Shown: one piece after another, positions 1 through 64,000 of the stretch
Layout of the letters: every line of letters begins with the position of its first letter
Numbering within the stretch: the first letter of the stretch is position 1
NCBI GenBank assembly: GCA_009829735.1
Contig: CM020618.1
Location: forward strand, 35,812,894-35,876,893
DNA from: Pyropia yezoensis
Taxonomy: Eukaryota > Rhodophyta > Bangiophyceae > Bangiales > Bangiaceae
Length of the DNA: 64,000 nt
Direction of reading: 5' to 3'
Made by a program: the position numbers and the translations under genes
The notes under the pieces: model-generated
Database searches by the model: none
What the model was told of the DNA's origin: nothing
What the model saw: the letters and a program-made list of their open reading frames with translations, nothing else

Positions 1-1736
1 ACCTGCGCCAGCCGCCGCCGCTCCTCAGAGAGCTTGATCAGTCGCGCCACACAGTCCCCCACGCCAATCATCTGCACAATGGGCGAGCGGACGGCGTAGT
101 CGTCCACCTCGGACGGGTCTCCGACGGGGAATCCGGCAGGCAAAGGGGTGGGCGGAGTGCGACCCGCAGCGGCGGTGGGGCCGCCAGCCGGGCCGCCGCC
201 GCCACCATCCCCACCGCCACCCTCACTGCCGCCGCCACCCCCCGCAGCCGCCAAAGTGGTGGCAGAGGGGGCGGCGGCAGCGGCCGCAGGGACGGCCGCA
301 GCAGGCCCAAGCTCCCCCGCGCCACTGCCCCCGCCGCCAACGCCGCCCCCCCCAGCGCCCTGACCGTGAGCATACGGCCGTCCCGGCAACATAGCGCCTG
401 ACGGCGGGCGTGGCGGGTGCCCTCCCCCCCCCGCCAGGCCGACGCCGCCGACAAAGCCGCTGGCATCGCCATTGGGCAGCCCCCCGGCGCTGCTCCCTCC
501 CCCGAGCCCCGCGGCGCCGCCAAGACTGCCCTGCGGGGGCCGGACAGACGGGGACGTCGCACCCCCGCCACCGCCTCCGCCACCGCCCCCGCCACCACCG
601 CCTGCCAAGGACGCAGGCAGCCCCGGTGAGCTGTACAGCTGCGGTGAGTGGCGGTACGACTGCGACGGCGTTGCGTGCGCGGGGGGGTGGGGTAGGAGGA
701 GCCCCGCGTGAGGCGACGGACCCGGCGCCGCCGGCGGGTGCGCCCGCAGGTGGGCCGGCGGGGATGTCACTGGAAGTTGTGGTTGGGGCTGGTAGGGGTG
801 CCCCTGCTGCTGCGACGGATGGGGGTAGGGGCGCTGTTGCTGCTGCGGCTGCTGCTGCTGCTGCTGCTGCAGCTGCAGCTGTTGCGATTGCTGCTGCTGC
901 TGTTGCGTTGGGTGCATGGGGTGCTGCTGCTGCTGCTGTGGGTGCTGCTGCAGCTGTGGGTGCTGCTCCTGCAACTGCTGCTGTTGCCGTGCGGCCGCAG
1001 TCGCTGCCACCATCGCCTGCTCCTGCCGCATCTGCTGCAGCCGCACCTGCTGCAGCCGCGCCTGCTGCGCCGCCCGCCCGCCCGGTATGGACGCGTACTG
1101 AGCGGCGGCGGCGGCGGCTGCAAAGCCCGCCTGCCGCGCCGCGGACGGGTGATGCGTTTGTGTTGGCGACGCGCCAGCGGCGGCGGCGGCCGCCGCCACC
1201 GCCGCCGCCGCCGCCGCCGCCGACGCCTGAAGCTGGTGAACGGTCGGGCGGGGCGGGCCGTGGCCGCCGCCGCCGCCGACGCCGCCGACACCGCCCACCC
1301 GGGGGCCCCTGCCAACACCGCCGCCGCCGCCATTCCCGCCACTCATGACACCACGACCGCCGGCCGACGGTGCTCCCCCCCCCGCCAGCGATTGCAAGTA
1401 GTAGGAGTGAGCCGCCTCGGGGTGCCCACCCCCCCCCTCAGCTCCCAGGGGGTGGTCCCCTACCCCTCCGCCGACGCCACCGCGCATCCCAGGCGGAAGC
1501 TCATAGCCGAGAGTGTCGAGCGCCCCGCCGCCGCCGCCGCCGCCAGGACCGCCAGTACCACTGGGGCCGCCGGGGACGGGGCCAGGACCAGAAGCCCCCC
1601 CCCCCGCGGTGCGGGCGCTGCCCTCAGAGCGGGCGCCGCCCCCGCCATGCGACGGCGGGCGGCTGCCCGACACGGCGGCAGCGGCGGCAGCGGAAGCGAC
1701 CGCGGCGGCCGCCTCCTGCGACGGTGTCGGCTCCAT
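1..1736 (-). CDS. PolyQ/Gly/Ala-rich protein, N-terminal part (runs off window edge)
   Basis: Starting at the ATG at 1736, one minus-strand frame stays open to base 1, giving at least 578 residues without a stop, so the gene continues beyond the window. The protein begins MEPTPSQEAAAV. It passes through Gly- and Ala-rich stretches, then a Gln-rich segment encoded around 790-1070 (runs such as QLQLQQQQQQQ with charged LQQVRLQQMRQEQ), then more Gly/Pro. The least repetitive part is encoded at about 3-120: SEVDDYAVRSPIVQMIGVGD followed by CVARLIKLSEERRRLAQ, a likely folded or helical segment. PolyQ/Gly composition of this kind is common in transcription coactivators, but I recognise no family. 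The frame passes through several homopolymers without breaking, which supports a real gene. The identity is unknown because the conserved part lies off the edge. Confidence 0.7.
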   Translation of the reverse strand, partial: MEPTPSQEAAAAVASAAAAAAVSGSRPPSHGGGGARSEGSARTAGGGASGPGPVPGGPSGTGGPGGGGGGGALDTLGYELPPGMRGGVGGGVGDHPLGAEGGGGHPEAAHSYYLQSLAGGGAPSAGGRGVMSGGNGGGGGVGRGPRVGGVGGVGGGGGHGPPRPTVHQLQASAAAAAAAVAAAAAAAGASPTQTHHPSAARQAGFAAAAAAAQYASIPGGRAAQQARLQQVRLQQMRQEQAMVAATAAARQQQQLQEQHPQLQQHPQQQQQHPMHPTQQQQQQSQQLQLQQQQQQQPQQQQRPYPHPSQQQGHPYQPQPQLPVTSPPAHLRAHPPAAPGPSPHAGLLLPHPPAHATPSQSYRHSPQLYSSPGLPASLAGGGGGGGGGGGGGGATSPSVRPPQGSLGGAAGLGGGSSAGGLPNGDASGFVGGVGLAGGGGHPPRPPSGAMLPGRPYAHGQGAGGGGVGGGGSGAGELGPAAAVPAAAAAAPSATTLAAAGGGGGSEGGGGDGGGGGPAGGPTAAAGRTPPTPLPAGFPVGDPSEVDDYAVRSPIVQMIGVGDCVARLIKLSEERRRLAQ

Positions 1737-4700
1737 CCTTCCCGCCCTTCCCCCTGCCCCGCCCGCCCGCCCGCCGCGGGGGGGGGCTGCCGGGCGTCGC
1801 AAGCCAACGGGCGCGCGGGGAGGGGGCAGGCGACGTCGACTAACCCGCTGATGAGGGCACCGGGTTGTCAGCAAAGCAGCGAGGGAACAAAAAAAAAGAA
1901 AAAGAAGAAAACGGCAAGACAAAAAAGAGAACTGCAAAGGAGAACACAAAAATGCCACTGAACCGCCCCGGCAGAAACGAAAGAGCGGAAGGGGGGTATG
2001 GGCGGGAGGGCCTGGGGGCGAAGAGGCGGCGAGGGAACCACCACACCGGCGCACGGGGGGGGGGGGGGCAGCGTCCCAGCCGCGGCACGGCCCGTCAACC
2101 CCCCCCCACCAAGTCGGCACGAAGGCGGCGGGGGAGCGGCCGCGGCCGCGGCCCGCCGTCGTCTGCAGTCGCGGGCGGGCGAGGCAACTTCCCCCCTCCC
2201 CCCCCCCCGCCCCCCCCCTGTTTGCTCCTCTTCCGCTCAGACAGAAGGCACCCGCCGACGCGGCGGTGGGCGCAGAGCGCGGCTGGGCAACGGCGGCGAC
2301 GCGACGGGCGGTTGCCGCGCGCGCCGCGCCACGGGACGAGTCACCCTGGCGGCGGGCAGACCCTGACTGGTGAGTGGCCGCGCGTTTGCGCCGCGGACCC
2401 GCTTCGGGCGTGTGCATCGGTATCGCTGCAAGTGGGGCGGGCGCGTGCCGACTGGATCGCGCACAAGTATGTACTCCGTACCATGACAGACAGACATAAA
2501 TGCCATTTACACTCTATGCATACGAAATCTTGCACACAGATTCCGGTCGTGCAGACACCAAATAACGGCTTGTCATCAGATGTTCCCGGCGACGCGTGCC
2601 GTTCCCGGCGCCGTTCCCGGCGACACGTGCCGCTCAGATTGGATGGCAAAAAACCGAGACTTTTCAGCGCCAGAGTTTATTCTATGTTATTCATGTGAAT
2701 GTGGTTTACAAACTCAATATTCCGTTTCATTACTGGCTCAGAACTCACCAGCAGGCCTTCGCCTTACCTCGCCAGTATGTAGGTACCTCACGTGCATCGG
2801 TCAGTCGTACGCGCCCCCGTGCTGATGCTCGATGTGCTCGGCGTCGTCTGACAGAGTGCGCGGCTAGCGAAGGTGGCTACGAGGGCAGAGGAGGCGCCGG
2901 CGCAGCATCAACTTGAGTGATTGATATTTGCTTCCCTCCGCTCCTTTTGAGACCTTCATATAGCCTGGGAGGTGTGGAGAAGACGACGTTGACACGGGCG
3001 AGGGGCATAATGGATTCGCTTTGTGCCGCGGCACGTCGTCAGGTGGTCACTGCTCTTGCGGCCGTCAGAGCAGTGGCCACCTGACGAGGTGACCACCGGC
3101 GCAGGGGCACGCCTTGAAGTATACTCTGAATGTAATGGCGAATAGAGTGGGAGGAAGCAAGCACCCGGGGGGGTGGTGGTGGCTGCCCCTTCCTGGAGTG
3201 TACAAGCATTAAGCGGACACGTCAACGAAAGAATAATCTATTGTTAGCGAAGCTCCTCTGGGAGACGGACATCGATCTTGTCACGCTAACGCCAATTGAT
3301 TGGTCCACGTATTTGCAATGTCAAATTGCTCCTGGCCACATGTTGGATCGGTTTGGCTCGTGAGGTACGATGCGGGACCCGTCGGTGGTGTCCAGCGGCC
3401 TCGTCGGGGTGGCCTTGTGGTGCGCGGAGCGCTTGGGGAGGACGGGCGGCCTTGTAGGAGATGGGGGAGAGGACTGGGGGTCGCCCAGCTGTGGTGCTCA
3501 CCCGCCCCCTAAAGACGCCGGCTGTCTTCGCTATGACGCCACCCGTCCCCGGGAGGACCCCGCCCGCTTCAGCGAAGACGCGCCCGCCCCTTCCCACGAC
3601 GCCGCTCGCACAGAAGGGGGGGCTGGAGGTCGTAGTGAGGTTCTTCGGCTGTATATATGCATCCCAGGGAAAAGGAGGGTGGGTAGCAGTGAGGTGCTGT
3701 GGGGGTTGGCGGCTGCTGCCTGGGGGAGCGCGGCCGCGGCTGGGCGGGGGTCGGCCGCCGCCGGGCGAGGGGGGCGGCTGCGGCCGGAGGGGCGGCGGCT
3801 CTAGCCTGGGGGGCGGCAGGTACGGCCGTGCGGGGGGCGCCTGCTGCCGGGGGAGGGCGACTGATGCCGGCTGGGGGCTGGGGGCCGGCGGCGGCTGCCG
3901 GGGTAGGAGCGGCTGCGGCCAGGGGGGGTGGATGGTGTCTGCCTTGGGTAGGGTGGCTGCGGCTGAGCAGGGGTCTGCCCTTGACGGGCGGGGGGCGCGG
4001 CTGATGCCGGAAAGGGGGCGGCTGCGCCTGGACGGGAGGCGGCCGCCTGCGCGGCTGCCGGGGCGGCGCCGTTGTTGCCAGCCGCCGTGTGCCGCGCGGG
4101 GGATGGCGGCCGCCCGTGGGTTTGGGAAGGGGGGGGGGGGAGCGCCCCCCCGTCGGCGGCGCCACCCCGCCGCGCGCACGGGTGGCGGGCGAGTGCGCCA
4201 CGGACGGGCCGACCCGTTTCTCTCCCGGTTTTTTTTTTGTTTGTGTGCGACGTGCCACAGTGGTGCGCCGGCGCCGCTGTGGTGGTGGTCTCCGGCGGTG
4301 GTCGCGCGGCGGTGGTAGCGGCAATGCGGCGCGTTCCAGGGGGAGCGGCAGGCGTGGTAGGCGTGGGGAAGGGGGGAGTGACGGCGGGCGGCGGGGGTGA
4401 GATCCCCCCTTTCCCAACCCTGCCGCGTGTCACCGCTGACCATCCGCTCGCCGCCGCCGCTGCCGCCGCCGTCGGGCGCGGCGGCGCGGGCCGCGTTGGT
4501 GTCCGCCAGTGGCACGGAGCCGGCGCCGCGCACGCCCGACGGCGGCGGCCCGACGCGGCGGCGGGGGGCGCGTCGTGTCGTATCATACTCGATCCTCTCT
4601 GACACGTGTCAATGTCCCTCGGGGGAAAGGGACAGGTAACACAGAAAGGGGAACTACGAGAGTGGTAGTCCTGTTGCCTCACGTGCCTACTGGCAGAGCC

Positions 4701-4913
4701 AACGGATACGCACGGTAGTGCACACGGGGAAGAGGAAAGCAAACGCGCAGTTGTCTTTTTCCCTGAGGGCGCGGGCAAAGGGCGCCTCGCTGTCCCTCTT
4801 AACGTGCATCTGGGGGAGCCCCGGCACGTTGGCCATGTAGCCCCCCCCTACCCCCGAGTGGCCCCGACCCGAGTCTAACCTCGTCAGGTGGGGGGCCACT
4901 ATCACTACTAATT
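1737..4913. other. Intergenic, no supported gene
   Basis: Only low-complexity open frames are seen here (Pro-, Arg- and Gly-rich on both strands), which is expected from the base composition. The stretch holds an A-rich patch near 1885-1950, a less GC-rich block at about 2400-3300, and one strong hairpin at 3037-3086, listed separately. A short hairpin with a 7-bp stem (TGTCCCT ... AGGGACA) is at about 4612-4634. Confidence 0.5.
3037..3086. repeat. Near-perfect stem-loop
   Basis: CGTCAGGTGGTCACTGCTCT (3037-3056) is followed by a 10-base loop and AGAGCAGTGGCCACCTGACG (3067-3086). The arms are reverse complements with a single mismatch. No gene is adjacent. It could be the remnant of a small foldback element, or a structured transcript end. 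Confidence 0.7.
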
Positions 4914-5387
4914 CTATTCTTCCTCACTAATCTCACACTCAAGTTCTTTCAAATCAAGTCCCTCACGAATATGCAAAAACCCATCAGAAGTCCCTCTCTC
5001 ACATGTGGGTAGCGTAGTCCACCGCATCCCAGTGCCGGGCACGGGCCACGGCCGCCAACCATCCCCACACGGCGGGCGTGTCCTGGCACCTGGTGCCCCC
5101 TGGTCGCCATCCCGGGTCGGCGCCAAGTCAGGGCCAGGGATGCTACACGTCGGCCACGGAGGAGGTGGCCGCCGCCGCCGCCGCAGCCGCCGCCCCCGCC
5201 GCCGCCTTCCCGTCACTGCCGGCCACGGCGACGGCAACGGCGATGCCGCAGCCGACGCTGCCGCGAGGGAAGCCGTGGCGGCGGCGGCGGCGTGCGCTGA
5301 CTCGCAGGTGTGGATTGGCGGGGCGGGCAGTGCCGCTGTCCGCGGCATCACCGTTGGCGCGCGCCTGCCGGGCGGGCGGGACCGCAC
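4914..5387 (-). CDS. Short hypothetical ORF, doubtful
   Basis: A 157-codon minus-strand frame ends in a non-repetitive acidic tail (DGFLHIREGLDLKELECEIS). That tail is less biased than the surrounding sequence and is the only reason to mention the frame. The upstream part is Ala/Arg/Pro-rich and looks like a shadow of GC-rich DNA. No domain is recognised. It may be the C-terminal exon of a broken gene or simply a chance frame. Confidence 0.2.
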   Translation of the reverse strand: MRSRPPGRRAPTVMPRTAALPAPPIHTCESAHAAAAATASLAAASAAASPLPSPWPAVTGRRRRGRRLRRRRRPPPPWPTCSIPGPDLAPTRDGDQGAPGARTRPPCGDGWRPWPVPGTGMRWTTLPTCERGTSDGFLHIREGLDLKELECEISEEE

Positions 5388-6089
5388 GCGGCTGCTGGGA
5401 CGTGGAGCGGCCGGCCGGGTCTACCCGGCGACAGCTACCGCGGTGGGGGCTGACGGGGGGGGGACATCCCGCCCCGCCAGACAACACCCCCCCGCCAACC
5501 CGGCCACGGCGAGCCTCATCCGCGCCCGCTACCTCCAAAACGCCGAACGCGACCGGCATGTAGCCGGTCACCAGCGCAGCTACGCCACGCCACGGCAGCT
5601 ACGGGGGGGGGGGGCTCAGCAACCAGCGGGCGGTGGCGAGGGCAGCCGCAACCCGACGACGGCGGCAGGGGCAGCGGCGGAGAGCCAGCGGCCGGCCGAC
5701 GGCGGCGACTGCGGCGGGGGCGACCGTAGGAGGGGGGGGGCGGCGACCAGCCGACGGCGGCAACCACGGTGGCCGTGGCAGTCGCGGGGGGCCAGCTGCC
5801 CGCCGGCGGCGGCGGTGGCCAGCCGGCCGCGAGGACGATGGCGGCCAGCCGGCGGCAGCGTCGGCTGCGGCGGCCGCGGCGGCGGCTGCGGCGGCGGCGG
5901 CGGCGGCTGCGGCGGTGGCCGCAAGCCAGCGCCGGCGGCAACGGTGGCCAATTGGCGGTGGCAAGCCGGCGTCGTCCGGCCGGCGGCGGCGGCGGCGGCG
6001 GGGGGAGGGCGGCGACCAGTCGGCAACGGCGGCGGCGGCGGCGTGGGCCAGATGACAGGCGTTGCTACTCCCAGCGAATGGAAATAAAG

Positions 6090-6572
6090 AGGGGCCCAGT
6101 CCAACTGTCCCCCCTCCCCCCACTCGCGTGGCGGGGCAAGGCGGGGAGGTCGGTGCGTCCCCGCCCCCCCCCCGCCACCTAGGCGACGTTCTCGGGGGGC
6201 GGGGGGGGCGAGAGGGGGGGGCGGAAACGGAGGCGAGGGGGGGATCAGTGCAACAGACTGTCCCCCCCCCCCCCCAACGCGCGTGGCAAGGCAAGGGGGG
6301 GCCCCGGTGCGCCCGCGCCCGCCCCCCCTCCCCCACCCGGACGACGCTTTTTGGGGGGGCGGGGGGGTCGAGGGGGGGCGGCGGAAACGGGGGCGAGGGA
6401 AGAACCGGTGCAACAGACTGCCCCCCCCCCCCCCCCCAAACGCGCATGGCGGGGCAAGGGGGGACCCCGGTGCGCCCGCCCCCGCCCCCCCTCCCCCACC
6501 CGGACGACGCTTTTTGGGGAGGCGGGGGGGTCAAGGGGGGGGGGCGAAAACGGGGGCAGGGAAGGCCCCTGT
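6090..6572. repeat. ~160-bp GC-rich tandem repeat, first array
   Basis: Three to four imperfect units recur at about 160-base spacing. Each is marked by GTGCAACAGACTG followed by a long C run, then CGCGTGGC/CGCATGGC, then CCGGTGCGCCCGC, then GACGACGCTTTTTGGGG and a G-rich segment. Landmarks are at about 6249 and 6409, with a partial unit near 6106. The strong C/G strand asymmetry within each unit makes both strands open in most frames. Confidence 0.8.
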
Positions 6573-7451
6573 GCAACTTGGGCGGGCCGGCAGGCCACAA
6601 ACATTGAATTGGGGCACGCCGGAAGTCCACAGACGTTGACTTGGGTAGGCCGGGAGGCCACCGACGTCGATTTGTGCCGCCAGGCAGGCCACCGACATTG
6701 AATTCGGCAGCCCGGCAGGCCACCGACATTGAATTGGACAGCCCGGCAGGCCACCAACTGTGATCTGGGCCGCCCTGCAGACCACCGACTTCGAATTGGG
6801 CCGCCCGGCAGGCCACCGACGTTGAATTCGGCAGTGCGGCAGGCCACCGAGATTGAATTGGACAGCTCGGCAGGCCACCGACATTGAATTGGGCCGCCCG
6901 GCAGGCCACCGACATTGAACTGGGCCGCCCGGCAGGCCACCGACTTTGAAATGGGCAGCCCGGCAGGCCACCTACTTTGAAATAGGCGGGCCGGCAGGCC
7001 ACCGACAACGGATTGGGCAGCCCGGCAGGCCACCGACGTTCCATTGGGCCTGCTTGCAGGCCACTGACGTTGAATTGGGCAGCTCGGCAGGCCACCCATT
7101 TTAGCTTCAGCAGGCCGGCAGGCCACCTACTGTGGAATGGGCAGGCCGGCAGGCCACCGACTTCGAATTGGGCCTGCTTGCAGGCCACCGACTTTGAACT
7201 GGGCAGCCCGGCAGGCCACCGACATTGAACTGAGCCGCCCGGCAGGCCACCGACATTGAACTGGGCCACCCGGCAGGCCACCGTATTTGAAATGGGCAGC
7301 CCAGCAGGCCACCTACTTTGAAGTATGCAGCCCGGCAGGCCACCCACTTTGAAATGGGCAGACCGGCAGGCCACCTACAATGGATTGGGCAGGTCGGCAG
7401 GGAACGGACTTTGCATAGGGCCTGCTTGCAGGCCACCGGCTTTGAACTGGG
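6573..7451 (+). repeat. 31-bp minisatellite array, copy 1
   Basis: About 27 degenerate units of 31 bp share the core GCCCGGCAGGCCACC followed by GACATTGAATTGGG or variants. Because 31 is not a multiple of 3 and the unit lacks stops in the minus-strand frames, three units make a 31-residue protein-like period (for example SVACRAAQFNVGGLPG). No promoter or start supports expression. I treat it as satellite DNA. Confidence 0.9.
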
Positions 7452-7694
7452 CCGGCGGCAGCGTCCGCTGTGGCGGCGGCGGCGGCGGCTGCGGCGGCGG
7501 CGGCGGCGGCTGCGGCGGTGGCCGCAAGCCAGCGCCGGCGGCAACGGTGGCCAATTGGCGGTGGCAAGCCGGCGTCGTCCGGCCGGCGGCGGCGGCGGCG
7601 GCGGGGGGAGGGCGGCGACCAGTCGGCAACGGCGGCGGCGGCGGCGTGGGCCAGATGACAGGCGTTGCTACTCCCAGCGAATGGAAATAAAGAG

Positions 7695-8177
7695 GGGCCC
7701 AGTCCAACTGTCCCCCCTCCCCCCACTCGCGTGGCGGGGCAAGGCGGGGAGGTCGGTGCGTCCCCCCCCCCCCCCGCCACCTAGGCGACGTTTTCGGGGG
7801 GCGGGGGGGGCGAGAGGGGGGGGCGGAAACGGAGGCGAGGGGGGGACCGGTGCAACAGACTGTCCCCCCCCCCCCCCCCAACGCGCGTGGCAAGGCAAGG
7901 GGAGGCCCCGGTGCGCCCGCCCCCGCCCCCCCTCCCCCACCCAGACGACGCTTTTTGGGGGGGCGGGGGGGTCGAGGGGGGGCGGCGGAAACGGGGGCGA
8001 GGGAAGAACCGGTGCAACAGACTGCCCCCCCCCCCCCCCCCAAACGCGCATGGCGGGGCAAGGGGGGACCCCGGTGCGCCCGCCCTCGCCCCCCCTCCCC
8101 CACCCGGACGACGCTTTTTGGGGAGGCGGGGGGGTCAAGGGGGGGGGGCGAAAACGGGGGCAGGGAAGGCCCCTGTG
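7695..8177. repeat. ~160-bp GC-rich tandem repeat, second array
   Basis: This is the duplicated counterpart of the array at 6090-6572, with the same landmarks: GTGCAACAGACTG near 7850 and 8010, and GACGACGCTTTTTGGGG near 7946 and 8106. C-run lengths differ between copies, as expected for slippage or assembly uncertainty. Confidence 0.8.
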
Positions 8178-9130
8178 CAACTTGGGCGGGCCGGCAGGCC
8201 ACAAACATTGAATTGGGGCACGCCGGAAGTCCACAGACGTTGACTTGGGTAGGCCGGGAGGCCACCGACGTCGATTTGTGCCGCCAGGCAGGCCACCGAC
8301 ATTGAATTCGGCAGCCCGGCAGGCCACCGACATTGAATTGGACAGCCCGGCAGGCCACCAACTGTGATCTGGGCCGCCCTGCAGACCACCGACTTCGAAT
8401 TGGGCCGCCCGGCAGGCCACCGACGTTGAATTCGGCAGTGCGGCAGGCCACCGAGATTGAGTTGGACAGCTCGGCAGGCCACCGACATTGAATTGGGCCG
8501 CCCGGCAGGCCACCGACATTGAACTGGGCCGCCCGGCAGGCCACCGACTTTGAAATGGGCAGCCCGGCAGGCCACCTACTTTGAAATAGGCGGGCCGGCA
8601 GGCCACCGACAACGGATTGGGCAGCCCGGCAGGCCACCGACGTTCCATTGGGCCTGCTTGCAGGCCACTGACGTTGAATTGGGCAGCCCGGCAGGCCACC
8701 CATTTTAGCTTCAGCAGGCCGGCAGGCCACCTACTGTGGATTGGGCAGGCCGGCAGGCCACCGACTTCGAATTGGGCCTGCTTGCAGGCCACCGACTTTG
8801 AACTGGGCAGCCCGGCAGGCCACCGACATTGAACTGAGCAGCCCGGCAGGCCACCGACATTGAACTGAGCCGCCCGGCAGGCCACCGTATTTGAAATGGG
8901 CAGCCCAGCAGGCCACCTACTTTGAAGTATGCAGCCCGGCAGGCCACCCACTTTGAAATGGGCAGACCGGCAGGCCACCTACAATGGATTGGGCAGGTCG
9001 GCAGGGAACGGACTTTGCATAGGGCCTGCTTGCAGGCCACCGGCTTTGAACTGGGCAGCCCGGCAGGCCATCTACTCTAAAAATACGTGGCGCAGATCGG
9101 CAGGCCACCGAGAGTGAATTCGTCAGCCCG
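8178..9130 (+). repeat. 31-bp minisatellite array, copy 2
   Basis: This is the duplicate of the array at 6573-7451, extended by a few extra units that decay into unique sequence near 9130-9150 (the last recognisable core is CAGCCCGGCGGGCCTCC). Unit order is the same as in copy 1 apart from point changes, so it arose by duplication of the block and not by independent expansion. Confidence 0.9.
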
Positions 9131-9930
9131 GCGGGCCTCCGATAATGGATTGTGTGAGGAACCACGCACACTTGGGCAGCTCTTAGCGTACTCGCTATGA
9201 AAAGGATACGGCGCGACGTCGGTGGTGATCGAGGGGGGCTCAAAGGGACACGGTCGTCTTTGGTCTGTGTCTGTGGTTGCCCCTCCGGTCCCCCACGGTG
9301 GCGCCGACACCCACGCACTATGTACTCGCGTCCGGGCACCCGAGGTGCCCCAAAGCATGCGTTTCCCCGTCGCGCCGCCGGTAGGCACAGAACGGTCCAA
9401 AAACAAAGCATGGTTCTCAGAATAAAGCATGGGCGGGCGTGCGCACTAAAGGAGTGCAGCCCCAGTTTGCCCCAAACGGATGGGTCCGGCGTGCGGCGCC
9501 CAGTGCGACGTCCCAGCCGGCCCCAGACGCCAGTCGGTCCGAGGGTCCGAGAGGCGTGTAAGCACGGTTCGATCGAGTCGACCAAGTCGGCCAGCCAGCT
9601 AGCCAGTCATATCGCTGCAATGCTGCGGCGAGGACATTGTAACGGACTCGCCAGCTGTGGCAGATGTGGCTCGTCATGGGTGCTGACGGCGGAGCCTTCC
9701 GACAGGCCATGATGGGTTGTCAATGGCTGCTGTCGTGCGGCCAGCAGACACCGTGAGACAGTGGCTGGCTCATTTTGAGTCTGGAAGGTACACCGCGCCA
9801 TGCCCCACAATACAAGGAATTGATCCATGTTGCCACGAGTTGGTTCGGCACGATCTGCAAGGAGAGGTCCCAGATATTATCGCTTTGGTATGAGGCATGG
9901 GATTAGGGGGGAAGTCCTTACAGCCACGCA
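9131..9930. other. Unique spacer between inverted minisatellite arrays
   Basis: Non-repetitive sequence of moderate GC separates the plus-oriented and minus-oriented 31-bp arrays. Open frames on both strands reach 100-220 codons, but none shows a recognisable motif or a convincing start. I see no RNA gene. Confidence 0.4.
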
Positions 9931-10175
9931 GTGTCGGTGGCCTGCCGGCCTGTCCAGATCCATTGTAGGTGGCCTGCCGGCCTGTGCAACGTTCTGTCTG
10001 TGGCCTGCCTGCCTATGCCACGTACTATCGGAGGCCTGCCGGCCTATGCCACGTATTGACGGTGGCCTGCCTGCCTGTGCCACGCATTGTCGGTGGCCTG
10101 CCGGCCAGCCCAATTCAAATTCCCTGGCCCGCCGGCTTGCTCCAATCCCGTAAAGGTGGCTCGTCAGCAGGCCCC
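9931..10175 (-). repeat. 31-bp minisatellite, inverted short array
   Basis: About seven or eight units of the same 31-bp family are present in the opposite orientation (GGTGGCCTGCCGGCCTGT...). They are followed by a degenerate reverse-orientation version of the GC-rich repeat at about 10200-10500 with very long C and G runs. The order mirrors the arrays to the left, so this is an inverted arrangement of the same composite satellite. Confidence 0.85.
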
Positions 10176-12300
10176 ACTGCCGTGTAGGTGCTCTGCCCCT
10201 CAAAAACCGCCGTCTAGCTTGGGGGAGAGGGACGGACGGTTGCACCAGGCCCCAGCTTTCCCAATGTCCGCACCCCCAGCGCCCCCCCCACCCATACGGT
10301 TTCTGGGGGGGGGGGGGGAGGGGGGGGGGGGGGGGCGGGGGAGGACCGCCCGGAGTGGGTGGGTGGGGGGGGGGGAGGGGCGGATGCACCGCCCCCCCCC
10401 CTTCCCCGGTTCCGCACCCCCCGCCCCCCCACCCCCCCAAATGAGTACCGGCGACGGGGGGGGGGGGGGGGGGGGGGCGACAGTTGCCTCAGGCCATCCC
10501 CCCGCACCCACTCCCCCTCGTCCCAATCCACCTGGCCCTGCCTGCCTCTCCCAAAACGGCCCCGCAGGTTGAGGCGCACCTCGGGGGTCGCCGCCAACGG
10601 CCACCAGCGCGCGACCGCTGACGCCGTACAAGCGGACGGACGCCGAGCCCCCGCCCGCCCGCACGGCGGTCGCCGCTATCCTCACACGCTTCACGGCTGC
10701 CCCGCGTGCTTACCCGCGCCACCCGCCGGGGGGCACCGCCGTCCCCCGCCTCCCCTGCGGCAACATCGGAGGCGGCGGCGGCCGCGGTGGTGGCGCCATC
10801 CCAGTCCCCTCCCCCCCCCTCCCCCCTGCTGCCGCTGACGACAATGACGATGACGGCGGCGGTGGCAGCGGCGTGGTACATGGTGGCGGCACGGAGGCGG
10901 CGGCGGCGGCAGGGGTGTGTGGACGGCCGCCACGTGCCGTGGCCGGGGGGCGGCGAAGGCCGCCGGGCGGGCGGCTGACTTAGTCGCCCGTGCGGCGGCG
11001 CTCCGCCGTCTGGGCGAACCGTGAATGGGGGTGGTGGCGGCCAAGGCGGGGCTCCGCGCCCGCGTCGACGCGGCTCGGGCGGCCGCGGCGGGCGGCGACG
11101 GCGAGGGCACCACCTCGCATGTGTACGCGCCGTCCGTGTCGGGACCAGTTCGTCTTTTATGCGGATGGCACCTTGCGAGCGCTTACGGACCGTGGGATTC
11201 CCCTGTCTGCCCCGTAGGTGGCTGCTGGGGACGGCAATGAAGATGGAGGGGGGTGGCACGGTGGATCCCGCCGGCGGCGGCGATAAGCGACGTCACCCCG
11301 ACGGCGACGTGCCCGGCCCCGGCGGCGACGCGCCCCGCCGTGACGGCGGCAAGCGGCCCCGTGACCGCAGTGAAGAGCCGCGGGACGGTGGTGACCGCCA
11401 CTAGAGGCCGGACGGCGGCGACGGGCACCCGCGGGTGGGGGGGGAGAGGTCGCCGGTAAGCGCCGCCGGGAGGGCGGTACGGTGAGGGTCGGTCACACTG
11501 GCATCCGCGGGGGTGGCGGTGGTGGCGGTGGCAGTGGCGGCGGCGGCGGTGGCTGTTGCGGCGGCGGCCGCCGCCGACGCTCTTGCCGCCCACGCGCGGT
11601 AGGCCCAGGACAAGATTGCCCGGCGGCCGGCGTCGGACCCAGCGTGTAGGGGGGCACCGTCGCGGCCGAGGCGGTGGCCACATTTGACTCGCAGCCCGAA
11701 CGTAAGTGGCTCCCGGCCGCGCTGGCAAAGTGCTGAGCCCGCTGCGGGTGCCACTCCAAGACGTTGCTGATGCTGGGCGACGCGTGCCCGGCCATGGACG
11801 AGCGGGACGTGGGTGGGGCGAGCGTGGCCGCCCTCTTTGCGGCAGTGGCGACTTTCGAAGCGGTGGTGGCGAACATGGAGTCCACCGCGTTGGCCGCCGC
11901 CGCCGCCGCCGCCACCGAGAGGCGGGACCCGGCGTGGACACCGCGGCCGCTGCCTACCGATGCGATGCTCCCGGCCTATAACGCACTGGTCAAGGCACAC
12001 CTCCACCGGGGGGGCGACGTGGACGCCACCACCGCCGCCGCCCGGGAAGTGATGAGGTCGCTCGCCGCGAGGGTGGGGGCGCGCGACGGGCCCGCCCGGC
12101 GGGTGCTGGCCACCACGGCGGTGGCGGTGGCGGCCAGGGCCGGGGGGGGGGGTGGGGGGGGGGGGGGGGAACGAGAAGACGGGTGGGCAGGCGGCTGAGG
12201 GTGGGAGGGGGGGGGGGGGGGGCGTTGACCAACGGGGGGGGGAGGATGAGGGGGATGGATACGCGGAGCAGCCGGGGGGGGCGGGTTGAGCGGACATGCC
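10176..12300. other. GC-rich low-complexity stretch, no firm gene
   Basis: Long G and C runs (for example 10306-10336 and 10456-10476) and Ala/Arg/Pro-type open frames on both strands fill this stretch. One plus-strand frame at 11764-12198 contains a somewhat protein-like segment (LPTDAMLPAYNALVKAHLHR) reminiscent of a pentatricopeptide helix pair, but a single motif is not enough to call a gene. Confidence 0.4.
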
Positions 12301-12304
12301 GCTG

Positions 12305-13110
12305 GGGTTTGGTGGCCTGCCTGCAGGCTCTAATGCATTGTAGGTGGCCTGTCCGCCTGCCCAAGTCAAAATCGGTGGCCTGCCGGCCTGTGCCACGTAT
12401 TCTCGGTGGCCTGCCGGCCTGCCCAATTCATTGTCGGTGGCCTGCCGGGTGGCCCCAAGTCGATGTCGGTCGCCTGCCGCCCTGTGCATCGTATTGTAGG
12501 TGGCCTGCCGGCCGGCCCCAGGTCGATGTCAGTGGCCTGCCGGCCTGTGCAACGTATAGTAGGTGGCCTGCTGGCCTGTCCAATTCAATGTCGGTGGCCT
12601 GCCGGCCTGTTCCACGTTTTGTCGGTGGCCCGCCGGGCTGACCTCTTCAATGTCGGTGGCCTACCGGCTGGCCCCAAGTCGATGTAGGTGGCCCGCCGGC
12701 CTCTGCCACGTATTGTAGGTGGCCTGCCGGCCTGTGCCACGCATTGTCGGTGGCCCGCCGGGCTGCCCACTTCAATGTCGGTGGCTTGCCGGCTGGCCTC
12801 CAGTCGACGTCGGTGGCCTGCCGGCCTGTGCCACGTATTGTAGGTGGCCTGCCGGCCTGTGCCATGTACTGTCGGTGGCCCGCCGGGCTGCCCACTTCAA
12901 TGCCGGTGGCCTGTCGGGCTGCCTAGGTCAATGTCGGTGGCCTGCCGGCCTGTCCAGATCAAAGTCGGTGGCCTTTCGGCTGGTCCAATTCAACGTAGGT
13001 GGCCTGCCGACAGGCCCCAATCCTTGTAGGTGGCTTGCCGGCAGGCCCCAGTCCCGTGTTCGTGGCATGCTGGCCTGTCCAAGGCAGTGTCAGTGGCAGG
13101 CCGCCGTGCC
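12305..13110 (-). repeat. 31-bp minisatellite, large inverted array
   Basis: Roughly 25 units of the 31-bp repeat run in the minus orientation (GGTGGCCTGCCGGCCTGTGCCACGT...). Unit variants such as CCACGTATTGT and CCCAAGTCGATGT alternate, giving some higher-order structure. The array ends in progressively degenerate units near 13110. Confidence 0.88.
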
Positions 13111-13330
13111 TCCTGTGGTGTAGCTGGCCAGAGAACAAGCGTAGTTCATGTAGAGCGGCACGTGTCCTACCGGTAGGCGCTGGGCAGCGGTGGAAGCGGT
13201 GCTGGGGGTTGTGGCTGTCGGATGGGGGTGTCTGGGCGGCTGTGGCGGCGTCATAGATCGTGGGGGGGGGGGGTGGTGGCTGGTGGCGGGGATTGCATCC
13301 AGCACGTCGTCCGCCCCCCTCCCTTCCCTT

Positions 13331-13374
<44 letters not shown>

Positions 13375-14385
13375 CGCGACAAGCGACGATCGACGTCCTG
13401 TGGCGGTGGGGGTGCCGCTATGCGGGGTCGCTTGGTCGACGGCGGCGTCGTACGACGTGCTGGCAGCGGCCGACAACCTGCCGGCGCCGGCAGTGGCCGG
13501 TGGCCCGTCGCCGGCCAGTAGCGGCGGAAGCGGCCATTGTGGTAGCGACGGTGGTTGGAGGGGCAGCGGGGGTGACGGGTGGGCTCCGACCGGACGACGG
13601 CTAGGGGGCGGCGGCGGTTGCGGTGGGGGGCGTGCACCGGGACCGGGACTAGCCGGCGGGATGGCCGCGGTGGGCAACGTCAGTCGGGTGCAAAATTATT
13701 TCTACATGCACCGCACCGTACACTTTCAACGCACCAAGAAGATTCGGTAGCGGTGAGTTTGCGGTGCACGACGCCGACGCCCGGCCTAGCCCGACCAAGG
13801 AACCTGCTCGCCTTCCATGTCGTACGTCGTGTGCTACAAGCGGGCGAGCTCTATCGAGAGCCCCAAGAGCACAACTCGCTCGCTCCGACACGGCACGCTC
13901 TCCTGTGGCGAGGCGACCCGTGCATTGCTCCATGCGACCGGGTCTGGGCAGCCGCAGGCCGTCCTCGGGGCATGGGGACGGTTTTTCCCCGGCGAGGCCC
14001 TCTCGCGCACCATGGAAAGGCGAGCCGCCCAAGAGCCACTGTGTCAGTCGGCACGCCTGTCATAGGGCGTGCGGTACGCGCGGCTGTACACTACGTCTTC
14101 TCCCAAAACTGTCGAGTCTGGCGGGCAGCGGCGGGGAGCGGCGTGTCTGCTGTTGGCACGGGATGAGGGAGCGGCAGTTACGGTGGTCATCGTAGAGGGG
14201 CTCGCTGACGGTGGCTTGTACGTTGTGCGCGCTCCCACTCCCCGACCCCCCCCCCCCCCCCCCCACCCTCCCGTCACCTCTTCCGTTCCCTCCCTCCCCC
14301 CCCCCCCCCCCCCTCTCGGCACCTCTTCCATTCCCTCCACACCCCCCCCCCCGACAACTGACTCTTGGCGAGTCGTGGACGCGTC
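13111..14385. other. Intergenic, homopolymer-rich
   Basis: Contains one of the longest C runs in the window (about 13336-13373) and further C runs at 14245-14365. Open frames are composition shadows; none has a recognisable domain. Confidence 0.5.
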
Positions 14386-15610
14386 ATGTCCGAGTACAGT
14401 GACGACGATGACGATGGGATGGGTGGATCCCCTCAGGCCACAGCGCTAATCGACTGGAACGCAAGTGACGAGGAGGCTCCCGAGGGTGACGACGATGGCG
14501 ACGACGATGGTGGTTGTGACGAAGATGCCGGTGGCGGTGGCGGGTGTGGTGGGGCGTGCACCTGAGGCAAAGGGGAGAGCAGCTGTCATCCTGGCGTCCA
14601 CGCTGCATCACTCGACCGAGGCGCTGACGCTCCCTGTCTGATTGAAGACGACGATGACTCTCTGGAAGAGGACGGCGGCTTTCAAAACTGTGACGCGGAT
14701 GCGATTGTCGTCGAAAACGGCATCAGCATTCACGCTGTCGCAGAGCAAGACGGGGTCAGGTCTGCTGGCGACAATGACAGCGGCAACGGCAATGACACAC
14801 GGCCCGAGCGTCAGGAGGGTGTGGCCATCCAGGTCACCAACGTGGAGGACTGGCGTGATGAGATTTCGCTGCGCACCCTGGCGGCGGCCAGTCCGCTGGT
14901 CGGGCCCGTCTATCCAAGGCCTCTACTTCTCGAGCACAGCGGCACTCTGGCAGGAGCCGTCTACGACGCTGCGTGCGTGACGGACGGCGCCTCAAGCGTG
15001 CCGACCGGGGCGGGGGCGGACGATGTGGCTGCACCCTCTGCCCATCCTCCCCGTGCCAACAAGAGGCACCGCAAGGACGGTGAACCGACGGCGGATGACG
15101 GGGACGCGGGGGGGGGGGGAAAGGCGCCCCCCGCCGACGGTCATGTGGAGACGCAGCGCAAGGCGCGGCAGGAGAAAGTCGGAGGAGCTGCGCACGAGAT
15201 GGCTGGAGCGATGGTGGCGGCGCGAGAGATGGGCTGGTCGGACGAGCAAGCCCAGCTGGCCCAGTCCCAGGACGCGCTCACGTTCATTGGGCAAGGTGTG
15301 CCCCAGGGTGAGCCCGCGGCTGCCAACAATGTCCCCTCTACGAACGACAACGTTGTGGACGCAGCTGCCCTCGTGGTGCAGCGTGCTGTGGCGACGGCCA
15401 AGGCGTTGGCCGACTTTGTTGACCGCGAACAGGGCGCTGTGCCCGCCGAGGTGGAAGAGATGGCTGAACGGGCGGGCTTGGCCGCGGCTGAAGCTGGCCA
15501 GGCTGCCCGTGGCCTGGCAGCCCGTGCGACGCCGCCGGCCCGGGTCACCGCTCGTCCAACCGAAAAGGCGCCCGCATGTGGCAAAAACATCTTGCACACA
15601 CGACACCCAA
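14386..15610 (+). CDS. Acidic N-terminal / Ala-rich helical protein, interrupted
   Basis: ATG at 14386 opens MSEYSDDDDDGMGGSPQATA, an acidic N-terminus. The frame meets one TGA at 14563-14565 and then continues in the same phase through another acidic block (DDDDSLEEDGGFQ), EDWRDEISLRTLAAASPL and an Ala-rich, probably helical region (VVQRAVATAKALADFVDREQ). The TGA may sit in a small intron ending near GATTGAAG at 14647. After about 15600 the better coding phase seems to change (Cys-rich GCLPCRGNRKMCK in another phase), so the 3' end is unclear. The gene stops short of the retrotransposon terminal repeat at 15921. I recognise no family. It may belong with the Fanzor-like gene on the far side of the retrotransposon, which lies on the same strand, but I cannot join them. 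Confidence 0.45.
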
Positions 15611-15920
15611 GTTGGGGCGGTGTACAAGGGCTGCCTCCCGTGTCGGGGGAACCGGAAGATGTGCAAGTCGCACACACTCTATCCCTGTTGTGGGGCAATC
15701 CTCCCACTGACAAACAAGAAGATGGTGTGTGGGCCAACAGTTTCTTGGTCGGGACGGGGAAGCAAGGCCAAGCCCCGCTGTCCCTCCCCTTATCCCCCAA
15801 GGGTCCCCTCAGAATCTCGCCACTCAGAATCTCCCACCCCAGCACCTGCCCACCGGGCCACACGAAACTTCAAGGCGATAAATGCAGAAAACCCTCAAAT
15901 CCAAGTTGGATTTACTACTA

Positions 15921-16046
15921 AGCTAACTATCCCAAACTTAGGGAATATGGACCCAAATGCAGGGGGAGGAACGGGTCAGGCTAGTGGCCTGCCGCCCCTT
16001 GCGTGGCACGTGTTGATCCCCTACCTGGGGGTCAATACTGCCACAC
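15921..16046 (-). repeat. 3' LTR of the retrotransposon (126 bp)
   Basis: The exact match of 24405-24530. Immediately inside it (plus-strand bases just after 16046) the minus strand reads GAGGAGAGGCGA, a purine-rich tract placed where a polypurine tract primes plus-strand DNA synthesis. Confidence 0.88.
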
Positions 16047-16094
16047 TCGCCTCTCCTCAGTTCCGACCGACCCGGTCGGCCCTGCGAGGGGGCG

Positions 16095-16100
16095 TATAAA
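16095..16100 (+). promoter_or_regulatory. TATA-like box for the antisense ORF
   Basis: GCGTATAAACGC stands out from the GC-rich surroundings, about 280 bases upstream of the antisense ORF start and just inside the 3' LTR. Position and sequence fit a core promoter on the plus strand. This is an inference. Confidence 0.4.
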
Positions 16101-16381
16101 CGCACGTCTCGGCGTTGGGGGCGCGACTTGCTGTCCCCCCTGGTACGTAACGTGGACGTGGAGGCGGTCACGTTGACCGCCCCTCTCCTCAAGCTTGCCC
16201 ACTCGGCAGCTGGCTCGCCTCGGTTCTCACCTCACCACCACCAACACATCCCCTTCACCTTGCGCTGGGCCGCCCCACGCTGGGGAGGCCACCCATCTAC
16301 CCGCGATCCGAGCCCATCTCAACTCGAGGCGGGTCTCATGCAGCTGCAACCACCCTGAATCTCCCTAACTTTGGGAGAGCC

Positions 16382-18327
16382 ATGGCGATCCAGGGGTTGG
16401 AGTCTGACTCCCTGGACGAGCGTATGGAGGACACCTCTTACGGTGTAGCGCCCGCCGGGACTTCCGGCGGGGGCTCCGCGATCGCTCAAGGGGATGGGAC
16501 TCCCGCGTCACCCGGAATTGGGTTGGCGGCGGGATCTCCCCCGGAGGCGGGCCGCATCATCCTACGGGAGGCCTTGGGACGGTGGTTCTACCCCGCTTGG
16601 CCTCTTTATGAGGCGGGGTTGACTGTTCTCCGCTGTGGCCGACTTGGCACAGCGATGAGTCGGGTATGGGACCGCCTACGGGAGAAGTTCCCCCGTAGGG
16701 TCGGGTTCCCTCCCGGCTTCAGGACGAACCAGTTTGCCTTCCTGGACGAGGACAACGTCGAAGACGTGCAGCGGGCCAAGGCCATGGTGGACCGCCGGGG
16801 AACTATCCCGGGCACCGGCGACGTGCCGACCTTCACTTGGGACGCGGTGACAACTCGTCCCCCGTACCTTCACGAGGTCGATCCGCACACTCATCACTTT
16901 GATGTGCGGATGAAGAAGGACTTCCGGCGAGGTCCCTACTTGTTGACCTCGGCTCAACTTGAGTTTCCGCAGCGGTCCGCTGCTAGCAAGGAGCAGTACT
17001 ATACCAAGAAGCCCGAGTGGTGGCCTCAAGTTGAGGTCCTCTACGGGTTTCCGGCGTTGATACCCCGGTTGCTTGACCACTTCGGCTCCACCATGCTGGT
17101 GGCTAGCCCGGACCACCTGGTGTTCGCCATGTTGGCAATCCAGTGGCTCCTAGAGGTCATGTCGACCTGGGTGTTTTGTGTCCAGCGGCGGGGGATGCTC
17201 TGGCATCTTGCCCCCCCGGCTTATCCAAGGTTTGGAGCAGCTCACCCCTCAGCTAGTTGCTGAGGGGTGCTCATCAGGACAGCACACTTTACTTGAGGAG
17301 ATGCTGCGCCTCCACAAGTTCATCGAGTGGGAGAGCATTGAGCACCAGTTGCGCCGCTCCTCCCGCGGGCCCAAGGACGATGGCGCACTTCGCCAGTTCG
17401 TCTGGGTCGGTCGTGAACTTCACGACGGCCGTGTGGTCCTTCGAGAGGGGTTGGGCATCGGGGAATACCCGTATGCCCCGGGGGTGGATCGCCACACTGC
17501 GCCGCCCCCGGACAAGGCAATCGTGATAGCGGTGCCCTCTCACGATGACTACATGACTCAACCCACTGCGGGGGCCCCGAGGAGGGGTCGCAGTTACACT
17601 CGGGCACTGCCAACTCGGCGTGCCCCTCCGCTTCCTCCTGTCCCTTTCCAACCGCACGGGGACATCCCGATAAGCGTTGCCGTTGAGTCGTCTACCCCGG
17701 TGTCCCCCAACTTGGGGGCCACCCTCTTGACGGTTTTTGCCCAAGTTGGTGTTGCCGGCCACGCCATTGACCTCAGAGATGATGATCGCCACGTTGGTGC
17801 GCACCATTTCTTGGTTGGCCGCGTCGACCGCAACCCTTCAAGTTTCCGAGACTCCTCAACTTGAGGAGCGCATTCGTACTGCGGCGGCGACCGCGAGTTG
17901 GGAGTCGGTGGCGGGGTTTATGACGACCGAGCTGGCTCGTATTGGGTCTATTGTGCCCCAGCCAGCCCTACTTGGGCGTGGCAAGCGTCGGGCGAGCCGG
18001 GCATACTCGCCTCCTCGCCGTCGTCGCCGTCACTCGCGGCGTTCTGCCTCCGTGTCGGAAGACGAGTTGTCTTATTCCGTCTCGGAGTCCTATACCCCGT
18101 CGGAGTCGGAGTCGGTCCGGCGTCTGCGTCACCAACTTGCGCGCAAGACCAAGCAGAAGGGTAGCCGTGGTCGTCGCCACTTGCGCGACCGTAAGAGGCG
18201 CGACGGTTTCGACTTGGAGCTGCCGCCCCCGCCGACTGGTTGGGAACGTTATCGGCGTGGGTCTCGCCGCTCGCCTCCACGTGAGGGCGAGGGCCGTGGG
18301 GTTGGAGAGTCTAGCATGGGTGCCTAG
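16382..18327 (+). CDS. Antisense ORF inside the retrotransposon with RS-like tail
   Basis: On the strand opposite to gag-pol, between the integrase/chromodomain end and the 3' LTR, an ATG in good context (GAGCCATGGCG) opens about 650 codons if two phase changes are allowed, near 17200 beside a C7 run and near 17780. The protein is not low-complexity: an acidic N-terminus, then a folded-looking region (RQ-free, with WFYPAWPLYEAGLTVL and HEVDPHTHHFDVRMKKDF), a middle region and a strongly basic Arg/Ser-rich tail (SPPRRRRRHSRRSASVSE, YTPSESESV). A TATAAA lies at 16095-16100, upstream on the same strand. I recognise no domain. Extra antisense ORFs in this position are known in some plant Ty3/gypsy elements, so it is probably element-encoded. 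Confidence 0.65.
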
Positions 18328-18438
18328 TTGGCACCTGCCTTTGTTGTGAGAGTGTGAGGGTTAGGACTGTAGCTAAAAGCCACTCTGCGTACCACTTCGA
18401 CTTGAAGCACTCTCTTGGCACGGTCACTCGGCCTTCCC

Positions 18439-18815
18439 TCACGTTGAGGGAGGGCTGTCAGGGTCTATATCATTCCGGGCGCAGTATGCCCGGACCTTCT
18501 CAGCGGGAAGGTCCTCCACGTATTCCCACGTGTCATTCTTGGCCTTAGAGCCAAACCAACGCACCCTCAGCATGAGGCGGTTAGTGTCCTCATCCCACCC
18601 GTGATCGATGAACTTATCGAACACGTACTCCTGCGGGCCCTGTTTGGCCGCAGGTAGCGAAGGAAGGCGCCACGCTTTCAGCGCACGCGGCCAAGCCGGG
18701 TCGCCTGCAGGAGGTGGTGCAACGTTTACCACGTCCTGTCCGTTCACTGTGCGGACCCCATCGTCACTTTCGACGGTGAATCGCCGTCCATCTGTACGAA
18801 GGACCTGGTATGGCC
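18439..18815 (-). pseudogene. Chromodomain at the pol C-terminus
   Basis: After the frame change near 18815 the reading phase gives a GPY-like linker and then a chromodomain: EYVFDKFIDHGWDEDTNRLM, LRVRWFGSKAKNDTWEYVED and a C-terminal helix. The aromatic and TWE positions typical of chromodomains are present. In chromoviruses this domain directs integration to particular chromatin. The frame ends at 18439. Confidence 0.85.
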
Positions 18816-19880
18816 CTTCGTCTGGAACACCAATTTACCCCCAGTTGGGGTGCGTGAGTGTGCCAGTACCCAGTCACCCTGCTCGGGGACATGCTTAGCA
18901 TTGCGCACCTTTTTGTCAAAGGTACGCTTGTAGCGCTTTTGTGCTTTGTCCATCTCAGCCCTGACTTTAGGGATGAGTTTTTCAAGCCTAGCAGCGAACT
19001 CCGCCTTGCTCTCAGTAGGAGTAGGCGTACTGCCACCATCCTCCCTAGTTGGGAGCGGCCGCCGCACGGCAATAGACTGCACGCGACGGGGGGTCACAAA
19101 AGCGAGGGGTACTTCCCCGGTGGATGAGTGAACCTGCGAATTGTAGGCAGTCGTAAGAATAGAAATGTATTGGTCCCACGTTTTCACGTGCTCACTCACA
19201 TAGTGGCGCAGCTGCCGAACAATAGTTTTGTTGAAGCGCTCCACCTGCCCATTAGTTTGTGGGTGGTAGGGGGTGGCATAGTTTGCCTGAAACCCCAACA
19301 TATCCAGCACTCCCTGAAACAGTACGGACGCAAATTGCGGTCCGTTGTCCGATAGTGTACTCTCCGGGATTCCATACGCGGCAACCCAGTGATCTAGGAA
19401 GGCTGACACGACCGACATGGCCGTGATCTCTGCCAGAGGGATCGCTCGCGTAAGTTTCGTGAAGCGATCGCAGATGACCAGGAGGTACTGGTTGCCCTCC
19501 TCGGTCACTGGCAGGGGCCCAAGGATGTCCATTGCCAACGCGGCAAAGGGCTCCTTGGCCGGGAACAGCAACATAGCCGTAGTAGGCCGCCGTTCCATCA
19601 GACGGTTCTGCGCACAACTTGTGCAGGCAGCCACCCAACTGTAGATGTCTACCATCATGGACTGCCAGTAGTACCTGGTCCTCAGGGTCTGGTACAGTTT
19701 ACTAGACCCCAGGTGTCCACCTGTGGGAGCGTTGTGCTCCCTCTCAAGAATACTGTCCTTGAGGGATGCGGGGACGACAAGTTCGGTCCCCTGGATTACC
19801 CCCCTCCTCAAGAGGAGGCCATCGTCTCCGATGAAGAACCGAGTCTCCGCCACCGTATCCAGCATATCCCTCTGCGACTT
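18744..19880 (-). pseudogene. Integrase, frameshifted at its C-terminus
   Basis: In phase with RNase H apart from the intervening TGA. The N-terminal HHCC finger is HNAPTGGHLGSSKLYQTL ... CTSC. The DDE core shows LAMDILGPLPVT, LSDNGPQFAS and NGQVERFNKTI, so all three catalytic acids are present. The GPY/F-like region is entered in the wrong phase: the expected continuation is in the neighbouring frame from about 18815, next to a GGG run. A one-base deletion there separates the integrase from its chromodomain. Confidence 0.9.
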
Positions 19881-20717
19881 TCAGAAGAAGTCCTCGGCCT
19901 GGGCCTTCACTACCTCGTCCAGGGACAGGGGCAAGTACTTCTTGTTCCCTGGCGCCTCGGGGTCCAACGCCTGACCCGAGCGCGTGACTACCCCCCCGAT
20001 GGGGATGTCCTCATCGACTGAGTTAGTGTCCAGCCCCTCGGTAGGTACCCGAGAAGGGCCGTCGGCAAGGGCATGTTGCCTGCCAGGTCGGTACTCAATA
20101 TCAAAGTTGAAGGGTGCCAGTCGCACCCTCCACCTGTTGAGGCGTGTGTTCGTGCAATCCGTTTTGAAGATGAACTGCAACGCGCGGTGGTCACAGCGGA
20201 TGAGGAACTTCTCACCCTCTAGGTAGTGACGAAGTGACGTCACCGCCCACACCACTGCGAGTCCTTCCAACTCGGTGACTCCATAGTTCTTCTCAGCCGA
20301 GTTCAGCCCCTTGCTGAAGTATCCCACCGGCAAGTACTCCTTGTCCGGCTGCTGCTGAAGCAACACACAACCAAGTTGATTGTAGCTAGCATCCACGTCC
20401 AGGATGTAGTGGCCTCCCAACCTGAGAATAGCCAAGATAGGGGGCTTCAGCAGTAGGCCCCGAAGAATCTCAAAGAATTCCTGCTCCACCCGACTTGGGG
20501 GAGGCTGGTTCTTCGGTAGCGTCGAGCTGCCTGGCTCATTCAGCGGCTTCGCCACCTTGGCGAAGCCCTTGGTGAAACGTCGGTACACGTTACACATCCC
20601 GAGGAAGCTCCTCATCTGGGTCTGGGTCCGGTACTGAGCCTTACGGATGGTCCTCAAGTTCTTTTCGTTGACACTGAGGCGCCCCGGACGGACAACATGT
20701 CCCAAGTATTCCACCTC
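19881..20717 (-). pseudogene. RT thumb and RNase H region
   Basis: Directly after the TAG at 20718 the same phase continues with the RT connection (VEYLGHVV) and an RNase H domain: ILDVDASYNQLGCVLLQQ (first Asp), TELEGLAVVWAV (Glu), IRCDHRALQFI (Asp) and HALADGPSR (last Asp). All four acidic residues expected of the family are present, although the final motif is usually NxxADALSR. The frame ends in TGA at 19881-19883 just before integrase, again without change of phase. Confidence 0.88.
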
Positions 20718-21940
20718 CTAAGTGAAGAGGTGGCATTTACTCGCCTTCAGTGACACACCGGCATCAGCAAGTAGCTTGAACACCTGGCCAAGATGGCCAA
20801 TGTGTTCCTCCGGACTTCGGGAGAACACAATGATATCGTCTAGGTGCACAAGACAGATCTGCCACCGTACTCGGGCCAAAATCATGTCCATGGCGCGCTG
20901 GAAGGTTGCCGGCGCGTTGCACAGTCCAAACGGTAGTCGCTTGCACTGGTAGGTACCACAGTGACAGGTAAAGGTAGTTTTATGCCTGTCCTCCGGGGCA
21001 ATGGGAATTTGCCAATACCCCGCGTTACATTCTAGGGTAGAAAACACGTTTGCCTCCCCCAGAGAGTCCAGACAGTCGTCCATCCTAGGTAGGGGATAAC
21101 TGTCTTTGACCGTGCTCTCGTTGAGCTTACGGTAGTCGATACAGAACCGTGGGGTCCCATCAACTTTGGGGACAATTACCACCGGACTCGCCCACTCGGC
21201 GTCACAGGCCTCGATCACATCGGGGGCCTCCATGCGAGCGACTTGCTCCTTAACAAGGGGCCTTGAACGGGGCCCTCCCCTGTACGGTTGTTGGCGTATA
21301 GGGGGTGCACCGGGTTTCAACTTGATTCGGTGTTGGGTGGCTCTCATGAGTCCCAATTGACCATCCCCCCACTTGTGATATTGGTCCAAGAGGCGTTCAA
21401 CTTGAACCCTCAACCTGGGGGGAACATTCTCTATGTTCACATGGGGCCGAGGAGAGGCGGCCGACTTGGCTTGGTGCTTCTCCTTTCCGGACTTCGGGTC
21501 GCTACTCGCGCCCGCGTTGAGGGTGACCGCTACTACTGGTCCCTCATGTTGGTCGATATAGCCGAACTTGGCTCCCGACTTGAAGTACTTGGGCGAAGAG
21601 CTCAGGTTCATCACCTGGATCCTCCACGGGACTCCAGCTTTGGAGTCCATCGTGCCAAGGGCAACATGCACTTGGTGCTTGCGAGCAAGACGGGGGTGAG
21701 GGTGCACCAACCCTTTCCCCGTATAATCAGTTACAACGTCAACGTGCGCCACCAAGTTGGGGGGCAACGTGAATTTACGGGCTAAACGCAGAGTAGCAGT
21801 AAACCCTTCTCTCACGGAGCAAGCAGGCTTCGACTGTGAGACTGTCACAGGAGCCACAGACTTTCCCTTACCAAGGATGGGGATGGTCTCCCCATTCATC
21901 AACTTGACCCAATACTCAGGGCCACAAATCAAAGGCACTT
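20718..21940 (-). pseudogene. Reverse transcriptase, truncated by TAG, altered active site
   Basis: This frame shows the Ty3/gypsy RT order: SPVVIVPKVDGTPRFCIDYR (region with RKLNE), FSTLECNAGYWQIP, RLPFGLCNAPATFQRAMD, and LVHLDDIIVFS. Two deviations affect the catalytic triad region. The first catalytic Asp (usually LD in the FxxLD motif) is Glu (TLEC), and the YxDD box reads HLDD. TAG at 20718-20720 then interrupts the thumb region, and the same phase continues downstream with VEYLGHVVRPGRLSV. The upstream 180 residues link protease to RT. Whether this RT is active is doubtful. Confidence 0.9.
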
Positions 21941-21943
21941 GCG

Positions 21944-22414
21944 TTACAACATAAGCGGTACCCAGGAGCAGGGGTATGATATATTCTCGAGTACTCCATA
22001 CGTCACGTCGACTTCATGGGTTCCCAACCTAGTTGAAAGGGTCACGGCACTAACAATGGGAAGTACCCCACCATTGATGTCAATCATATGGTCAGCTTTA
22101 GACCTCCAGCGTTGGAGCTTCATCTCCTTTCGTAATAGCGACTTGCGTATCAAGGAGGCTCCTGACCCGGTATCAAGTACGATACGGGCACAACAGGCAC
22201 GGCCGGGGGCTAGTTGCACCCGTCCAGCCACCTGGAGATTCTCACCCGTCAGCCCCGCGATGACCCGACGTGGGTTTACGTTCTTGGGGAGTCCTACCCG
22301 AGGTGGGCGGACTCCCTTAGGTCGGCGCAGTATCCGGCAGGGTTGGTTCGTCCTTTTGACCCACTTGGCCGAGGCTGCCGTTGTGAGCTTAGGACGGCTA
22401 GCTCCAACGGTCAT
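21944..22414 (-). CDS. Retrotransposon aspartic protease region
   Basis: A 156-codon frame starts at an ATG overlapping the gag stop. It contains the retropepsin active-site motif in IVLDTGSGASLIRKSLL (Asp-Thr-Gly), followed by beta-strand-like sequence ending GTHEVDVTYGVLENISYP. The frame then closes at 21944, while the adjacent phase carries the expected continuation into RT, so a frame change lies around 21965-21985. It would act on the Gag-Pol polyprotein. Confidence 0.85.
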   Translation of the reverse strand: MTVGASRPKLTTAASAKWVKRTNQPCRILRRPKGVRPPRVGLPKNVNPRRVIAGLTGENLQVAGRVQLAPGRACCARIVLDTGSGASLIRKSLLRKEMKLQRWRSKADHMIDINGGVLPIVSAVTLSTRLGTHEVDVTYGVLENISYPCSWVPLML

Positions 22415-24357
22415 TCGTTTCCCGCCGACTTGGCGTCTGAATCCGAGGGCGAAGGGGAAGACGACCAGTCCGAGGACGACGTGTCCGCCCCCTCCGCCGA
22501 GGGTGTGGCGACCGCCACTACCGGTCGAGGCCCACCCTCGCGGCGCGAACGTACTTCGTTCGTAGCCGACTTCTTACTCGCATTCTTGACAAGTTGTTGA
22601 ATGCGTTTGCTCAACATAGGGCAATCATATGCCCAGTGTCCATCGGAGTTGCAGTTCCAACACCGATTGTCAGTTCCCGGAGGGGTCTTCCCGACTGGAG
22701 AAGCCGAAGAGGCACCCTGGGAAGTTCCCACGGCAGCTGCTACCCTCTCCTTGCGGATTCGGCGTGCCTCTCGCAACTCTCTGGCCTGGTGCGCCTCCTC
22801 TCGTTCCTTGGACGACTCGGCCTGACGCTTCAAGCGTTGTTCCTCCCGCAACTTGCGGTAGGCCTCACCTCTGCGGTAGGCGAACCTAGCCAACTCGGCT
22901 AGTGTCGCCCGGGCAGTATTATGCTCCCGGGTCTCCATACGGACTGACCAATGGAGTCCCTCCACAAACCGACTCTTCACCACAGCTTGTGGATGAAGAA
23001 AGCCACAAAGATTGTTGAGCTTACGAACTTGCTCCGCAAAGGACAACTCGTCCCCAGTCTCTTCTTGATGGGCTTGCGTAAACTCCTCGACTTGAGAAGC
23101 CAACGCTGCTTCATCCACCATGGCTCTCAACAACCAGTTGAAGAGCACCAAATAGGACGTCACCTCACCAGCGCCTCCACTTGAGGAACTGGGCATGACG
23201 GACATAAGTTCTGTCCGGAGGTCGCCCTTCGTAAACTCCTGTAGCATATAGAAATCCATGCCTTCACTTATGGCATTGTCGTCACAGGCTTTTGTGAAAC
23301 GACGTACAAACTCAAAGACACGGAGGGGGGGAGTTCCATCCCACTCCTCTTTGTGCCCAAAAGAGTGGAGTGCATTCTTCTTGGCACGGCCCATGGCTCA
23401 GGCCTGAATAGGACCGTACGCCACCGACTTGTTGTGGAGGGCGTAGGTCTCACAGTCGAAGATCCTCTGGTAAACCGGGTTGACAACCTGGATCTTGGGT
23501 GGCACCTCACGTTGAGGGAAAAGCCGCTGAGGCACTGGGGTAAGTTGACCCGCAGTGCCTGTCGTCTGCTGCGGCGAGCATAGGGTAGCCGCCGGCTTTT
23601 CCGAGGGGAACTCCCCCGTGAAGGGCGTACGCCCCACCAAGAATGGTGTGGCTCCCTCGTTGGGAGTCATATGGGTCGCCCCCTGTTCGGGGCGACCCGA
23701 GACAGGCGTGAGGAGGGATTCCCCATGCGCCTGCCGGCTCGAAAGCCCCAATCCGGTCTGGACATTAAGGCCATCTGGCAAACTCGCCACAATCTGATTC
23801 AGAATAGTATTCGTCATCGTGACCACCAGGTCCGGCAAAGTCTGTCGGAACACATTGGTCGCCTCCCGACGGACAGTTTCCGCGAGGAGTGGATTGTCGA
23901 CTCCAGTTGAGTCTCGGTCCGCCTCCGGGAGTCCACCTGAGGGGTAACCACGATCCTCAGGGGTCTCAACCGGGGGCATGGGCGCGAGCCCATCGCTGAC
24001 CAACGGAGGTCCGCCGTCCTCCGAAAGCCTAGTTGGCGACGGCTCCAAGCCAAAGTTGGATCCAACCCGAGTGGAGCCCGCGGGGACAGTCCTCTCACCT
24101 TGCGACGTTCCCGTTGAGTATACCACGCGGTGGCCAGACTTCGGCCCATCCACATCAGAAGTGTCACCCGAGTGAACTCCCGACTGAGTCGGGGTGGCCT
24201 GTTGCCCGCCCGTACTTCCAGTCCTGCTGGCTTGAGGGATCTCTAGTCCCTCTGCGACCCCAGGTAAACTCACCTGTGTCTCACCAGTATTCAAAGGCAC
24301 TGAAGTACGTGCGTCACCCGTGTACTCCCCGGACGACGGGGGGTCCGAGCTAGCCAT
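22411..24357 (-). pseudogene. gag: gag of the retrotransposon, with an in-frame TGA
   Basis: From ATG at 24357 (MASSDPPSSGEY) the frame runs about 320 codons of Ser/Thr/Pro/Gly-rich sequence, meets TGA at 23398-23400 and continues in the same phase to 22411. The second half begins around MGRAKKNALHSFGHKEEWDG and contains the capsid-like helices (VFEFVRRFTKACDDN, FVEGLHWSVRMETREH), a charged coiled-coil stretch (about 22700-22850) and one zinc knuckle CWNCNSDGHWAYDC (CX2CX4HX4C). The in-frame TGA could be a mutation or a read-through site separating a leader from the capsid-nucleocapsid part. The gag stop overlaps the next ATG (ATGA at 22414-22411), suggesting coupled reinitiation for protease. 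Confidence 0.85.
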
Positions 24358-24404
24358 GTTGGCTGAAGATCCGTATAACACGGTCCAAGTCCACCGTTCC
24401 TCTG

Positions 24405-24530
24405 AGCTAACTATCCCAAACTTAGGGAATATGGACCCAAATGCAGGGGGAGGAACGGGTCAGGCTAGTGGCCTGCCGCCCCTTGCGTGGCACGTGTTGA
24501 TCCCCTACCTGGGGGTCAATACTGCCACAC
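24405..24530 (-). repeat. 5' LTR of the retrotransposon (126 bp)
   Basis: Identical over 126 bp to 15921-16046. On the minus strand it begins (G)TGTGGCAGTATTGACC, a normal TG start, and ends GGGATAGTTAGCT, so the expected CA end is absent or altered. The gag start codon lies only about 48 bases inside it. The plus-strand frame that begins inside this LTR and reads into the zinc-knuckle segment uses a GTG, not an ATG, so that start should not be trusted. Confidence 0.88.
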
Positions 24531-25356
24531 CGCACACGGCGACGCTGCCGTGAGCCACACGACCAGCGCTGGGAAGCGCAAGTGCTCCCGGTGCGGCTTG
24601 GCGGGTCACTACGTACGCACCTGTGACGCACAGCAGCACGTGGTCGCGGCACACGCCGCGGCAGTCAAAGCCAGCGTACTGATGGCGACGGTAGACCGTG
24701 CGGCGCGCAAGCTGGGCCGCAAGGCCCCGACTTGCGGCAAGTGTCACCAGACTGGGCACACGGCGCGCACTTGCCCGGCGGTCCTCGTCGGGGGCGTCCG
24801 GGGTCTCAGAGTCGACGCTGGCGACCCGTACGCCATGGGCGAGCACAAAGTGCACACCTCGGTCCTACTCCCACTGGCTCGCGTTGGGGCGACCCGCCCT
24901 CTGGCGGCGGCTCCACCCGGGGGGGCGGCGGCAGAGCGCGCCACCAGCGTCAACAACAATGGTGGTCGGGGTGGGCCGCCGACGCGGCCGCGAAAGACGG
25001 TCGGGGACCCGGCGGTGGCCCAGGCGCTGGGCCACGCGCTCGAGTCACTGGCCGTAACGGCCAACCGCCACAGGTACCTCATGACGCTGGGCATTGAGCG
25101 TGCTCTCCGGTCAGTCTACCAGGCGAGTGCCTCCATGCAGGGGTTTGTCGACGCCCTACCCCTGGTGCTGGCAAGCGGCAGCCACCCGCCCCGGTTCAGA
25201 GGGGCCGCGGCGTCAGCCTTGTGTCGCGGCGCAGCGGTGGCAGAGAGGCCCGACGGCGAGCTCTCTGGTTGCTGCCAGGCTCTCCCGGAAAAGCACCCCC
25301 AGGAGTCGGCCTTTGTCGGCGACGGGCTGGGAGGCAAGGCGTTTGCAACAACCTAG
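24531..25356 (+). CDS. Two CCHC zinc knuckles, N-terminal part of the Fanzor-like gene
   Basis: Immediately right of the retrotransposon an open plus-strand frame encodes two zinc knuckles of exact CX2CX4HX4C spacing: CSRCGLAGHYVRTC and CGKCHQTGHTARTC, separated by an Ala-rich helix. It then has a Pro/Gly-rich linker and a helical stretch (VTANRHRYLMTLGIERAL, SVYQASASMQGFVDALPLVL). The frame stops at 25354-25356, and the same phase resumes after a likely 3' splice site (CTGACCTGCAG ending at 25403). This suggests an intron of roughly 65-90 bases and continuity with the nuclease. The true start is not visible because the retrotransposon end abuts the frame. Zinc knuckles bind single-stranded nucleic acid. 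They might instead come from another element's gag. Confidence 0.6.
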
Positions 25357-25403
25357 GACCGCTTCATGTCTACCGTTCAATAAGAGGCGCCGCTGACCTG
25401 CAG

Positions 25404-28166
25404 CAAGGATCTGTCAGGCCCGGGCGATGCCCTTGCGTTCAAGACGGCGGCCACGACCATCTGGATGCACGTGGCATGGAGGGCAAAGCCAGCAGTGATG
25501 TGCCTTGCCAAGGTGATGGACGATGACGCCCTGCCAGCGGTCAAGCTGCTACCGCATCCACCCTTGACCGCGCAGGCGCAAGCGCAGGCGTCCACCCCTG
25601 CAGGCCGCGCTCAAGACCGTAAGCGTCGCGCCCTCCGCGGCAAGCTCACGCGGTTCATCTCCGACACGATGATGGGGGGTGCCGACGAGGTGAAGGACGG
25701 CTCGTGGCCGGCGGGTGCGCCACCTTTCGTACAGCAGCGGATGGCCTCAGACCTCAAGGCCGTCTTTCCGCGGGTGCTGCCCATAAAGTTCGGCGCAAAG
25801 CTGGCCATCACGCTCCCCGGGACGCGCCGCCAGGGGTGCTGGCTGCTTTTCCTCCCCCACGGCATTCAGGTACAGCGGCTGCTCTTGTCGCGGAAGCGCG
25901 CGTCGTATGCGGTCTTTCCGCGCCTGGCACCCGACCTGTGCCGCTGCAAGCACGTCACCCCGACACTGCTGCGGCGGGCGATGGAACGGGCTCAACTCGT
26001 CTCACACCCTGGGCTCGGCGAGGTGCACACCCTGCTGGCGGTAAGTCGCGGCACGAATGGGAGCGCCGGTGTCGCCAAGCTGGCCGCCATGGCCGGGGTT
26101 CGTACAAGGCGGTCCCGCTTTTGCCCGTACGTCGTTACTAACGGGACGGGTGTCGTCTTTACGCTGGAGCGGCCCGCCGACGCGGCCGAGGTGGCGGCCA
26201 CGCAAGCGCACCAGGCCCGACGACTGCGGGGCGGCAACGGGACCAAGTCGGGCGGCGGGGTGACGAGCCTGGAACTCCAGGCGACCGTCATGGGGCTGCC
26301 CCTTGAAGGGTCGGTCACGAAGTGTGTGGTGGGTGTGGACCCGGGGGTCAATGACATCTACACGGCCAGCTCCCTCGGCCTGGATCCCGACCTTGTCGTC
26401 GTCCCGTCGCCACACGTGTTTGCGTACCGGGCGGAGCGGGCATGGAAGGTCGCAGCCCACTCCCTGGTGCGGGCGGCGCGCACGCTGAGCCGGCTGGCCG
26501 CCGCTGTCGACTCACCATCAACATCAGAAGCAATGCATCTTTGGCAAAGGGGGCGGGTCAAGGCGTCGAGAGTGCGAGTGGTAATGCTGCCGGTGGTGGT
26601 ACAGTGGCAGCGGCGGGCAAGGTCTCCCGGTGCCGGCGGCGCCGGCGGTCGCAGCGCAAGCACCGGGGACCCGTGGCAACGGCCAGGCGGCTGGCACGTG
26701 CCGAGCTTCGCAAGGAAGTGTTGGAGGAGCTCGCCCAGACAGGTGCATCTGCGCAGCTCATTGACACGCTGTGTGCAGAGGCGATTCGGGCAGCGGGGGC
26801 CTACGGGACTGCCGGGGCGCACGGCGAGGGCGCCCGTCGACGACGGTGGCAGAGACGGCGACGACACCCGCCATCACGCCCCCCCACTTGTCCGCCTCGT
26901 GGGGCAACAATGTCTGTGTGCAGTGCTGCGCATGCCGAGCAGTCGGACGGCAAGATTATGGCAAGGGCGCAGGCCTCGTGGCGGGCGGTGTGGGAGGCCA
27001 GCCGGCCAGCCGGCTCCGAGGCCACCCCAGAGGACGTCTTTGAGGGTACGTCCCTCAGGCAGCCGACGTTGCTGGACTGGGCGGCAGCCGCCTTGACCTG
27101 GGCTGCCACTCGCAGCACTGCCGACTATGCTGGCGCCTATGGCAAAGACGCGTTGCGGCCGCTACGCAAGGCCCGCGTCCACCGCTATGTGCAGCGTGGA
27201 TGGTTCGCAGCCAAGGTCGCACGGGATCTGAGTGGCGGGTATGGTCGCCGCATCGTGGACGGCAAGGCCGTCTTGGTGGTGTGGGGGGCAGCAGCGACGA
27301 GGGGTGGGGCGACCGCCTTGAGGCGCCGCGTGGCGGGGGGGTGCTTCCTCACCACCCAAGACGAGTACAACTCGTAGCAGACCTGTGCCGACTGTCACTG
27401 TCGGCTGGTGCTCGTCTACCCCACCGACCCCTCCCCGAATGACAGGCGGCAGGTCATCAGCGTGGCGCAGTGCGCGGCGCAGGCGCTTAGTGACGCAGAC
27501 GGCAGCAAGCGCAAGGTGGTGGTGCGCCGGCGACGGGCGGCCAAGGGGCGTCGCCGATGCGAAGGCCGCGGGGGGTGCTCCCCACGGGACCTGAAGCGGC
27601 GAGGAAGGGCAGAGGAGCGCGATGCCGGCGAGGCACAGGAGCGGTTGGCCGAGATTCTGGTCAGTGGCAAGCGCTCTGGCGGCTATGACGTGCTGGCATG
27701 CTGGTCCGTGAAGAAGTGTGTCAACCATGACTGTGGTCGGCTGTACCTCAACCGGGACAAGAACGCGGCGCGCAGCATCGCGCAGGTGGCGGTCAGTTCA
27801 TTGCTGGGGCGGTCTAGGTTTCCCTTTTTCCGCAACTGTCACCCTCGTCGGCCTCTTGCGGCTACTGCCCAGTTGTCCCGAGACACGGCATCGGAGTGGC
27901 ACCCGCCGTGGCTTGTGTCGGAAAGTGCCGGCGGTGGCGGTGGAGGCGGTGGCGGTGGAGGCGGTGAAGGCGGTGGCGGTGGCGGTGGCGGTGGAGGAGG
28001 TGGAGGCGGTGGAGGCGGTGGAGGCGGTGGCGGTACTACCAACCCTGTCCGGGCGACGACCAAACTCGTCTCGGTGGGGGCTCTGGACGGGGCCACTGCC
28101 TATTCCCGCACAGCGATGAGCCCTGCCGGCGACGGCGGGGGCAATTGTCGCACGGCTCATCAGTGA
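25404..28166 (+). pseudogene. Fanzor/TnpB-family RNA-guided nuclease, interrupted copy
   Basis: Family: OrfB/TnpB-like nucleases, eukaryotic Fanzor branch. The first block (phase 1, to about 26520) has a long N-terminal region and then RuvC-I: CVVGVDPGVNDIYTASS, catalytic Asp codon 26338-26340. A phase change around 26500-26600 (frameshift or intron) leads to a block with PLRKARVHRYVQRGWFAAKV, KAVLVVWGAAATRG and CFLTTQDEYNS. A TAG at 27375-27377 then falls inside the usual E-Y-x-S-x-T-C signature, and the frame continues with QTCADCHC, KKCVNHDCG (zinc ribbon) and RuvC-III LYLNRDKNAARSIAQV (Asp codon 27756-27758). The C-terminal tail holds a Gly run encoded by a GGTGGAGGC-type repeat (27929-28032). 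In the family these proteins cut DNA under guidance of an RNA made from the 3' end of their own locus. The breaks suggest a decayed copy unless spliced or recoded. Confidence 0.82.
27929..28032 (+). repeat. GGC/GGT-GGA microsatellite in the Fanzor-like tail
   Basis: A short-period repeat (GGCGGTGGAGGC type units of 6 and 9 bases) encodes an almost pure Gly run in the nuclease C-terminus. It sits after RuvC-III, outside the catalytic core. Confidence 0.85.
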
Positions 28167-28236
28167 TAGTGTAGGACCCTCTTCGAGGGCTTCGCTATAT
28201 GCCCCTCTCGGGAGGGGGGCTTCCATTGATTTAACT
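28167..28236 (+). ncRNA. Candidate guide-RNA scaffold hairpins downstream of the Fanzor-like gene
   Basis: Right after the stop codon come two tight hairpins: CCCTC-TTC-GAGGG at 28177-28189 and CCCCTC-TCGG-GAGGGG at 28202-28217. A possible long-range pair GGGC/GCCC links them (28187-28190 with 28201-28204). The sequence then becomes AT-rich, which could mark the edge of the element. In TnpB/Fanzor loci the guide RNA is made from the 3' end of the gene and beyond. This is a positional inference, and the hairpins could instead form a terminator or 3' UTR. Confidence 0.35.
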
Positions 28237-28659
28237 ATGCTTAATGATATCGATTATGTTGATGCTATTCGAACTCGAGAGAGCCTTCATTTCAGTCACG
28301 GGGCGGCGTCTCGATCGAGCAACCCCCGTCCTGTCTGGTCCCGGTGTCGGCAAACGAAGGGGCGGGTCCGGAGTCCCTTGAACCCCCTGCAGGGGCCGTC
28401 TGCTGGCCTCACTTCAACCCCCGCTAACGACGGCGGCCGTAAAGGCTGTTTCTTTAAACCACCCCCACCCAACGACTCTCGGCGTCAGCCCACTGCCACT
28501 CGCGGTGGACGTTCCGCTCCTCACCTCGCCCCCGCCACCCGTCCCCCTCGCCCCCCCCCTCGGAACCTCCCCCGCTCCCCCATCCCCCCCATTCATGTCG
28601 GACGCTCTTTCCTCCTGGATGCTTTCCCCCGCCGCCCCTCTCGCCGTACGCGCTCGTCC

Positions 28660-30348
28660 ATGTCGCGCAGCCGCGGCACCCCTCCGATGGTCCTCCCGCC
28701 GCTGTCCCCCGTGTCGAGCGTCGACGCGGCCGCCGCGGGCGGTGTCATGGCCTCCGCCGCGGCGGTGGCTGCGGTACCCAGCCCCGTCTCGGGAGCGCCA
28801 ACGTCGGGGGAGGGTGGTGGTGTTGGTAATGGCCCCGCTGCTGCCGCCGCCGCCGCCGCCGCCGCTGCCGCTGTCGCTGTCGAAGTCACCCCCAATGGGC
28901 GCCCCCATGGCCCGTCTTCTTCCTGTGGTGGCCTTAGAAGGAAGGGGGGCGCCTCGGATGCCGCCGCCACGCCGCCACCTCCGACCACCTATACCCCGTG
29001 CAACATCCTGGTCACGGGCGGGGCCGGCTTTATCGGCTCCCACGTTGTGGTCTACCTGACCACCCACTACCCCGAGTACAAGGTGGTTGTCCTCGACCGC
29101 CTCGACGCGTGTGCGGCGGTGGCCAACCTGGAGGGCGTGCCCAGAGGCGCGCGCTTCCGCCTTGTCGTGGGTGACGTGCGGGACGCGGGGCTGGTGGCCA
29201 CTCTCTTCGCCGCCGAGGCCATTGACACGGTCCTCCACTTTGCCGCGTCGACGCACGTGGACGCGTCGTTTGCGTGTCCGCTCGCCTACACGGACAATAA
29301 TGTGGTGGGCACGGCGGTGCTGCTCGAGGCGGCACGGCGGCACCCGCTGCTGCGCCGCTTCCTCCACGTCTCGACGGACGAGGTGTATGGCAGTGGCGCT
29401 GCGATGGCGGGGGCGGGGGCGGCGGCGGGGGCGAGGGCGGGCGCGGGGGCGGAGCCGAAGCCGGGGAGAGGGGACGGGGGCGTTCGCGCGCCCGCGCCGG
29501 CGGGTGCGTCGACGCCCTCAACTGAGGCGTCGTCCATGGCGCCTACCAACCCTTACGCGGCATCCAAGGCGGGCGCGGAGCTCTTAGCTTCCTCCTACGC
29601 TACCGCGTTTGGGCTGCCGCTTGTCATCACGCGTGCCAACAACGCGTACGGGCCGGGCCAGTTCCCTGAAAAGTTTATCCCCAAGACGCTCGTCCGCCTC
29701 CTGTCTGGTCGCCGTGCATTTCTCCACGGTGACGGCACCCACCGGCGGTCCTACATGTACGTCACGGACATGGCCTCCGCCTTTGCTGTCATCCTCCACC
29801 GGGGTGTCACCGGGGAAGTGTACAATGTGGGGAGCACCGTGGAGAAGAGCAACGGCCAGGTCATCGCAGACCTCCTGGACGTCCTCGGACTGGTCCAACC
29901 GCCCACGGGAGGGCGGCCAGCCGCCACGGGGTGCGACGGCAGGGAGAAGCTCCGCGTTGACGACCATGCCAGTCGTTGCGGCGGCGGCAACGTTGAAGAC
30001 GGCAGCGGCGGCCTGTCGCCGGGGTCCCCCCCCCCCGGGGTGAACGAGCCGGTGCCCCCTTGGCTGCGCGACCCCGCGACCGCCGCCGCCTTTGACGCGC
30101 ACGTGACGCACGTGCGGGACCGGCACTACAATGACCTGACGTACGCAGTGGAGGCGTCCAAGCTGTGCGCCCTCGGCTGGGCACCCGCCGTGCGCTGGGC
30201 TGACGGCCTTGCCGCGACGGCGGCGTGGTACGCGTCGGCCGACCACCTGGCCCGCTGGCCGGGGCTCGAGGGCGGCCTCGTCGCCCACTTTGTGGCCCCG
30301 CGGGGGGGGGAGGGGGGGGGGCGCCACCGCCGACGCCGGTCGTTTTGA
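28660..30348 (+). CDS. UDP-glucose 4,6-dehydratase-like NAD-dependent epimerase/dehydratase
   Basis: An extended short-chain dehydrogenase. From ATG at 28660 (MSRSRGTPP; upstream in-frame sequence back to 28237 looks non-coding) it has about 110 residues of Ala/Pro-rich leader. It then shows the NAD-binding TGGAGFIGSH (about residues 118-127), VLHFAASTHVD, TDNNVVGTAVLLEAARR, the catalytic HVSTDEVYG (about 238, with the Asp-Glu pair of sugar-nucleotide 4,6-dehydratases) and YAASK (Tyr near 299). NNAYGPGQFPEKFIPK and the DGTHRRSYMYV motif follow. These are closest to RmlB and the N-terminal half of plant RHM enzymes, which make UDP-4-keto-6-deoxyglucose for rhamnose. A low-complexity insert of about 50 residues lies between STDEVYG and YAASK, and another near the C-terminus. 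Probably cytosolic, or organellar if the leader is a transit peptide. Confidence 0.88.
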   Translation: MSRSRGTPPMVLPPLSPVSSVDAAAAGGVMASAAAVAAVPSPVSGAPTSGEGGGVGNGPAAAAAAAAAAAAVAVEVTPNGRPHGPSSSCGGLRRKGGASDAAATPPPPTTYTPCNILVTGGAGFIGSHVVVYLTTHYPEYKVVVLDRLDACAAVANLEGVPRGARFRLVVGDVRDAGLVATLFAAEAIDTVLHFAASTHVDASFACPLAYTDNNVVGTAVLLEAARRHPLLRRFLHVSTDEVYGSGAAMAGAGAAAGARAGAGAEPKPGRGDGGVRAPAPAGASTPSTEASSMAPTNPYAASKAGAELLASSYATAFGLPLVITRANNAYGPGQFPEKFIPKTLVRLLSGRRAFLHGDGTHRRSYMYVTDMASAFAVILHRGVTGEVYNVGSTVEKSNGQVIADLLDVLGLVQPPTGGRPAATGCDGREKLRVDDHASRCGGGNVEDGSGGLSPGSPPPGVNEPVPPWLRDPATAAAFDAHVTHVRDRHYNDLTYAVEASKLCALGWAPAVRWADGLAATAAWYASADHLARWPGLEGGLVAHFVAPRGGEGGGRHRRRRSF

Positions 30349-31549
30349 AAGAGGGACCCGAGCGGTCTGTACTGTAGGTGGGGGGGGGGGGGGGGGGGGG
30401 GGGGAGAGTATCATACAGTACGGCGGGGACAAGAGCTCCTGGTTTCCTACTTTCTTTTCTCTTGTTTCTTGCCGGCCGCCCCCGCCGTCGCGCTGCCTAC
30501 AAGAGTGGCGCGCGCGGCGGCGGCGGCGCGCCTGCCAATGTAGCCGGGGTGGGGGCACCCCCATGGCGCGTGGCTCCTATTCCTCCTCCCTGCGCCCCCC
30601 ATCCCGGCCGCCCCGGCGGCCCGGCTGGCCACTCGCCTGCGCGACCTCCTCCTGCTGCTGCCGGCGCAACAACAAGGCGGACGCCCCCCCCCCCCCCCCC
30701 AACAGATGTACTGTACAGAGGGAAAAGCACCCCGCCGGCAGCGGCCCCCCCTACAGGCACAAAAGAGGTTGTGCCAGCTCTCCCTCTTCCCCCCCTCCCT
30801 CAACATTCTGTCTGCATGTACAGTATCCATCCCACCCCCATGGCAGAGGGTGGCGAGGGGGGGGGGCGGGAGGATTGGCGGTGGCGGTGGCTGTGCCCGC
30901 GGTAGTGCTGGTGGCGGTGGCGGCGGCGGTGGCGGTGGCGGTGGCGGCGGCGGTGGCGGCGGCGGTGGCGGTGGCGGTGGCGGTGGCGGTGGCGGTGGCG
31001 GTGGCGGTGGCGGTGTCCGTGGCGGCCGCGGTGGCAGCGCGGCGCAGGAGGCGCCCGCGCGGGGGAGGCGCCGGATCACGGCCGCGCGGGCCGGCCGGAT
31101 CCGTTTCGCCGCCGCCGCCCGGCGCGCCCCCGCGCCGCCGCCCGCGCGCCGCCGCCGCCCCGCCGCCCGCTGCTGCGTCAACGGCGGCGACGCCACGCCC
31201 GTCTTTGGCCGCCGCCGCTGCGCCGCCGCCGCCACTGCCGCTGCCGCCCCGCTGTCGCCGCCGCCCCGCTGCCGCTGCCGCCCCTCTGTCGCCGCTGCGG
31301 TGGCAGCGCCGGCTGCCAGGCGGGCGGCGGGCGAGCCGTGTCCCGCCAGCCTCCGGGCCGTGTCGCCCGCGCCCGCCCCTCCGCGCTGCGCCCCCCGCTG
31401 CCCTCCTCCATCCCCCCCCCCCCCCCTCTACTGTCCTCCATTCCGCCCCCCTCCCGCCCCGCTCCCTTCCCCAAACCCCCCCCCCCCCCCCCCCCCCACG
31501 TACTCTCCTCCCCCCTCACCCCCGGCGGCGCGCCTGCTGGCCTGTGTCC
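30349..31549. other. Intergenic region with recurring TGTACTGTAC motif
   Basis: Between two plus-strand genes. Contains a long G run (30381-30403), a C run (30688-30700), the hexamer repeat GGTGGC expanded at about 30880-31015, and several copies of a TGTACTGTAC/TACAGTA motif at about 30367, 30413, 30707 and 30816. It probably includes the promoter and 5' UTR of the TFIIIC gene. Confidence 0.5.
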
Positions 31550-32223
31550 ATGGTGGCCCGGGACGCGGCTGCCGCCGCCGCCGCCGCCGCGGCGGGGTCG
31601 GTGGTGGAGGCGGCGGCGGCGGGGGCGGCGGCGGCCCGAGCCCGCGGGGGGGCGCCTCCCCCCGTGGCTCCGACGCCGGGGGGGGCGGCGGCGGTGGGGG
31701 CGGTGCCGACGGCGGCGTCGGTGGCGGCCACGACGGCGGCGGCAGCGCCGGCGGCTGCACGCGCCACCGTCGACGACGCGGCGGCGGCGGCGGCGGCAGC
31801 CGGCAGCGCGGCGGCCGCGGTGGCCGCGGGTGAGCACACCCCCGCTGCCGCCAGGGAACCCGCCCCCCCCCCAGCCCCCCCCGCTGCCGGCGGGTACCCC
31901 CCCCGGGCGGCGCTCGCGGCGCTCCCCCCCCTCACGCTGGTTGCATTCCCCGGCTACCTCCGCGCCGCGGGGGCGCCCGGCGGGGCGCTGTCCGCCCTCG
32001 GCGGGGACCCGGCGCTCGCCCCGGCCATTGCCGCCCCGCGGGCGGCGGTGCTGGGCCTCACCCTCCGGCCGGGCGCGTCGCCTGTGGCGTCCCTGCCGGG
32101 CGTGTGTGCGACGGGGCTGGTCATGGAGCTGGACGTAGGGGGGGAGGCGGCGGAGGAGGAGGGGGGGGAGGAGGCGGGAGGGGCGGGGGGAGCGGGAGAG
32201 GCTGGGGGGCTGGGGGAGGGGGA

Positions 32224-32273
<50 letters not shown>

Positions 32274-34936
32274 GGGGGGCCGTCCCCGGCGGTGGCCGCC
32301 TGGTCGGCGTCGTGAGCCACGCGCTGCGGTGGGGCGGCGGCCTCGCCGACTTTGCCTACATCCCGCCCGCCGACTGGGCGACGGCGGCGCCGCCGGTGCG
32401 GCCCGCCGCGGCGTCGGTCGAGGCGTGGGCGGCGCGGGCGCTCGCGTATGGGCGCCGGGGGGGGTTTCGCGCGGATGACGCCCACTACTACGGGCCCGCC
32501 GCGGGGGGGGGGTCCTCTGACGAGGAGGAGGGGGGAAGGCGCACCCCTGCTGCCGCCGCCACCGCCAGTGGCGACGGTGGCCGGGGCGGGGGGGGGGACG
32601 CCACGGCTGTGGCCGCTGCTGCCGGTGCCGGTGCCGGTACCGACGCCGGCGGCGGCGGCGGCGGTGCCCCGGCCAGTGGCGACGGCAACACCGCCACCGC
32701 CGCCGCCGCTGTCGACGTCCCTTTTGGTGCGGCTGCGGGGGCCCTCGGCGGCGGCGGCGGTGCCACCCGCGGCCATGGTAGTGGCGGTGGCAGTGGCGGC
32801 CGCGGCGGCGGCGGCGACGACAGTGACGGCGGCGGCTCGGCGTCGTGCGCGTCGTCCACGTCCGAGTCGGGCTCGTCGGCGGGCTCCCTCGGGTCGGGGA
32901 TGGCGTCGAGCGGGTCTGCGTCATCGGCGTCGCCGCCGCCGTCGCCACCGCCCGCCGCCGCCGTTGGGGGCCCGCCCGTGGCCTTCGGGGCGGCGATGGG
33001 GGGGGGCGCTGACCCCCGTCATGAGGACGGCGGTGACGGCGGTGGGAGTGGCAACGAGAACGGTGGTGGCGGCGGCGGCGGCGGCGGCGACGGCGGCGAC
33101 GGGGCGGGCGCCTCCCCTGCAGCGCCCGCGGCCAAGCGGCGGCGACCAAACGCGCCCGTGGCGGCGGCCGCCCTCCCCTCCCCCCCTGCTGGCGCCTCCC
33201 CCCCGCCCCCCACGGCGGCGGGGTCGGGACGCACCCCCCCGGGCGGGGCGGCGGCGCCCCCCCCCGGCTCCCCGGAGGACCCCGCCCCCGCCCCCCCGGC
33301 GCGGCCGCCGCCCCCCCCCCCAAACCCACAGCCGGGCCTCGCCGGCGGCCTCGCCGCCCTCCGCCCCCCCGCGTTTGCGCGCACACCCGGCGCACGCGGG
33401 GACTACTGGTTTGTCCAGTACCGGGGGCTCCGCCCCGGCGGCGGCGGGGGGGTGCGCGGCGCCGAGGGCAGCCCCGCGCCCCCGTCGCGGCATGTGGTGG
33501 CCCCTGCCGCTGCCGCAGCTGCCGCCGCCGCCGCCGCTGCCGCCGCCGCCGCCGCCATCGGCGGCGGCGACGCGGTAGGGGTGGGGCGGGAGGAGGCGCC
33601 CGCCTCCCCGCGGCCGGTGGGTGGCCCCGCCGACGCTGTCGCCTCTGCCGCCGCCGTCACCGCCGCCGCCGCCGTTACGGCGACGGCGGTGGAGGCGACG
33701 GGGGCGGCGGCCGCCGCCACGGACGCGGCCACGCGGGGCGCCGACGGCGCCGCGCCCGGCGCAGTCGCCGCCGCCGTGGACGCGGCGGTGGCGGCGGCGG
33801 CGGGACCGGCGGGCTGCAGCGGCGGCGGCGGCGGCGCGGGCACCACCCCCGCCGCCGCCACCGCCGCCGCCACGCCCCTGCCGGCCGCCCCCTCCACCTC
33901 TAAGAACCGCAAGGCGGTCGGCGGCGACCGCCGCTCCGACGCGTCGCGGCTGCTGGCGCTCCGTCACCGGGTGACGTCGTCGACCCCCCCCCCCCCCCCC
34001 CGCCCCCCCCCCCCCCGACGCGGGCGCGTTGCGGGTGCCCGCCGACGCGCACGCGCGGATCGTGGCGGCGTTTGCGGCGCGCCCAATGTACCTGCGGCGG
34101 GCACTGGAGGACGCGGTTGCCCCCTCGGACGTGCGGTACTTTAAGGAGCTCCTCCCCACCCTCGCCTACATGTACTCGCCCGGCTGCCCCGGCTACGCCG
34201 TCTACTCTGCCGCGTGGATCCGCTACGGCTACGACCCGATGAGCGAGCCCGCCTCGGCCATCTACACGGCCCTGGAGGTGCGCTTCACCGACGTCCTCGT
34301 CACCGCCGCGCTCGCCGCGCGGGCCGCCCGCGTGGCAGCAGCCGCCCCTGGCGGCGGTGGCGTCGAGCCGCCGGCCGTCCGCCACGCGCGGGGGCGGCTG
34401 GCGGACCTCCCCCTCCGCCGCAACACCTTTATCCAGCTCGCCGACGTGGCCGTGCCGGCGGTGGTCGCGGCGGTCGCCGCCGCCCCGCGGTCGGCGGCGT
34501 GGGATGACGCGGCCGGGTGGCTGCCGCCGGGCCTCGTCGCGGGGCTGGTCGCGCCCGTCAAGGCCGCCGCGCGCGCCTTCGCGGTGCGGGAGCTGGGCGT
34601 CCCCGCCGCGACGGCGCTGCTGTGTGCCCGCGGGCCGGCGGTGACGGTGAGTGAGGACGGAGTGGTGCGGCGGGTGCGGCCGCCCCGTGGGCGCGCCGCG
34701 CGCGGGGGGGGGGCGGGGGGGGGGGGAGGGGCGGAGGCCGCGGGGGGGGGGGCGCCGTCGGCGGCGCCGTCAGGGGTTGGGGCGGGGGGGGGCGCCCCGC
34801 CGCCGCCGCCGCTACCGCCGCCGTCCGGGTGGCCACCCGGACCGCACCCACCGCGACGGGCGGTGCGGGCGGCGGTGGCGGCGCCGCCGACGGCGGTGGC
34901 GATGGCGCCGACGCTGCCGCTCCCGATGACGTGACG

Positions 34937-34968
<32 letters not shown>

Positions 34969-35176
34969 CGGCGGGGCCGACGGGGCGGCCGACGTGCCCG
35001 GCGCATCGGGCGACGCGGGCGTCGACGGCGGCGGTGCCGGCGGCGGCGACGAAGGGCGGGAGGTGGACCTGGAGGACGTGGTCGGTGGGAGTTCGGTGGA
35101 GAGCTTTGACATCCTCGGCGAGGGCGACGCGGACGGGAGTGAGGAGGAGGAGGACAGTGGCTGGGATGAGCCGTAA
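31550..35176 (+). CDS. TFIIIC subunit 5 (tau95/GTF3C5) homologue, apparent frame breaks at homopolymers
   Basis: Begins MVARDAAAA at 31550. After an Ala-rich leader the N-terminal dimerisation motif of the family appears (LPPLTLVAFPGYLRA, then a GG-A-L pattern and TLRPGASPVASLPG, encoded about 31920-32100). It continues through GRLVGVVSHALRW into a very long Gly/Ala/Ser/Pro insert with acidic islands. The frame reaches a C run at about 33984-34017. One phase over, the conserved core follows: HARIVAAFAARPMYLRRALE, FKELLPTLAYMYSPGCPGY, AWIRYGYDPMSEPASAIY, matching the tau95 core WxxFGYDPR region. A second phase change in G runs at about 34710-34800 leads to an acidic tail (FDILGEGDADGSEEEEDSG) ending at 35176. 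TFIIIC binds A/B boxes of tRNA genes and recruits TFIIIB for RNA polymerase III. Identification rests on the two conserved blocks. The frame breaks are probably homopolymer-length errors. Confidence 0.78.
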
Positions 35177-35534
35177 GGGGGGGGGGGGGGGGGGGGGGGC
35201 AGGGGAGTGGGGGACGGACGCGACGGTGGCGTGAGGCTCGCGACGAGGATAGGGGGGAGGGGAGGGGGGTGGGGGGCGGGCAGCGGGGGGGGGGGGGGGG
35301 GGGGGAGGGGGGAGGCTGCGGGAGGAGCAAAGGGCAGGCAATCCCCCGTGACGGCGGCGTCGCCTCGCGGGGAACCACTGTGCCATGGCGGAGCAGAGCC
35401 CCGCGGGGGCGCCCACGCCCCCGCCCGGTGGCTCGCCGCCTCACGCCCCCCGTGCGCGGCGCACGCGCGCAGCGGCGCCACGCCGCCGGCCGCCGCCGAC
35501 ACGCCAACGGCCACTGCCGCGATGCCGCCGCCGC

Positions 35535-35566
<32 letters not shown>

Positions 35567-35802
35567 GCCGCGGCGGCACCGCCACCGCCGCGGCGCCGCC
35601 ACCGCGCGCGCCGCCGGCCGTCCCCACAAAAACCGCCAACAGACAACCTTTACCCCCCCACTCGCTCCCCTCCTTTGGCCCAACGACGCCACGACGTGCA
35701 CCGCTCCCGCTGCGGCCCCAACGCCCCCCCCCCCCCATTCTCTTCCCCCCCCCCCCCCCCCTCCCTACACCCCCCTCCTCCCCCCTCCTTCGCATCCATC
35801 CA

Positions 35803-36145
35803 TCACTCCTCCGAGTCATCCCCCTCCCCCCGCCCCCCCCCCGCTTCAACACCCGTGCCACCACCGGCGTGAGGGCCACGGTCAGCGGGAACCGCAGCGG
35901 GCTGCTCGCCTTGTGCGCCACGTAGGCGAGCGCGGCGGTGGAGAGCCCCGGGTCGAGGCGGCCCAGCGCCGCCGGCCGGCCGACGGGGGTGGCGGCCAGC
36001 GCGTCGCCGAGGCGGCCGACCAGCGCCGCCACGTCCACCCCATTCGCCACCGCCGCGTACCAGAGGCCAAACGACGCGGCCGCGAGGGTGAGGCTCGTCG
36101 CAATGTACGCGCCCCCATACTGGGCGACCAGCGCCTTGGCGTCCA

Positions 36146-36182
<37 letters not shown>

Positions 36183-36441
36183 ACCACCACCACCGCCGTC
36201 ACCGCCAGAAGGGGTGGGGGGTGGCGTCGTGTCGGGCGGCGTCGGTGGTGCCCGCGTCGGCGGCGACGGCGTGGCCATGGTCGTCGTCGTCGCCCCCGCC
36301 GGCGCGTGCCGGGCGGGCCGCCGCCCCGCCGGGAGCGCCGCGCCGGTGGTGACGCGCGCCGCCGCTGCAGGCACCGCCACCCGCCGGGGGGGGGGGGGCG
36401 ACGCGGGCGGTAGGGCAAACGGGGAGGAAGGCAGCCGCCAT
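35803..36441 (-). CDS. DUF1279/FAM210-type membrane protein, likely organelle-targeted
   Basis: Starts MAAAFLPVCPTARVAPPPP at 36441, a transit-peptide-like leader rich in Ala/Arg. An apparent shift at a G/C run (about 36382-36392) moves to the phase with the conserved domain, which follows a Gly run (36150-36195). The domain reads DAKALVAQYGGAYIATSLTL, FGLWYAAVANGVDVAALV, LAYVAHKASSPLRFPLTVAL and TPVVARVLKR. That is the DUF1279 signature: one hydrophobic helix, the GVD segment and the P-[VL]-R-F-P-L-T motif. The frame stays open into low complexity afterwards. A one-base difference in the G10 run at 35833-35842 would give an acidic end (DDSEE) and a stop at 35803, which is the end I annotate. 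Known relatives sit in mitochondrial or plastid membranes. Function here unknown. Confidence 0.72.
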
Positions 36442-37539
36442 GGTCAAGGGGAGGGGGGGGGGGGGGGGATGGAGGGAGATGGGCGCCGAGGCGGTGAGGC
36501 GGAAAGGGGGGCAGGGGGGAGTTGAAAGCGGATTGGAACCGGTGGGGGGGTGGGGATGGGCAGCAGGTCGGGGAAGAGGGTAGGGGAGGGGGGTGAAGCG
36601 GGTGGAGGGACGGGGCGGCGATGGGTGCCGCGTTGGCAAATGGCTGGCGGTGGTGGGGGGGAGCTCAAGTGACGAGCAGAGGCGCGCGGGAAGGCGGGTC
36701 GACTGCACCCGGTGCTGGAGCAGGCGCCGAGCGCGGTGGTGGTGGAGGCAGACGGCGCGTCGGATACCGCTACAAACGCCGGCGATTTCCCATCTGAGAG
36801 TGTCTGTCCATTTGTCTTTTCAATGCCACGTGTGCTTCGCTTAGGGAAATCTGGTACGCTCGAACCGATCGTGGGAGCCTCGGGTCCATACACCCGCCGC
36901 CGTGCGGCCGTGTCCGTCCATCACCGACACAGCGTCACGGTCCAGCGTCACCAGCGCCCCGTGAGTGGCGGCTGTCGCTGCGTCCTCCCCTCAGCAGCCC
37001 AAACCGCCACGGCACCACCGCGGGGGGGCGCGACTGCGTCACTTTAGGCGTAGCAGGGAGATAGGGGTAAGGGCCCGTGCTGCAGGGGGCGGACCCCGGC
37101 CGGGGTCCTACACCGCCGCCCGTTGCGGAAGGGCCGTTTCATCTGCTCTCCCAAGCAGCTGCGGCGGCTGACGCCGCAGGTGCCGGCCACCGTCGCCACC
37201 GCCGCCACGGCGGCCGCATCAGTGCTGGCGGCACTTGCCCCAGTCGTCACGGCAGCAGCGGCAGCAGCGGCCGAGCCGCCCATGAAGTGCCCGGCTCGAG
37301 TATTGACAGGCGCTTGTGGGCATTCGTGGGACCGCTTGACGAGAAGCGGGCGCGGTGAAGGAAGCGCCGGCGCACCGCTTGCCGAGCCCGCCTGATCAGA
37401 TGCGAGGCATGCAGTGGCCTGCAAAAGTGAACGACTTCGGATGAGAAGAGACACGGGGGAGTTTCGCAAGCTCACCTTCATTTGATACCACATAGCCACA
37501 AAGACGTAGCGTCAACGCGTGCACCGCGCGCATGAGAAA
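36442..37539. other. Intergenic, no supported gene
   Basis: Moderately GC-rich sequence left of the CACTA element. Frames of 70-150 codons exist on both strands without recognisable motifs. The last part is less GC-rich and may be the 3' or 5' region of an unseen gene. Confidence 0.4.
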
Positions 37540-37542
37540 ACG

Positions 37543-37572
37543 CCCTACAAGAAATATACCCGCGATATCGCG
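37543..37572 (+). repeat. Left terminal inverted repeat of the CACTA element
   Basis: Starts CCCTACAAGAAATATACC and ends in the self-complementary CGCGATATCGCG. It is a perfect inverse of 44076-44105 and is preceded by the ACG target duplicate. A related subterminal motif, AAAATCGCGGGTTCTTGCAA, follows at about 37584-37603. Confidence 0.97.
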
Positions 37573-37853
37573 TAAAACGCACGAAAATCGCGGGTTCTTG
37601 CAACCACCCCCACAGCACCCATGGCAGACTGGGCTGCGAGGGCCAATCCTTCCTCCCGTGTCATCGACTCGCAACGTCGCCTCGGGGGGACGACAGGTGG
37701 AGCCGAGGCGAGGAAATCGTGCACCCCTGATAATCAAACCGGACCGCGATAATTCGCGGGAGCCTCCCATGAGTTGTCATGAAAACGCGACACATTCTGA
37801 CGTTGATGCAGCTCCTTTCATCGTCCCGTTGCGCCCCGAGCGTCGGCGACGTC

Positions 37854-37859
37854 TATAAA
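37854..37859 (+). promoter_or_regulatory. TATA box of the transposase gene
   Basis: GACGTCTATAAAGTCGC lies about 385 bases upstream of the transposase ATG, within the left end of the element. It is the only clear TATA-like sequence in that interval. Confidence 0.45.
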
Positions 37860-38238
37860 GTCGCTGCGCCTGCCGTCGCAAGGCAGGCGACTGAGCGCAC
37901 TTCCATCTCGCACCCACGCCGTTGTGCCCGTCGGGCGTCACTGCGTTTTCGACCCCCCCACGCCCTGCCGGCCACTACCCAGGGATCTCCCGCTCCCACT
38001 CAACCCCCCCCCCCCCACCTTCTACCCCCGTCCGAGGGACCTCCCCCCCCTCCGGCCGTCGACCCCCCCCCCCCCCCCCCCCCCTGCCCAACCACCCCAT
38101 TCCCACCCCCCTCTCCCCTTCTTAGCAATCCCCCCCCTTCCTCTGCCCTTCCCCCTTCCTGACCTCCCCCCTCTTCATCCATCGCTGCTCCCCCCCCTTT
38201 TTTTTCTGCAGTGCACTTCCAGTCTGTACGAGCGCAAA

Positions 38239-41200
38239 ATGTCCTCAAATGACACGCGCTTGTGCGACTGTGACGCCTGCACCGCTGATGGAGAGGAACC
38301 TCCCAGTCGTGTATCGAAACGCACTTGGTTCCGTCATCAACGCCACAAGCGTCAGCGACTTTCTGGGGGGTGTGCCCCCAGCGGTGGCCCTGCCGATACC
38401 GCTGGGACAAGCCAGGAACCGGACGATGACCAGCCGTTGGGCAGTCCGGTGGGCGGCTCGCTAGGGGGGGGGGGGGGGGGGGGGGGGAGGCGGATGTCTC
38501 GCCAGGACCTGGGCGCACGGGGGCCGCTGCTCGCAGCGAGGATAGCCTTTTCCGTGCTGACCCGGACACTGGTGAGAACGACGACGAGAGCAGCGCAGTG
38601 AGCACAGACGTGGAGTCCCTCGACTCCACCGACGTCGCTCCCGCCGCGTTTGTTGTGGAGGAGGCTGATGAACCTGTGGCGGACGATGATGATCCTGTGG
38701 AGGACGACGCTGGTAATCCCGCAAACTTGATTGGGCCACCGGTCCCTGTCATTCAGGAAACTGTAAGCTGCAACGAAGTCCAGCTTCCTGTCGCTCAATT
38801 TGCGGACAAGGCAAGTGACCTGGCGCTCTTTACTTGCGCTGTCAACCACGGACTGACCGAGGCGGCCCTTGCGGACTTCCTAAAACTAAGCACCTGCCAA
38901 GCCCAATATCGAACCCCGTATATTATGGGGCAATTCATCGAGGCCAGCGTCAATGTGGAGACGCGCCAGGTGGACTGCTGTACGAAGGGCTGCGTCGCGT
39001 TTACGCATGAGAGGGCGGACTTTACGGCCTGCGATGCCTGTGGGTCCGACCGGTTCACACGCGCAGGCAAGCCCGCCAAGCAAATGACCTACTGGCCACT
39101 GACTGCGTGGCTAGTCAACATGCTCAGCGACCCGATTTCGGGGCCTAGTATGATGGCTGGCATGAAGGAAGCGCGCCTCTCGGCGTATCGGAACCTGGAC
39201 GGGAACCAGAGTGAAGGGCTTCACGACTGGTGCGACGGACGCATTTTCCTGAAGGCGGTTCGTCGGGGGCTGCTCGATGAGGACACCGACGTCGCCCTCA
39301 GCGTGTCAACTGATGGATTTGAGGCTTGGCGACAACGGGGCTTCCAGGGATGGCCAATCCTCGTGACCGTCCTTAACCTGCCGCCGAATGTGCGTGTGCG
39401 CAACATTTGCCAAATTGTTGTGGCAGTTACTCCCGGGCCGCGACAGCCTGTCGACCTGGAGTCGTTCTTGCACCCTCTGGCGGAGGAGCTGAACGATCTT
39501 GCCCACGGAATTCCGGACGTTTACGTCGCTGGCTCACCCAATCCGTGTACTTTGCGGGCCCACGTGATCCAATTCACCGCGGATATGTCGGCATTTGACA
39601 TTATGCTGAACACTACGGGAAGCAATGGGTACGCGCCTAACCGGGCTCGTGAGTTTCACGGGGTGCATCATGCGGCGAGCAACCACTACTACTTCCCGCC
39701 GAAGGACCCGGGGACTGGCGAGGTCCTGTTCGCAATCGACGGCTGCCCTGTACCTCGTCGCTCTGCCGCGAGTTTACAGCGGGACGCTGACGAGGTGGAG
39801 GAGGCCAGGGCAACCGGACGGACACTGGCTCATCAAAAAGCCTTGTCCAAGAGGTCGGGAGTCAAAGGACATTCGCTGTTCTTTGCCCCCTCCGGTGCAA
39901 TGCGAGAGGCGTACCCGCACTTAAAGCACCTGTGGAGCATCGGCCCTGCTGCCGCACCCTTCGACGTGATGCACCTGCTGATGCAAAACGTCGCCCCACT
40001 GCTGTGGAAGCTGTTTTCCGGAAAACTGCCAATTAATGGCACGGCGAATGAGGACTACGTTCTGTCCGCCGGAACCGTCGCCCTGATTGGCAGAGAAATG
40101 GTCGCGGCGCGGCGGACAGTTCCAATGGTGCAGGCCCGGTCGCTGAGAAATGTCGACATTCAATTCCGGTCATTTAAGGCAGTCGATTGGCTGTATTGGC
40201 TGGTTTGCACGGGCCCGGTCCAGCTGAATGGGCGAATTCCGGATTTGTACTACCAAATGTTCATCGCGCTGAGCAAGGCCTGCCGTGTTCTGTTCCGGCC
40301 TCGTGGCCTGACGGCGCCGGAGTTGACCACGGTGGAGGCTCGTCTGAAGCGCTTTGTGCGGATGTACTACACGGAGGTGTACCGCGGAACGTACGACCGC
40401 CTGCCCCTGTGCAGGAACGTGGTCGCAGCTGTCCTTGACATCATTACCAGCATGCGTCAGTGTGGCCCCGTTTGGGTGTCATGGCAGTTCCCCGCGGAGC
40501 GGAAAGTTGGTGAGCTGGGGACCCTCATTCACTCCCACTCGCACCCGAATGCAAACCTCACCGGGGCCCTGACGCGGCGCTGCCAAGCCGAGCTGGTGAC
40601 TTCTTTCGGTGAGACATTTTTGCCGAAAGAGTGGGCGGCAGCGACTGGTAACCGTGTACGACGCGACGCAGCGCCGCGGGGAAGCCTGCAGCTGCCAGCT
40701 GGCGAAGCTGGTAATGAATGGGGCTGGACGGTCTGTCTGCTGCCGCCTCGGTGCGCAGCGGCACCGCTTGCCGGTGCGGAACTAACGGCCATGAGAGCGG
40801 CGCTTGCGATCCAAGGAATCGCAAATTTGCCGTCTGCAATTTTGGCGATGAAGTACTTCCGGCTGAAATTGGTCAACGGATCAATGGCTGGTTCGAAGCC
40901 CGTCGGTTCGGACTCCGACAAGCACCGCCGCCGCAACTACCTGCTGCAAATTAATTCAACGGAAAAGAGAAGGCGGCGAGACGCGTAAGTCGTGGACGCA
41001 CCCGTCACAACGCACGGGGCGGTGCTCCACTATGCACTCGTACACGTCGATGGCCGACCGCTGGCGTTTGCGGACGTCTCTCGTGTGAAGTCTGCGAAGG
41101 ACCGGGACGGCCGTAGTGGCTACGCAGCGGAGCGGTTGGGCACTGATTGCTTTTTGAGTGCGGACGGGACTCGCTACTACGCTCCTGCGGGTGCAATGGA

Positions 41201-41279
41201 GGCAGTCGTGGGAACCCTGGAACGAGGGGGGGTCCACTATGTATTGTTTAATCGTGAGCAGTTCTCCGAGCAGCGGTAG
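38239..41279 (+). CDS. CACTA transposase (Tnp2-like), split by a G run and an in-frame TAA
   Basis: ATG at 38239 (MSSNDTRLCDCDACTADGEE) opens a short Cys motif and basic segment. The phase shifts across a 27-base G run (38463-38489) and then continues through an acidic linker into the main body. Signatures: the zinc cluster DCCTKGCVAFTHERADFTAC followed by DACGSDRF; the catalytic-core motif SVSTDGFEAWRQRGFQGWPI followed by LNLPPNVRVRN; EFHGVHHAASNHYYF; and APFDVMHLLMQN. These match the Tnp2/Transposase_21 type of DDE transposase. TAA at 40986-40988 sits in GACGCGTAAGTC, a perfect 5' splice-site consensus. After it the same phase continues for 96 codons with a conserved-looking C-terminal domain (LHYALVHVDGRPLAFADV, YVLFNREQFSEQR) to 41279. 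Splicing, read-through or a mutation could explain this. The enzyme binds the element ends and excises and reinserts it. Confidence 0.88.
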
Positions 41280-41865
41280 ACTTTTTTACTGCGGCGGGGA
41301 GAGGGGGGGAGGCTGCCTCTGCCGCGGACGGTTACGACCCTGACTGCCCCCCCGGGGGTGGCGGTGGCAGAGGTGGACGCTGATGGGGCGGGGGCGCTGC
41401 CCGCCGTACACGATGTGTGGGTGGGGGGAGGCGGGCACGTTGTTGGCGGTGCTTGTTAGGTCAGCATAACAGCGAAAATGATTATTAAGCGACTAGCAAC
41501 GGTATGAGCTTAAGACGGTCGTGGAACAATTACTTGCTTCTCAATGCCTACAGCGAAGGGCGTACTTGTGCGTCACGAAGGTTGTATTTTCCGATACAAA
41601 ATTCGTTTTCACAAGGGAGCTAATTGCACGGCGGTACGACATGCGTCAACGAGTGGCCGTCGTCGTCTGACGCGCAGGAACCGCCACCGTGTCGCCGACG
41701 ACGCGTCCGCTGCCACGCAACCTGCTCGCTTCCGTCCGCGGCTGCATTCTCTGCGCGCTGTCTCGCTCCCCTTTCTCCCCTCCGCACGATCGCCTCACCC
41801 TCCGCTGAGAGCCCCCTGTGGCCGTCACCTGTCGATTCTACCTGTCCGTGGCAGCGTCAGCAACC
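41280..41865 (+). other. Spacer between the two CACTA genes
   Basis: A G/C-rich part (41280-41450) is followed by an AT-richer part (41460-41640) and then the presumed promoter and leader of the second gene. Bases 41600-41640 resemble 52521-52561 (about 75% over 40 bp: TTCGTTTTCACAAGGGAGC against TTCGTTTCAACAAGAGAGC). No ORF of note. Confidence 0.45.
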
Positions 41866-43748
41866 ATGCCGTCCACGCGCAGGCGCACCCGAGCGGCACT
41901 CAATGCCGGTGCGCTATGATGCTCTTTGCCCCATCCATTCTACTTCTGGTTTGTTTCTGCCAACCCCAACGGTGAGCTATCCTTTCCTCCTTGTGTTTGT
42001 TCTAACCCATGACCAACATCCCACTGCTGCGTTTTTGATTTTTTTTTCTTGGTGGCTCTTCTCTTTTCACCTCCCAAGAGATAGATGACGACGGTGCTGC
42101 CGCAAGAGCAGCGGGAGCCGCTCTGGCCGCACTCCAAGAAGCTGACGATGACGTGTCAGATGATGGCACCGGGCCTCCCCCTGCTCAGCGACGGGCCCCA
42201 CGCAGATCTGGGGCCCCGGCCTGCCCACCTGTTCAACCCGCACCTGTTCCACCCGCACCTGGTCATCGCACTGGCGCGCCCCCTGACTCATCATCGTCGC
42301 CATTGGAGTGTCCACCTGTCACGTCTCGTCCTCAGGTTGCTCCACGGCCACCACCACGGCCCGCGCCCGCACCTCCTCATAAGTCGGCGTCGCCCGCCGG
42401 TGGGCGGCGGCATGCCCATTTACCGGCGCCATCGCGACCACCGGCTGGGAGCCATCGGGAAGCCGGGGGGTCAGGTCCCCGGCGCGGGCGAGCTCACACC
42501 AACGGTTGCTGCGGGTTTGACTTGCGCCCGGACGCGCACATGGCCGAGCGGACGTTGGACGCACCACGCCCACCTTTGAACAAGATGCCCGTTTTCCGGA
42601 ACTCGGATATTTCCATCCCGCGCGACAAGGAGCGGTTTGTCCGCTCGCTTGTGCGCGCTGCCGTTAAGGAATACTTCACCGAAAACGTATCGTGGAGCTA
42701 CCAGACGAGAGACGATTTGCAGCACGCCATCATCTACTTGGAGAAGAACGCGCCCCGCCTGAGGGTGTGTAAGCGGTCGTGGGGGGCGTGCGCCCTTCTG
42801 TCCCGATCGGGCAACAACAAGGCCGCCTACGCACGCTGTCGCGGCGATTCGGCACCCTCATCACCCGCGCCCCCCGAAGACGATGAGATATTTGAGGCTC
42901 GTGCCGCCGCCGGCGCCCGCGCGAGGAGCGGCGCAGCAGCCGCGGCCGGAGTGGCCCGGGGAGAACACACTGGCACGTGGGGCGGCGCATCTGTGCTCGT
43001 AGCTCGCGGCGGGGACCCCGGCGCAAGCGGGGGGATGGCGGGCGAAGCCGGCGCGTCCCGGCATGGGCCTTCGGGGGTGAGAGGCGGCGAGGCAGGCGGC
43101 GCGGCACGGGGCAGTAGTGCTGGCACCAGGGGGCGCCCGAGGGGCACGGCGACAGCGGCAGCCGGCGTGGCCCGGGGTGGGGACGCTGGGGTGGCAGGCG
43201 GCACGGTAGGCCCCGCCGCACGCGGCAGGAGTGCTGGCACAAGGGGGCGCTCGAGGGGGGGAGTCGCGGTGGCAGCCGGTGCCGCCCGTGATGGCGAGGC
43301 CGGCGCGAGGGGCGGGTCGGTTGGCCGCTCAGCTGGTGGCGGGGAGGCCGGCACAAGGGCGGTGGCGGCTGCCGCAGCAGGCGACGCAAGGGGCGGGGGT
43401 GCCCACACGAGGCGAGGCGCGGCAGCGCGGCCAGCCCGGGGAGGCGGGGCCCGCTCAAGGGGGGGAGCGACAAGCGGACCGACCGGGGGTGGCGGTGCCG
43501 GCGCGAGGCGAGACGCGGCAGCAGGCGCGGGTAGTGTGCGGCAGGCCGACGCCGGCCCGGCGATGCGTGGCGGCGCCGGTGTGGCGGGCGTTGCTGCCAC
43601 CGTCCCGGGCCCGCGTGGCAGGGCCGGCGCGACGGTGGCGCGGCAAGGTGCGATGGCGGCGCGGCGAGGTGCGATGGCGCGACGTGGGTGCGCCGCCCGG
43701 GCGGATGCGGATTGTGCGGCCGCAATCGAGTTTTTCGCCAGCATCTAA
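41866..43748 (+). CDS. Second gene of the CACTA element (TnpA position), RG-rich tail
   Basis: A probable first exon starts MPSTRRRTRAALNA at 41866 and splices, perhaps at GCCGGTGCG near 41909, into a second exon entered near 42076 (pyrimidine-rich tract, then ...CCCAAGAG). The second exon reads an acidic EADDDVSDDG, a Pro-rich linker, then the only globular-looking part (about 42540-42840): KDKERF-type residues RDKERFVRSLVRAAVKEYF, WSYQTRDDLQHAIIYLEK, RLRVCKRSWGACALLS. The remaining 300 residues are Ala/Gly/Arg with many RG and RGG steps (RGRSAGTRGRSRGG), typical of disordered nucleic-acid-binding tails. Plant CACTA elements encode a DNA-binding accessory protein in this position, so a TnpA-like role is inferred from position, not from homology. 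Confidence 0.6.
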
Positions 43749-43920
43749 ATTAATACAACTTTCGATGCGAATTTGTTTTCACAAAATATTTCGATATGCG
43801 GGCAGAACCTCGCAGACGCCTGGGGTGGAGGATGCTTCGTGAGAGGCTCTCTCAGCCAATGAAGGAAACACGTGGAGGCTTGTGAGCGAATCAAAGTGCC
43901 ACCGATCGCGGGTTAGAATC

Positions 43921-44090
43921 GCGGAAAAACCTGCGATTCCGAGCATGCCGAACCCACGATATCGCGGGTTTTGCACCACCAGACATGGCGCAGAGCGCTC
44001 CCAGGAGAGGGGCCTACCCCGCCCCGAGGCCCCTGAGGAGGCGGAAAAACCCTCGGTTCCGGGCTGCCAGAAACCCGCGATATCGCGGGT
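43921..44090. repeat. Right subterminal repeats of the CACTA element
   Basis: Two copies of a ~50-bp unit, at 43921-43969 and 44041-44090, share GCGGAAAAACC, then CG-TTCCG-GC, then AACCC-CGATATCGCGGGT. The second runs into the TIR. CACTA elements carry such subterminal arrays as binding sites for their accessory protein, and the GATATCGCGGG core is the candidate site here. Confidence 0.8.
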
Positions 44091-44105
44091 ATATTTCTTG
44101 TAGGG
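44076..44105 (-). repeat. Right terminal inverted repeat of the CACTA element
   Basis: CGCGATATCGCGGGTATATT and onward to CTTGTAGGG, the exact inverse of the left end, followed by the ACG duplicate at 44106-44108. Confidence 0.97.
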
Positions 44106-44273
44106 ACGGCGCCACCGCCCGCGGCGACCGCCGCGCAAGTGCCGCGGTCACCACCGTCATCACCCCAAGAGCACCGGCCGAAGCGTCCTCCGGGGCGGCG
44201 TCTGTCGCCGCCGCTACCCTGGCGGCGGTTCCCCAGCGTCGGGGCAAAGGGCCTGAACGAGTCCAATTTACGG

Positions 44274-44577
44274 CAGTGAGGGCATACCCACCCACGTGGA
44301 CTAATGGGGAGACTAAAACGAGGCCATATATTGGTTTTCGGTATGCAAGCCTTACTTGCCTTTCGTCATAATTTGAAAATCGCCCGATCGTCTGTTGACT
44401 ATTGGTGTGACTAAAACTCGCTGCTTTGGTCACTTTGATAGTCCACGGACCAACGGAGGTCTCCCTGGGCTTCATCTGATTGGCTGTCGCTTCGTTGCAA
44501 GAATATGCGATTTCGCTGCGTAGCGTTACATTATAGACCATTGTCGGATAATCACGTTGGTGGGTACGCCCTGACAG
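44274..44577. mobile_element. Non-autonomous MITE-like element with ~25-bp TIRs
   Basis: CAGTGAGGGCATACCCACC at the left end (44274) is mirrored at the right end by GGTGGGTACGCCCTGACAG (ending 44577), extending inward to ACGTG. The 304-bp interior is AT-richer than its surroundings and has no ORF. The CAG start recalls hAT ends, but I could not find an 8-bp target duplication, so the class is unsure. Confidence 0.65.
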
Positions 44578-44672
44578 CGGCGAGGGCCGGCACGCCCCCC
44601 CGACAAATTTAACGCGGCAGCCTACACGCGCCCCCCCCCCCCCCCCGGCCTCTTCCTCTCGGCCCGTAGCGG

Positions 44673-46103
44673 TCACGCCCCACCTGGGGGGGGCACGCAC
44701 CCCCACGTGTGGAGGACGGCGATGCCCCGCTTGGCGCCCCCCCCCCCGCCTCCCTGAATCGTCACGCGCTCAAACCCCCGCACCCGCCCCGCGGCGGCGG
44801 CTGCCAGCGCGGCGCACCCCGCCGCGCGCGCGCGGCGTGCGGCGGCCGCCCACCTCGGCGGCAGTGGCGGCGGCGGCGGCGGCAGCGCGGCGGCCATGAC
44901 CGCCACGGACGTGGCGGCAAAGCGCCGGCGGGCCACCGCCGCCTCGCCGCGGGTCGTCACAAACGCCCCGTCGCCCGCATTGTCAGAGGTGCACCGAGGT
45001 GCTCCCGCGGGGGTAGAGACGCCCGGCTCATAGTCGAGCGGCGCAAAGTGGCCAGCGCGGCCGAGCCCCGCCGTCAGCAGCACCGCCGGGGGTTGGGACG
45101 GGGAGTCGGCGGGGGCGTAGCCGGCGGCGACGCTTGCCAGGTTGGCCACCGCCGCGTCCGTGTCGCCGTCCATGGCCAGCGCCCACACGCCCGGCGGGAG
45201 GGGGGCCCGGCCGCCCGCGGCCGGCGGGCCGGCTGCGTACGCCAGCACCCCCCGCACAGGCGGCGTGGGGGGGGTGTAGCCCTCACACAGGATGCGGGAG
45301 ATGAGGGGCGTCAGCGCCGCCACCGCCGGGCCCGCGCACCCCCCCGCCGCGGCGGTGAGGACAATCGCGGCGCCCATCGAGTGGCCGGCCAGCACAAGGC
45401 GGGCCGGGTCGGCCGCCGCCGCCGCGGCGGCCGCGGCGGCCACGCACGCCCCCCCGCCCCGCGCGGTGGGCGGGCGCGCCAGGACGGCTAGGACACTGTT
45501 GATGAGCGCCGCGCTCGGAAGCACACCCCGCGGCGGGCAGCCGTTCCGCCCGCCCTTGGCGGCCACGTTTTCGAGGAAGCGGACCAGCAGGCGGGCGCCG
45601 GTCGGGTCGCCCCCCGCCGGGGGGCCACCGGGCGGGCCGGCGGCGGGCTCACCCCCACTAAAGTTGCGCGCCGCGTAGGAGGGGGCGGCCACGACCGCGT
45701 GGCGGCCAAGCGCCGTGCGCAGCGACGCGGTGTCTCGCGGGGTGGCGAGGGCGGCCGCCAGAAAGATCACAAGCGGGACGGGCGGGGAGGCAGCGGCGGG
45801 GGCGCGGCAGCCCAGCCGCGCGGGCCACACCAGGTGCAGGGGCACGGTGACGGTGGTCGGCCCGCCACTCCCAAACGGGTCGAGGGAGCGGTGGGGCATG
45901 CCCACCACCGCCCGGCAGACGGAGCGGGTGCACCAGCCGCAGCTGCCGCCGCCGCCGCAGCCGCCGGCCGTCCCCCCCGACGGCCGCCGGCGGGGGGCGG
46001 CGACGCGGCCGCCACCACCGGCCACTCCGACCGCCACCAGCGCCACGACGGTGGCCACGAGCACCCGCCAAGGTCGGGGGCAGCCACGCGGCGCGGGGGC
46101 CAT
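44673..46103 (-). CDS. Secreted alpha/beta hydrolase (esterase/lipase/chlorophyllase-like)
   Basis: From ATG at 46103 (MAPAPRGCPRPWRVLVATVV) the 476-residue protein opens with a basic stretch and one hydrophobic helix (VLVATVVALVAVGVAGG), a signal peptide or anchor. A Cys-rich patch follows (GGCGGGGSCGWCTRSVC), then beta-strand PPVPLVIFLAAALATPRDT, HAVVAAPSYAARN, and the nucleophile elbow LVLAGHSMGAAIVLTAAAGG (Ser near residue 241). The acid is probably in WALAMDGDTDAAV, and the catalytic His is in LGRAGHFAPLDYE. The architecture resembles chlorophyllase or cutinase/PET-hydrolase-like lipases. The substrate cannot be told from sequence. The reading frame is intact through long GC-rich stretches, which supports function. 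Confidence 0.8.
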   Translation of the reverse strand: MAPAPRGCPRPWRVLVATVVALVAVGVAGGGGRVAAPRRRPSGGTAGGCGGGGSCGWCTRSVCRAVVGMPHRSLDPFGSGGPTTVTVPLHLVWPARLGCRAPAAASPPVPLVIFLAAALATPRDTASLRTALGRHAVVAAPSYAARNFSGGEPAAGPPGGPPAGGDPTGARLLVRFLENVAAKGGRNGCPPRGVLPSAALINSVLAVLARPPTARGGGACVAAAAAAAAAADPARLVLAGHSMGAAIVLTAAAGGCAGPAVAALTPLISRILCEGYTPPTPPVRGVLAYAAGPPAAGGRAPLPPGVWALAMDGDTDAAVANLASVAAGYAPADSPSQPPAVLLTAGLGRAGHFAPLDYEPGVSTPAGAPRCTSDNAGDGAFVTTRGEAAVARRRFAATSVAVMAAALPPPPPPLPPRWAAAARRARAAGCAALAAAAAGRVRGFERVTIQGGGGGGAKRGIAVLHTWGCVPPPGGA

Positions 46104-47674
46104 GGCGGCGAAAGAGGCAGAACAGAAGAATAAAAGAAAAAAAAGGCGGCAGGGCACCGAGCGGCGTTTGACGGGGCGACCCGATGACAGACCCCCTGCG
46201 GACGAAAACAGACGCGGCGGGGGGCAGCTGGGTGGGTTGGTCGCGCGGGGAGCAAGGCAACGCCGAAGGGAAGAGAGGGGGGGGGGGGGGGGGGGGGGGG
46301 GGGAGGGAGGGAGGGAGGGAGCACGGGCCGGGACGAAGAGGTGGCGGCTGCCGGCTGGCGACCGTGCGCGCCCCCGCGCGGGGGCGTCCACAGCTGCGGC
46401 TGCCCACGCGCGGTGCGCAGATCTGCAGAGTGAGCGCGCCGACGGTGAAAACGAAGACCTCCGACACTCCAAGGACGTCGATTAAATGGGAGCCGGGGGG
46501 GGGGGGGTGGCGACACTGGCACAGACGCTTTCGTTCACGCCGGGATGGGGGGAAGGGGCGGACGGGCTGTGTGCGCGACGGCTCGGTTGACTACTGTAGC
46601 CGGTCACAAGGGTGCCCCCGAGCCGGTGTGTGTGGGGGCGGTGAAGCTCGCGCGGCGGGCCGTCCGGAAAGGAGTCAAGCCTTCCACCCGTATCTATCAG
46701 CTGTGGATGATTGGCAGGCCAGCGGGGGGGGGGGCGTAGGCGACTCTGTGCGCTGGCATGCGATGGGGCCCGCCAGCCTCGGCAGGGTCGTGACCTGCCA
46801 CAGCGGTGGCGGCGCGCACTCCCCCTCAGCGGCAGCGGCGGTGGTGGCAGGACGACCAAAAGCCCTTGGAGGGGAGAAGGCCTCTATGTACAGACAGTAC
46901 ATGTACAGTATGTAGTAGACAGGGGGGGCGAGGGTTGAGGCGCCGCTGGCCCCGATCCTGTGGACGCGTGGCGGGCTGTCGGCCGCCGCCGCCGCCGCCG
47001 AGCGCCGCTTCGATCCATCCGCGTTGCGGCGAGGCGGGGGGCGCACACTATGTACTGTACAGTACCTTGGCACAGTGCATGCAAGCTGGCCGCGCCTGGC
47101 CGTCGGCACCATCACCATCCGGAGTGTAGCAGGCGGATGACCGACCCCCAACCGCCTCTTCCGCCACCCCCTCCAGCTGGCCGCGTGCCAGCTGGCGGCC
47201 CCACGGTGCAGATCGTTATCTGAACGCAAACTTATCTGAAATCCTGATTCAATATCGCCACCTCTTCCGGATGTTTTGTATTTAGAGTATTTACTTCCTG
47301 TGACTATATCCGCGTTGAGTAATTCCTAGATGGCCAATCGGAGGGGACGCGACTCCCGTACTCGTGCGAGGAGGGGTGGTAGCGTGTGCTCGGATACGCA
47401 CGTGTCTTCATCACCGGTGCGCACGCGCGCGCTGTCGCCACTGTCGCGCGCCGGATGCTCGTTGCCGTGGCGGGATGTGTCTGTCGCTCACCTTCCTCCC
47501 CCCCCGCCCCGCACCCTGTTGTTTTCCGCGGGTGGTCTGGCGTCATCCGCCCGCGCTCATCGCAGTGCATCTCCGCTCCCCAGCTTCCCCCCCCCGTTTC
47601 GTTTCCCTTTGCGCTTGCCCCCCCCCTGCATGAACTGCACTGCCCGCGTGCACCCCCCCCACCATCCCCTCCCA
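46104..47674. other. Divergent intergenic region
   Basis: Lies between the minus-strand hydrolase and the plus-strand UBA protein, so it should hold both promoters. Contains a long G run (46276-46303) and clustered copies of the TGTACAGTA/TGTACTGTACAGTA motif at about 46887-46914 and 47050-47066. The stretch at 47225-47330 is AT-rich. Confidence 0.5.
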
Positions 47675-48865
47675 ATGACGACCCGCCGGCTGACCCGCCA
47701 CCTCCGCCACCGCACCCTCTCCTCGTCTGCCTTTTCCTCCCTGCTGCTGGTAGCTGTGTCGGTGACCTTTTTCCTCCTCGAGACGCTCCGGGCGGGTGGC
47801 TACTTCTTCCTCCCGTCCGACCCCGACGGCAACCCGCGGCGGCTCTTCCTCTCCCTGTCGGCCGTTTCGTGGCCGCTGCTGCTGACGTCCGCCGCGTGCC
47901 TGTGTCTGGTTTCCCACACGAGCACCCGCGCGAGGTCGGTGGTGGTGGCCACAGATGGGGTGCGGCGGTTTTACGTGTCCGGGCCGGGCCTTACGGGGCT
48001 GCTCCTCTTCTTCCTGTGGGCGGCGGCGGGCGCGGGGCTCGTCACCGCCGCGGACGTGTTCCTCATCCTCGGCTCCCGGTCGCGGTGGGAGGCGGCGGGC
48101 GAGTCGTCGTGGCCGGCCATGGTTGCGGGCGGCATCTCTGCTGCGCTCGCCGGGTGGACCGCCCTCGTGGCTGTTTGGCACGGCATTTCGGCGGGGCGGG
48201 ACTTTGCGGCGCCCACCACCGCCATACAGCCACCGCGCGACGCGGAAGGGGGGACGGCGGGTGGGGCGGGGGGGGGTGGCGCCTGGACCAACGACGCCTA
48301 TGGCGGCGGGGGAGGCGGCCACGACGGGTGGCCGCCGCTGGCAGCCCAGCCGCTCGGCCACCGCCCGCCGCCCGCGCCAGGTGGTGCCTACGCGGCTGGG
48401 TCGGCTCCAGCGCCCCCGCCGCCCGGTGGGTACTATGACCACGGCGGGGGCCACCGCGCATTTGGCGCGCCAGGCGCGGCGGTGGTGGCCCCGCCAGCGG
48501 GTTGGGCGGCGGGGTCGCCACCGCCGCCATCGTCGGGGCCGACGGGTCCCGTGGCGGGGGCCCCCTACGTGCCGCCGGCCAGCTCCCCCGCGCAGCCGCT
48601 GCCGCCTGCTGGGTACCCGCCCCCCGCCGGCCACGCGGCCGCTGCCGCCGCTGCTGCCGCCGCGCTGCCAGCAGGGGCAGACGCGGACACGGTTCACGCG
48701 GCGGGGGTGGCGGCGCAGGCGCGGGCCCACCGGCTGGCGGGCTGTGTGGCGACGTGTGTGGGCATGGGCTTTGACGTGTCTGCCGCCCGCGCGGCGGCCG
48801 ACGCCACCGACGGGGACGTGTCGGCGGCAGTGGCGCAGCTGCTCGCCAGGCAGGTTGGGGGATAG
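47675..48865 (+). CDS. Four-TM protein with C-terminal UBA-like domain
   Basis: The start at 47675 (MTTRRLTRHLRHRTLSSSAF) follows an A at -3; an upstream in-frame ATG at 47630 is possible but adds only a Pro/His leader. Four hydrophobic helices follow: FSSLLLVAVSVTFFLLETL, SAVSWPLLLTSAACLCLV, GLLLFFLWAAAGAGLVTAA and MVAGGISAALAGWTALVAV, a tetraspan arrangement. About 150 residues of Gly/Pro/Ala/Tyr low complexity (APPPPGGYYDHGGGHRAF) lead to a C-terminal helical domain, LAGCVATCVGMGFDVSAARA then ATDGDVSAAVAQLLA, with the MGF loop and three-helix spacing of ubiquitin-associated (UBA) domains. The combination suggests a membrane adaptor that recognises ubiquitinated cargo. That is inference; no named family is recognised. 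Confidence 0.65.
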   Translation: MTTRRLTRHLRHRTLSSSAFSSLLLVAVSVTFFLLETLRAGGYFFLPSDPDGNPRRLFLSLSAVSWPLLLTSAACLCLVSHTSTRARSVVVATDGVRRFYVSGPGLTGLLLFFLWAAAGAGLVTAADVFLILGSRSRWEAAGESSWPAMVAGGISAALAGWTALVAVWHGISAGRDFAAPTTAIQPPRDAEGGTAGGAGGGGAWTNDAYGGGGGGHDGWPPLAAQPLGHRPPPAPGGAYAAGSAPAPPPPGGYYDHGGGHRAFGAPGAAVVAPPAGWAAGSPPPPSSGPTGPVAGAPYVPPASSPAQPLPPAGYPPPAGHAAAAAAAAAALPAGADADTVHAAGVAAQARAHRLAGCVATCVGMGFDVSAARAAADATDGDVSAAVAQLLARQVGG

Positions 48866-49230
48866 CCAGGAGCAGGGGGAGGGCCCGGGGGGGTGTGGGC
48901 TCCCCCACACACTTGCTACCCACGGAAGAGGGGGGGGAGGATCCCCCGGGATGGGAAGGGGTACGGGGTTTGCGTACTTCACGAGTTGAACTTCAAAAAG
49001 CGGACCATAGAAAGCGACCTCAACTGGATACAGTCTTTCTCCATTGTTGGGCACCCTCTGTTGCGACCGCAAGCCCCAGGATTGTAACTTGATTCCGCCC
49101 TCTGATTGGTCGGTGACAACGATCGAATGCTGACACATGCGTTGATCGCACCGTAGAGGTCGGTCGACCTGCATTGGTTACTAGACACCGTGCCCAAGAA
49201 AGGATGTCACAGCAATGGAGAAGAAAGACT
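48866..49230. other. Intergenic, no supported gene
   Basis: Presumed 3' UTR of the UBA protein gene followed by sequence of average complexity. No motif or RNA gene seen. Confidence 0.4.
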
Positions 49231-49250
49231 GTACGTATGTAGGTACATAC

Positions 49251-49386
49251 GTACATTTTGTGCGTCCCGTAAAAAGTGGACGTGCACAGGTCGTGCAGTG
49301 TGGGTTTGATAGGTCCAGTGGCCGATATTTGACATGATCACGACACGTGCACGTCCACTTTGTACGGGACGCACTATAATATGTAC
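49251..49386. repeat. 136-bp foldback (MITE or hairpin precursor)
   Basis: GTACATTTTGTGCGTCCCGT and on to GTGCAC (49251-49287) is mirrored by GTGCACGTCCACTTTGTACG and on to ATGTAC (49347-49386) around a 59-base loop. The paired arms have only a few mismatches over about 35 bp. A second, perfect palindrome GTACGTATGTA-GG-TACATACGTAC precedes it at 49231-49254. It could be a MITE or, if transcribed, a small-RNA precursor. Confidence 0.75.
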
Positions 49387-49679
49387 ATAATATGTAAATT
49401 TGTAGGGTGGCGGAAAGTGAAGCGCGTACGACGGCGTGCGCATCTAGATACCGAACTGTTTCCGCTCTCACAGTGGGGTTTCTGGACGCTGTTCGTAGAT
49501 ACCCTTCTTTCTTTCGCCACACGGCTCTTGGGAGCACAATGAACAGCTCTTCAGATGGAATCTGCAAGCGTGCCACCATGAAAAAACATCCCGTCTGCAT
49601 TATCATAAGAGATCTTGATAGCAACAGAGTAATGGAAATATGAAAATAAACCCGTAACTTTGGGAGTAGGATCGGTTCC

Positions 49680-50960
49680 AATGTTCAGGCTTGTCGAGAC
49701 AAGCAGGCGTAGCCCAGGGTTGAACAACATTCCCTGGGTGTGCCGAATGTCCAGCCTCGGACGTGGCCGGCCTGTTGCGCGGCGTGGGGGAGTGTTGCCG
49801 ACCGGCACCCGGGCGTGGGTTGATCGCAGCACCGCCGCGGCGAACGTGTTGTCGGAAGCGGCTGGTAGTGGGCAACGTTCACGGGCTCCTGCTGCGTGGT
49901 CTTCGACTGGTCCTGCTGGGAGGTCTTTCGGAAGGCTCTGGTGGGGGTCCCTCAACTGGGTCTGGTGGGGGAGCTCAACCTTCTGGTGGCGAGAGCGGGC
50001 GTCGTGCTCATCGTATCCGGACGTCCGCGGACGTCAACACAATGCGCAAGGGGTACGCGGCACGCCTCAAGAAGATGGTGGCGCGGAGCAAGCGCCCCGA
50101 CTACGCCTTTCCAACAAAGGAGGAGTTCCATGCGATGAGCAGCACTTTGTGAAGGAAGCGTTGGGGTGCGTGGAGGACGATCTCAGGGCGGCCATGCGCC
50201 AGGACTACAATGCGACAATGAAAAGGCGAGGCCGCGTGAAACGTAAGGCCAAGGTTTACGACGGCAACTCGGGCGGCTGTTCAGCGAAGGGCAAGTCCCC
50301 CAAGGCGCGCGCGACGCGCACCGAGATCGAAGCTGGCAGCGGGAGCAACGCAGAGCCCGAGGTGTCCGGCGGGGAGGACGCTGCGCGGCGCAGGAGAGGT
50401 CGCGAGGACGAGAGCGGTAACCGCATCTACATGCTTTCCGACCTAATCAGTAAGACTCGCGGAAACTTCTAGAGCACCCTGCAGGATGCGGTCTTTGATG
50501 CGTGGAAGCGGGAGGCGTTCTGGTCGTACACCAAGGAAGACGACAGCACCAGCCACGGAAGGTGCGGCCCCTCCGACGGCTACAAGGGCAAGGACTGGGA
50601 CAAGCCCGCCATTTCCCAGTACTGGTTCAAGGGTCGCGGCTGGACGAAGTCGCATTCGTGCCGAATGGGCATGCTGGCGGCCGCGCGGGTATTGCGCAGT
50701 AAGGTCGATCTTCCCGGCAGGGGCTCCGACCGCACGTTTTGCAGCGTGCACGTCGTCGGGCTCACCTTAGCGCAAATGGGCGTCATTTGGACTGGATTAC
50801 GTTCAGTGGGGCGGAATGTGGACGGAGGGTTGGTAGTGATGAAGTATGCCTCTGTCTGTCGGGCACGCATGCGGGTCGCCTGCCATGGGATGCGGACGTC
50901 GACATGGACTTCACGCTTTACCTGTGATCTGTCGCTCTCTATCGTATGCTCTTGTGCTGT
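49680..50960 (+). pseudogene. Broken coding fragments, hypothetical gene A
   Basis: Protein-like stretches appear in alternating plus-strand phases. One is SADVNTMRKGYAARLKKMVA with RSKRPDYAFPTKEEFHAMSS (about 50030-50150). Then comes a basic segment from about 50150 to 50470 (VKEALGCVEDDLRAAMRQDY, KRRGRVKRKAKVYDG, SGEDAARRRRGREDESGN). After the stop at 50472 the same phase continues with LQDAVFDAWKREAFWSYTKE, DDSTSHGRCGPSDGYKGKDW and DKPAISQYWFKGRGWTKSHS. Codon choice and composition look coding but the phase changes and stops suggest a decayed gene or several introns. No domain recognised. Confidence 0.4.
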
Positions 50961-51066
50961 TCTTGCTTGATATGTTTATCTTTTCTCGGGTCCTGGCCTG
51001 GCTCTGGAGCGTTCTTTTGTCGGGTTCTTTTCGATTCTGCAGATTCGTTCGCACCTCCTGCGCATC

Positions 51067-51504
51067 ATGGTTGGTGTCGATGACGCGCGCGCCATCCTCA
51101 GCTCGCAGACTCTGTCGTATCGCGCCACTTTCGTGGAGAAGTTTCCCGTCGTCGTCGAGCAGGCAAGACATCCCGCGTGCTTGTGGCCTAAATACTTCGA
51201 TTTGGACGTCGACAAGCTTGGGGCGGACGTGCTATGAGAGCGTTTCCCCGACACGTTGAGATCGAAGACCAAGAAGTCCAGCGCGAAGGTGCGCAAGCTG
51301 AGGGAGGAGCACCACGAGCTTCTCGCAGCGGACGTGGAGGAGGACGCCATCGAGGGAAGGGGGTCCGACGAGAGCGAGGACTCCGTGGAAGAAGTGGGCG
51401 CAGCGGAGGCGGCCGCAACGCGCACGTTTATTGAGGACGTCATGGGCTCAACCGACGAGGAGGCTGGAGACACTGACAACGGGGAGCCCGCCGCGTTCGC
51501 GTAG
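51067..51504 (+). pseudogene. Small acidic protein with one in-frame TGA, hypothetical gene B
   Basis: ATG at 51067 opens MVGVDDARAILSSQTLSYRA, then TFVEKFPVVVEQARHPACLW and PKYFDLDVDKLGADVL. A TGA near 51235 interrupts, and the same phase goes on with ERFPDTLRSKTKKSSAKVRK, an acidic coiled-coil-like region (EEHHELLAADVEEDAIEG) and a stop at 51502-51504. Total length would be 146 residues. Unknown family. The single stop may be a decay lesion. Confidence 0.4.
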
Positions 51505-52639
51505 CTTTTCGAGCTGCATTGTGTCCTTTTGGTTGCCCGTACGTTTCACCGTGCTCAGCGTCTCCTCGCTCTTCGGTCTTTAGTGTACATTTGGTTATGG
51601 TATGTCGCTGTTTCGTAATGCTCTCGATCGGCGCTGTCGTGCTCTGACGGAGGTAATTCACGCTACTTACATACGCGCGCACTCTGTCAGCTTGGATATT
51701 CTGAGGGGGGCGGGGGCCGACCGCGCTCGTTGTCTGCAACTTTCTGCTTTGTTTTCTCTCTGTGTGCATGCTTTTTCTTGCTCAGTCCTCACGATGGTCG
51801 TCAACGCCGCGGTCGCTGGGATTGCCCTGGTGGCGGCGGCCGCGCAGCCCGCGTCGTGACTTCAGTGTGACGTCTCGCTCGCTTGTGAAGTGGCCGTCGC
51901 GCACGGTGGGCGCAGTGCAGGGCCACGCGGGTCACATGCTTTGCGTCGGTTCAATGCGGGTAAGCTCAGTATGTGCGATAGGGCAGGGCAGAGATGCACG
52001 TGCGGGGAACGTGCTGCACGCGGGCTACCTGTCGCAGGAGAGGGGAGACTGGGCGGGCCATGGCGGTGGTGGCGGCGCCCTGCCAACGGTCTGGAGGCCA
52101 CCGACGAACGCCCGGTGCTTTCTCTTCCCTGTGGATCGACTCCTCGTAGTGCGCAGTCTTTTTCGTTCAGCGTGCTTTGTGCATGATCTTGTGTTGTTCT
52201 CGTAGTCTTGTGCACTGGCTCTTGCATAGACCTCTCTTGACGGTCATTACTACTCGCATTACAGTGCGCCCGGCGCCCGCATTCTGCCGGCGCGACAATC
52301 GACACCCGGCATGCAATCTCGAGCGAGATCCAGTCGAATCTCCCCCGTCCAGGCGCAACGATTAGCGGCGCGCGCCGCGTTTGCCCGCTAGCGCGCGCGG
52401 AATACAACTGTTTGAGTCTAACTTCTTAGCAACAATTTCAACAATATTTCGACCATTAAGCACAATAATCCGCGAAACAGAATACAATCACTTTGCAATT
52501 CCGTCCGCGTTATTCTAATTTTCGTTTCAACAAGAGAGCACATCGCACGTCGTACTGACATTAGTAAGGTATAGCTTTAATAAGTAGGGTTTAGGAAGGG
52601 GTTCTTGTTCGCAGTTTGACACTTATGACTATTATGGTT

Positions 52640-54440
52640 TGAATGGGGCTCTCTCACGTTTTGACCTGGCGCTTGCGGGGGGTCTTGAGGCCTAAGAGCC
52701 TCCCAAGAGCCCCAACGAGATCCCGTCCAGAGCCACAATTGTTGATCCCCGACGATGGTGCTGGTGCTCGTGCTGTCCCTCCCACCGATGGCGAGAACGA
52801 CATTTCGCCGGCCGCGGACAAGAGCGGCCCCGCGCGCAAGCAATTTCGCTTCGTTACTGGCATGGAGCAAGCGTACGTTGCTGTTGACGAGCTGAACGAC
52901 TTTGTCTCTCTGTCTTGTTCCATTGGTCGCACACATCAGTATGATGAAACAGTGTGTGTGACGGTGTGTGTGTGAGTTCAATGTGCAGGAATGCCTACTG
53001 ACTGGAAGGTTTCCTGGTTGCTACAGTACTGGCGCTTACATTTGTCATTCAAGCGATCATACACTATGTACTGCTGTCCGCGGCTTTTTGGTATACCCAC
53101 AGGCAAGCCAAGCTCTCTTTTTTCTGGCCGGGGCGCAAGGGTCTCAGTGTCGCGGACCCCCCTCGCGCACCAGTCCTTCCTGGACCATGTGAAGGGGATG
53201 AAGGCAGCTCCGAGGGTCGGGCAGCAGCCAGAAAAGTCCTGGTTGGTGATGATGACCCTCCTGGCGGCTCATCTGCCTCCCCGTCACCGCGCCAGCCTGC
53301 TCGGCGCAAGAGGCTGCGTGATCAGATGGTCGCCGCAGTGGCGCTGGAGAGGGCTGCGAAGCTGGTGTGGTACGTGGACGGTCGGTCTGTCCCCGTCGCC
53401 CCTCCGGAGTGGGACGGGCATGGTGCTTTTGGGACTCTCTGCGCCCATATTGCGGCCCAGAACAGCTTCGTGTCTGCCGCCGCCGCCCAAGAAGCGGCAA
53501 GCGCGATGGCGCTGGCGGCTGAGAGGATGGTGGGTCCTGGTGCTCCTACAAAGCTCCAGAAGCGCTCGATGCCACCCAGCACGCTGAACACGCGCAGTAG
53601 GTGCACCTGTGCTGCTGCACCAACCGTGACCCCCGCCGCTGCTGTCGCAGCGGCAGCTGATGGCCTACTGGGTGACAGCCAAAAGTTTGAAGACGACGAC
53701 GAGGAAGCCCCCGCTCTGGCGCCCCCCCCCGCCCCCGCCTCTGCCAATGAGGACGACGTGTCCTTCGTGCCGGTCAAGCTGCCTGCCCCGCCCGCGGGGC
53801 GCACGCGCCCGTCCCTGCCACGGTCCAGCAAGGGGAAGACCGCCCACAGCACCAACCCAAAGCCACCTATCGAGCTCCTGCGCAGCAGGCTCATGAAGCA
53901 GATGCACGCCGACCTACTGGCGCCCAGTCGGAACGACCTCGCGTACGTCGCGCGATCGGTGCACGCCGAGTATCTCCGGGACGTGATAGTGTCGGTCACG
54001 AGGATAAGCCCCTCGGACGCTGAGAACCTGTTGAAGGCACAGTACAATGTGCCCCCGGTTAACAAGACTGACAGTCCGACTCCATTCCGTCTGAAGCAGT
54101 AGCTGGGTAAGACAATGAACAACGTAAACTGCAGCCTACGCAGTGCATCTTGCGCGCGTGGGCGAAGGCTACTGAGTATGACGGTTCCCAGGAGCAGGCG
54201 CAGTCCTTCTTGGACGGCCGCAACTACATAAAGGTCCAGTGGGGAGGCGCGGCATTGTGGTGGCTTTCCTGACCACCATCACCCACTGCTCGGCGGAACC
54301 TGAAGATTTCACTTTCCCTGACGGTCCAGACGGTGAGGTGCTGCTTCGCTCGTTCTTGGCCACGCTGGCGTTCGTTTTCAGTAAGGTGCGTTGCCGGGAG
54401 GACATCACGTGGGACTTTTGACTGTGCCGTGCCAGGCGAG
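52640..54440 (+). pseudogene. Fragmented multi-part coding region, hypothetical gene C
   Basis: Coding-like blocks include FVTGMEQAYVAVDELNDFVS (about 52850-52910) and a longer one from about 53180 to 54102 with SPSPRQPARRKRLRDQMVAA, ALERAAKLVWYVDGRSVPVA, GAFGTLCAHIAAQNSF, a Pro/Ser linker and helical C-terminal PIELLRSRLMKQMHADLLAP and VHAEYLRDVIVSVTRISPSD. Another block at 54130-54400 reads CILRAWAKATEYDGSQEQAQ then FLDGRNYIKVQWGG and, in another phase, EPEDFTFPDGPDGEVLLRSF. The longest intact frame is 53326-54102. Structure suggests either introns or decay. Function unknown. Confidence 0.4.
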
Positions 54441-54872
54441 TACGGTTCCATCTCCCCAACACCAGTGCCCTTTGGGCACCGTGTACCGACATTGGCGTTC
54501 TGTGTTGCTCAGTCTTATGTTGCGCGGCTGGTGTGGTGTCCATGATGGATGATCTGGGTGTGGTATCCATCTCGTCCGGCGTTTGGTCGTGCTTCTCTTC
54601 TGGCTCTCAGATTCGCATGCCCTTGGAAGCCGACTGCCTGAACCCGACCGCTGCAGGAAAGTGGGCCAGTGACGCGACACTACATCGGGGCGTGCTTGTT
54701 GCCGGTCGGGTCGTGTGGGCGTCTGAGCTGAGGTATCTCCATGTAGAGGTGGACGAGGCTACTGAGCAGTGGATCCAAATCTTTCAAGACTAATCATGGG
54801 GACAATGACAGGGCGACCATCTCGAACGCGCCGACTGCAGTAGGCCAATCGAAGCTCACTCTCGGTGCCAAC

Positions 54873-55742
54873 GTGGATGCGTTGACAGAGGACGAGCCGA
54901 TTGCTCCAGAGGAGCTTACCGAGCTGAGATACGGGGTCAGCAAGAGGGTAGCCGACCGCAAGGCCGCCATCTCCGCCGCTGTCGTCGACTTGGCTTCAAA
55001 CGAGCCTCCCGAGGATGGGGACGAGGGTCCGACCGCGGGTGCAGGCGCGGCTGGGTCCCCTGATGACGTCGACGCGCCAGAGGGGCCTCGTGGTGGTGCT
55101 GGTGGTGACGTCGACGATGCGCAAGAGGGTGCCGGTGCTGATGCCGGTGATGATGGTGCGGCGGGTGGCGGTGCTGGTGCTGGCGCCGACGATGTGCAAG
55201 AGGGAGCTAGTGCCGATGTCGGCGGCGACGGTGCGGCGGGTGGCGGTGCTGGTCTTGCCGCCGATGATGTGCAAGAGGGAGCTGGTGCCGATGTCGGCGG
55301 CGACGGTGCGGCGGGTGGCGGTGCTGATGATGTGCAAGAGGGAGCTGGTGCCGATGTCGGCGGCGACGGTGCGGCGGGTGGCGGTGCTGGTCCTGGCGCC
55401 GACAATGTGCAAGAGGGAGCTGGTGTTGACGTCGGCGGCGACGGTTCTGCGCCTAGTGCTGGGGCGAGCGGCAGTGGAAAGGACGAGCGTTGGTCGGTCG
55501 GGGGTAGCGGGGCCGGCCGCGGCGGGCTGGAGGTGCCCCCAGCGTTCACGGCGGCGTCCGCCCGTCGCCATCAGACGGCGGCCAGCGTCGTACGGTCGAG
55601 GGTGGAGGGGCCGTCCGCGGCGGCGTCCGCCTGTTGCAGCCGGGCGGCGGCGCCCGCCCATCGCAACCGGGCGGCGGCGCCCGCCCGCCACCCACCGGCA
55701 GCGTCCGTCCGTCGCCTACTGGCGGCAAGCGCCAGATGGTAG
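54873..55742 (+). CDS. Acidic repeat-containing ORF, hypothetical gene D
   Basis: Frame beginning MDALTEDEPIAPEELTELRY and GVSKRVADRKAAISAAVVDL, then an acidic region built of about four to five copies of a 25-residue unit (ADDVQEGASADVGGDGAAGG plus GAGLA). It ends in an Ala/Arg/Ser tail that looks like a shadow phase. The start is plausible but upstream coding-like sequence in the same stretch suggests this is the 3' part of a larger broken gene. No domain recognised. Confidence 0.35.
   Translation: MDALTEDEPIAPEELTELRYGVSKRVADRKAAISAAVVDLASNEPPEDGDEGPTAGAGAAGSPDDVDAPEGPRGGAGGDVDDAQEGAGADAGDDGAAGGGAGAGADDVQEGASADVGGDGAAGGGAGLAADDVQEGAGADVGGDGAAGGGADDVQEGAGADVGGDGAAGGGAGPGADNVQEGAGVDVGGDGSAPSAGASGSGKDERWSVGGSGAGRGGLEVPPAFTAASARRHQTAASVVRSRVEGPSAAASACCSRAAAPAHRNRAAAPARHPPAASVRRLLAASARW
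55110..55445 (+). repeat. 75-bp coding tandem repeat
   Basis: About four units of 75 bp (one shortened to about 60) contain GATGTGCAAGAGGGAGCT, GGTGCCGATGTCGGCGGCG and ACGGTGCGGCGGGTGGCGG. The period is a multiple of three and keeps one frame open, encoding an acidic Gly/Ala repeat. Confidence 0.8.
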
Positions 55743-56639
55743 GGGGTGTAGCGGCCGGTGGAAGCAACCCCGCGTCGCCTGCGGGTCGCGGTGGCGGCGG
55801 CGGAAGGCGTCGGACGATCCGGGGTGGGTTCGACGGCCGCGGCAGCCGCCAGTCGCCAACTGGTCGCAGCGGCAAGCGCACGCTCTTGGAGGCTGCTGTC
55901 GGCGACGGCGCCTCTACCCTCCCACCCTCCGTGGGAGGCGCCGGCAGCAGGCATCCTATGCTCGCGGGCGGGGGCCGTGGAGGGGCCCGTGGAGGCGGCA
56001 GCGGTGGTGGTGGGAAGCTTCAGCTCGTAGTGGTGGGCGGCGGCAGCGCTGGCGCCGGCGCCAGCAGTTGTTGAGGCGCTCCTCCAGCTGTGGGGACAGG
56101 GGGCCCCGTCAGCAGCAGCAGCCGCGACGCACCCAGCTCGGGAAGTAGCTTGGGGGGGCCAAGCACGCCATCTGCTGGATCTTGGAGTTATTTTCCTCAT
56201 CGTCTGGGCGCTGGGATCGGACGCGTCCCTTTCTCTGCTCGTGCCGCTTTTTCCCCTCGTTTCTCCCCTGGTCGTCCCCCTGTTCCCTCTGCGGTGGAAG
56301 AGGGCGTTCCTGCCGCGACGCGGAAGAGACCAAGGTCGTCGTGGGCGCGGCGCCGCGCCGTAGGAGCCCGGCAGGGTGACAGTCTGGAGTCAGACTCTGA
56401 GTCTTCAGCAGGGGACGAGGACAGTAGCTCATCGTAGCCCATCTTCTTCGTCGTCTTTGCGCCTCGGTCTGTTCTCTTTGCATGCTTCGTTCTATCGTGC
56501 TTTCAGTTATCTCCAGCGCGTGGGGTGTGCGTGTCTTGATCATCGATGATGGGATGCGGACGGGGGTGAGGTAGTGTATCATGGGGGGTGCCCGGGGGGG
56601 TGGGTGAGTAGGTGAGGGCGTCGTAATCCGTGCCTGCGG

Positions 56640-56860
56640 GTGGCCCTGGAGGGGGCCCATAGGTGCCCCTGGAGGCGCCATGAGAGGGGGCCCCAGGTGC
56701 GCATGAGAGTGCCTTAGGGGGGGGCCTCAGGTGCCCCTGGGGGCGCCATGGCGGGGGGGGCCAGGGTGCCCCTGGGGGCGCCATGGGGGGGGGGCCCAGG
56801 GTGCCCCTGGGGATGCCGTGGGGGTGCCTGGCAGGTGCCCCTGGGGGTGCCTGATAGTGT
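56640..56860. repeat. GGTGCCCCTGGGGGCGCC minisatellite
   Basis: Degenerate units of about 27-30 bp are built on AGGTGCCCCTGG(A/G)GGCGCCAT, about eight copies. Each unit is nearly self-complementary (GGTGCCCC ... GGGGGCGCC), so the array could form hairpins. No gene is associated. Confidence 0.7.
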
Positions 56861-57331
56861 ACAAGAATGCTTTGTTTCTTTGCCACGTACTGCCCCTAGC
56901 CGAGGTGACGTACAGACCACAGCCCCCTCCGACAGTCGTGTTTGAAAGCGTCTCTCCGCGCGGTGCGTATGTTGGCGGATGGCATCAACGTAGCGTTGAG
57001 GAGGCCGGACACGCTCCACGACCAGGCGAGGACACTCTGCGGCTTTCAGGTGGCCGTAAGTAGCTCTACAACTCCTTCTGGGGCGTGTGCTGGAGGTGCC
57101 TCGAGTGCACACATGTGCCACCACCCCCCCCCCAGACGTGCCAAAGAACGCCGGTTTTGGGTCTTACTGGGTGCTCCTGGGCGAATATTTCCTGTACTAG
57201 ATTGGAAGAACACTGTGGAAAACGGGGGTCAGTACACAGATATTCGCGGTCGCAATCTTGTACTGGGGGCCTTTTCAGCCGAAATGAAATCAATCTGGGG
57301 TTCGTGGTGCAACACGCCCCAGTAAGCCCCA

Positions 57332-57482
57332 CGCAGTGGGTCTAAAACCGAGTACCTACATTTCCGTGCAAGACGGCCCTCAGGGGGTCGTGAGGGCCTG
57401 CTTACAGAAGCCGACCCTCCCACAGAGGCCGTAAAGGCCATCTTACACGGAAATGTAGGTACTCGGTCTTAGACCCACTGCG
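57332..57482. mobile_element. 151-bp MITE with long TIRs
   Basis: CGCAGTGGGTCTAAAACCGA and on to TACATTTCCGTG at the left is mirrored by CACGGAAATGTAGGTACTCG and on to CCACTGCG at the right, about 40 paired bases with few mismatches. The triplet CCA flanks both sides (57329-57331 and 57483-57485), a possible 3-bp target duplication. The 65-bp interior has no ORF. This fits a small non-autonomous DNA element. Confidence 0.78.
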
Positions 57483-58347
57483 CCAGTACAAGTGGTACGT
57501 CTTCGCGACGATCCACTTGATACAAGCAGATGTAAAATGCCTTGAACAGAATGTCACGGTATGTCCACGCACCCCACCATTGCCGTCCAGCCAACGATGA
57601 GGACGCATCGACCGGCATTCCCCTCGGCACGACGTTGGCCCGCAAACCGTTCGCTGCTGTGAGCCTGCTGTCGCGCACCGCCCTTCGTCGGCGGTCAGCC
57701 CCCGGTCACCACACCGCTACCCCCTCCGCCCCCGACATCTTTCCTTTCCCCCCTGCCCGCCCTGCCTTCAAGACGCTTTCTTCTTTGGCGTTTCATTCCC
57801 CCGCGCTTTGCAGTCTCCTTCCAGGTCTCTGACACTGCGGAAGACGCCCCTTGTGTGTGTGCCCCCGGTCCCCCTCCGTCCACGTTCCACGGACGGGCTG
57901 TGCGAGGCATCTAGCACTTGGGATTGGGTCGCGGAGGGGGCGGTTGGGGGGGGAGGGGGCGACAGGGTGTGGGCGGCGGGGCGGGGGGGGGTGCTCTTCA
58001 GCCACCCCACTGCTGGTCCTGTGCGTCTTCTACATTCTCTGCAGGTGCAGAACTGCTGCGATTCTGCCATTGCTGGTCTGGGTGACGCTGCGTGTAGTCC
58101 GACGCGGGTCTCGTTGCTATTTCTGTCCCGCCATCACGGGTTCCGCTGCTGCTGTCTGCGCCGCCGTCGCGGCCTTGCAGGTCGGTAGCCGCCGGCCGCC
58201 TGTTTTTTCTGCTTCCTTGGTAGTAGCGTTCACGACGTCACCCTCTACTCTCGAGCTTTCGCGCCCCTTCGGGCCGTCCTTCCGAGCGCCCTCGCGTGCC
58301 CCGCGCCTTCCCCGCGGCCAGCTGATACCGTGGCGGCGTGTGCCACC
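57483..58347. other. Upstream region of the nucleotide-sugar transporter
   Basis: No supported gene. The stretch from about 57700 on is rich in C/T on the plus strand (CCTTTCCCCCCTGCCCGCC), as expected for a promoter or 5' UTR of the following plus-strand gene. Confidence 0.4.
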
Positions 58348-59939
58348 ATGAGCGAACCCCCTGCCGCGGTCCCGCCCCGCACCCCCGCCCCCGTGGCCAG
58401 CGTCGGGCGCGCAGTGGCAGCATGTGCGCTGTACGGCACGTCCTCGGTGGCCATTACGTTTTTTAACAAGGCCGTCTTTTCCGTCTTCCACTTCCATTAC
58501 CCTGTGTTCATGACGCTTGTGCAGATCCTCTTCTGCCTGGCCGCTCTGCGCATCGCAAACGCTCTAGGATTGTACGTTTTTTTTTGGCGGTGGAAGTGCT
58601 TTCCAGTGGAAGGGACGTGGGCGGTTGCGCTTGTAGGGTATATTGCAGGTGGGGTGGGGGGAAGGGTGGATGGTACTGGGTAGGAGGGTTGGTGGGGACT
58701 TCGGAGGATGGGGAGGTGGCCGGGTGGTTGAGCGGGGCCCCGTAGCTGCAGTCTACCCTGGTGAGCTGCCATTGACGATGGTCTGGGTTTTGGTCGAAGT
58801 GGCTGCGGGTGGTGCGAGCATCTTGCCATGGAGGTCCCTGTGCGGCAGAGCTGGTTTCGGTGTGGCAACGGGGCTGGCGCGTGCCGACCTGTGGGGTCTG
58901 CTGTTCGTCATGTACGTTTTTTTAACCCTCCACGCCTCCCTTCGTGGGTCTCGTTGCCCTGGAGATCGTTTCTTGTCGTCGTCGTCTGTGGGTCATGTTG
59001 TCCGATGTACGCTCTTTCCTTGCATCCCTTACCCCTCCCCATAGTTTGAAGCTCCCTCCTGTGACCAAGGAACTGGCCATCACTGTCTTCCCACTAGCCT
59101 TTTTTTGGTGGCTTTACGCTGTCACTGGTCTGGTTGCCCTGCGCTACCTGACCATCCCCATGTTTTCTACCCTCCGTAAGTTCACGAGCCTGGTCGTCCT
59201 CGTCGGGGAGACCCTCATTCTGCGCAAGCGCTCCCCCCCGTCTGTGTGGCTGTCAGTGCTGCTCATTGTCGCGGGTGGCTGCTTGGCTGGCGCCACAGAC
59301 CGTTCCGCCTCAGCTATTGGCTACCTCCTCGTGGGCATTTGCTGTGTTGCCACTGCCGCCTACCTGGTGCTGATTGTACGCGTCGGTGCGTCGTCGGGCC
59401 TTGACTCGGTAGGAATGCTGTACTACAACAACCTCCTTTCGCTGCCGCTCGTATTGTCCTTCCTCGCTGTCGGCACTTCTGAGCTGCGCTTCGTCCGGTC
59501 CTTCCCGTCGTTGAGTAGTCCCACGTTTTGGGGGGTATTTGGGGCGTCCTCTGCGCTGGCTACGGTCCTCAACTTCAGTGTCTTCTTTTGCACGAATGTC
59601 AATTCGCCGCTCGCCACCACTGTCACGGGGCAGGTCAAGGATATGGTGACCATCTCGGTGGGCTCCTTTGCGTTTGGCGACGTCACCTTGACGCCGCCCA
59701 ATGTGGCGGGTCTGTTGCTGAGCATACTTGGCTCGGCACTCTTTTGTGGAGTCAAGCACGTCATCTCGTTGCGGACGCGGCGTCTGGCGGCGGCTGAGGC
59801 CAAGGTGGTAGCCATGGAGAGTGTCGGGGCAGACGCCGCCCCTACCACGCTCACGATCGCCACTGTTAGAACGGGAGGGGGCGGAGGGGGGGGTGGAGGG
59901 CGTCACGGCCTGCGCAATCAAAGTGGGGGGGGGACATAA
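58348..59939 (+). CDS. Nucleotide-sugar transporter (SLC35/GONST-like), one intron
   Basis: Exon 1 58348-58571 starts in a strong context (GCCACCATGAGC) and ends ALYGTSSVAITFFNKAVF ... LRIANALG. The intron 58572-59044 begins GTACGTTTTT and ends CCCCATAG. Exon 2 59045-59939 restores the frame across a split Phe codon and continues TKELAITVFPLAFFWWLYAV, TIPMFSTLRKFTSLVVLVGE, the family motif MLYYNNLLSLPLVLSF, and TTVTGQVKDMVTISVGSFAF. Joined length is 372 residues with about ten hydrophobic helices, typical for drug/metabolite-superfamily nucleotide-sugar transporters (GDP-mannose, UDP-GlcNAc or UDP-glucose type) that feed Golgi glycosylation by antiport with NMP. The C-terminus ends in a Gly run and polar tail. 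The substrate cannot be assigned. The intron contains a second GTACGTTTTTT at 58912, a possible alternative donor. Confidence 0.88.
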
Positions 59940-60686
59940 GAGAAAAAGCACAGAGAACGGAAAGGGGCATGAGAAGAGCGCCGAAAGAGAAGGGGCCTTG
60001 TGGGTTTCACCCCACGACGCCACCCGTGTCCAATCCTCCGGCGGCATCCCAAACGGCAGACCCGTTTCGTGTACACCCGGCAAGAACGCAACAGAGGAGA
60101 TCGCGGGGCGCAAGGTGGGAGGAACTGGGACGTCTGGGGCGCCCATAGCGGCCACTTGGGGGCAACGGGTGTGTCTGCCGTGGTGGCAGCTGTCAGTGAC
60201 GGCGCTCCAACAGCCGAGGCACTCAGCGCGGGCTGTGGGTCGCGCCCATCCATACGGCATGTTTCATGGCTCGCTGTATGCTGAGACGCGCGGGACACCG
60301 GTGAAGAAAACCCTCGCTGATGTCAGGCATGGAGGCAGCCGCGAAACTCCTCGGGTTGCGCCGCCAGGGGGGGGGGGAGGGCGCGGCCCCACTGGGTAAG
60401 CCATCACAGTGGAGCCAAGGTGCACAAGCGGCCGCCGCCACTGATGCTGAGCGGAGTTTCCCATTTCCATCGCCCCGACGGGTGCAAGCGGTCTTGCAGG
60501 GCTGCTCTATCCAGGAGAGACGGGAAAAGTCTTGGAACCAAGAGACGCCGAGACAAAAAAAAAAAGCAAAACGAATGGCACGGACGGGCCGCTCACTCAA
60601 AACCCGCTGCCGGCAAAACCACGGCAAGCGACACAACACCCGTCGGCTGCGGCCCCCTTCCTATCCGCGGGTGGGATAGCCACTGC
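59940..60686. other. Intergenic between convergent genes
   Basis: Separates the transporter and cyclophilin genes, which converge here, so both 3' UTRs should lie in it. An A-run (60555-60565) and moderate complexity; no supported gene. Confidence 0.45.
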
Positions 60687-61850
60687 TTAGAGCTCGCCGC
60701 ACGAGTCGATCAGCACCTCGGCGTTCGGGCGATCGCCCGGCCCCGTCGGCGCCCCCTCAATGCTCTTGATGATGTCGTACCCGTCCGTGACGGTGCCAAA
60801 GACGGTGTGCTTCCCATCCAGCCACGGGCACGGCACGGTGGTGACGAAGAATTGCGAGCCGTTGGTGTTCGGCCCGGCGTTGGCCATCGACAGCAGCCCA
60901 ACGGTAGTGTGGGAGAGGTTGAAGTTCTCATCTGCAAACTTCTCGCCATAGATGGACTTGCCGCCCGTGCCGTTGCGGTTGGTGAAGTCACCGCCCCTGT
61001 GGAAACACAGCAGTCAATCGAGGGAGGAAGGAGCACATCATTGTGAACCAGACAAACTTACGCGGTTCACACAAACAGTGTTGAGTGGACGGTGGGTTAG
61101 TCTCGACCTTTTCGCCTCTCGGCTACGCTCTTGATAAGCGTCACCAGCCACGGGGAAACACGCACTTGAGGCCATGTGTCAATCACGGGCGACATCGAGA
61201 CGCAACGCGACAACGTACTGAATCATGAAGTTGGGGATAACGCGATGGAAGGGGGAGCCCGCGTAGCCAAAGCCCTTCTCGCCAGTGCAGAGCGCACGGA
61301 AGTTCTCCACCGTCTTGGGCCTGAAAATAGAAACACAGCCAGCGCCCGCAGAGAAAGAACACAATCGCGCATTGCGTGAGTGAGGCTGGACCGAATCAAA
61401 GATGGCTGCCAAACTCCACCTCTCTCCCACCACGCCACCAGGCAACACTGCTCTTCCGCACGACAAGGAAAGGCATGACACTCCCCACCAGTCGAATGCA
61501 AGCAAAAAGGAAAACACCTTACAAGACACGCCCTCTTCTCTTAGACCCCGCCGGACCGCCCCCATCACCCGCTCACCCGTCCTGCCCGCTCCCAACGACA
61601 ACAGGAAAACGTACACATCATCACCAAACAGACCAAAGGTGACGCGACCCTTGGGCTCCCCCCCGATGGTGATGTCAAAGTAGACGGTGTTGGTCACCGT
61701 TGGCGACGCTGCCATAGACAGCGACCGGGTGGCGGGGACGGCCGCACGGGCGGCGCGGGGCGGTGCGCGCCCCACGCCCGCCGAGCGGCACACAAAGGCA
61801 GAGCGGGCGGCGGAGATGCGGACGGCCGCGGCCGACGTGACAAACGCCAT
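60687..61850 (-). CDS. Cyclophilin-type peptidyl-prolyl isomerase, plastid-targeted, three exons
   Basis: Three exons on the minus strand: 61850-61615, 61320-61219 and 60996-60687. Introns start GTACGTTTTC and GTACGTTGTC and end in CAG. Joined length is 215 residues. The N-terminus [20 protein letters not shown] and on to ATRSLSMAA looks like a chloroplast transit peptide. The mature domain has [60 protein letters not shown] (catalytic Arg and the FMxQGGDF signature), [37 protein letters not shown] and [12 protein letters not shown]. All active-site residues expected of cyclophilin A-like enzymes are present, including the Trp that binds cyclosporin. It would catalyse proline isomerisation, probably in the plastid stroma or lumen. 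Confidence 0.95.
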
Positions 61851-62311
61851 GGTGAGCGTCGGGGGTGGACAGAGGGACTGGTGGTGTGGTGAGCAGGGAT
61901 ACGAGCGGGAAGGATTAGTTGGGCTGGTAACAAAGAAACAACAGGTTGCCAGGAGAGGGTCAGGAGGGAGCGCGGGATCGTGGTGGACGTAGGGCCGAGG
62001 CTGTTGGCTGGACGTGATACGGCAGTGCGATCGCGGCGGATCAGCCACAGGAGATTTCTTTTGTCGTGGCCGCGCATCGAATCTGGCGTGGCGACCGACT
62101 CGATCGGAGAGATGTGCACTGAAGAGGACTGGTGGCAGGACACATCCACGCGTCTCGCCCCTCCTCGACAGCTCCTGTGCGAAGGCACTGTGCGGCGTGC
62201 GGCATATACAGTACCCACGGGGGTGTATCAGCCAACCCCTCCCCTCACCCCCCAGCGCGGTGCGCGCGCCGGCAGAGGCCCGCTCTCCTACCCCTCTCCT
62301 CCTCACCTCGT
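61851..62311. other. Promoter region of the cyclophilin gene
   Basis: Upstream of the minus-strand cyclophilin and downstream of the next minus-strand gene. Contains ATATACAGTACCC at about 62207, a variant of the TGTACAGTA motif seen in two other intergenic regions. No ORF of note. Confidence 0.4.
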
Positions 62312-63073
62312 CTATGGGGCCACAGCGTAAACAACCTGGCTCGGACAGGAATGGGTCCGCTCGCAGGTGTTTTGCTGCAGCCTGCAACAATAATCGAGCG
62401 ACAGCAACGCCGGGAAGAGGACCGACATGTCAAAGCACGCCGCAAAGCAGCACCGGTCGTTGTAGGACGACCAGTCTGCGCAGCAAGTCAGCGAGTTCGT
62501 GATGACAGTCGTATCGGACCAGGACCGCTGGTCAAGGCTCGGCGGTTCGTCACTGTCGGGTACAATGAGTTTGCTGGGCGCCAGGGCACAAAGGTAGTGT
62601 GGGTCGGCAAGGCTCAGCGCCGCGGCCACCTCCTCCAGATCCCCGGCGTAGATACCGGGGGGGGAGCGCCTTCCCGCCTTGCGCAGGATAGAAATGCCGG
62701 CTCTGAGCGTCGCCAGCCGCGCCGCCTTGTCCGCCTCGTCCGCGCAGTTGGCATGGACAAGCGCTCGCTTGGCCTTGACCAGCTGCCGGCGGGATCTCTT
62801 GCACTCAGAGGCGCTCAAGGGAACGAAGTCCTCCTGCCGGAGGGTCAGGGGCACACTCGCCGCCGAGGTAACCCTACCACCACGGCCGGCGGCGGCGGCA
62901 GCGGTGGCACCAGTCACCGAGGCAACCGCCGACACCATACGTGGGGGGTGAGGGCCGCCGGCGGGAACTGCCGACGCGGCAACGTCGGCCACCAATCCGG
63001 TAGCCACAGCCAAGAAAAGCACCAGCGACGTCGCCACCACTGCTCTGCACCCAGACACCATGGTCACGCCCAT
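62312..63073 (-). CDS. Small secreted or membrane protein, unknown
   Basis: From ATG at 63073 ([20 protein letters not shown]) a 253-residue protein opens with a hydrophobic N-terminus ([20 protein letters not shown]), a signal peptide or anchor. A Pro/Ala linker follows, then a charged helical segment ([20 protein letters not shown]) and [20 protein letters not shown]. The C-terminus is Cys-rich ([40 protein letters not shown]), suggesting disulfides in a secreted domain. I recognise no family. Composition and the lack of repeats support a real gene. Confidence 0.55.
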
Positions 63074-63094
63074 GATTAAGGATGCCGCCAGCAA

Positions 63095-64000
63095 AACACA
63101 AAGGCGGTTAGTGGGCGGTTAGGATGGGGGTGGTGAAGACAATAGGGCGGCCTCTGACGGGCGGGATGGTTGCCTGAGCGATGCGAACCGTGTGTTCCCT
63201 CGTGGGCTGACCCGCGCTTTAGAGCAGCAAGCCGCCGGCCAAACCGTCATGACAGTCCATCGAGGCGGCCACCTCCCACCGGGCGGGGCACCCCCTTCCC
63301 CCCACCACCACGGCGACCCCGGCGGGCGGTCGCCGGCGGGCGTCGCGGGCGTCACCACATGCCCCCGCGATGGCGGGAGGGCATACCCAAGTGGCCCGCC
63401 GTCTGCAGGTCAGCTGCTCCCACGCTGGAGGGGTGAAGCGTGTCGTGGCGGCGGCCGGGGCGGCCAGCGGGCGGCTTCACCCCCCCCCTTCCCCTTCTAC
63501 GGCTGTCGTGGCCAGCTCTGGGGAGCGACTGCACCCGGTTGCCAAGAGAGGGCGCCGCTGCCCCCCCCCCCACCCCCCACCCCCACCCCCCACCCATGCC
63601 CGCGAGGAAACGTCGCGACCCTGCGACGCGTCACGTGCTCCGGGGCGCCAGCTAATTCGGTGGCGACGAGACGACGGCGGAGGCATGGCCGTGCAACCAT
63701 AAAGCCGCGGCGGCACGTGGTATGTCCGTCGGAGTACTGCTGGTCACCAATAGTTGGGGCGGGAGAGTTGCGTGGCACTCGTGCCAGCAGCTAATGGCGG
63801 GCGGTGGGAGGGCACTCATGCGGCCGCAGATGGCGCGGTGGAGAGTCGGGTGTCGGTGACCGTGGACAATATGACCCTCATTGGAGAGCGTGATGGGTGA
63901 CCATCCTCCTCCCCCGTCTGAATGTCAATGCATAGAAGTTGCTCAGCGGTGGTGCCTGCGGAGATACTGTGGACAGTGCGGCTGTTGGTTGCTGTGTGGG
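63095..64000. other. Intergenic to window end
   Basis: Short composition-driven frames only, a C run near 63561-63595, and no motif that I can support. Confidence 0.4.

Follow-up and report, generated by a model that had tools for sequence, protein, structure and literature searches.

The closest described relatives of the locus analyzed here are the Fanzor1 nucleases, most of which are given a length of 600–700 aa in one published account (PMC11423790) and of up to about 800 aa in another (PMC10711439). According to the latter, Fanzors are told apart from TnpB by the DPG of RuvC-I and by a glutamate placed six residues ahead of the first CxxC of the zinc finger, a TDG motif lies in the WED domain of Fanzor1, and the right-end RNAs of Fanzor1 have a three-stem shape (PMC10711439); elsewhere the Fanzor pattern is written as D-X(125,275)-[TS][TS]-X-X-C4-X(5,50)-RD (PMC3627910). 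A search of open-access literature, a scope that excludes most subscription papers, gave no paper that joins Fanzor with zinc knuckle, CCHC or Pyropia, nor TnpB with Porphyra. We analyze a stretch of 64,000 nucleotides from the genome of Pyropia yezoensis (the window, on whose forward strand all features lie unless indicated). The evidence, read jointly, makes it very probable that the window holds a degenerate Fanzor1-type mobile element of this alga, which in its working state would have made a large Fanzor protein together with an omegaRNA from its right end.

The first-pass annotation of this DNA had claimed a Fanzor-type nuclease gene at 25404–28166, with three motifs on one frame. Three-frame translation of 24301–28400 recovers all of them in the claimed order and distributes them over frames 1 and 3, which rules out a single-frame gene at 25404–28166. 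RuvC-I (VVGVDPGVND, 26326–26355) is in frame 1, while the alternative RuvC-II glutamate with the first zinc-ribbon CxxC (EYNS*QTCADC, 27363–27395), the second cysteine pair (CVNHDC, 27717–27734) and the RuvC-III NRD (27750–27758), the last two also located by motif scan, are all in frame 3; the asterisk is a genuine stop codon (27375–27377) that falls within the zinc-ribbon motif. A TNG (26137–26145) occupies the position that TDG has in the WED domain of Fanzor1 (PMC10711439) and presumably corresponds to that motif. The order of the motifs is not due to chance, since the ordered set appeared in 0 of 2000 dinucleotide shuffles of 24530–28230 read in three forward frames; DE[FY]x5CxxC was itself in none of the 2000, which fixes the count for the ordered set, and NRDxxA alone was found in 33.

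The Fanzor gene is wider than the interval first annotated, as it starts 5' of a nested retrotransposon and belongs to an element that ends at 28230. Its N-terminal coding part (14701–15576) is open in frame 1 and of low complexity, the reading frame resumes unchanged at 24535, and translation together with matches to sister copies places the rest of the broken gene at 24535–28166. The two zinc knuckles visible in the translation, CSRCGLAGHYVRTC (24583–24624) and CGKCHQTGHTARTC (24733–24774), and the Gly-rich tail (a GGN repeat at approximately 27930–28034) are parts of this gene. The start first assigned to the knuckle ORF lies inside the end of the retrotransposon, and the true N terminus is 9 kb upstream. 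The element as a whole, of the type that we call family A, occupies 10692–28230 with an interruption at 15577–24529; its left limit is approximate, position ~10692 being the start of similarity to one sister copy.

The window copy is a dead fossil, broken in at least five ways, and can make no intact protein; an active complex is probably not to be expected from it, and it is not a working gene. The largest lesion is a Ty3-like LTR retrotransposon of ~9 kb on the reverse strand (15577–24529; RT, RNase H, integrase and a gag with CCHC; ends TGTGG...CCACA), flanked by a target-site duplication CCGCA (15572–15576 and 24530–24534). Sister copies L032, L035, L036 and L043 pass from the equivalent of ~15177–15576 directly to about 24530, and L032 reads through the uninterrupted site, where CCGCA is single. 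This insertion is young, as its ends share 99.2% identity over 123 bp. Further 3', the reading frame is closed by two in-frame stops, TAG (25354–25356) and TAA (25381–25383), both absent in all eight of the sister copies that cover the place (nine were compared, L034 being aligned over 38 bases only). At 26516–26518 the frame passes from 1 to 3 at a deletion point where ~175 bp are missing relative to the sister copies, and the third in-frame stop is the one inside the zinc ribbon.

Red algal genes can have introns, and the coding pieces of the window are well conserved, so that the locus might be viewed as a working multi-exon gene whose frame changes and stops lie in introns. This is extremely improbable, and we rejected it: the frame change is a deletion, the sisters retaining the ~175 bp, which in L002 belong to a single open frame, and none of the eight sisters that cover positions 25354 and 25381 has a stop there. 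A retrotransposon with its target-site duplication inside the coding part, and a related family (B, below) that is encoded in one uninterrupted frame, also argue against introns.

A search for further copies, which the first-pass annotation had recommended, was carried out with the window's protein pieces against the 107.5 Mb genome (11 contigs). It gave at least 104 matches for the C-terminal piece and at least 95 for the middle piece, split copies being counted more than once, and ~100 related places in all. Family A, with 67–92% protein identity to the window, is old; in the middle-piece search all twelve other copies (after merging of pieces and omission of ~25-residue matches) have stops in the matched stretch. 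Family B, whose core shares 43–51% identity with that of the window, is young; L022 shares 94–98% DNA identity with the nine other copies of type B among L018–L030, and for 18 of the 104 C-terminal-piece matches, all family B, the match is free of stops and the open frame around it is at least 1,400 codons long. More distant are some smaller groups (L016/L019/L027 and L017). Since L002, a family A copy, combines RuvC-I with the glutamate, the two cysteine pairs and NRD in a single 587-codon frame, the motifs do not lie in unrelated frames in all copies, an outcome that the first-pass annotation had named as fatal to its reading. The pooled pN/pS of family B is 0.57 for the seven copies compared out of ten frames prepared (L018, L021 and L026 left out, L028 contributing only 540 codons), with single pairs ranging from 0.19 to 1.13, and that of eight family A copies including the window is 0.66 over 145 codons. 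These values are mild evidence of coding until recently or in ancestors.

From fingerprints and motif order, rather than from a curated profile score, we conclude that the predicted proteins are Fanzor1. In a motif scan of eight family proteins (P0003 and P0005 not among them), DPG is present in all six that reach RuvC-I (L002, L023, L017, P0004, P0006 and P0007), E-x6-CxxC in all eight (with C to F in L016) and NRD in all seven that reach it; five proteins have the three together. A ten-sequence alignment adds DPG in P0003 and P0005, the E-x6 glutamate in P0003, a K in its place in the degenerate P0005, and NRD wherever ends are intact. In a five-sequence alignment (A3), the invariant residues are DPG, the first pair of ribbon cysteines and, within E-x-N-[TS]-S, E, N and the final S, and the catalytic and cysteine positions are common to families that are 30–40% identical. 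The Fanzor kind proposed from the window alone thus stands on DPG, the glutamate six residues before CxxC, the C4 and NRD.

The spacing is another matter, and the standard TnpB/Fanzor spacing first claimed does not hold. Family A and P0006 show the order and residues of C4 followed by RD (CYTC stands there in family B, and P0004 is without the second pair), and the published D-to-ribbon distance is not that of these proteins: D to E measures 400 residues in L002, 403 in L023, 364 in P0004 and 449 in P0006, a DPG-to-E range of 364–449. The C4 is split by ~100 residues, the two cysteine pairs of L002 starting 111 residues apart. TDG in family B and P0004, or TNG in the window, P0006 and P0007, is found 66–74 residues before DPG, as compared with 50 residues for the TDG of a viral Fanzor1 (L085); triplets of this kind are present at other places in the same proteins as well, and the position is presumed to lie in the WED domain.

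Curated profiles respond faintly to the family. The profile check suggested at first pass gave, with Pfam and NCBIfam, no Fanzor domain on the window's own pieces, PF07282 being absent there; among seven relatives scanned, the Pfam TNB domain PF07282 matched L010 (E 8.4e-5) and L002 (E 2.2e-4) with 21.8–23.1 bits, below the cut-off of 26.3, and matched neither the other five nor anything in the own-genome family search. We read the sub-cut-off scores as a limit of sensitivity in PF07282, which models TnpB/Cas12f. In hhalign comparisons of the family core with L085, the DE[FY]..S ribbon (E 0.0028, probability only 11%) and C-x4-C/NRD (E 0.0059, probability only 6%) fall in register. L085 is a viral contig recovered by the second motif pattern used on viral_contigs (which also gave the unrelated L086, the first pattern having no match there); it encodes a 656-aa protein that, by its motifs, looks like a textbook Fanzor1. 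The TnpB protein InsQ aligned with the family core at the ribbon only (E 0.055), and its own search gave only near-identical enterobacterial proteins among the 120 matches listed, of no use for a profile. A profile search of the PDB (A2) reached a Cas12m chain only, at E 0.38, and no Fanzor chain; against solved structures, the family B C-terminal half gave 59 matches, all in the Gly-rich tail region, and L002 gave nothing relevant. An AlphaFold model of P0007 (9 sequences, pLDDT 38.8) is too poor for use.

The family proteins are ~1,350–1,410 aa long; one family B copy, counted from its MNDDDD methionine, has 1,400 aa. Outside this genome the relatives comprise P0004 (1,347 aa), P0006 (1,408 aa) and shorter pieces (P0005, P0007–P0009). 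The name Fanzor is on none of the ten database rows found; three of these relatives are Pyropia yezoensis proteins, as expected from the red algal host proposed at first pass, and they are deposited as 'hypothetical protein' and are therefore unannotated so far. Within a single protein, P0001 combines two N-terminal knuckle-like motifs with the middle part, and P0004 combines two with all of the rest; P0006 has one and the window has two. The zinc knuckles and Gly-rich tail noted at first pass are features of the family.

The knuckles also raise the question of whether the locus is a remnant of a retroelement gag with a chance resemblance to RuvC. CCHC knuckles are typical of gag, zf-CCHC is the best Pfam match on the window's N-terminal piece (E 0.0034, below cut-off), and the nested retrotransposon does carry a CCHC gag. 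Such an origin is nonetheless very improbable given the absence of the ordered motifs from all 2000 shuffles, the retention of catalytic and cysteine positions across the diverged families, the PF07282 match (E 8.4e-5) on a relative, and the fact that P0001, P0004 and P0006 are without a reported RT or integrase domain.

The right end of the element is exact. With 28000–29200 as the query, the 21 other family A matches end at 28230–28234 in 17 cases, stop earlier in four and never extend beyond (excluded from the 21 are five Gly-tract pieces of 33–35 bases and unrelated matches beyond query position 800), which sets the end in the window at 28230. The window and 10 of 11 other copies end in CTTCCATTGAT, L011 differing, and the flanks beyond are unrelated. 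The last 120 nt (28111–28230) form a candidate omegaRNA scaffold, in whose predicted fold the final seven bases CATTGAT (28224–28230) pair with an upstream ATCAGTG (28159–28165) and so close two stem-loops. The fold has a z of −3.60 in the window and −5.07 in L002; two family B right ends gave −2.76 and −2.09, with 7 of 200 shuffles folding as well as the latter. The ends of families A and B are without common sequence, and both are predicted as a closing stem with two hairpins. Among 18 right-end copies, 92.9% of pair cells are kept, as against 44–52% with partners slid, and changes on both sides were seen in none of the 45 pairs, and shuffles were not exceeded; this alignment omits L077 (identical to L076), L081, because of its different end, and two right ends that terminate early. 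Because they are too similar and mostly dead, these 18 copies prove no RNA. Rfam gave no family match on the right end.

The same fold could instead act as DNA, as a signal for a transposase of the rolling-circle (Helitron2-like) or another type, with Fanzor as a passenger and no omegaRNA. We regard this as an appreciable possibility, if on balance the less probable one. Chlamydomonas Helitron2 elements with Fanzor1 have known 3' hairpins and surplus 3' ends (PMC3627910), a 3' hairpin is likewise present here, the fold has no covariation, and eight places in Pyropia have a right end without a listed RuvC match nearby. On the other hand, the few ORFs scanned, almost all from family B, yielded neither a Rep nor another transposase, and the A and B ends share one architecture despite their unrelated sequences. 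The two roles are moreover compatible, terminal repeats being described inside Fanzor1 guide RNAs (PMC10711439). An omegaRNA scaffold stays our preferred interpretation of the right end.

The surroundings of family B differ from those of the window type. The ORF 5' of the family B Fanzor has AAA_11 and AAA_12 domains (E 1.9e-18 in one scan and 3.4e-34 in another), which mark it as a UPF1/SEN1-like SF1 helicase. At 48 of 56 helicase places a non-A Fanzor lies downstream on the same strand within 60 kb (at 39 within 12 kb), and no other helicase–Fanzor arrangement occurs within 60 kb at any of the 56; for these counts, 86 of the 104 C-terminal-piece matches were typed non-A (excluding 16 of family A with the window, one second A piece and one match of E 0.007), and the helicase places exclude second pieces of split copies, the 69–74% matches and the 44–46% family. 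The 60-kb regions upstream of the 16 family A places yielded no helicase of this UPF1-like type. Still further upstream is a 7.5-kb block, of which 14 of the 17 copies used (further pieces left out) have the helicase 10–50 kb downstream on the same strand, a fifteenth having a Fanzor about 20 kb downstream. Because the helicase and the block are regularly upstream, we infer that family B is part of a multi-gene element which, pieced together from different copies, would measure roughly 25 kb once nested insertions are discounted. Its left border was seen in two copies, and a comparison of two copies by eye showed no target-site duplication, with left ends known from two copies; eight other ORFs of the element gave no Pfam match of note.

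A large multi-gene element with a helicase, together with the occurrence of Fanzors in giant viruses (PMC3627910), might suggest an endogenous giant-virus insertion. This is unlikely, as none of nine family B ORFs scanned with Pfam has a viral hallmark, the A3 profile found no relative in viral_contigs (53 stretches matched a pattern and none was confirmed), and the copy number with exact right ends is transposon-like. We favor a mobile element, and tentatively suggest, as a prospect that may well prove correct while still falling short of probable, that a distinct Fanzor1 lineage, double in size and with N-terminal knuckles, lives in bangiophyte red algae, and that in its young branch the family B Fanzor would be the right-end gene of a multi-gene, high-copy mobile element of ~25 kb or larger that also encodes a UPF1/SEN1-like helicase, the nuclease and helicase jointly moving or maintaining a giant transposon.

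A working element would make the large Fanzor protein, and its right end would yield an omegaRNA whose guide would be the DNA just past the right border. The complex would then cut DNA matching the guide, for example the empty donor site, by means of the RuvC residues D, E and D, and such cutting would help the element to be retained or to spread. RNA binding is the probable role of the CCHC knuckles.

The interest of these results is in the family, with its size, knuckles and helicase-bearing element, and not in the window copy. What is new is a Fanzor clade of 1,350–1,410 aa with CCHC knuckles, published Fanzors being about 500–800 aa in the accounts cited. A UPF1-like helicase regularly precedes these Fanzors in a large element, of which a cultivated edible alga (nori) has dozens of closely similar copies. 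The many insertions, exact right borders and natural guides offer a system for a direct test of the role of Fanzor in eukaryotic transposition.

Among known systems, the TnpB InsQ of E. coli (L084) has a TSQ.CxxC ribbon that aligns with that of the family, and is without the alternative E and without DPG. CMe-1A, a Fanzor1 element of Cyanidioschyzon merolae, is likewise from a red alga, with ~150 old copies and no terminal inverted repeats (PMC3627910); compared by description and not by sequence, it differs as an element of around 3 kb, for which that description mentions neither knuckles nor helicase. The Fanzor1 elements of the Chlamydomonas Helitron2 group (CRe-1/2/3) resemble the Pyropia elements in their 3' terminal hairpin and in having more right ends than full copies (PMC3627910), whereas, again by description rather than sequence, the Pyropia ORFs scanned gave no Helitron Rep. 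A close likeness is to the Fanzor1 proteins SpuFz1, GtFz1, PpFz1 and that of SfAV, as far as they are described in PMC10432273, PMC11423790 and PMC10711439: shared with them are DPG, the E six residues before CxxC, NRD, RuvC and zinc-finger insertions and residence in a eukaryotic mobile element, along with a putatively equivalent TDG/TNG 5' of RuvC-I and a right end that is predicted to be structured. They are 600–800 aa as against about 1,350–1,410 aa in the Pyropia family, which alone in this comparison has the CCHC knuckles, a zinc-ribbon insert of ~100 residues, the 364–449 residues from DPG to E and the Gly tail, and within which family B has a UPF1-like helicase partner.

The Fanzor element of family A is followed almost immediately by another open reading frame, which lies at 28237–30348 of the window and starts 7 bp past the right end of the element. 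Its product matches GDP_Man_Dehyd at E 3.8e-58, a domain of NDP-sugar dehydratases and epimerases that itself starts at about residue 257. Elsewhere in the window, positions 5850–7452 and 7453–9070 form a tandem duplication with a unit of about 1.6 kb, and in both units a CGG tract occurs together with a 163-bp array and a minisatellite of 31 bp. Within the family A element, at 12311–13042, we find a 31-bp repeat that resembles this minisatellite, and two more repeats (4576–5147 and 9208–9922) are common to several other loci in the genome.

The young Ty3-like LTR retrotransposon at 15577–24529 bears an additional open reading frame on the opposite strand (16382–17263), which shows weak similarity (23%, with an E of 4e-11 that applies to a single comparison) to one of the family B element's genes, located at 7721–8839 on the minus strand of the genome stretch L074. 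Within that element on a further stretch, L071, two open reading frames in opposite orientation (3284–4117, plus; 5073–5900, minus) look alike by eye, and a Pfam scan of both returned no noteworthy match.

The P. yezoensis genome also holds a second family of UPF1-like helicases (44–46% identical) at about 20 places, with one example copy lying outside the window on the same contig (C1:10759822–10760778) and several frames reaching 1,786–1,940 codons in length.
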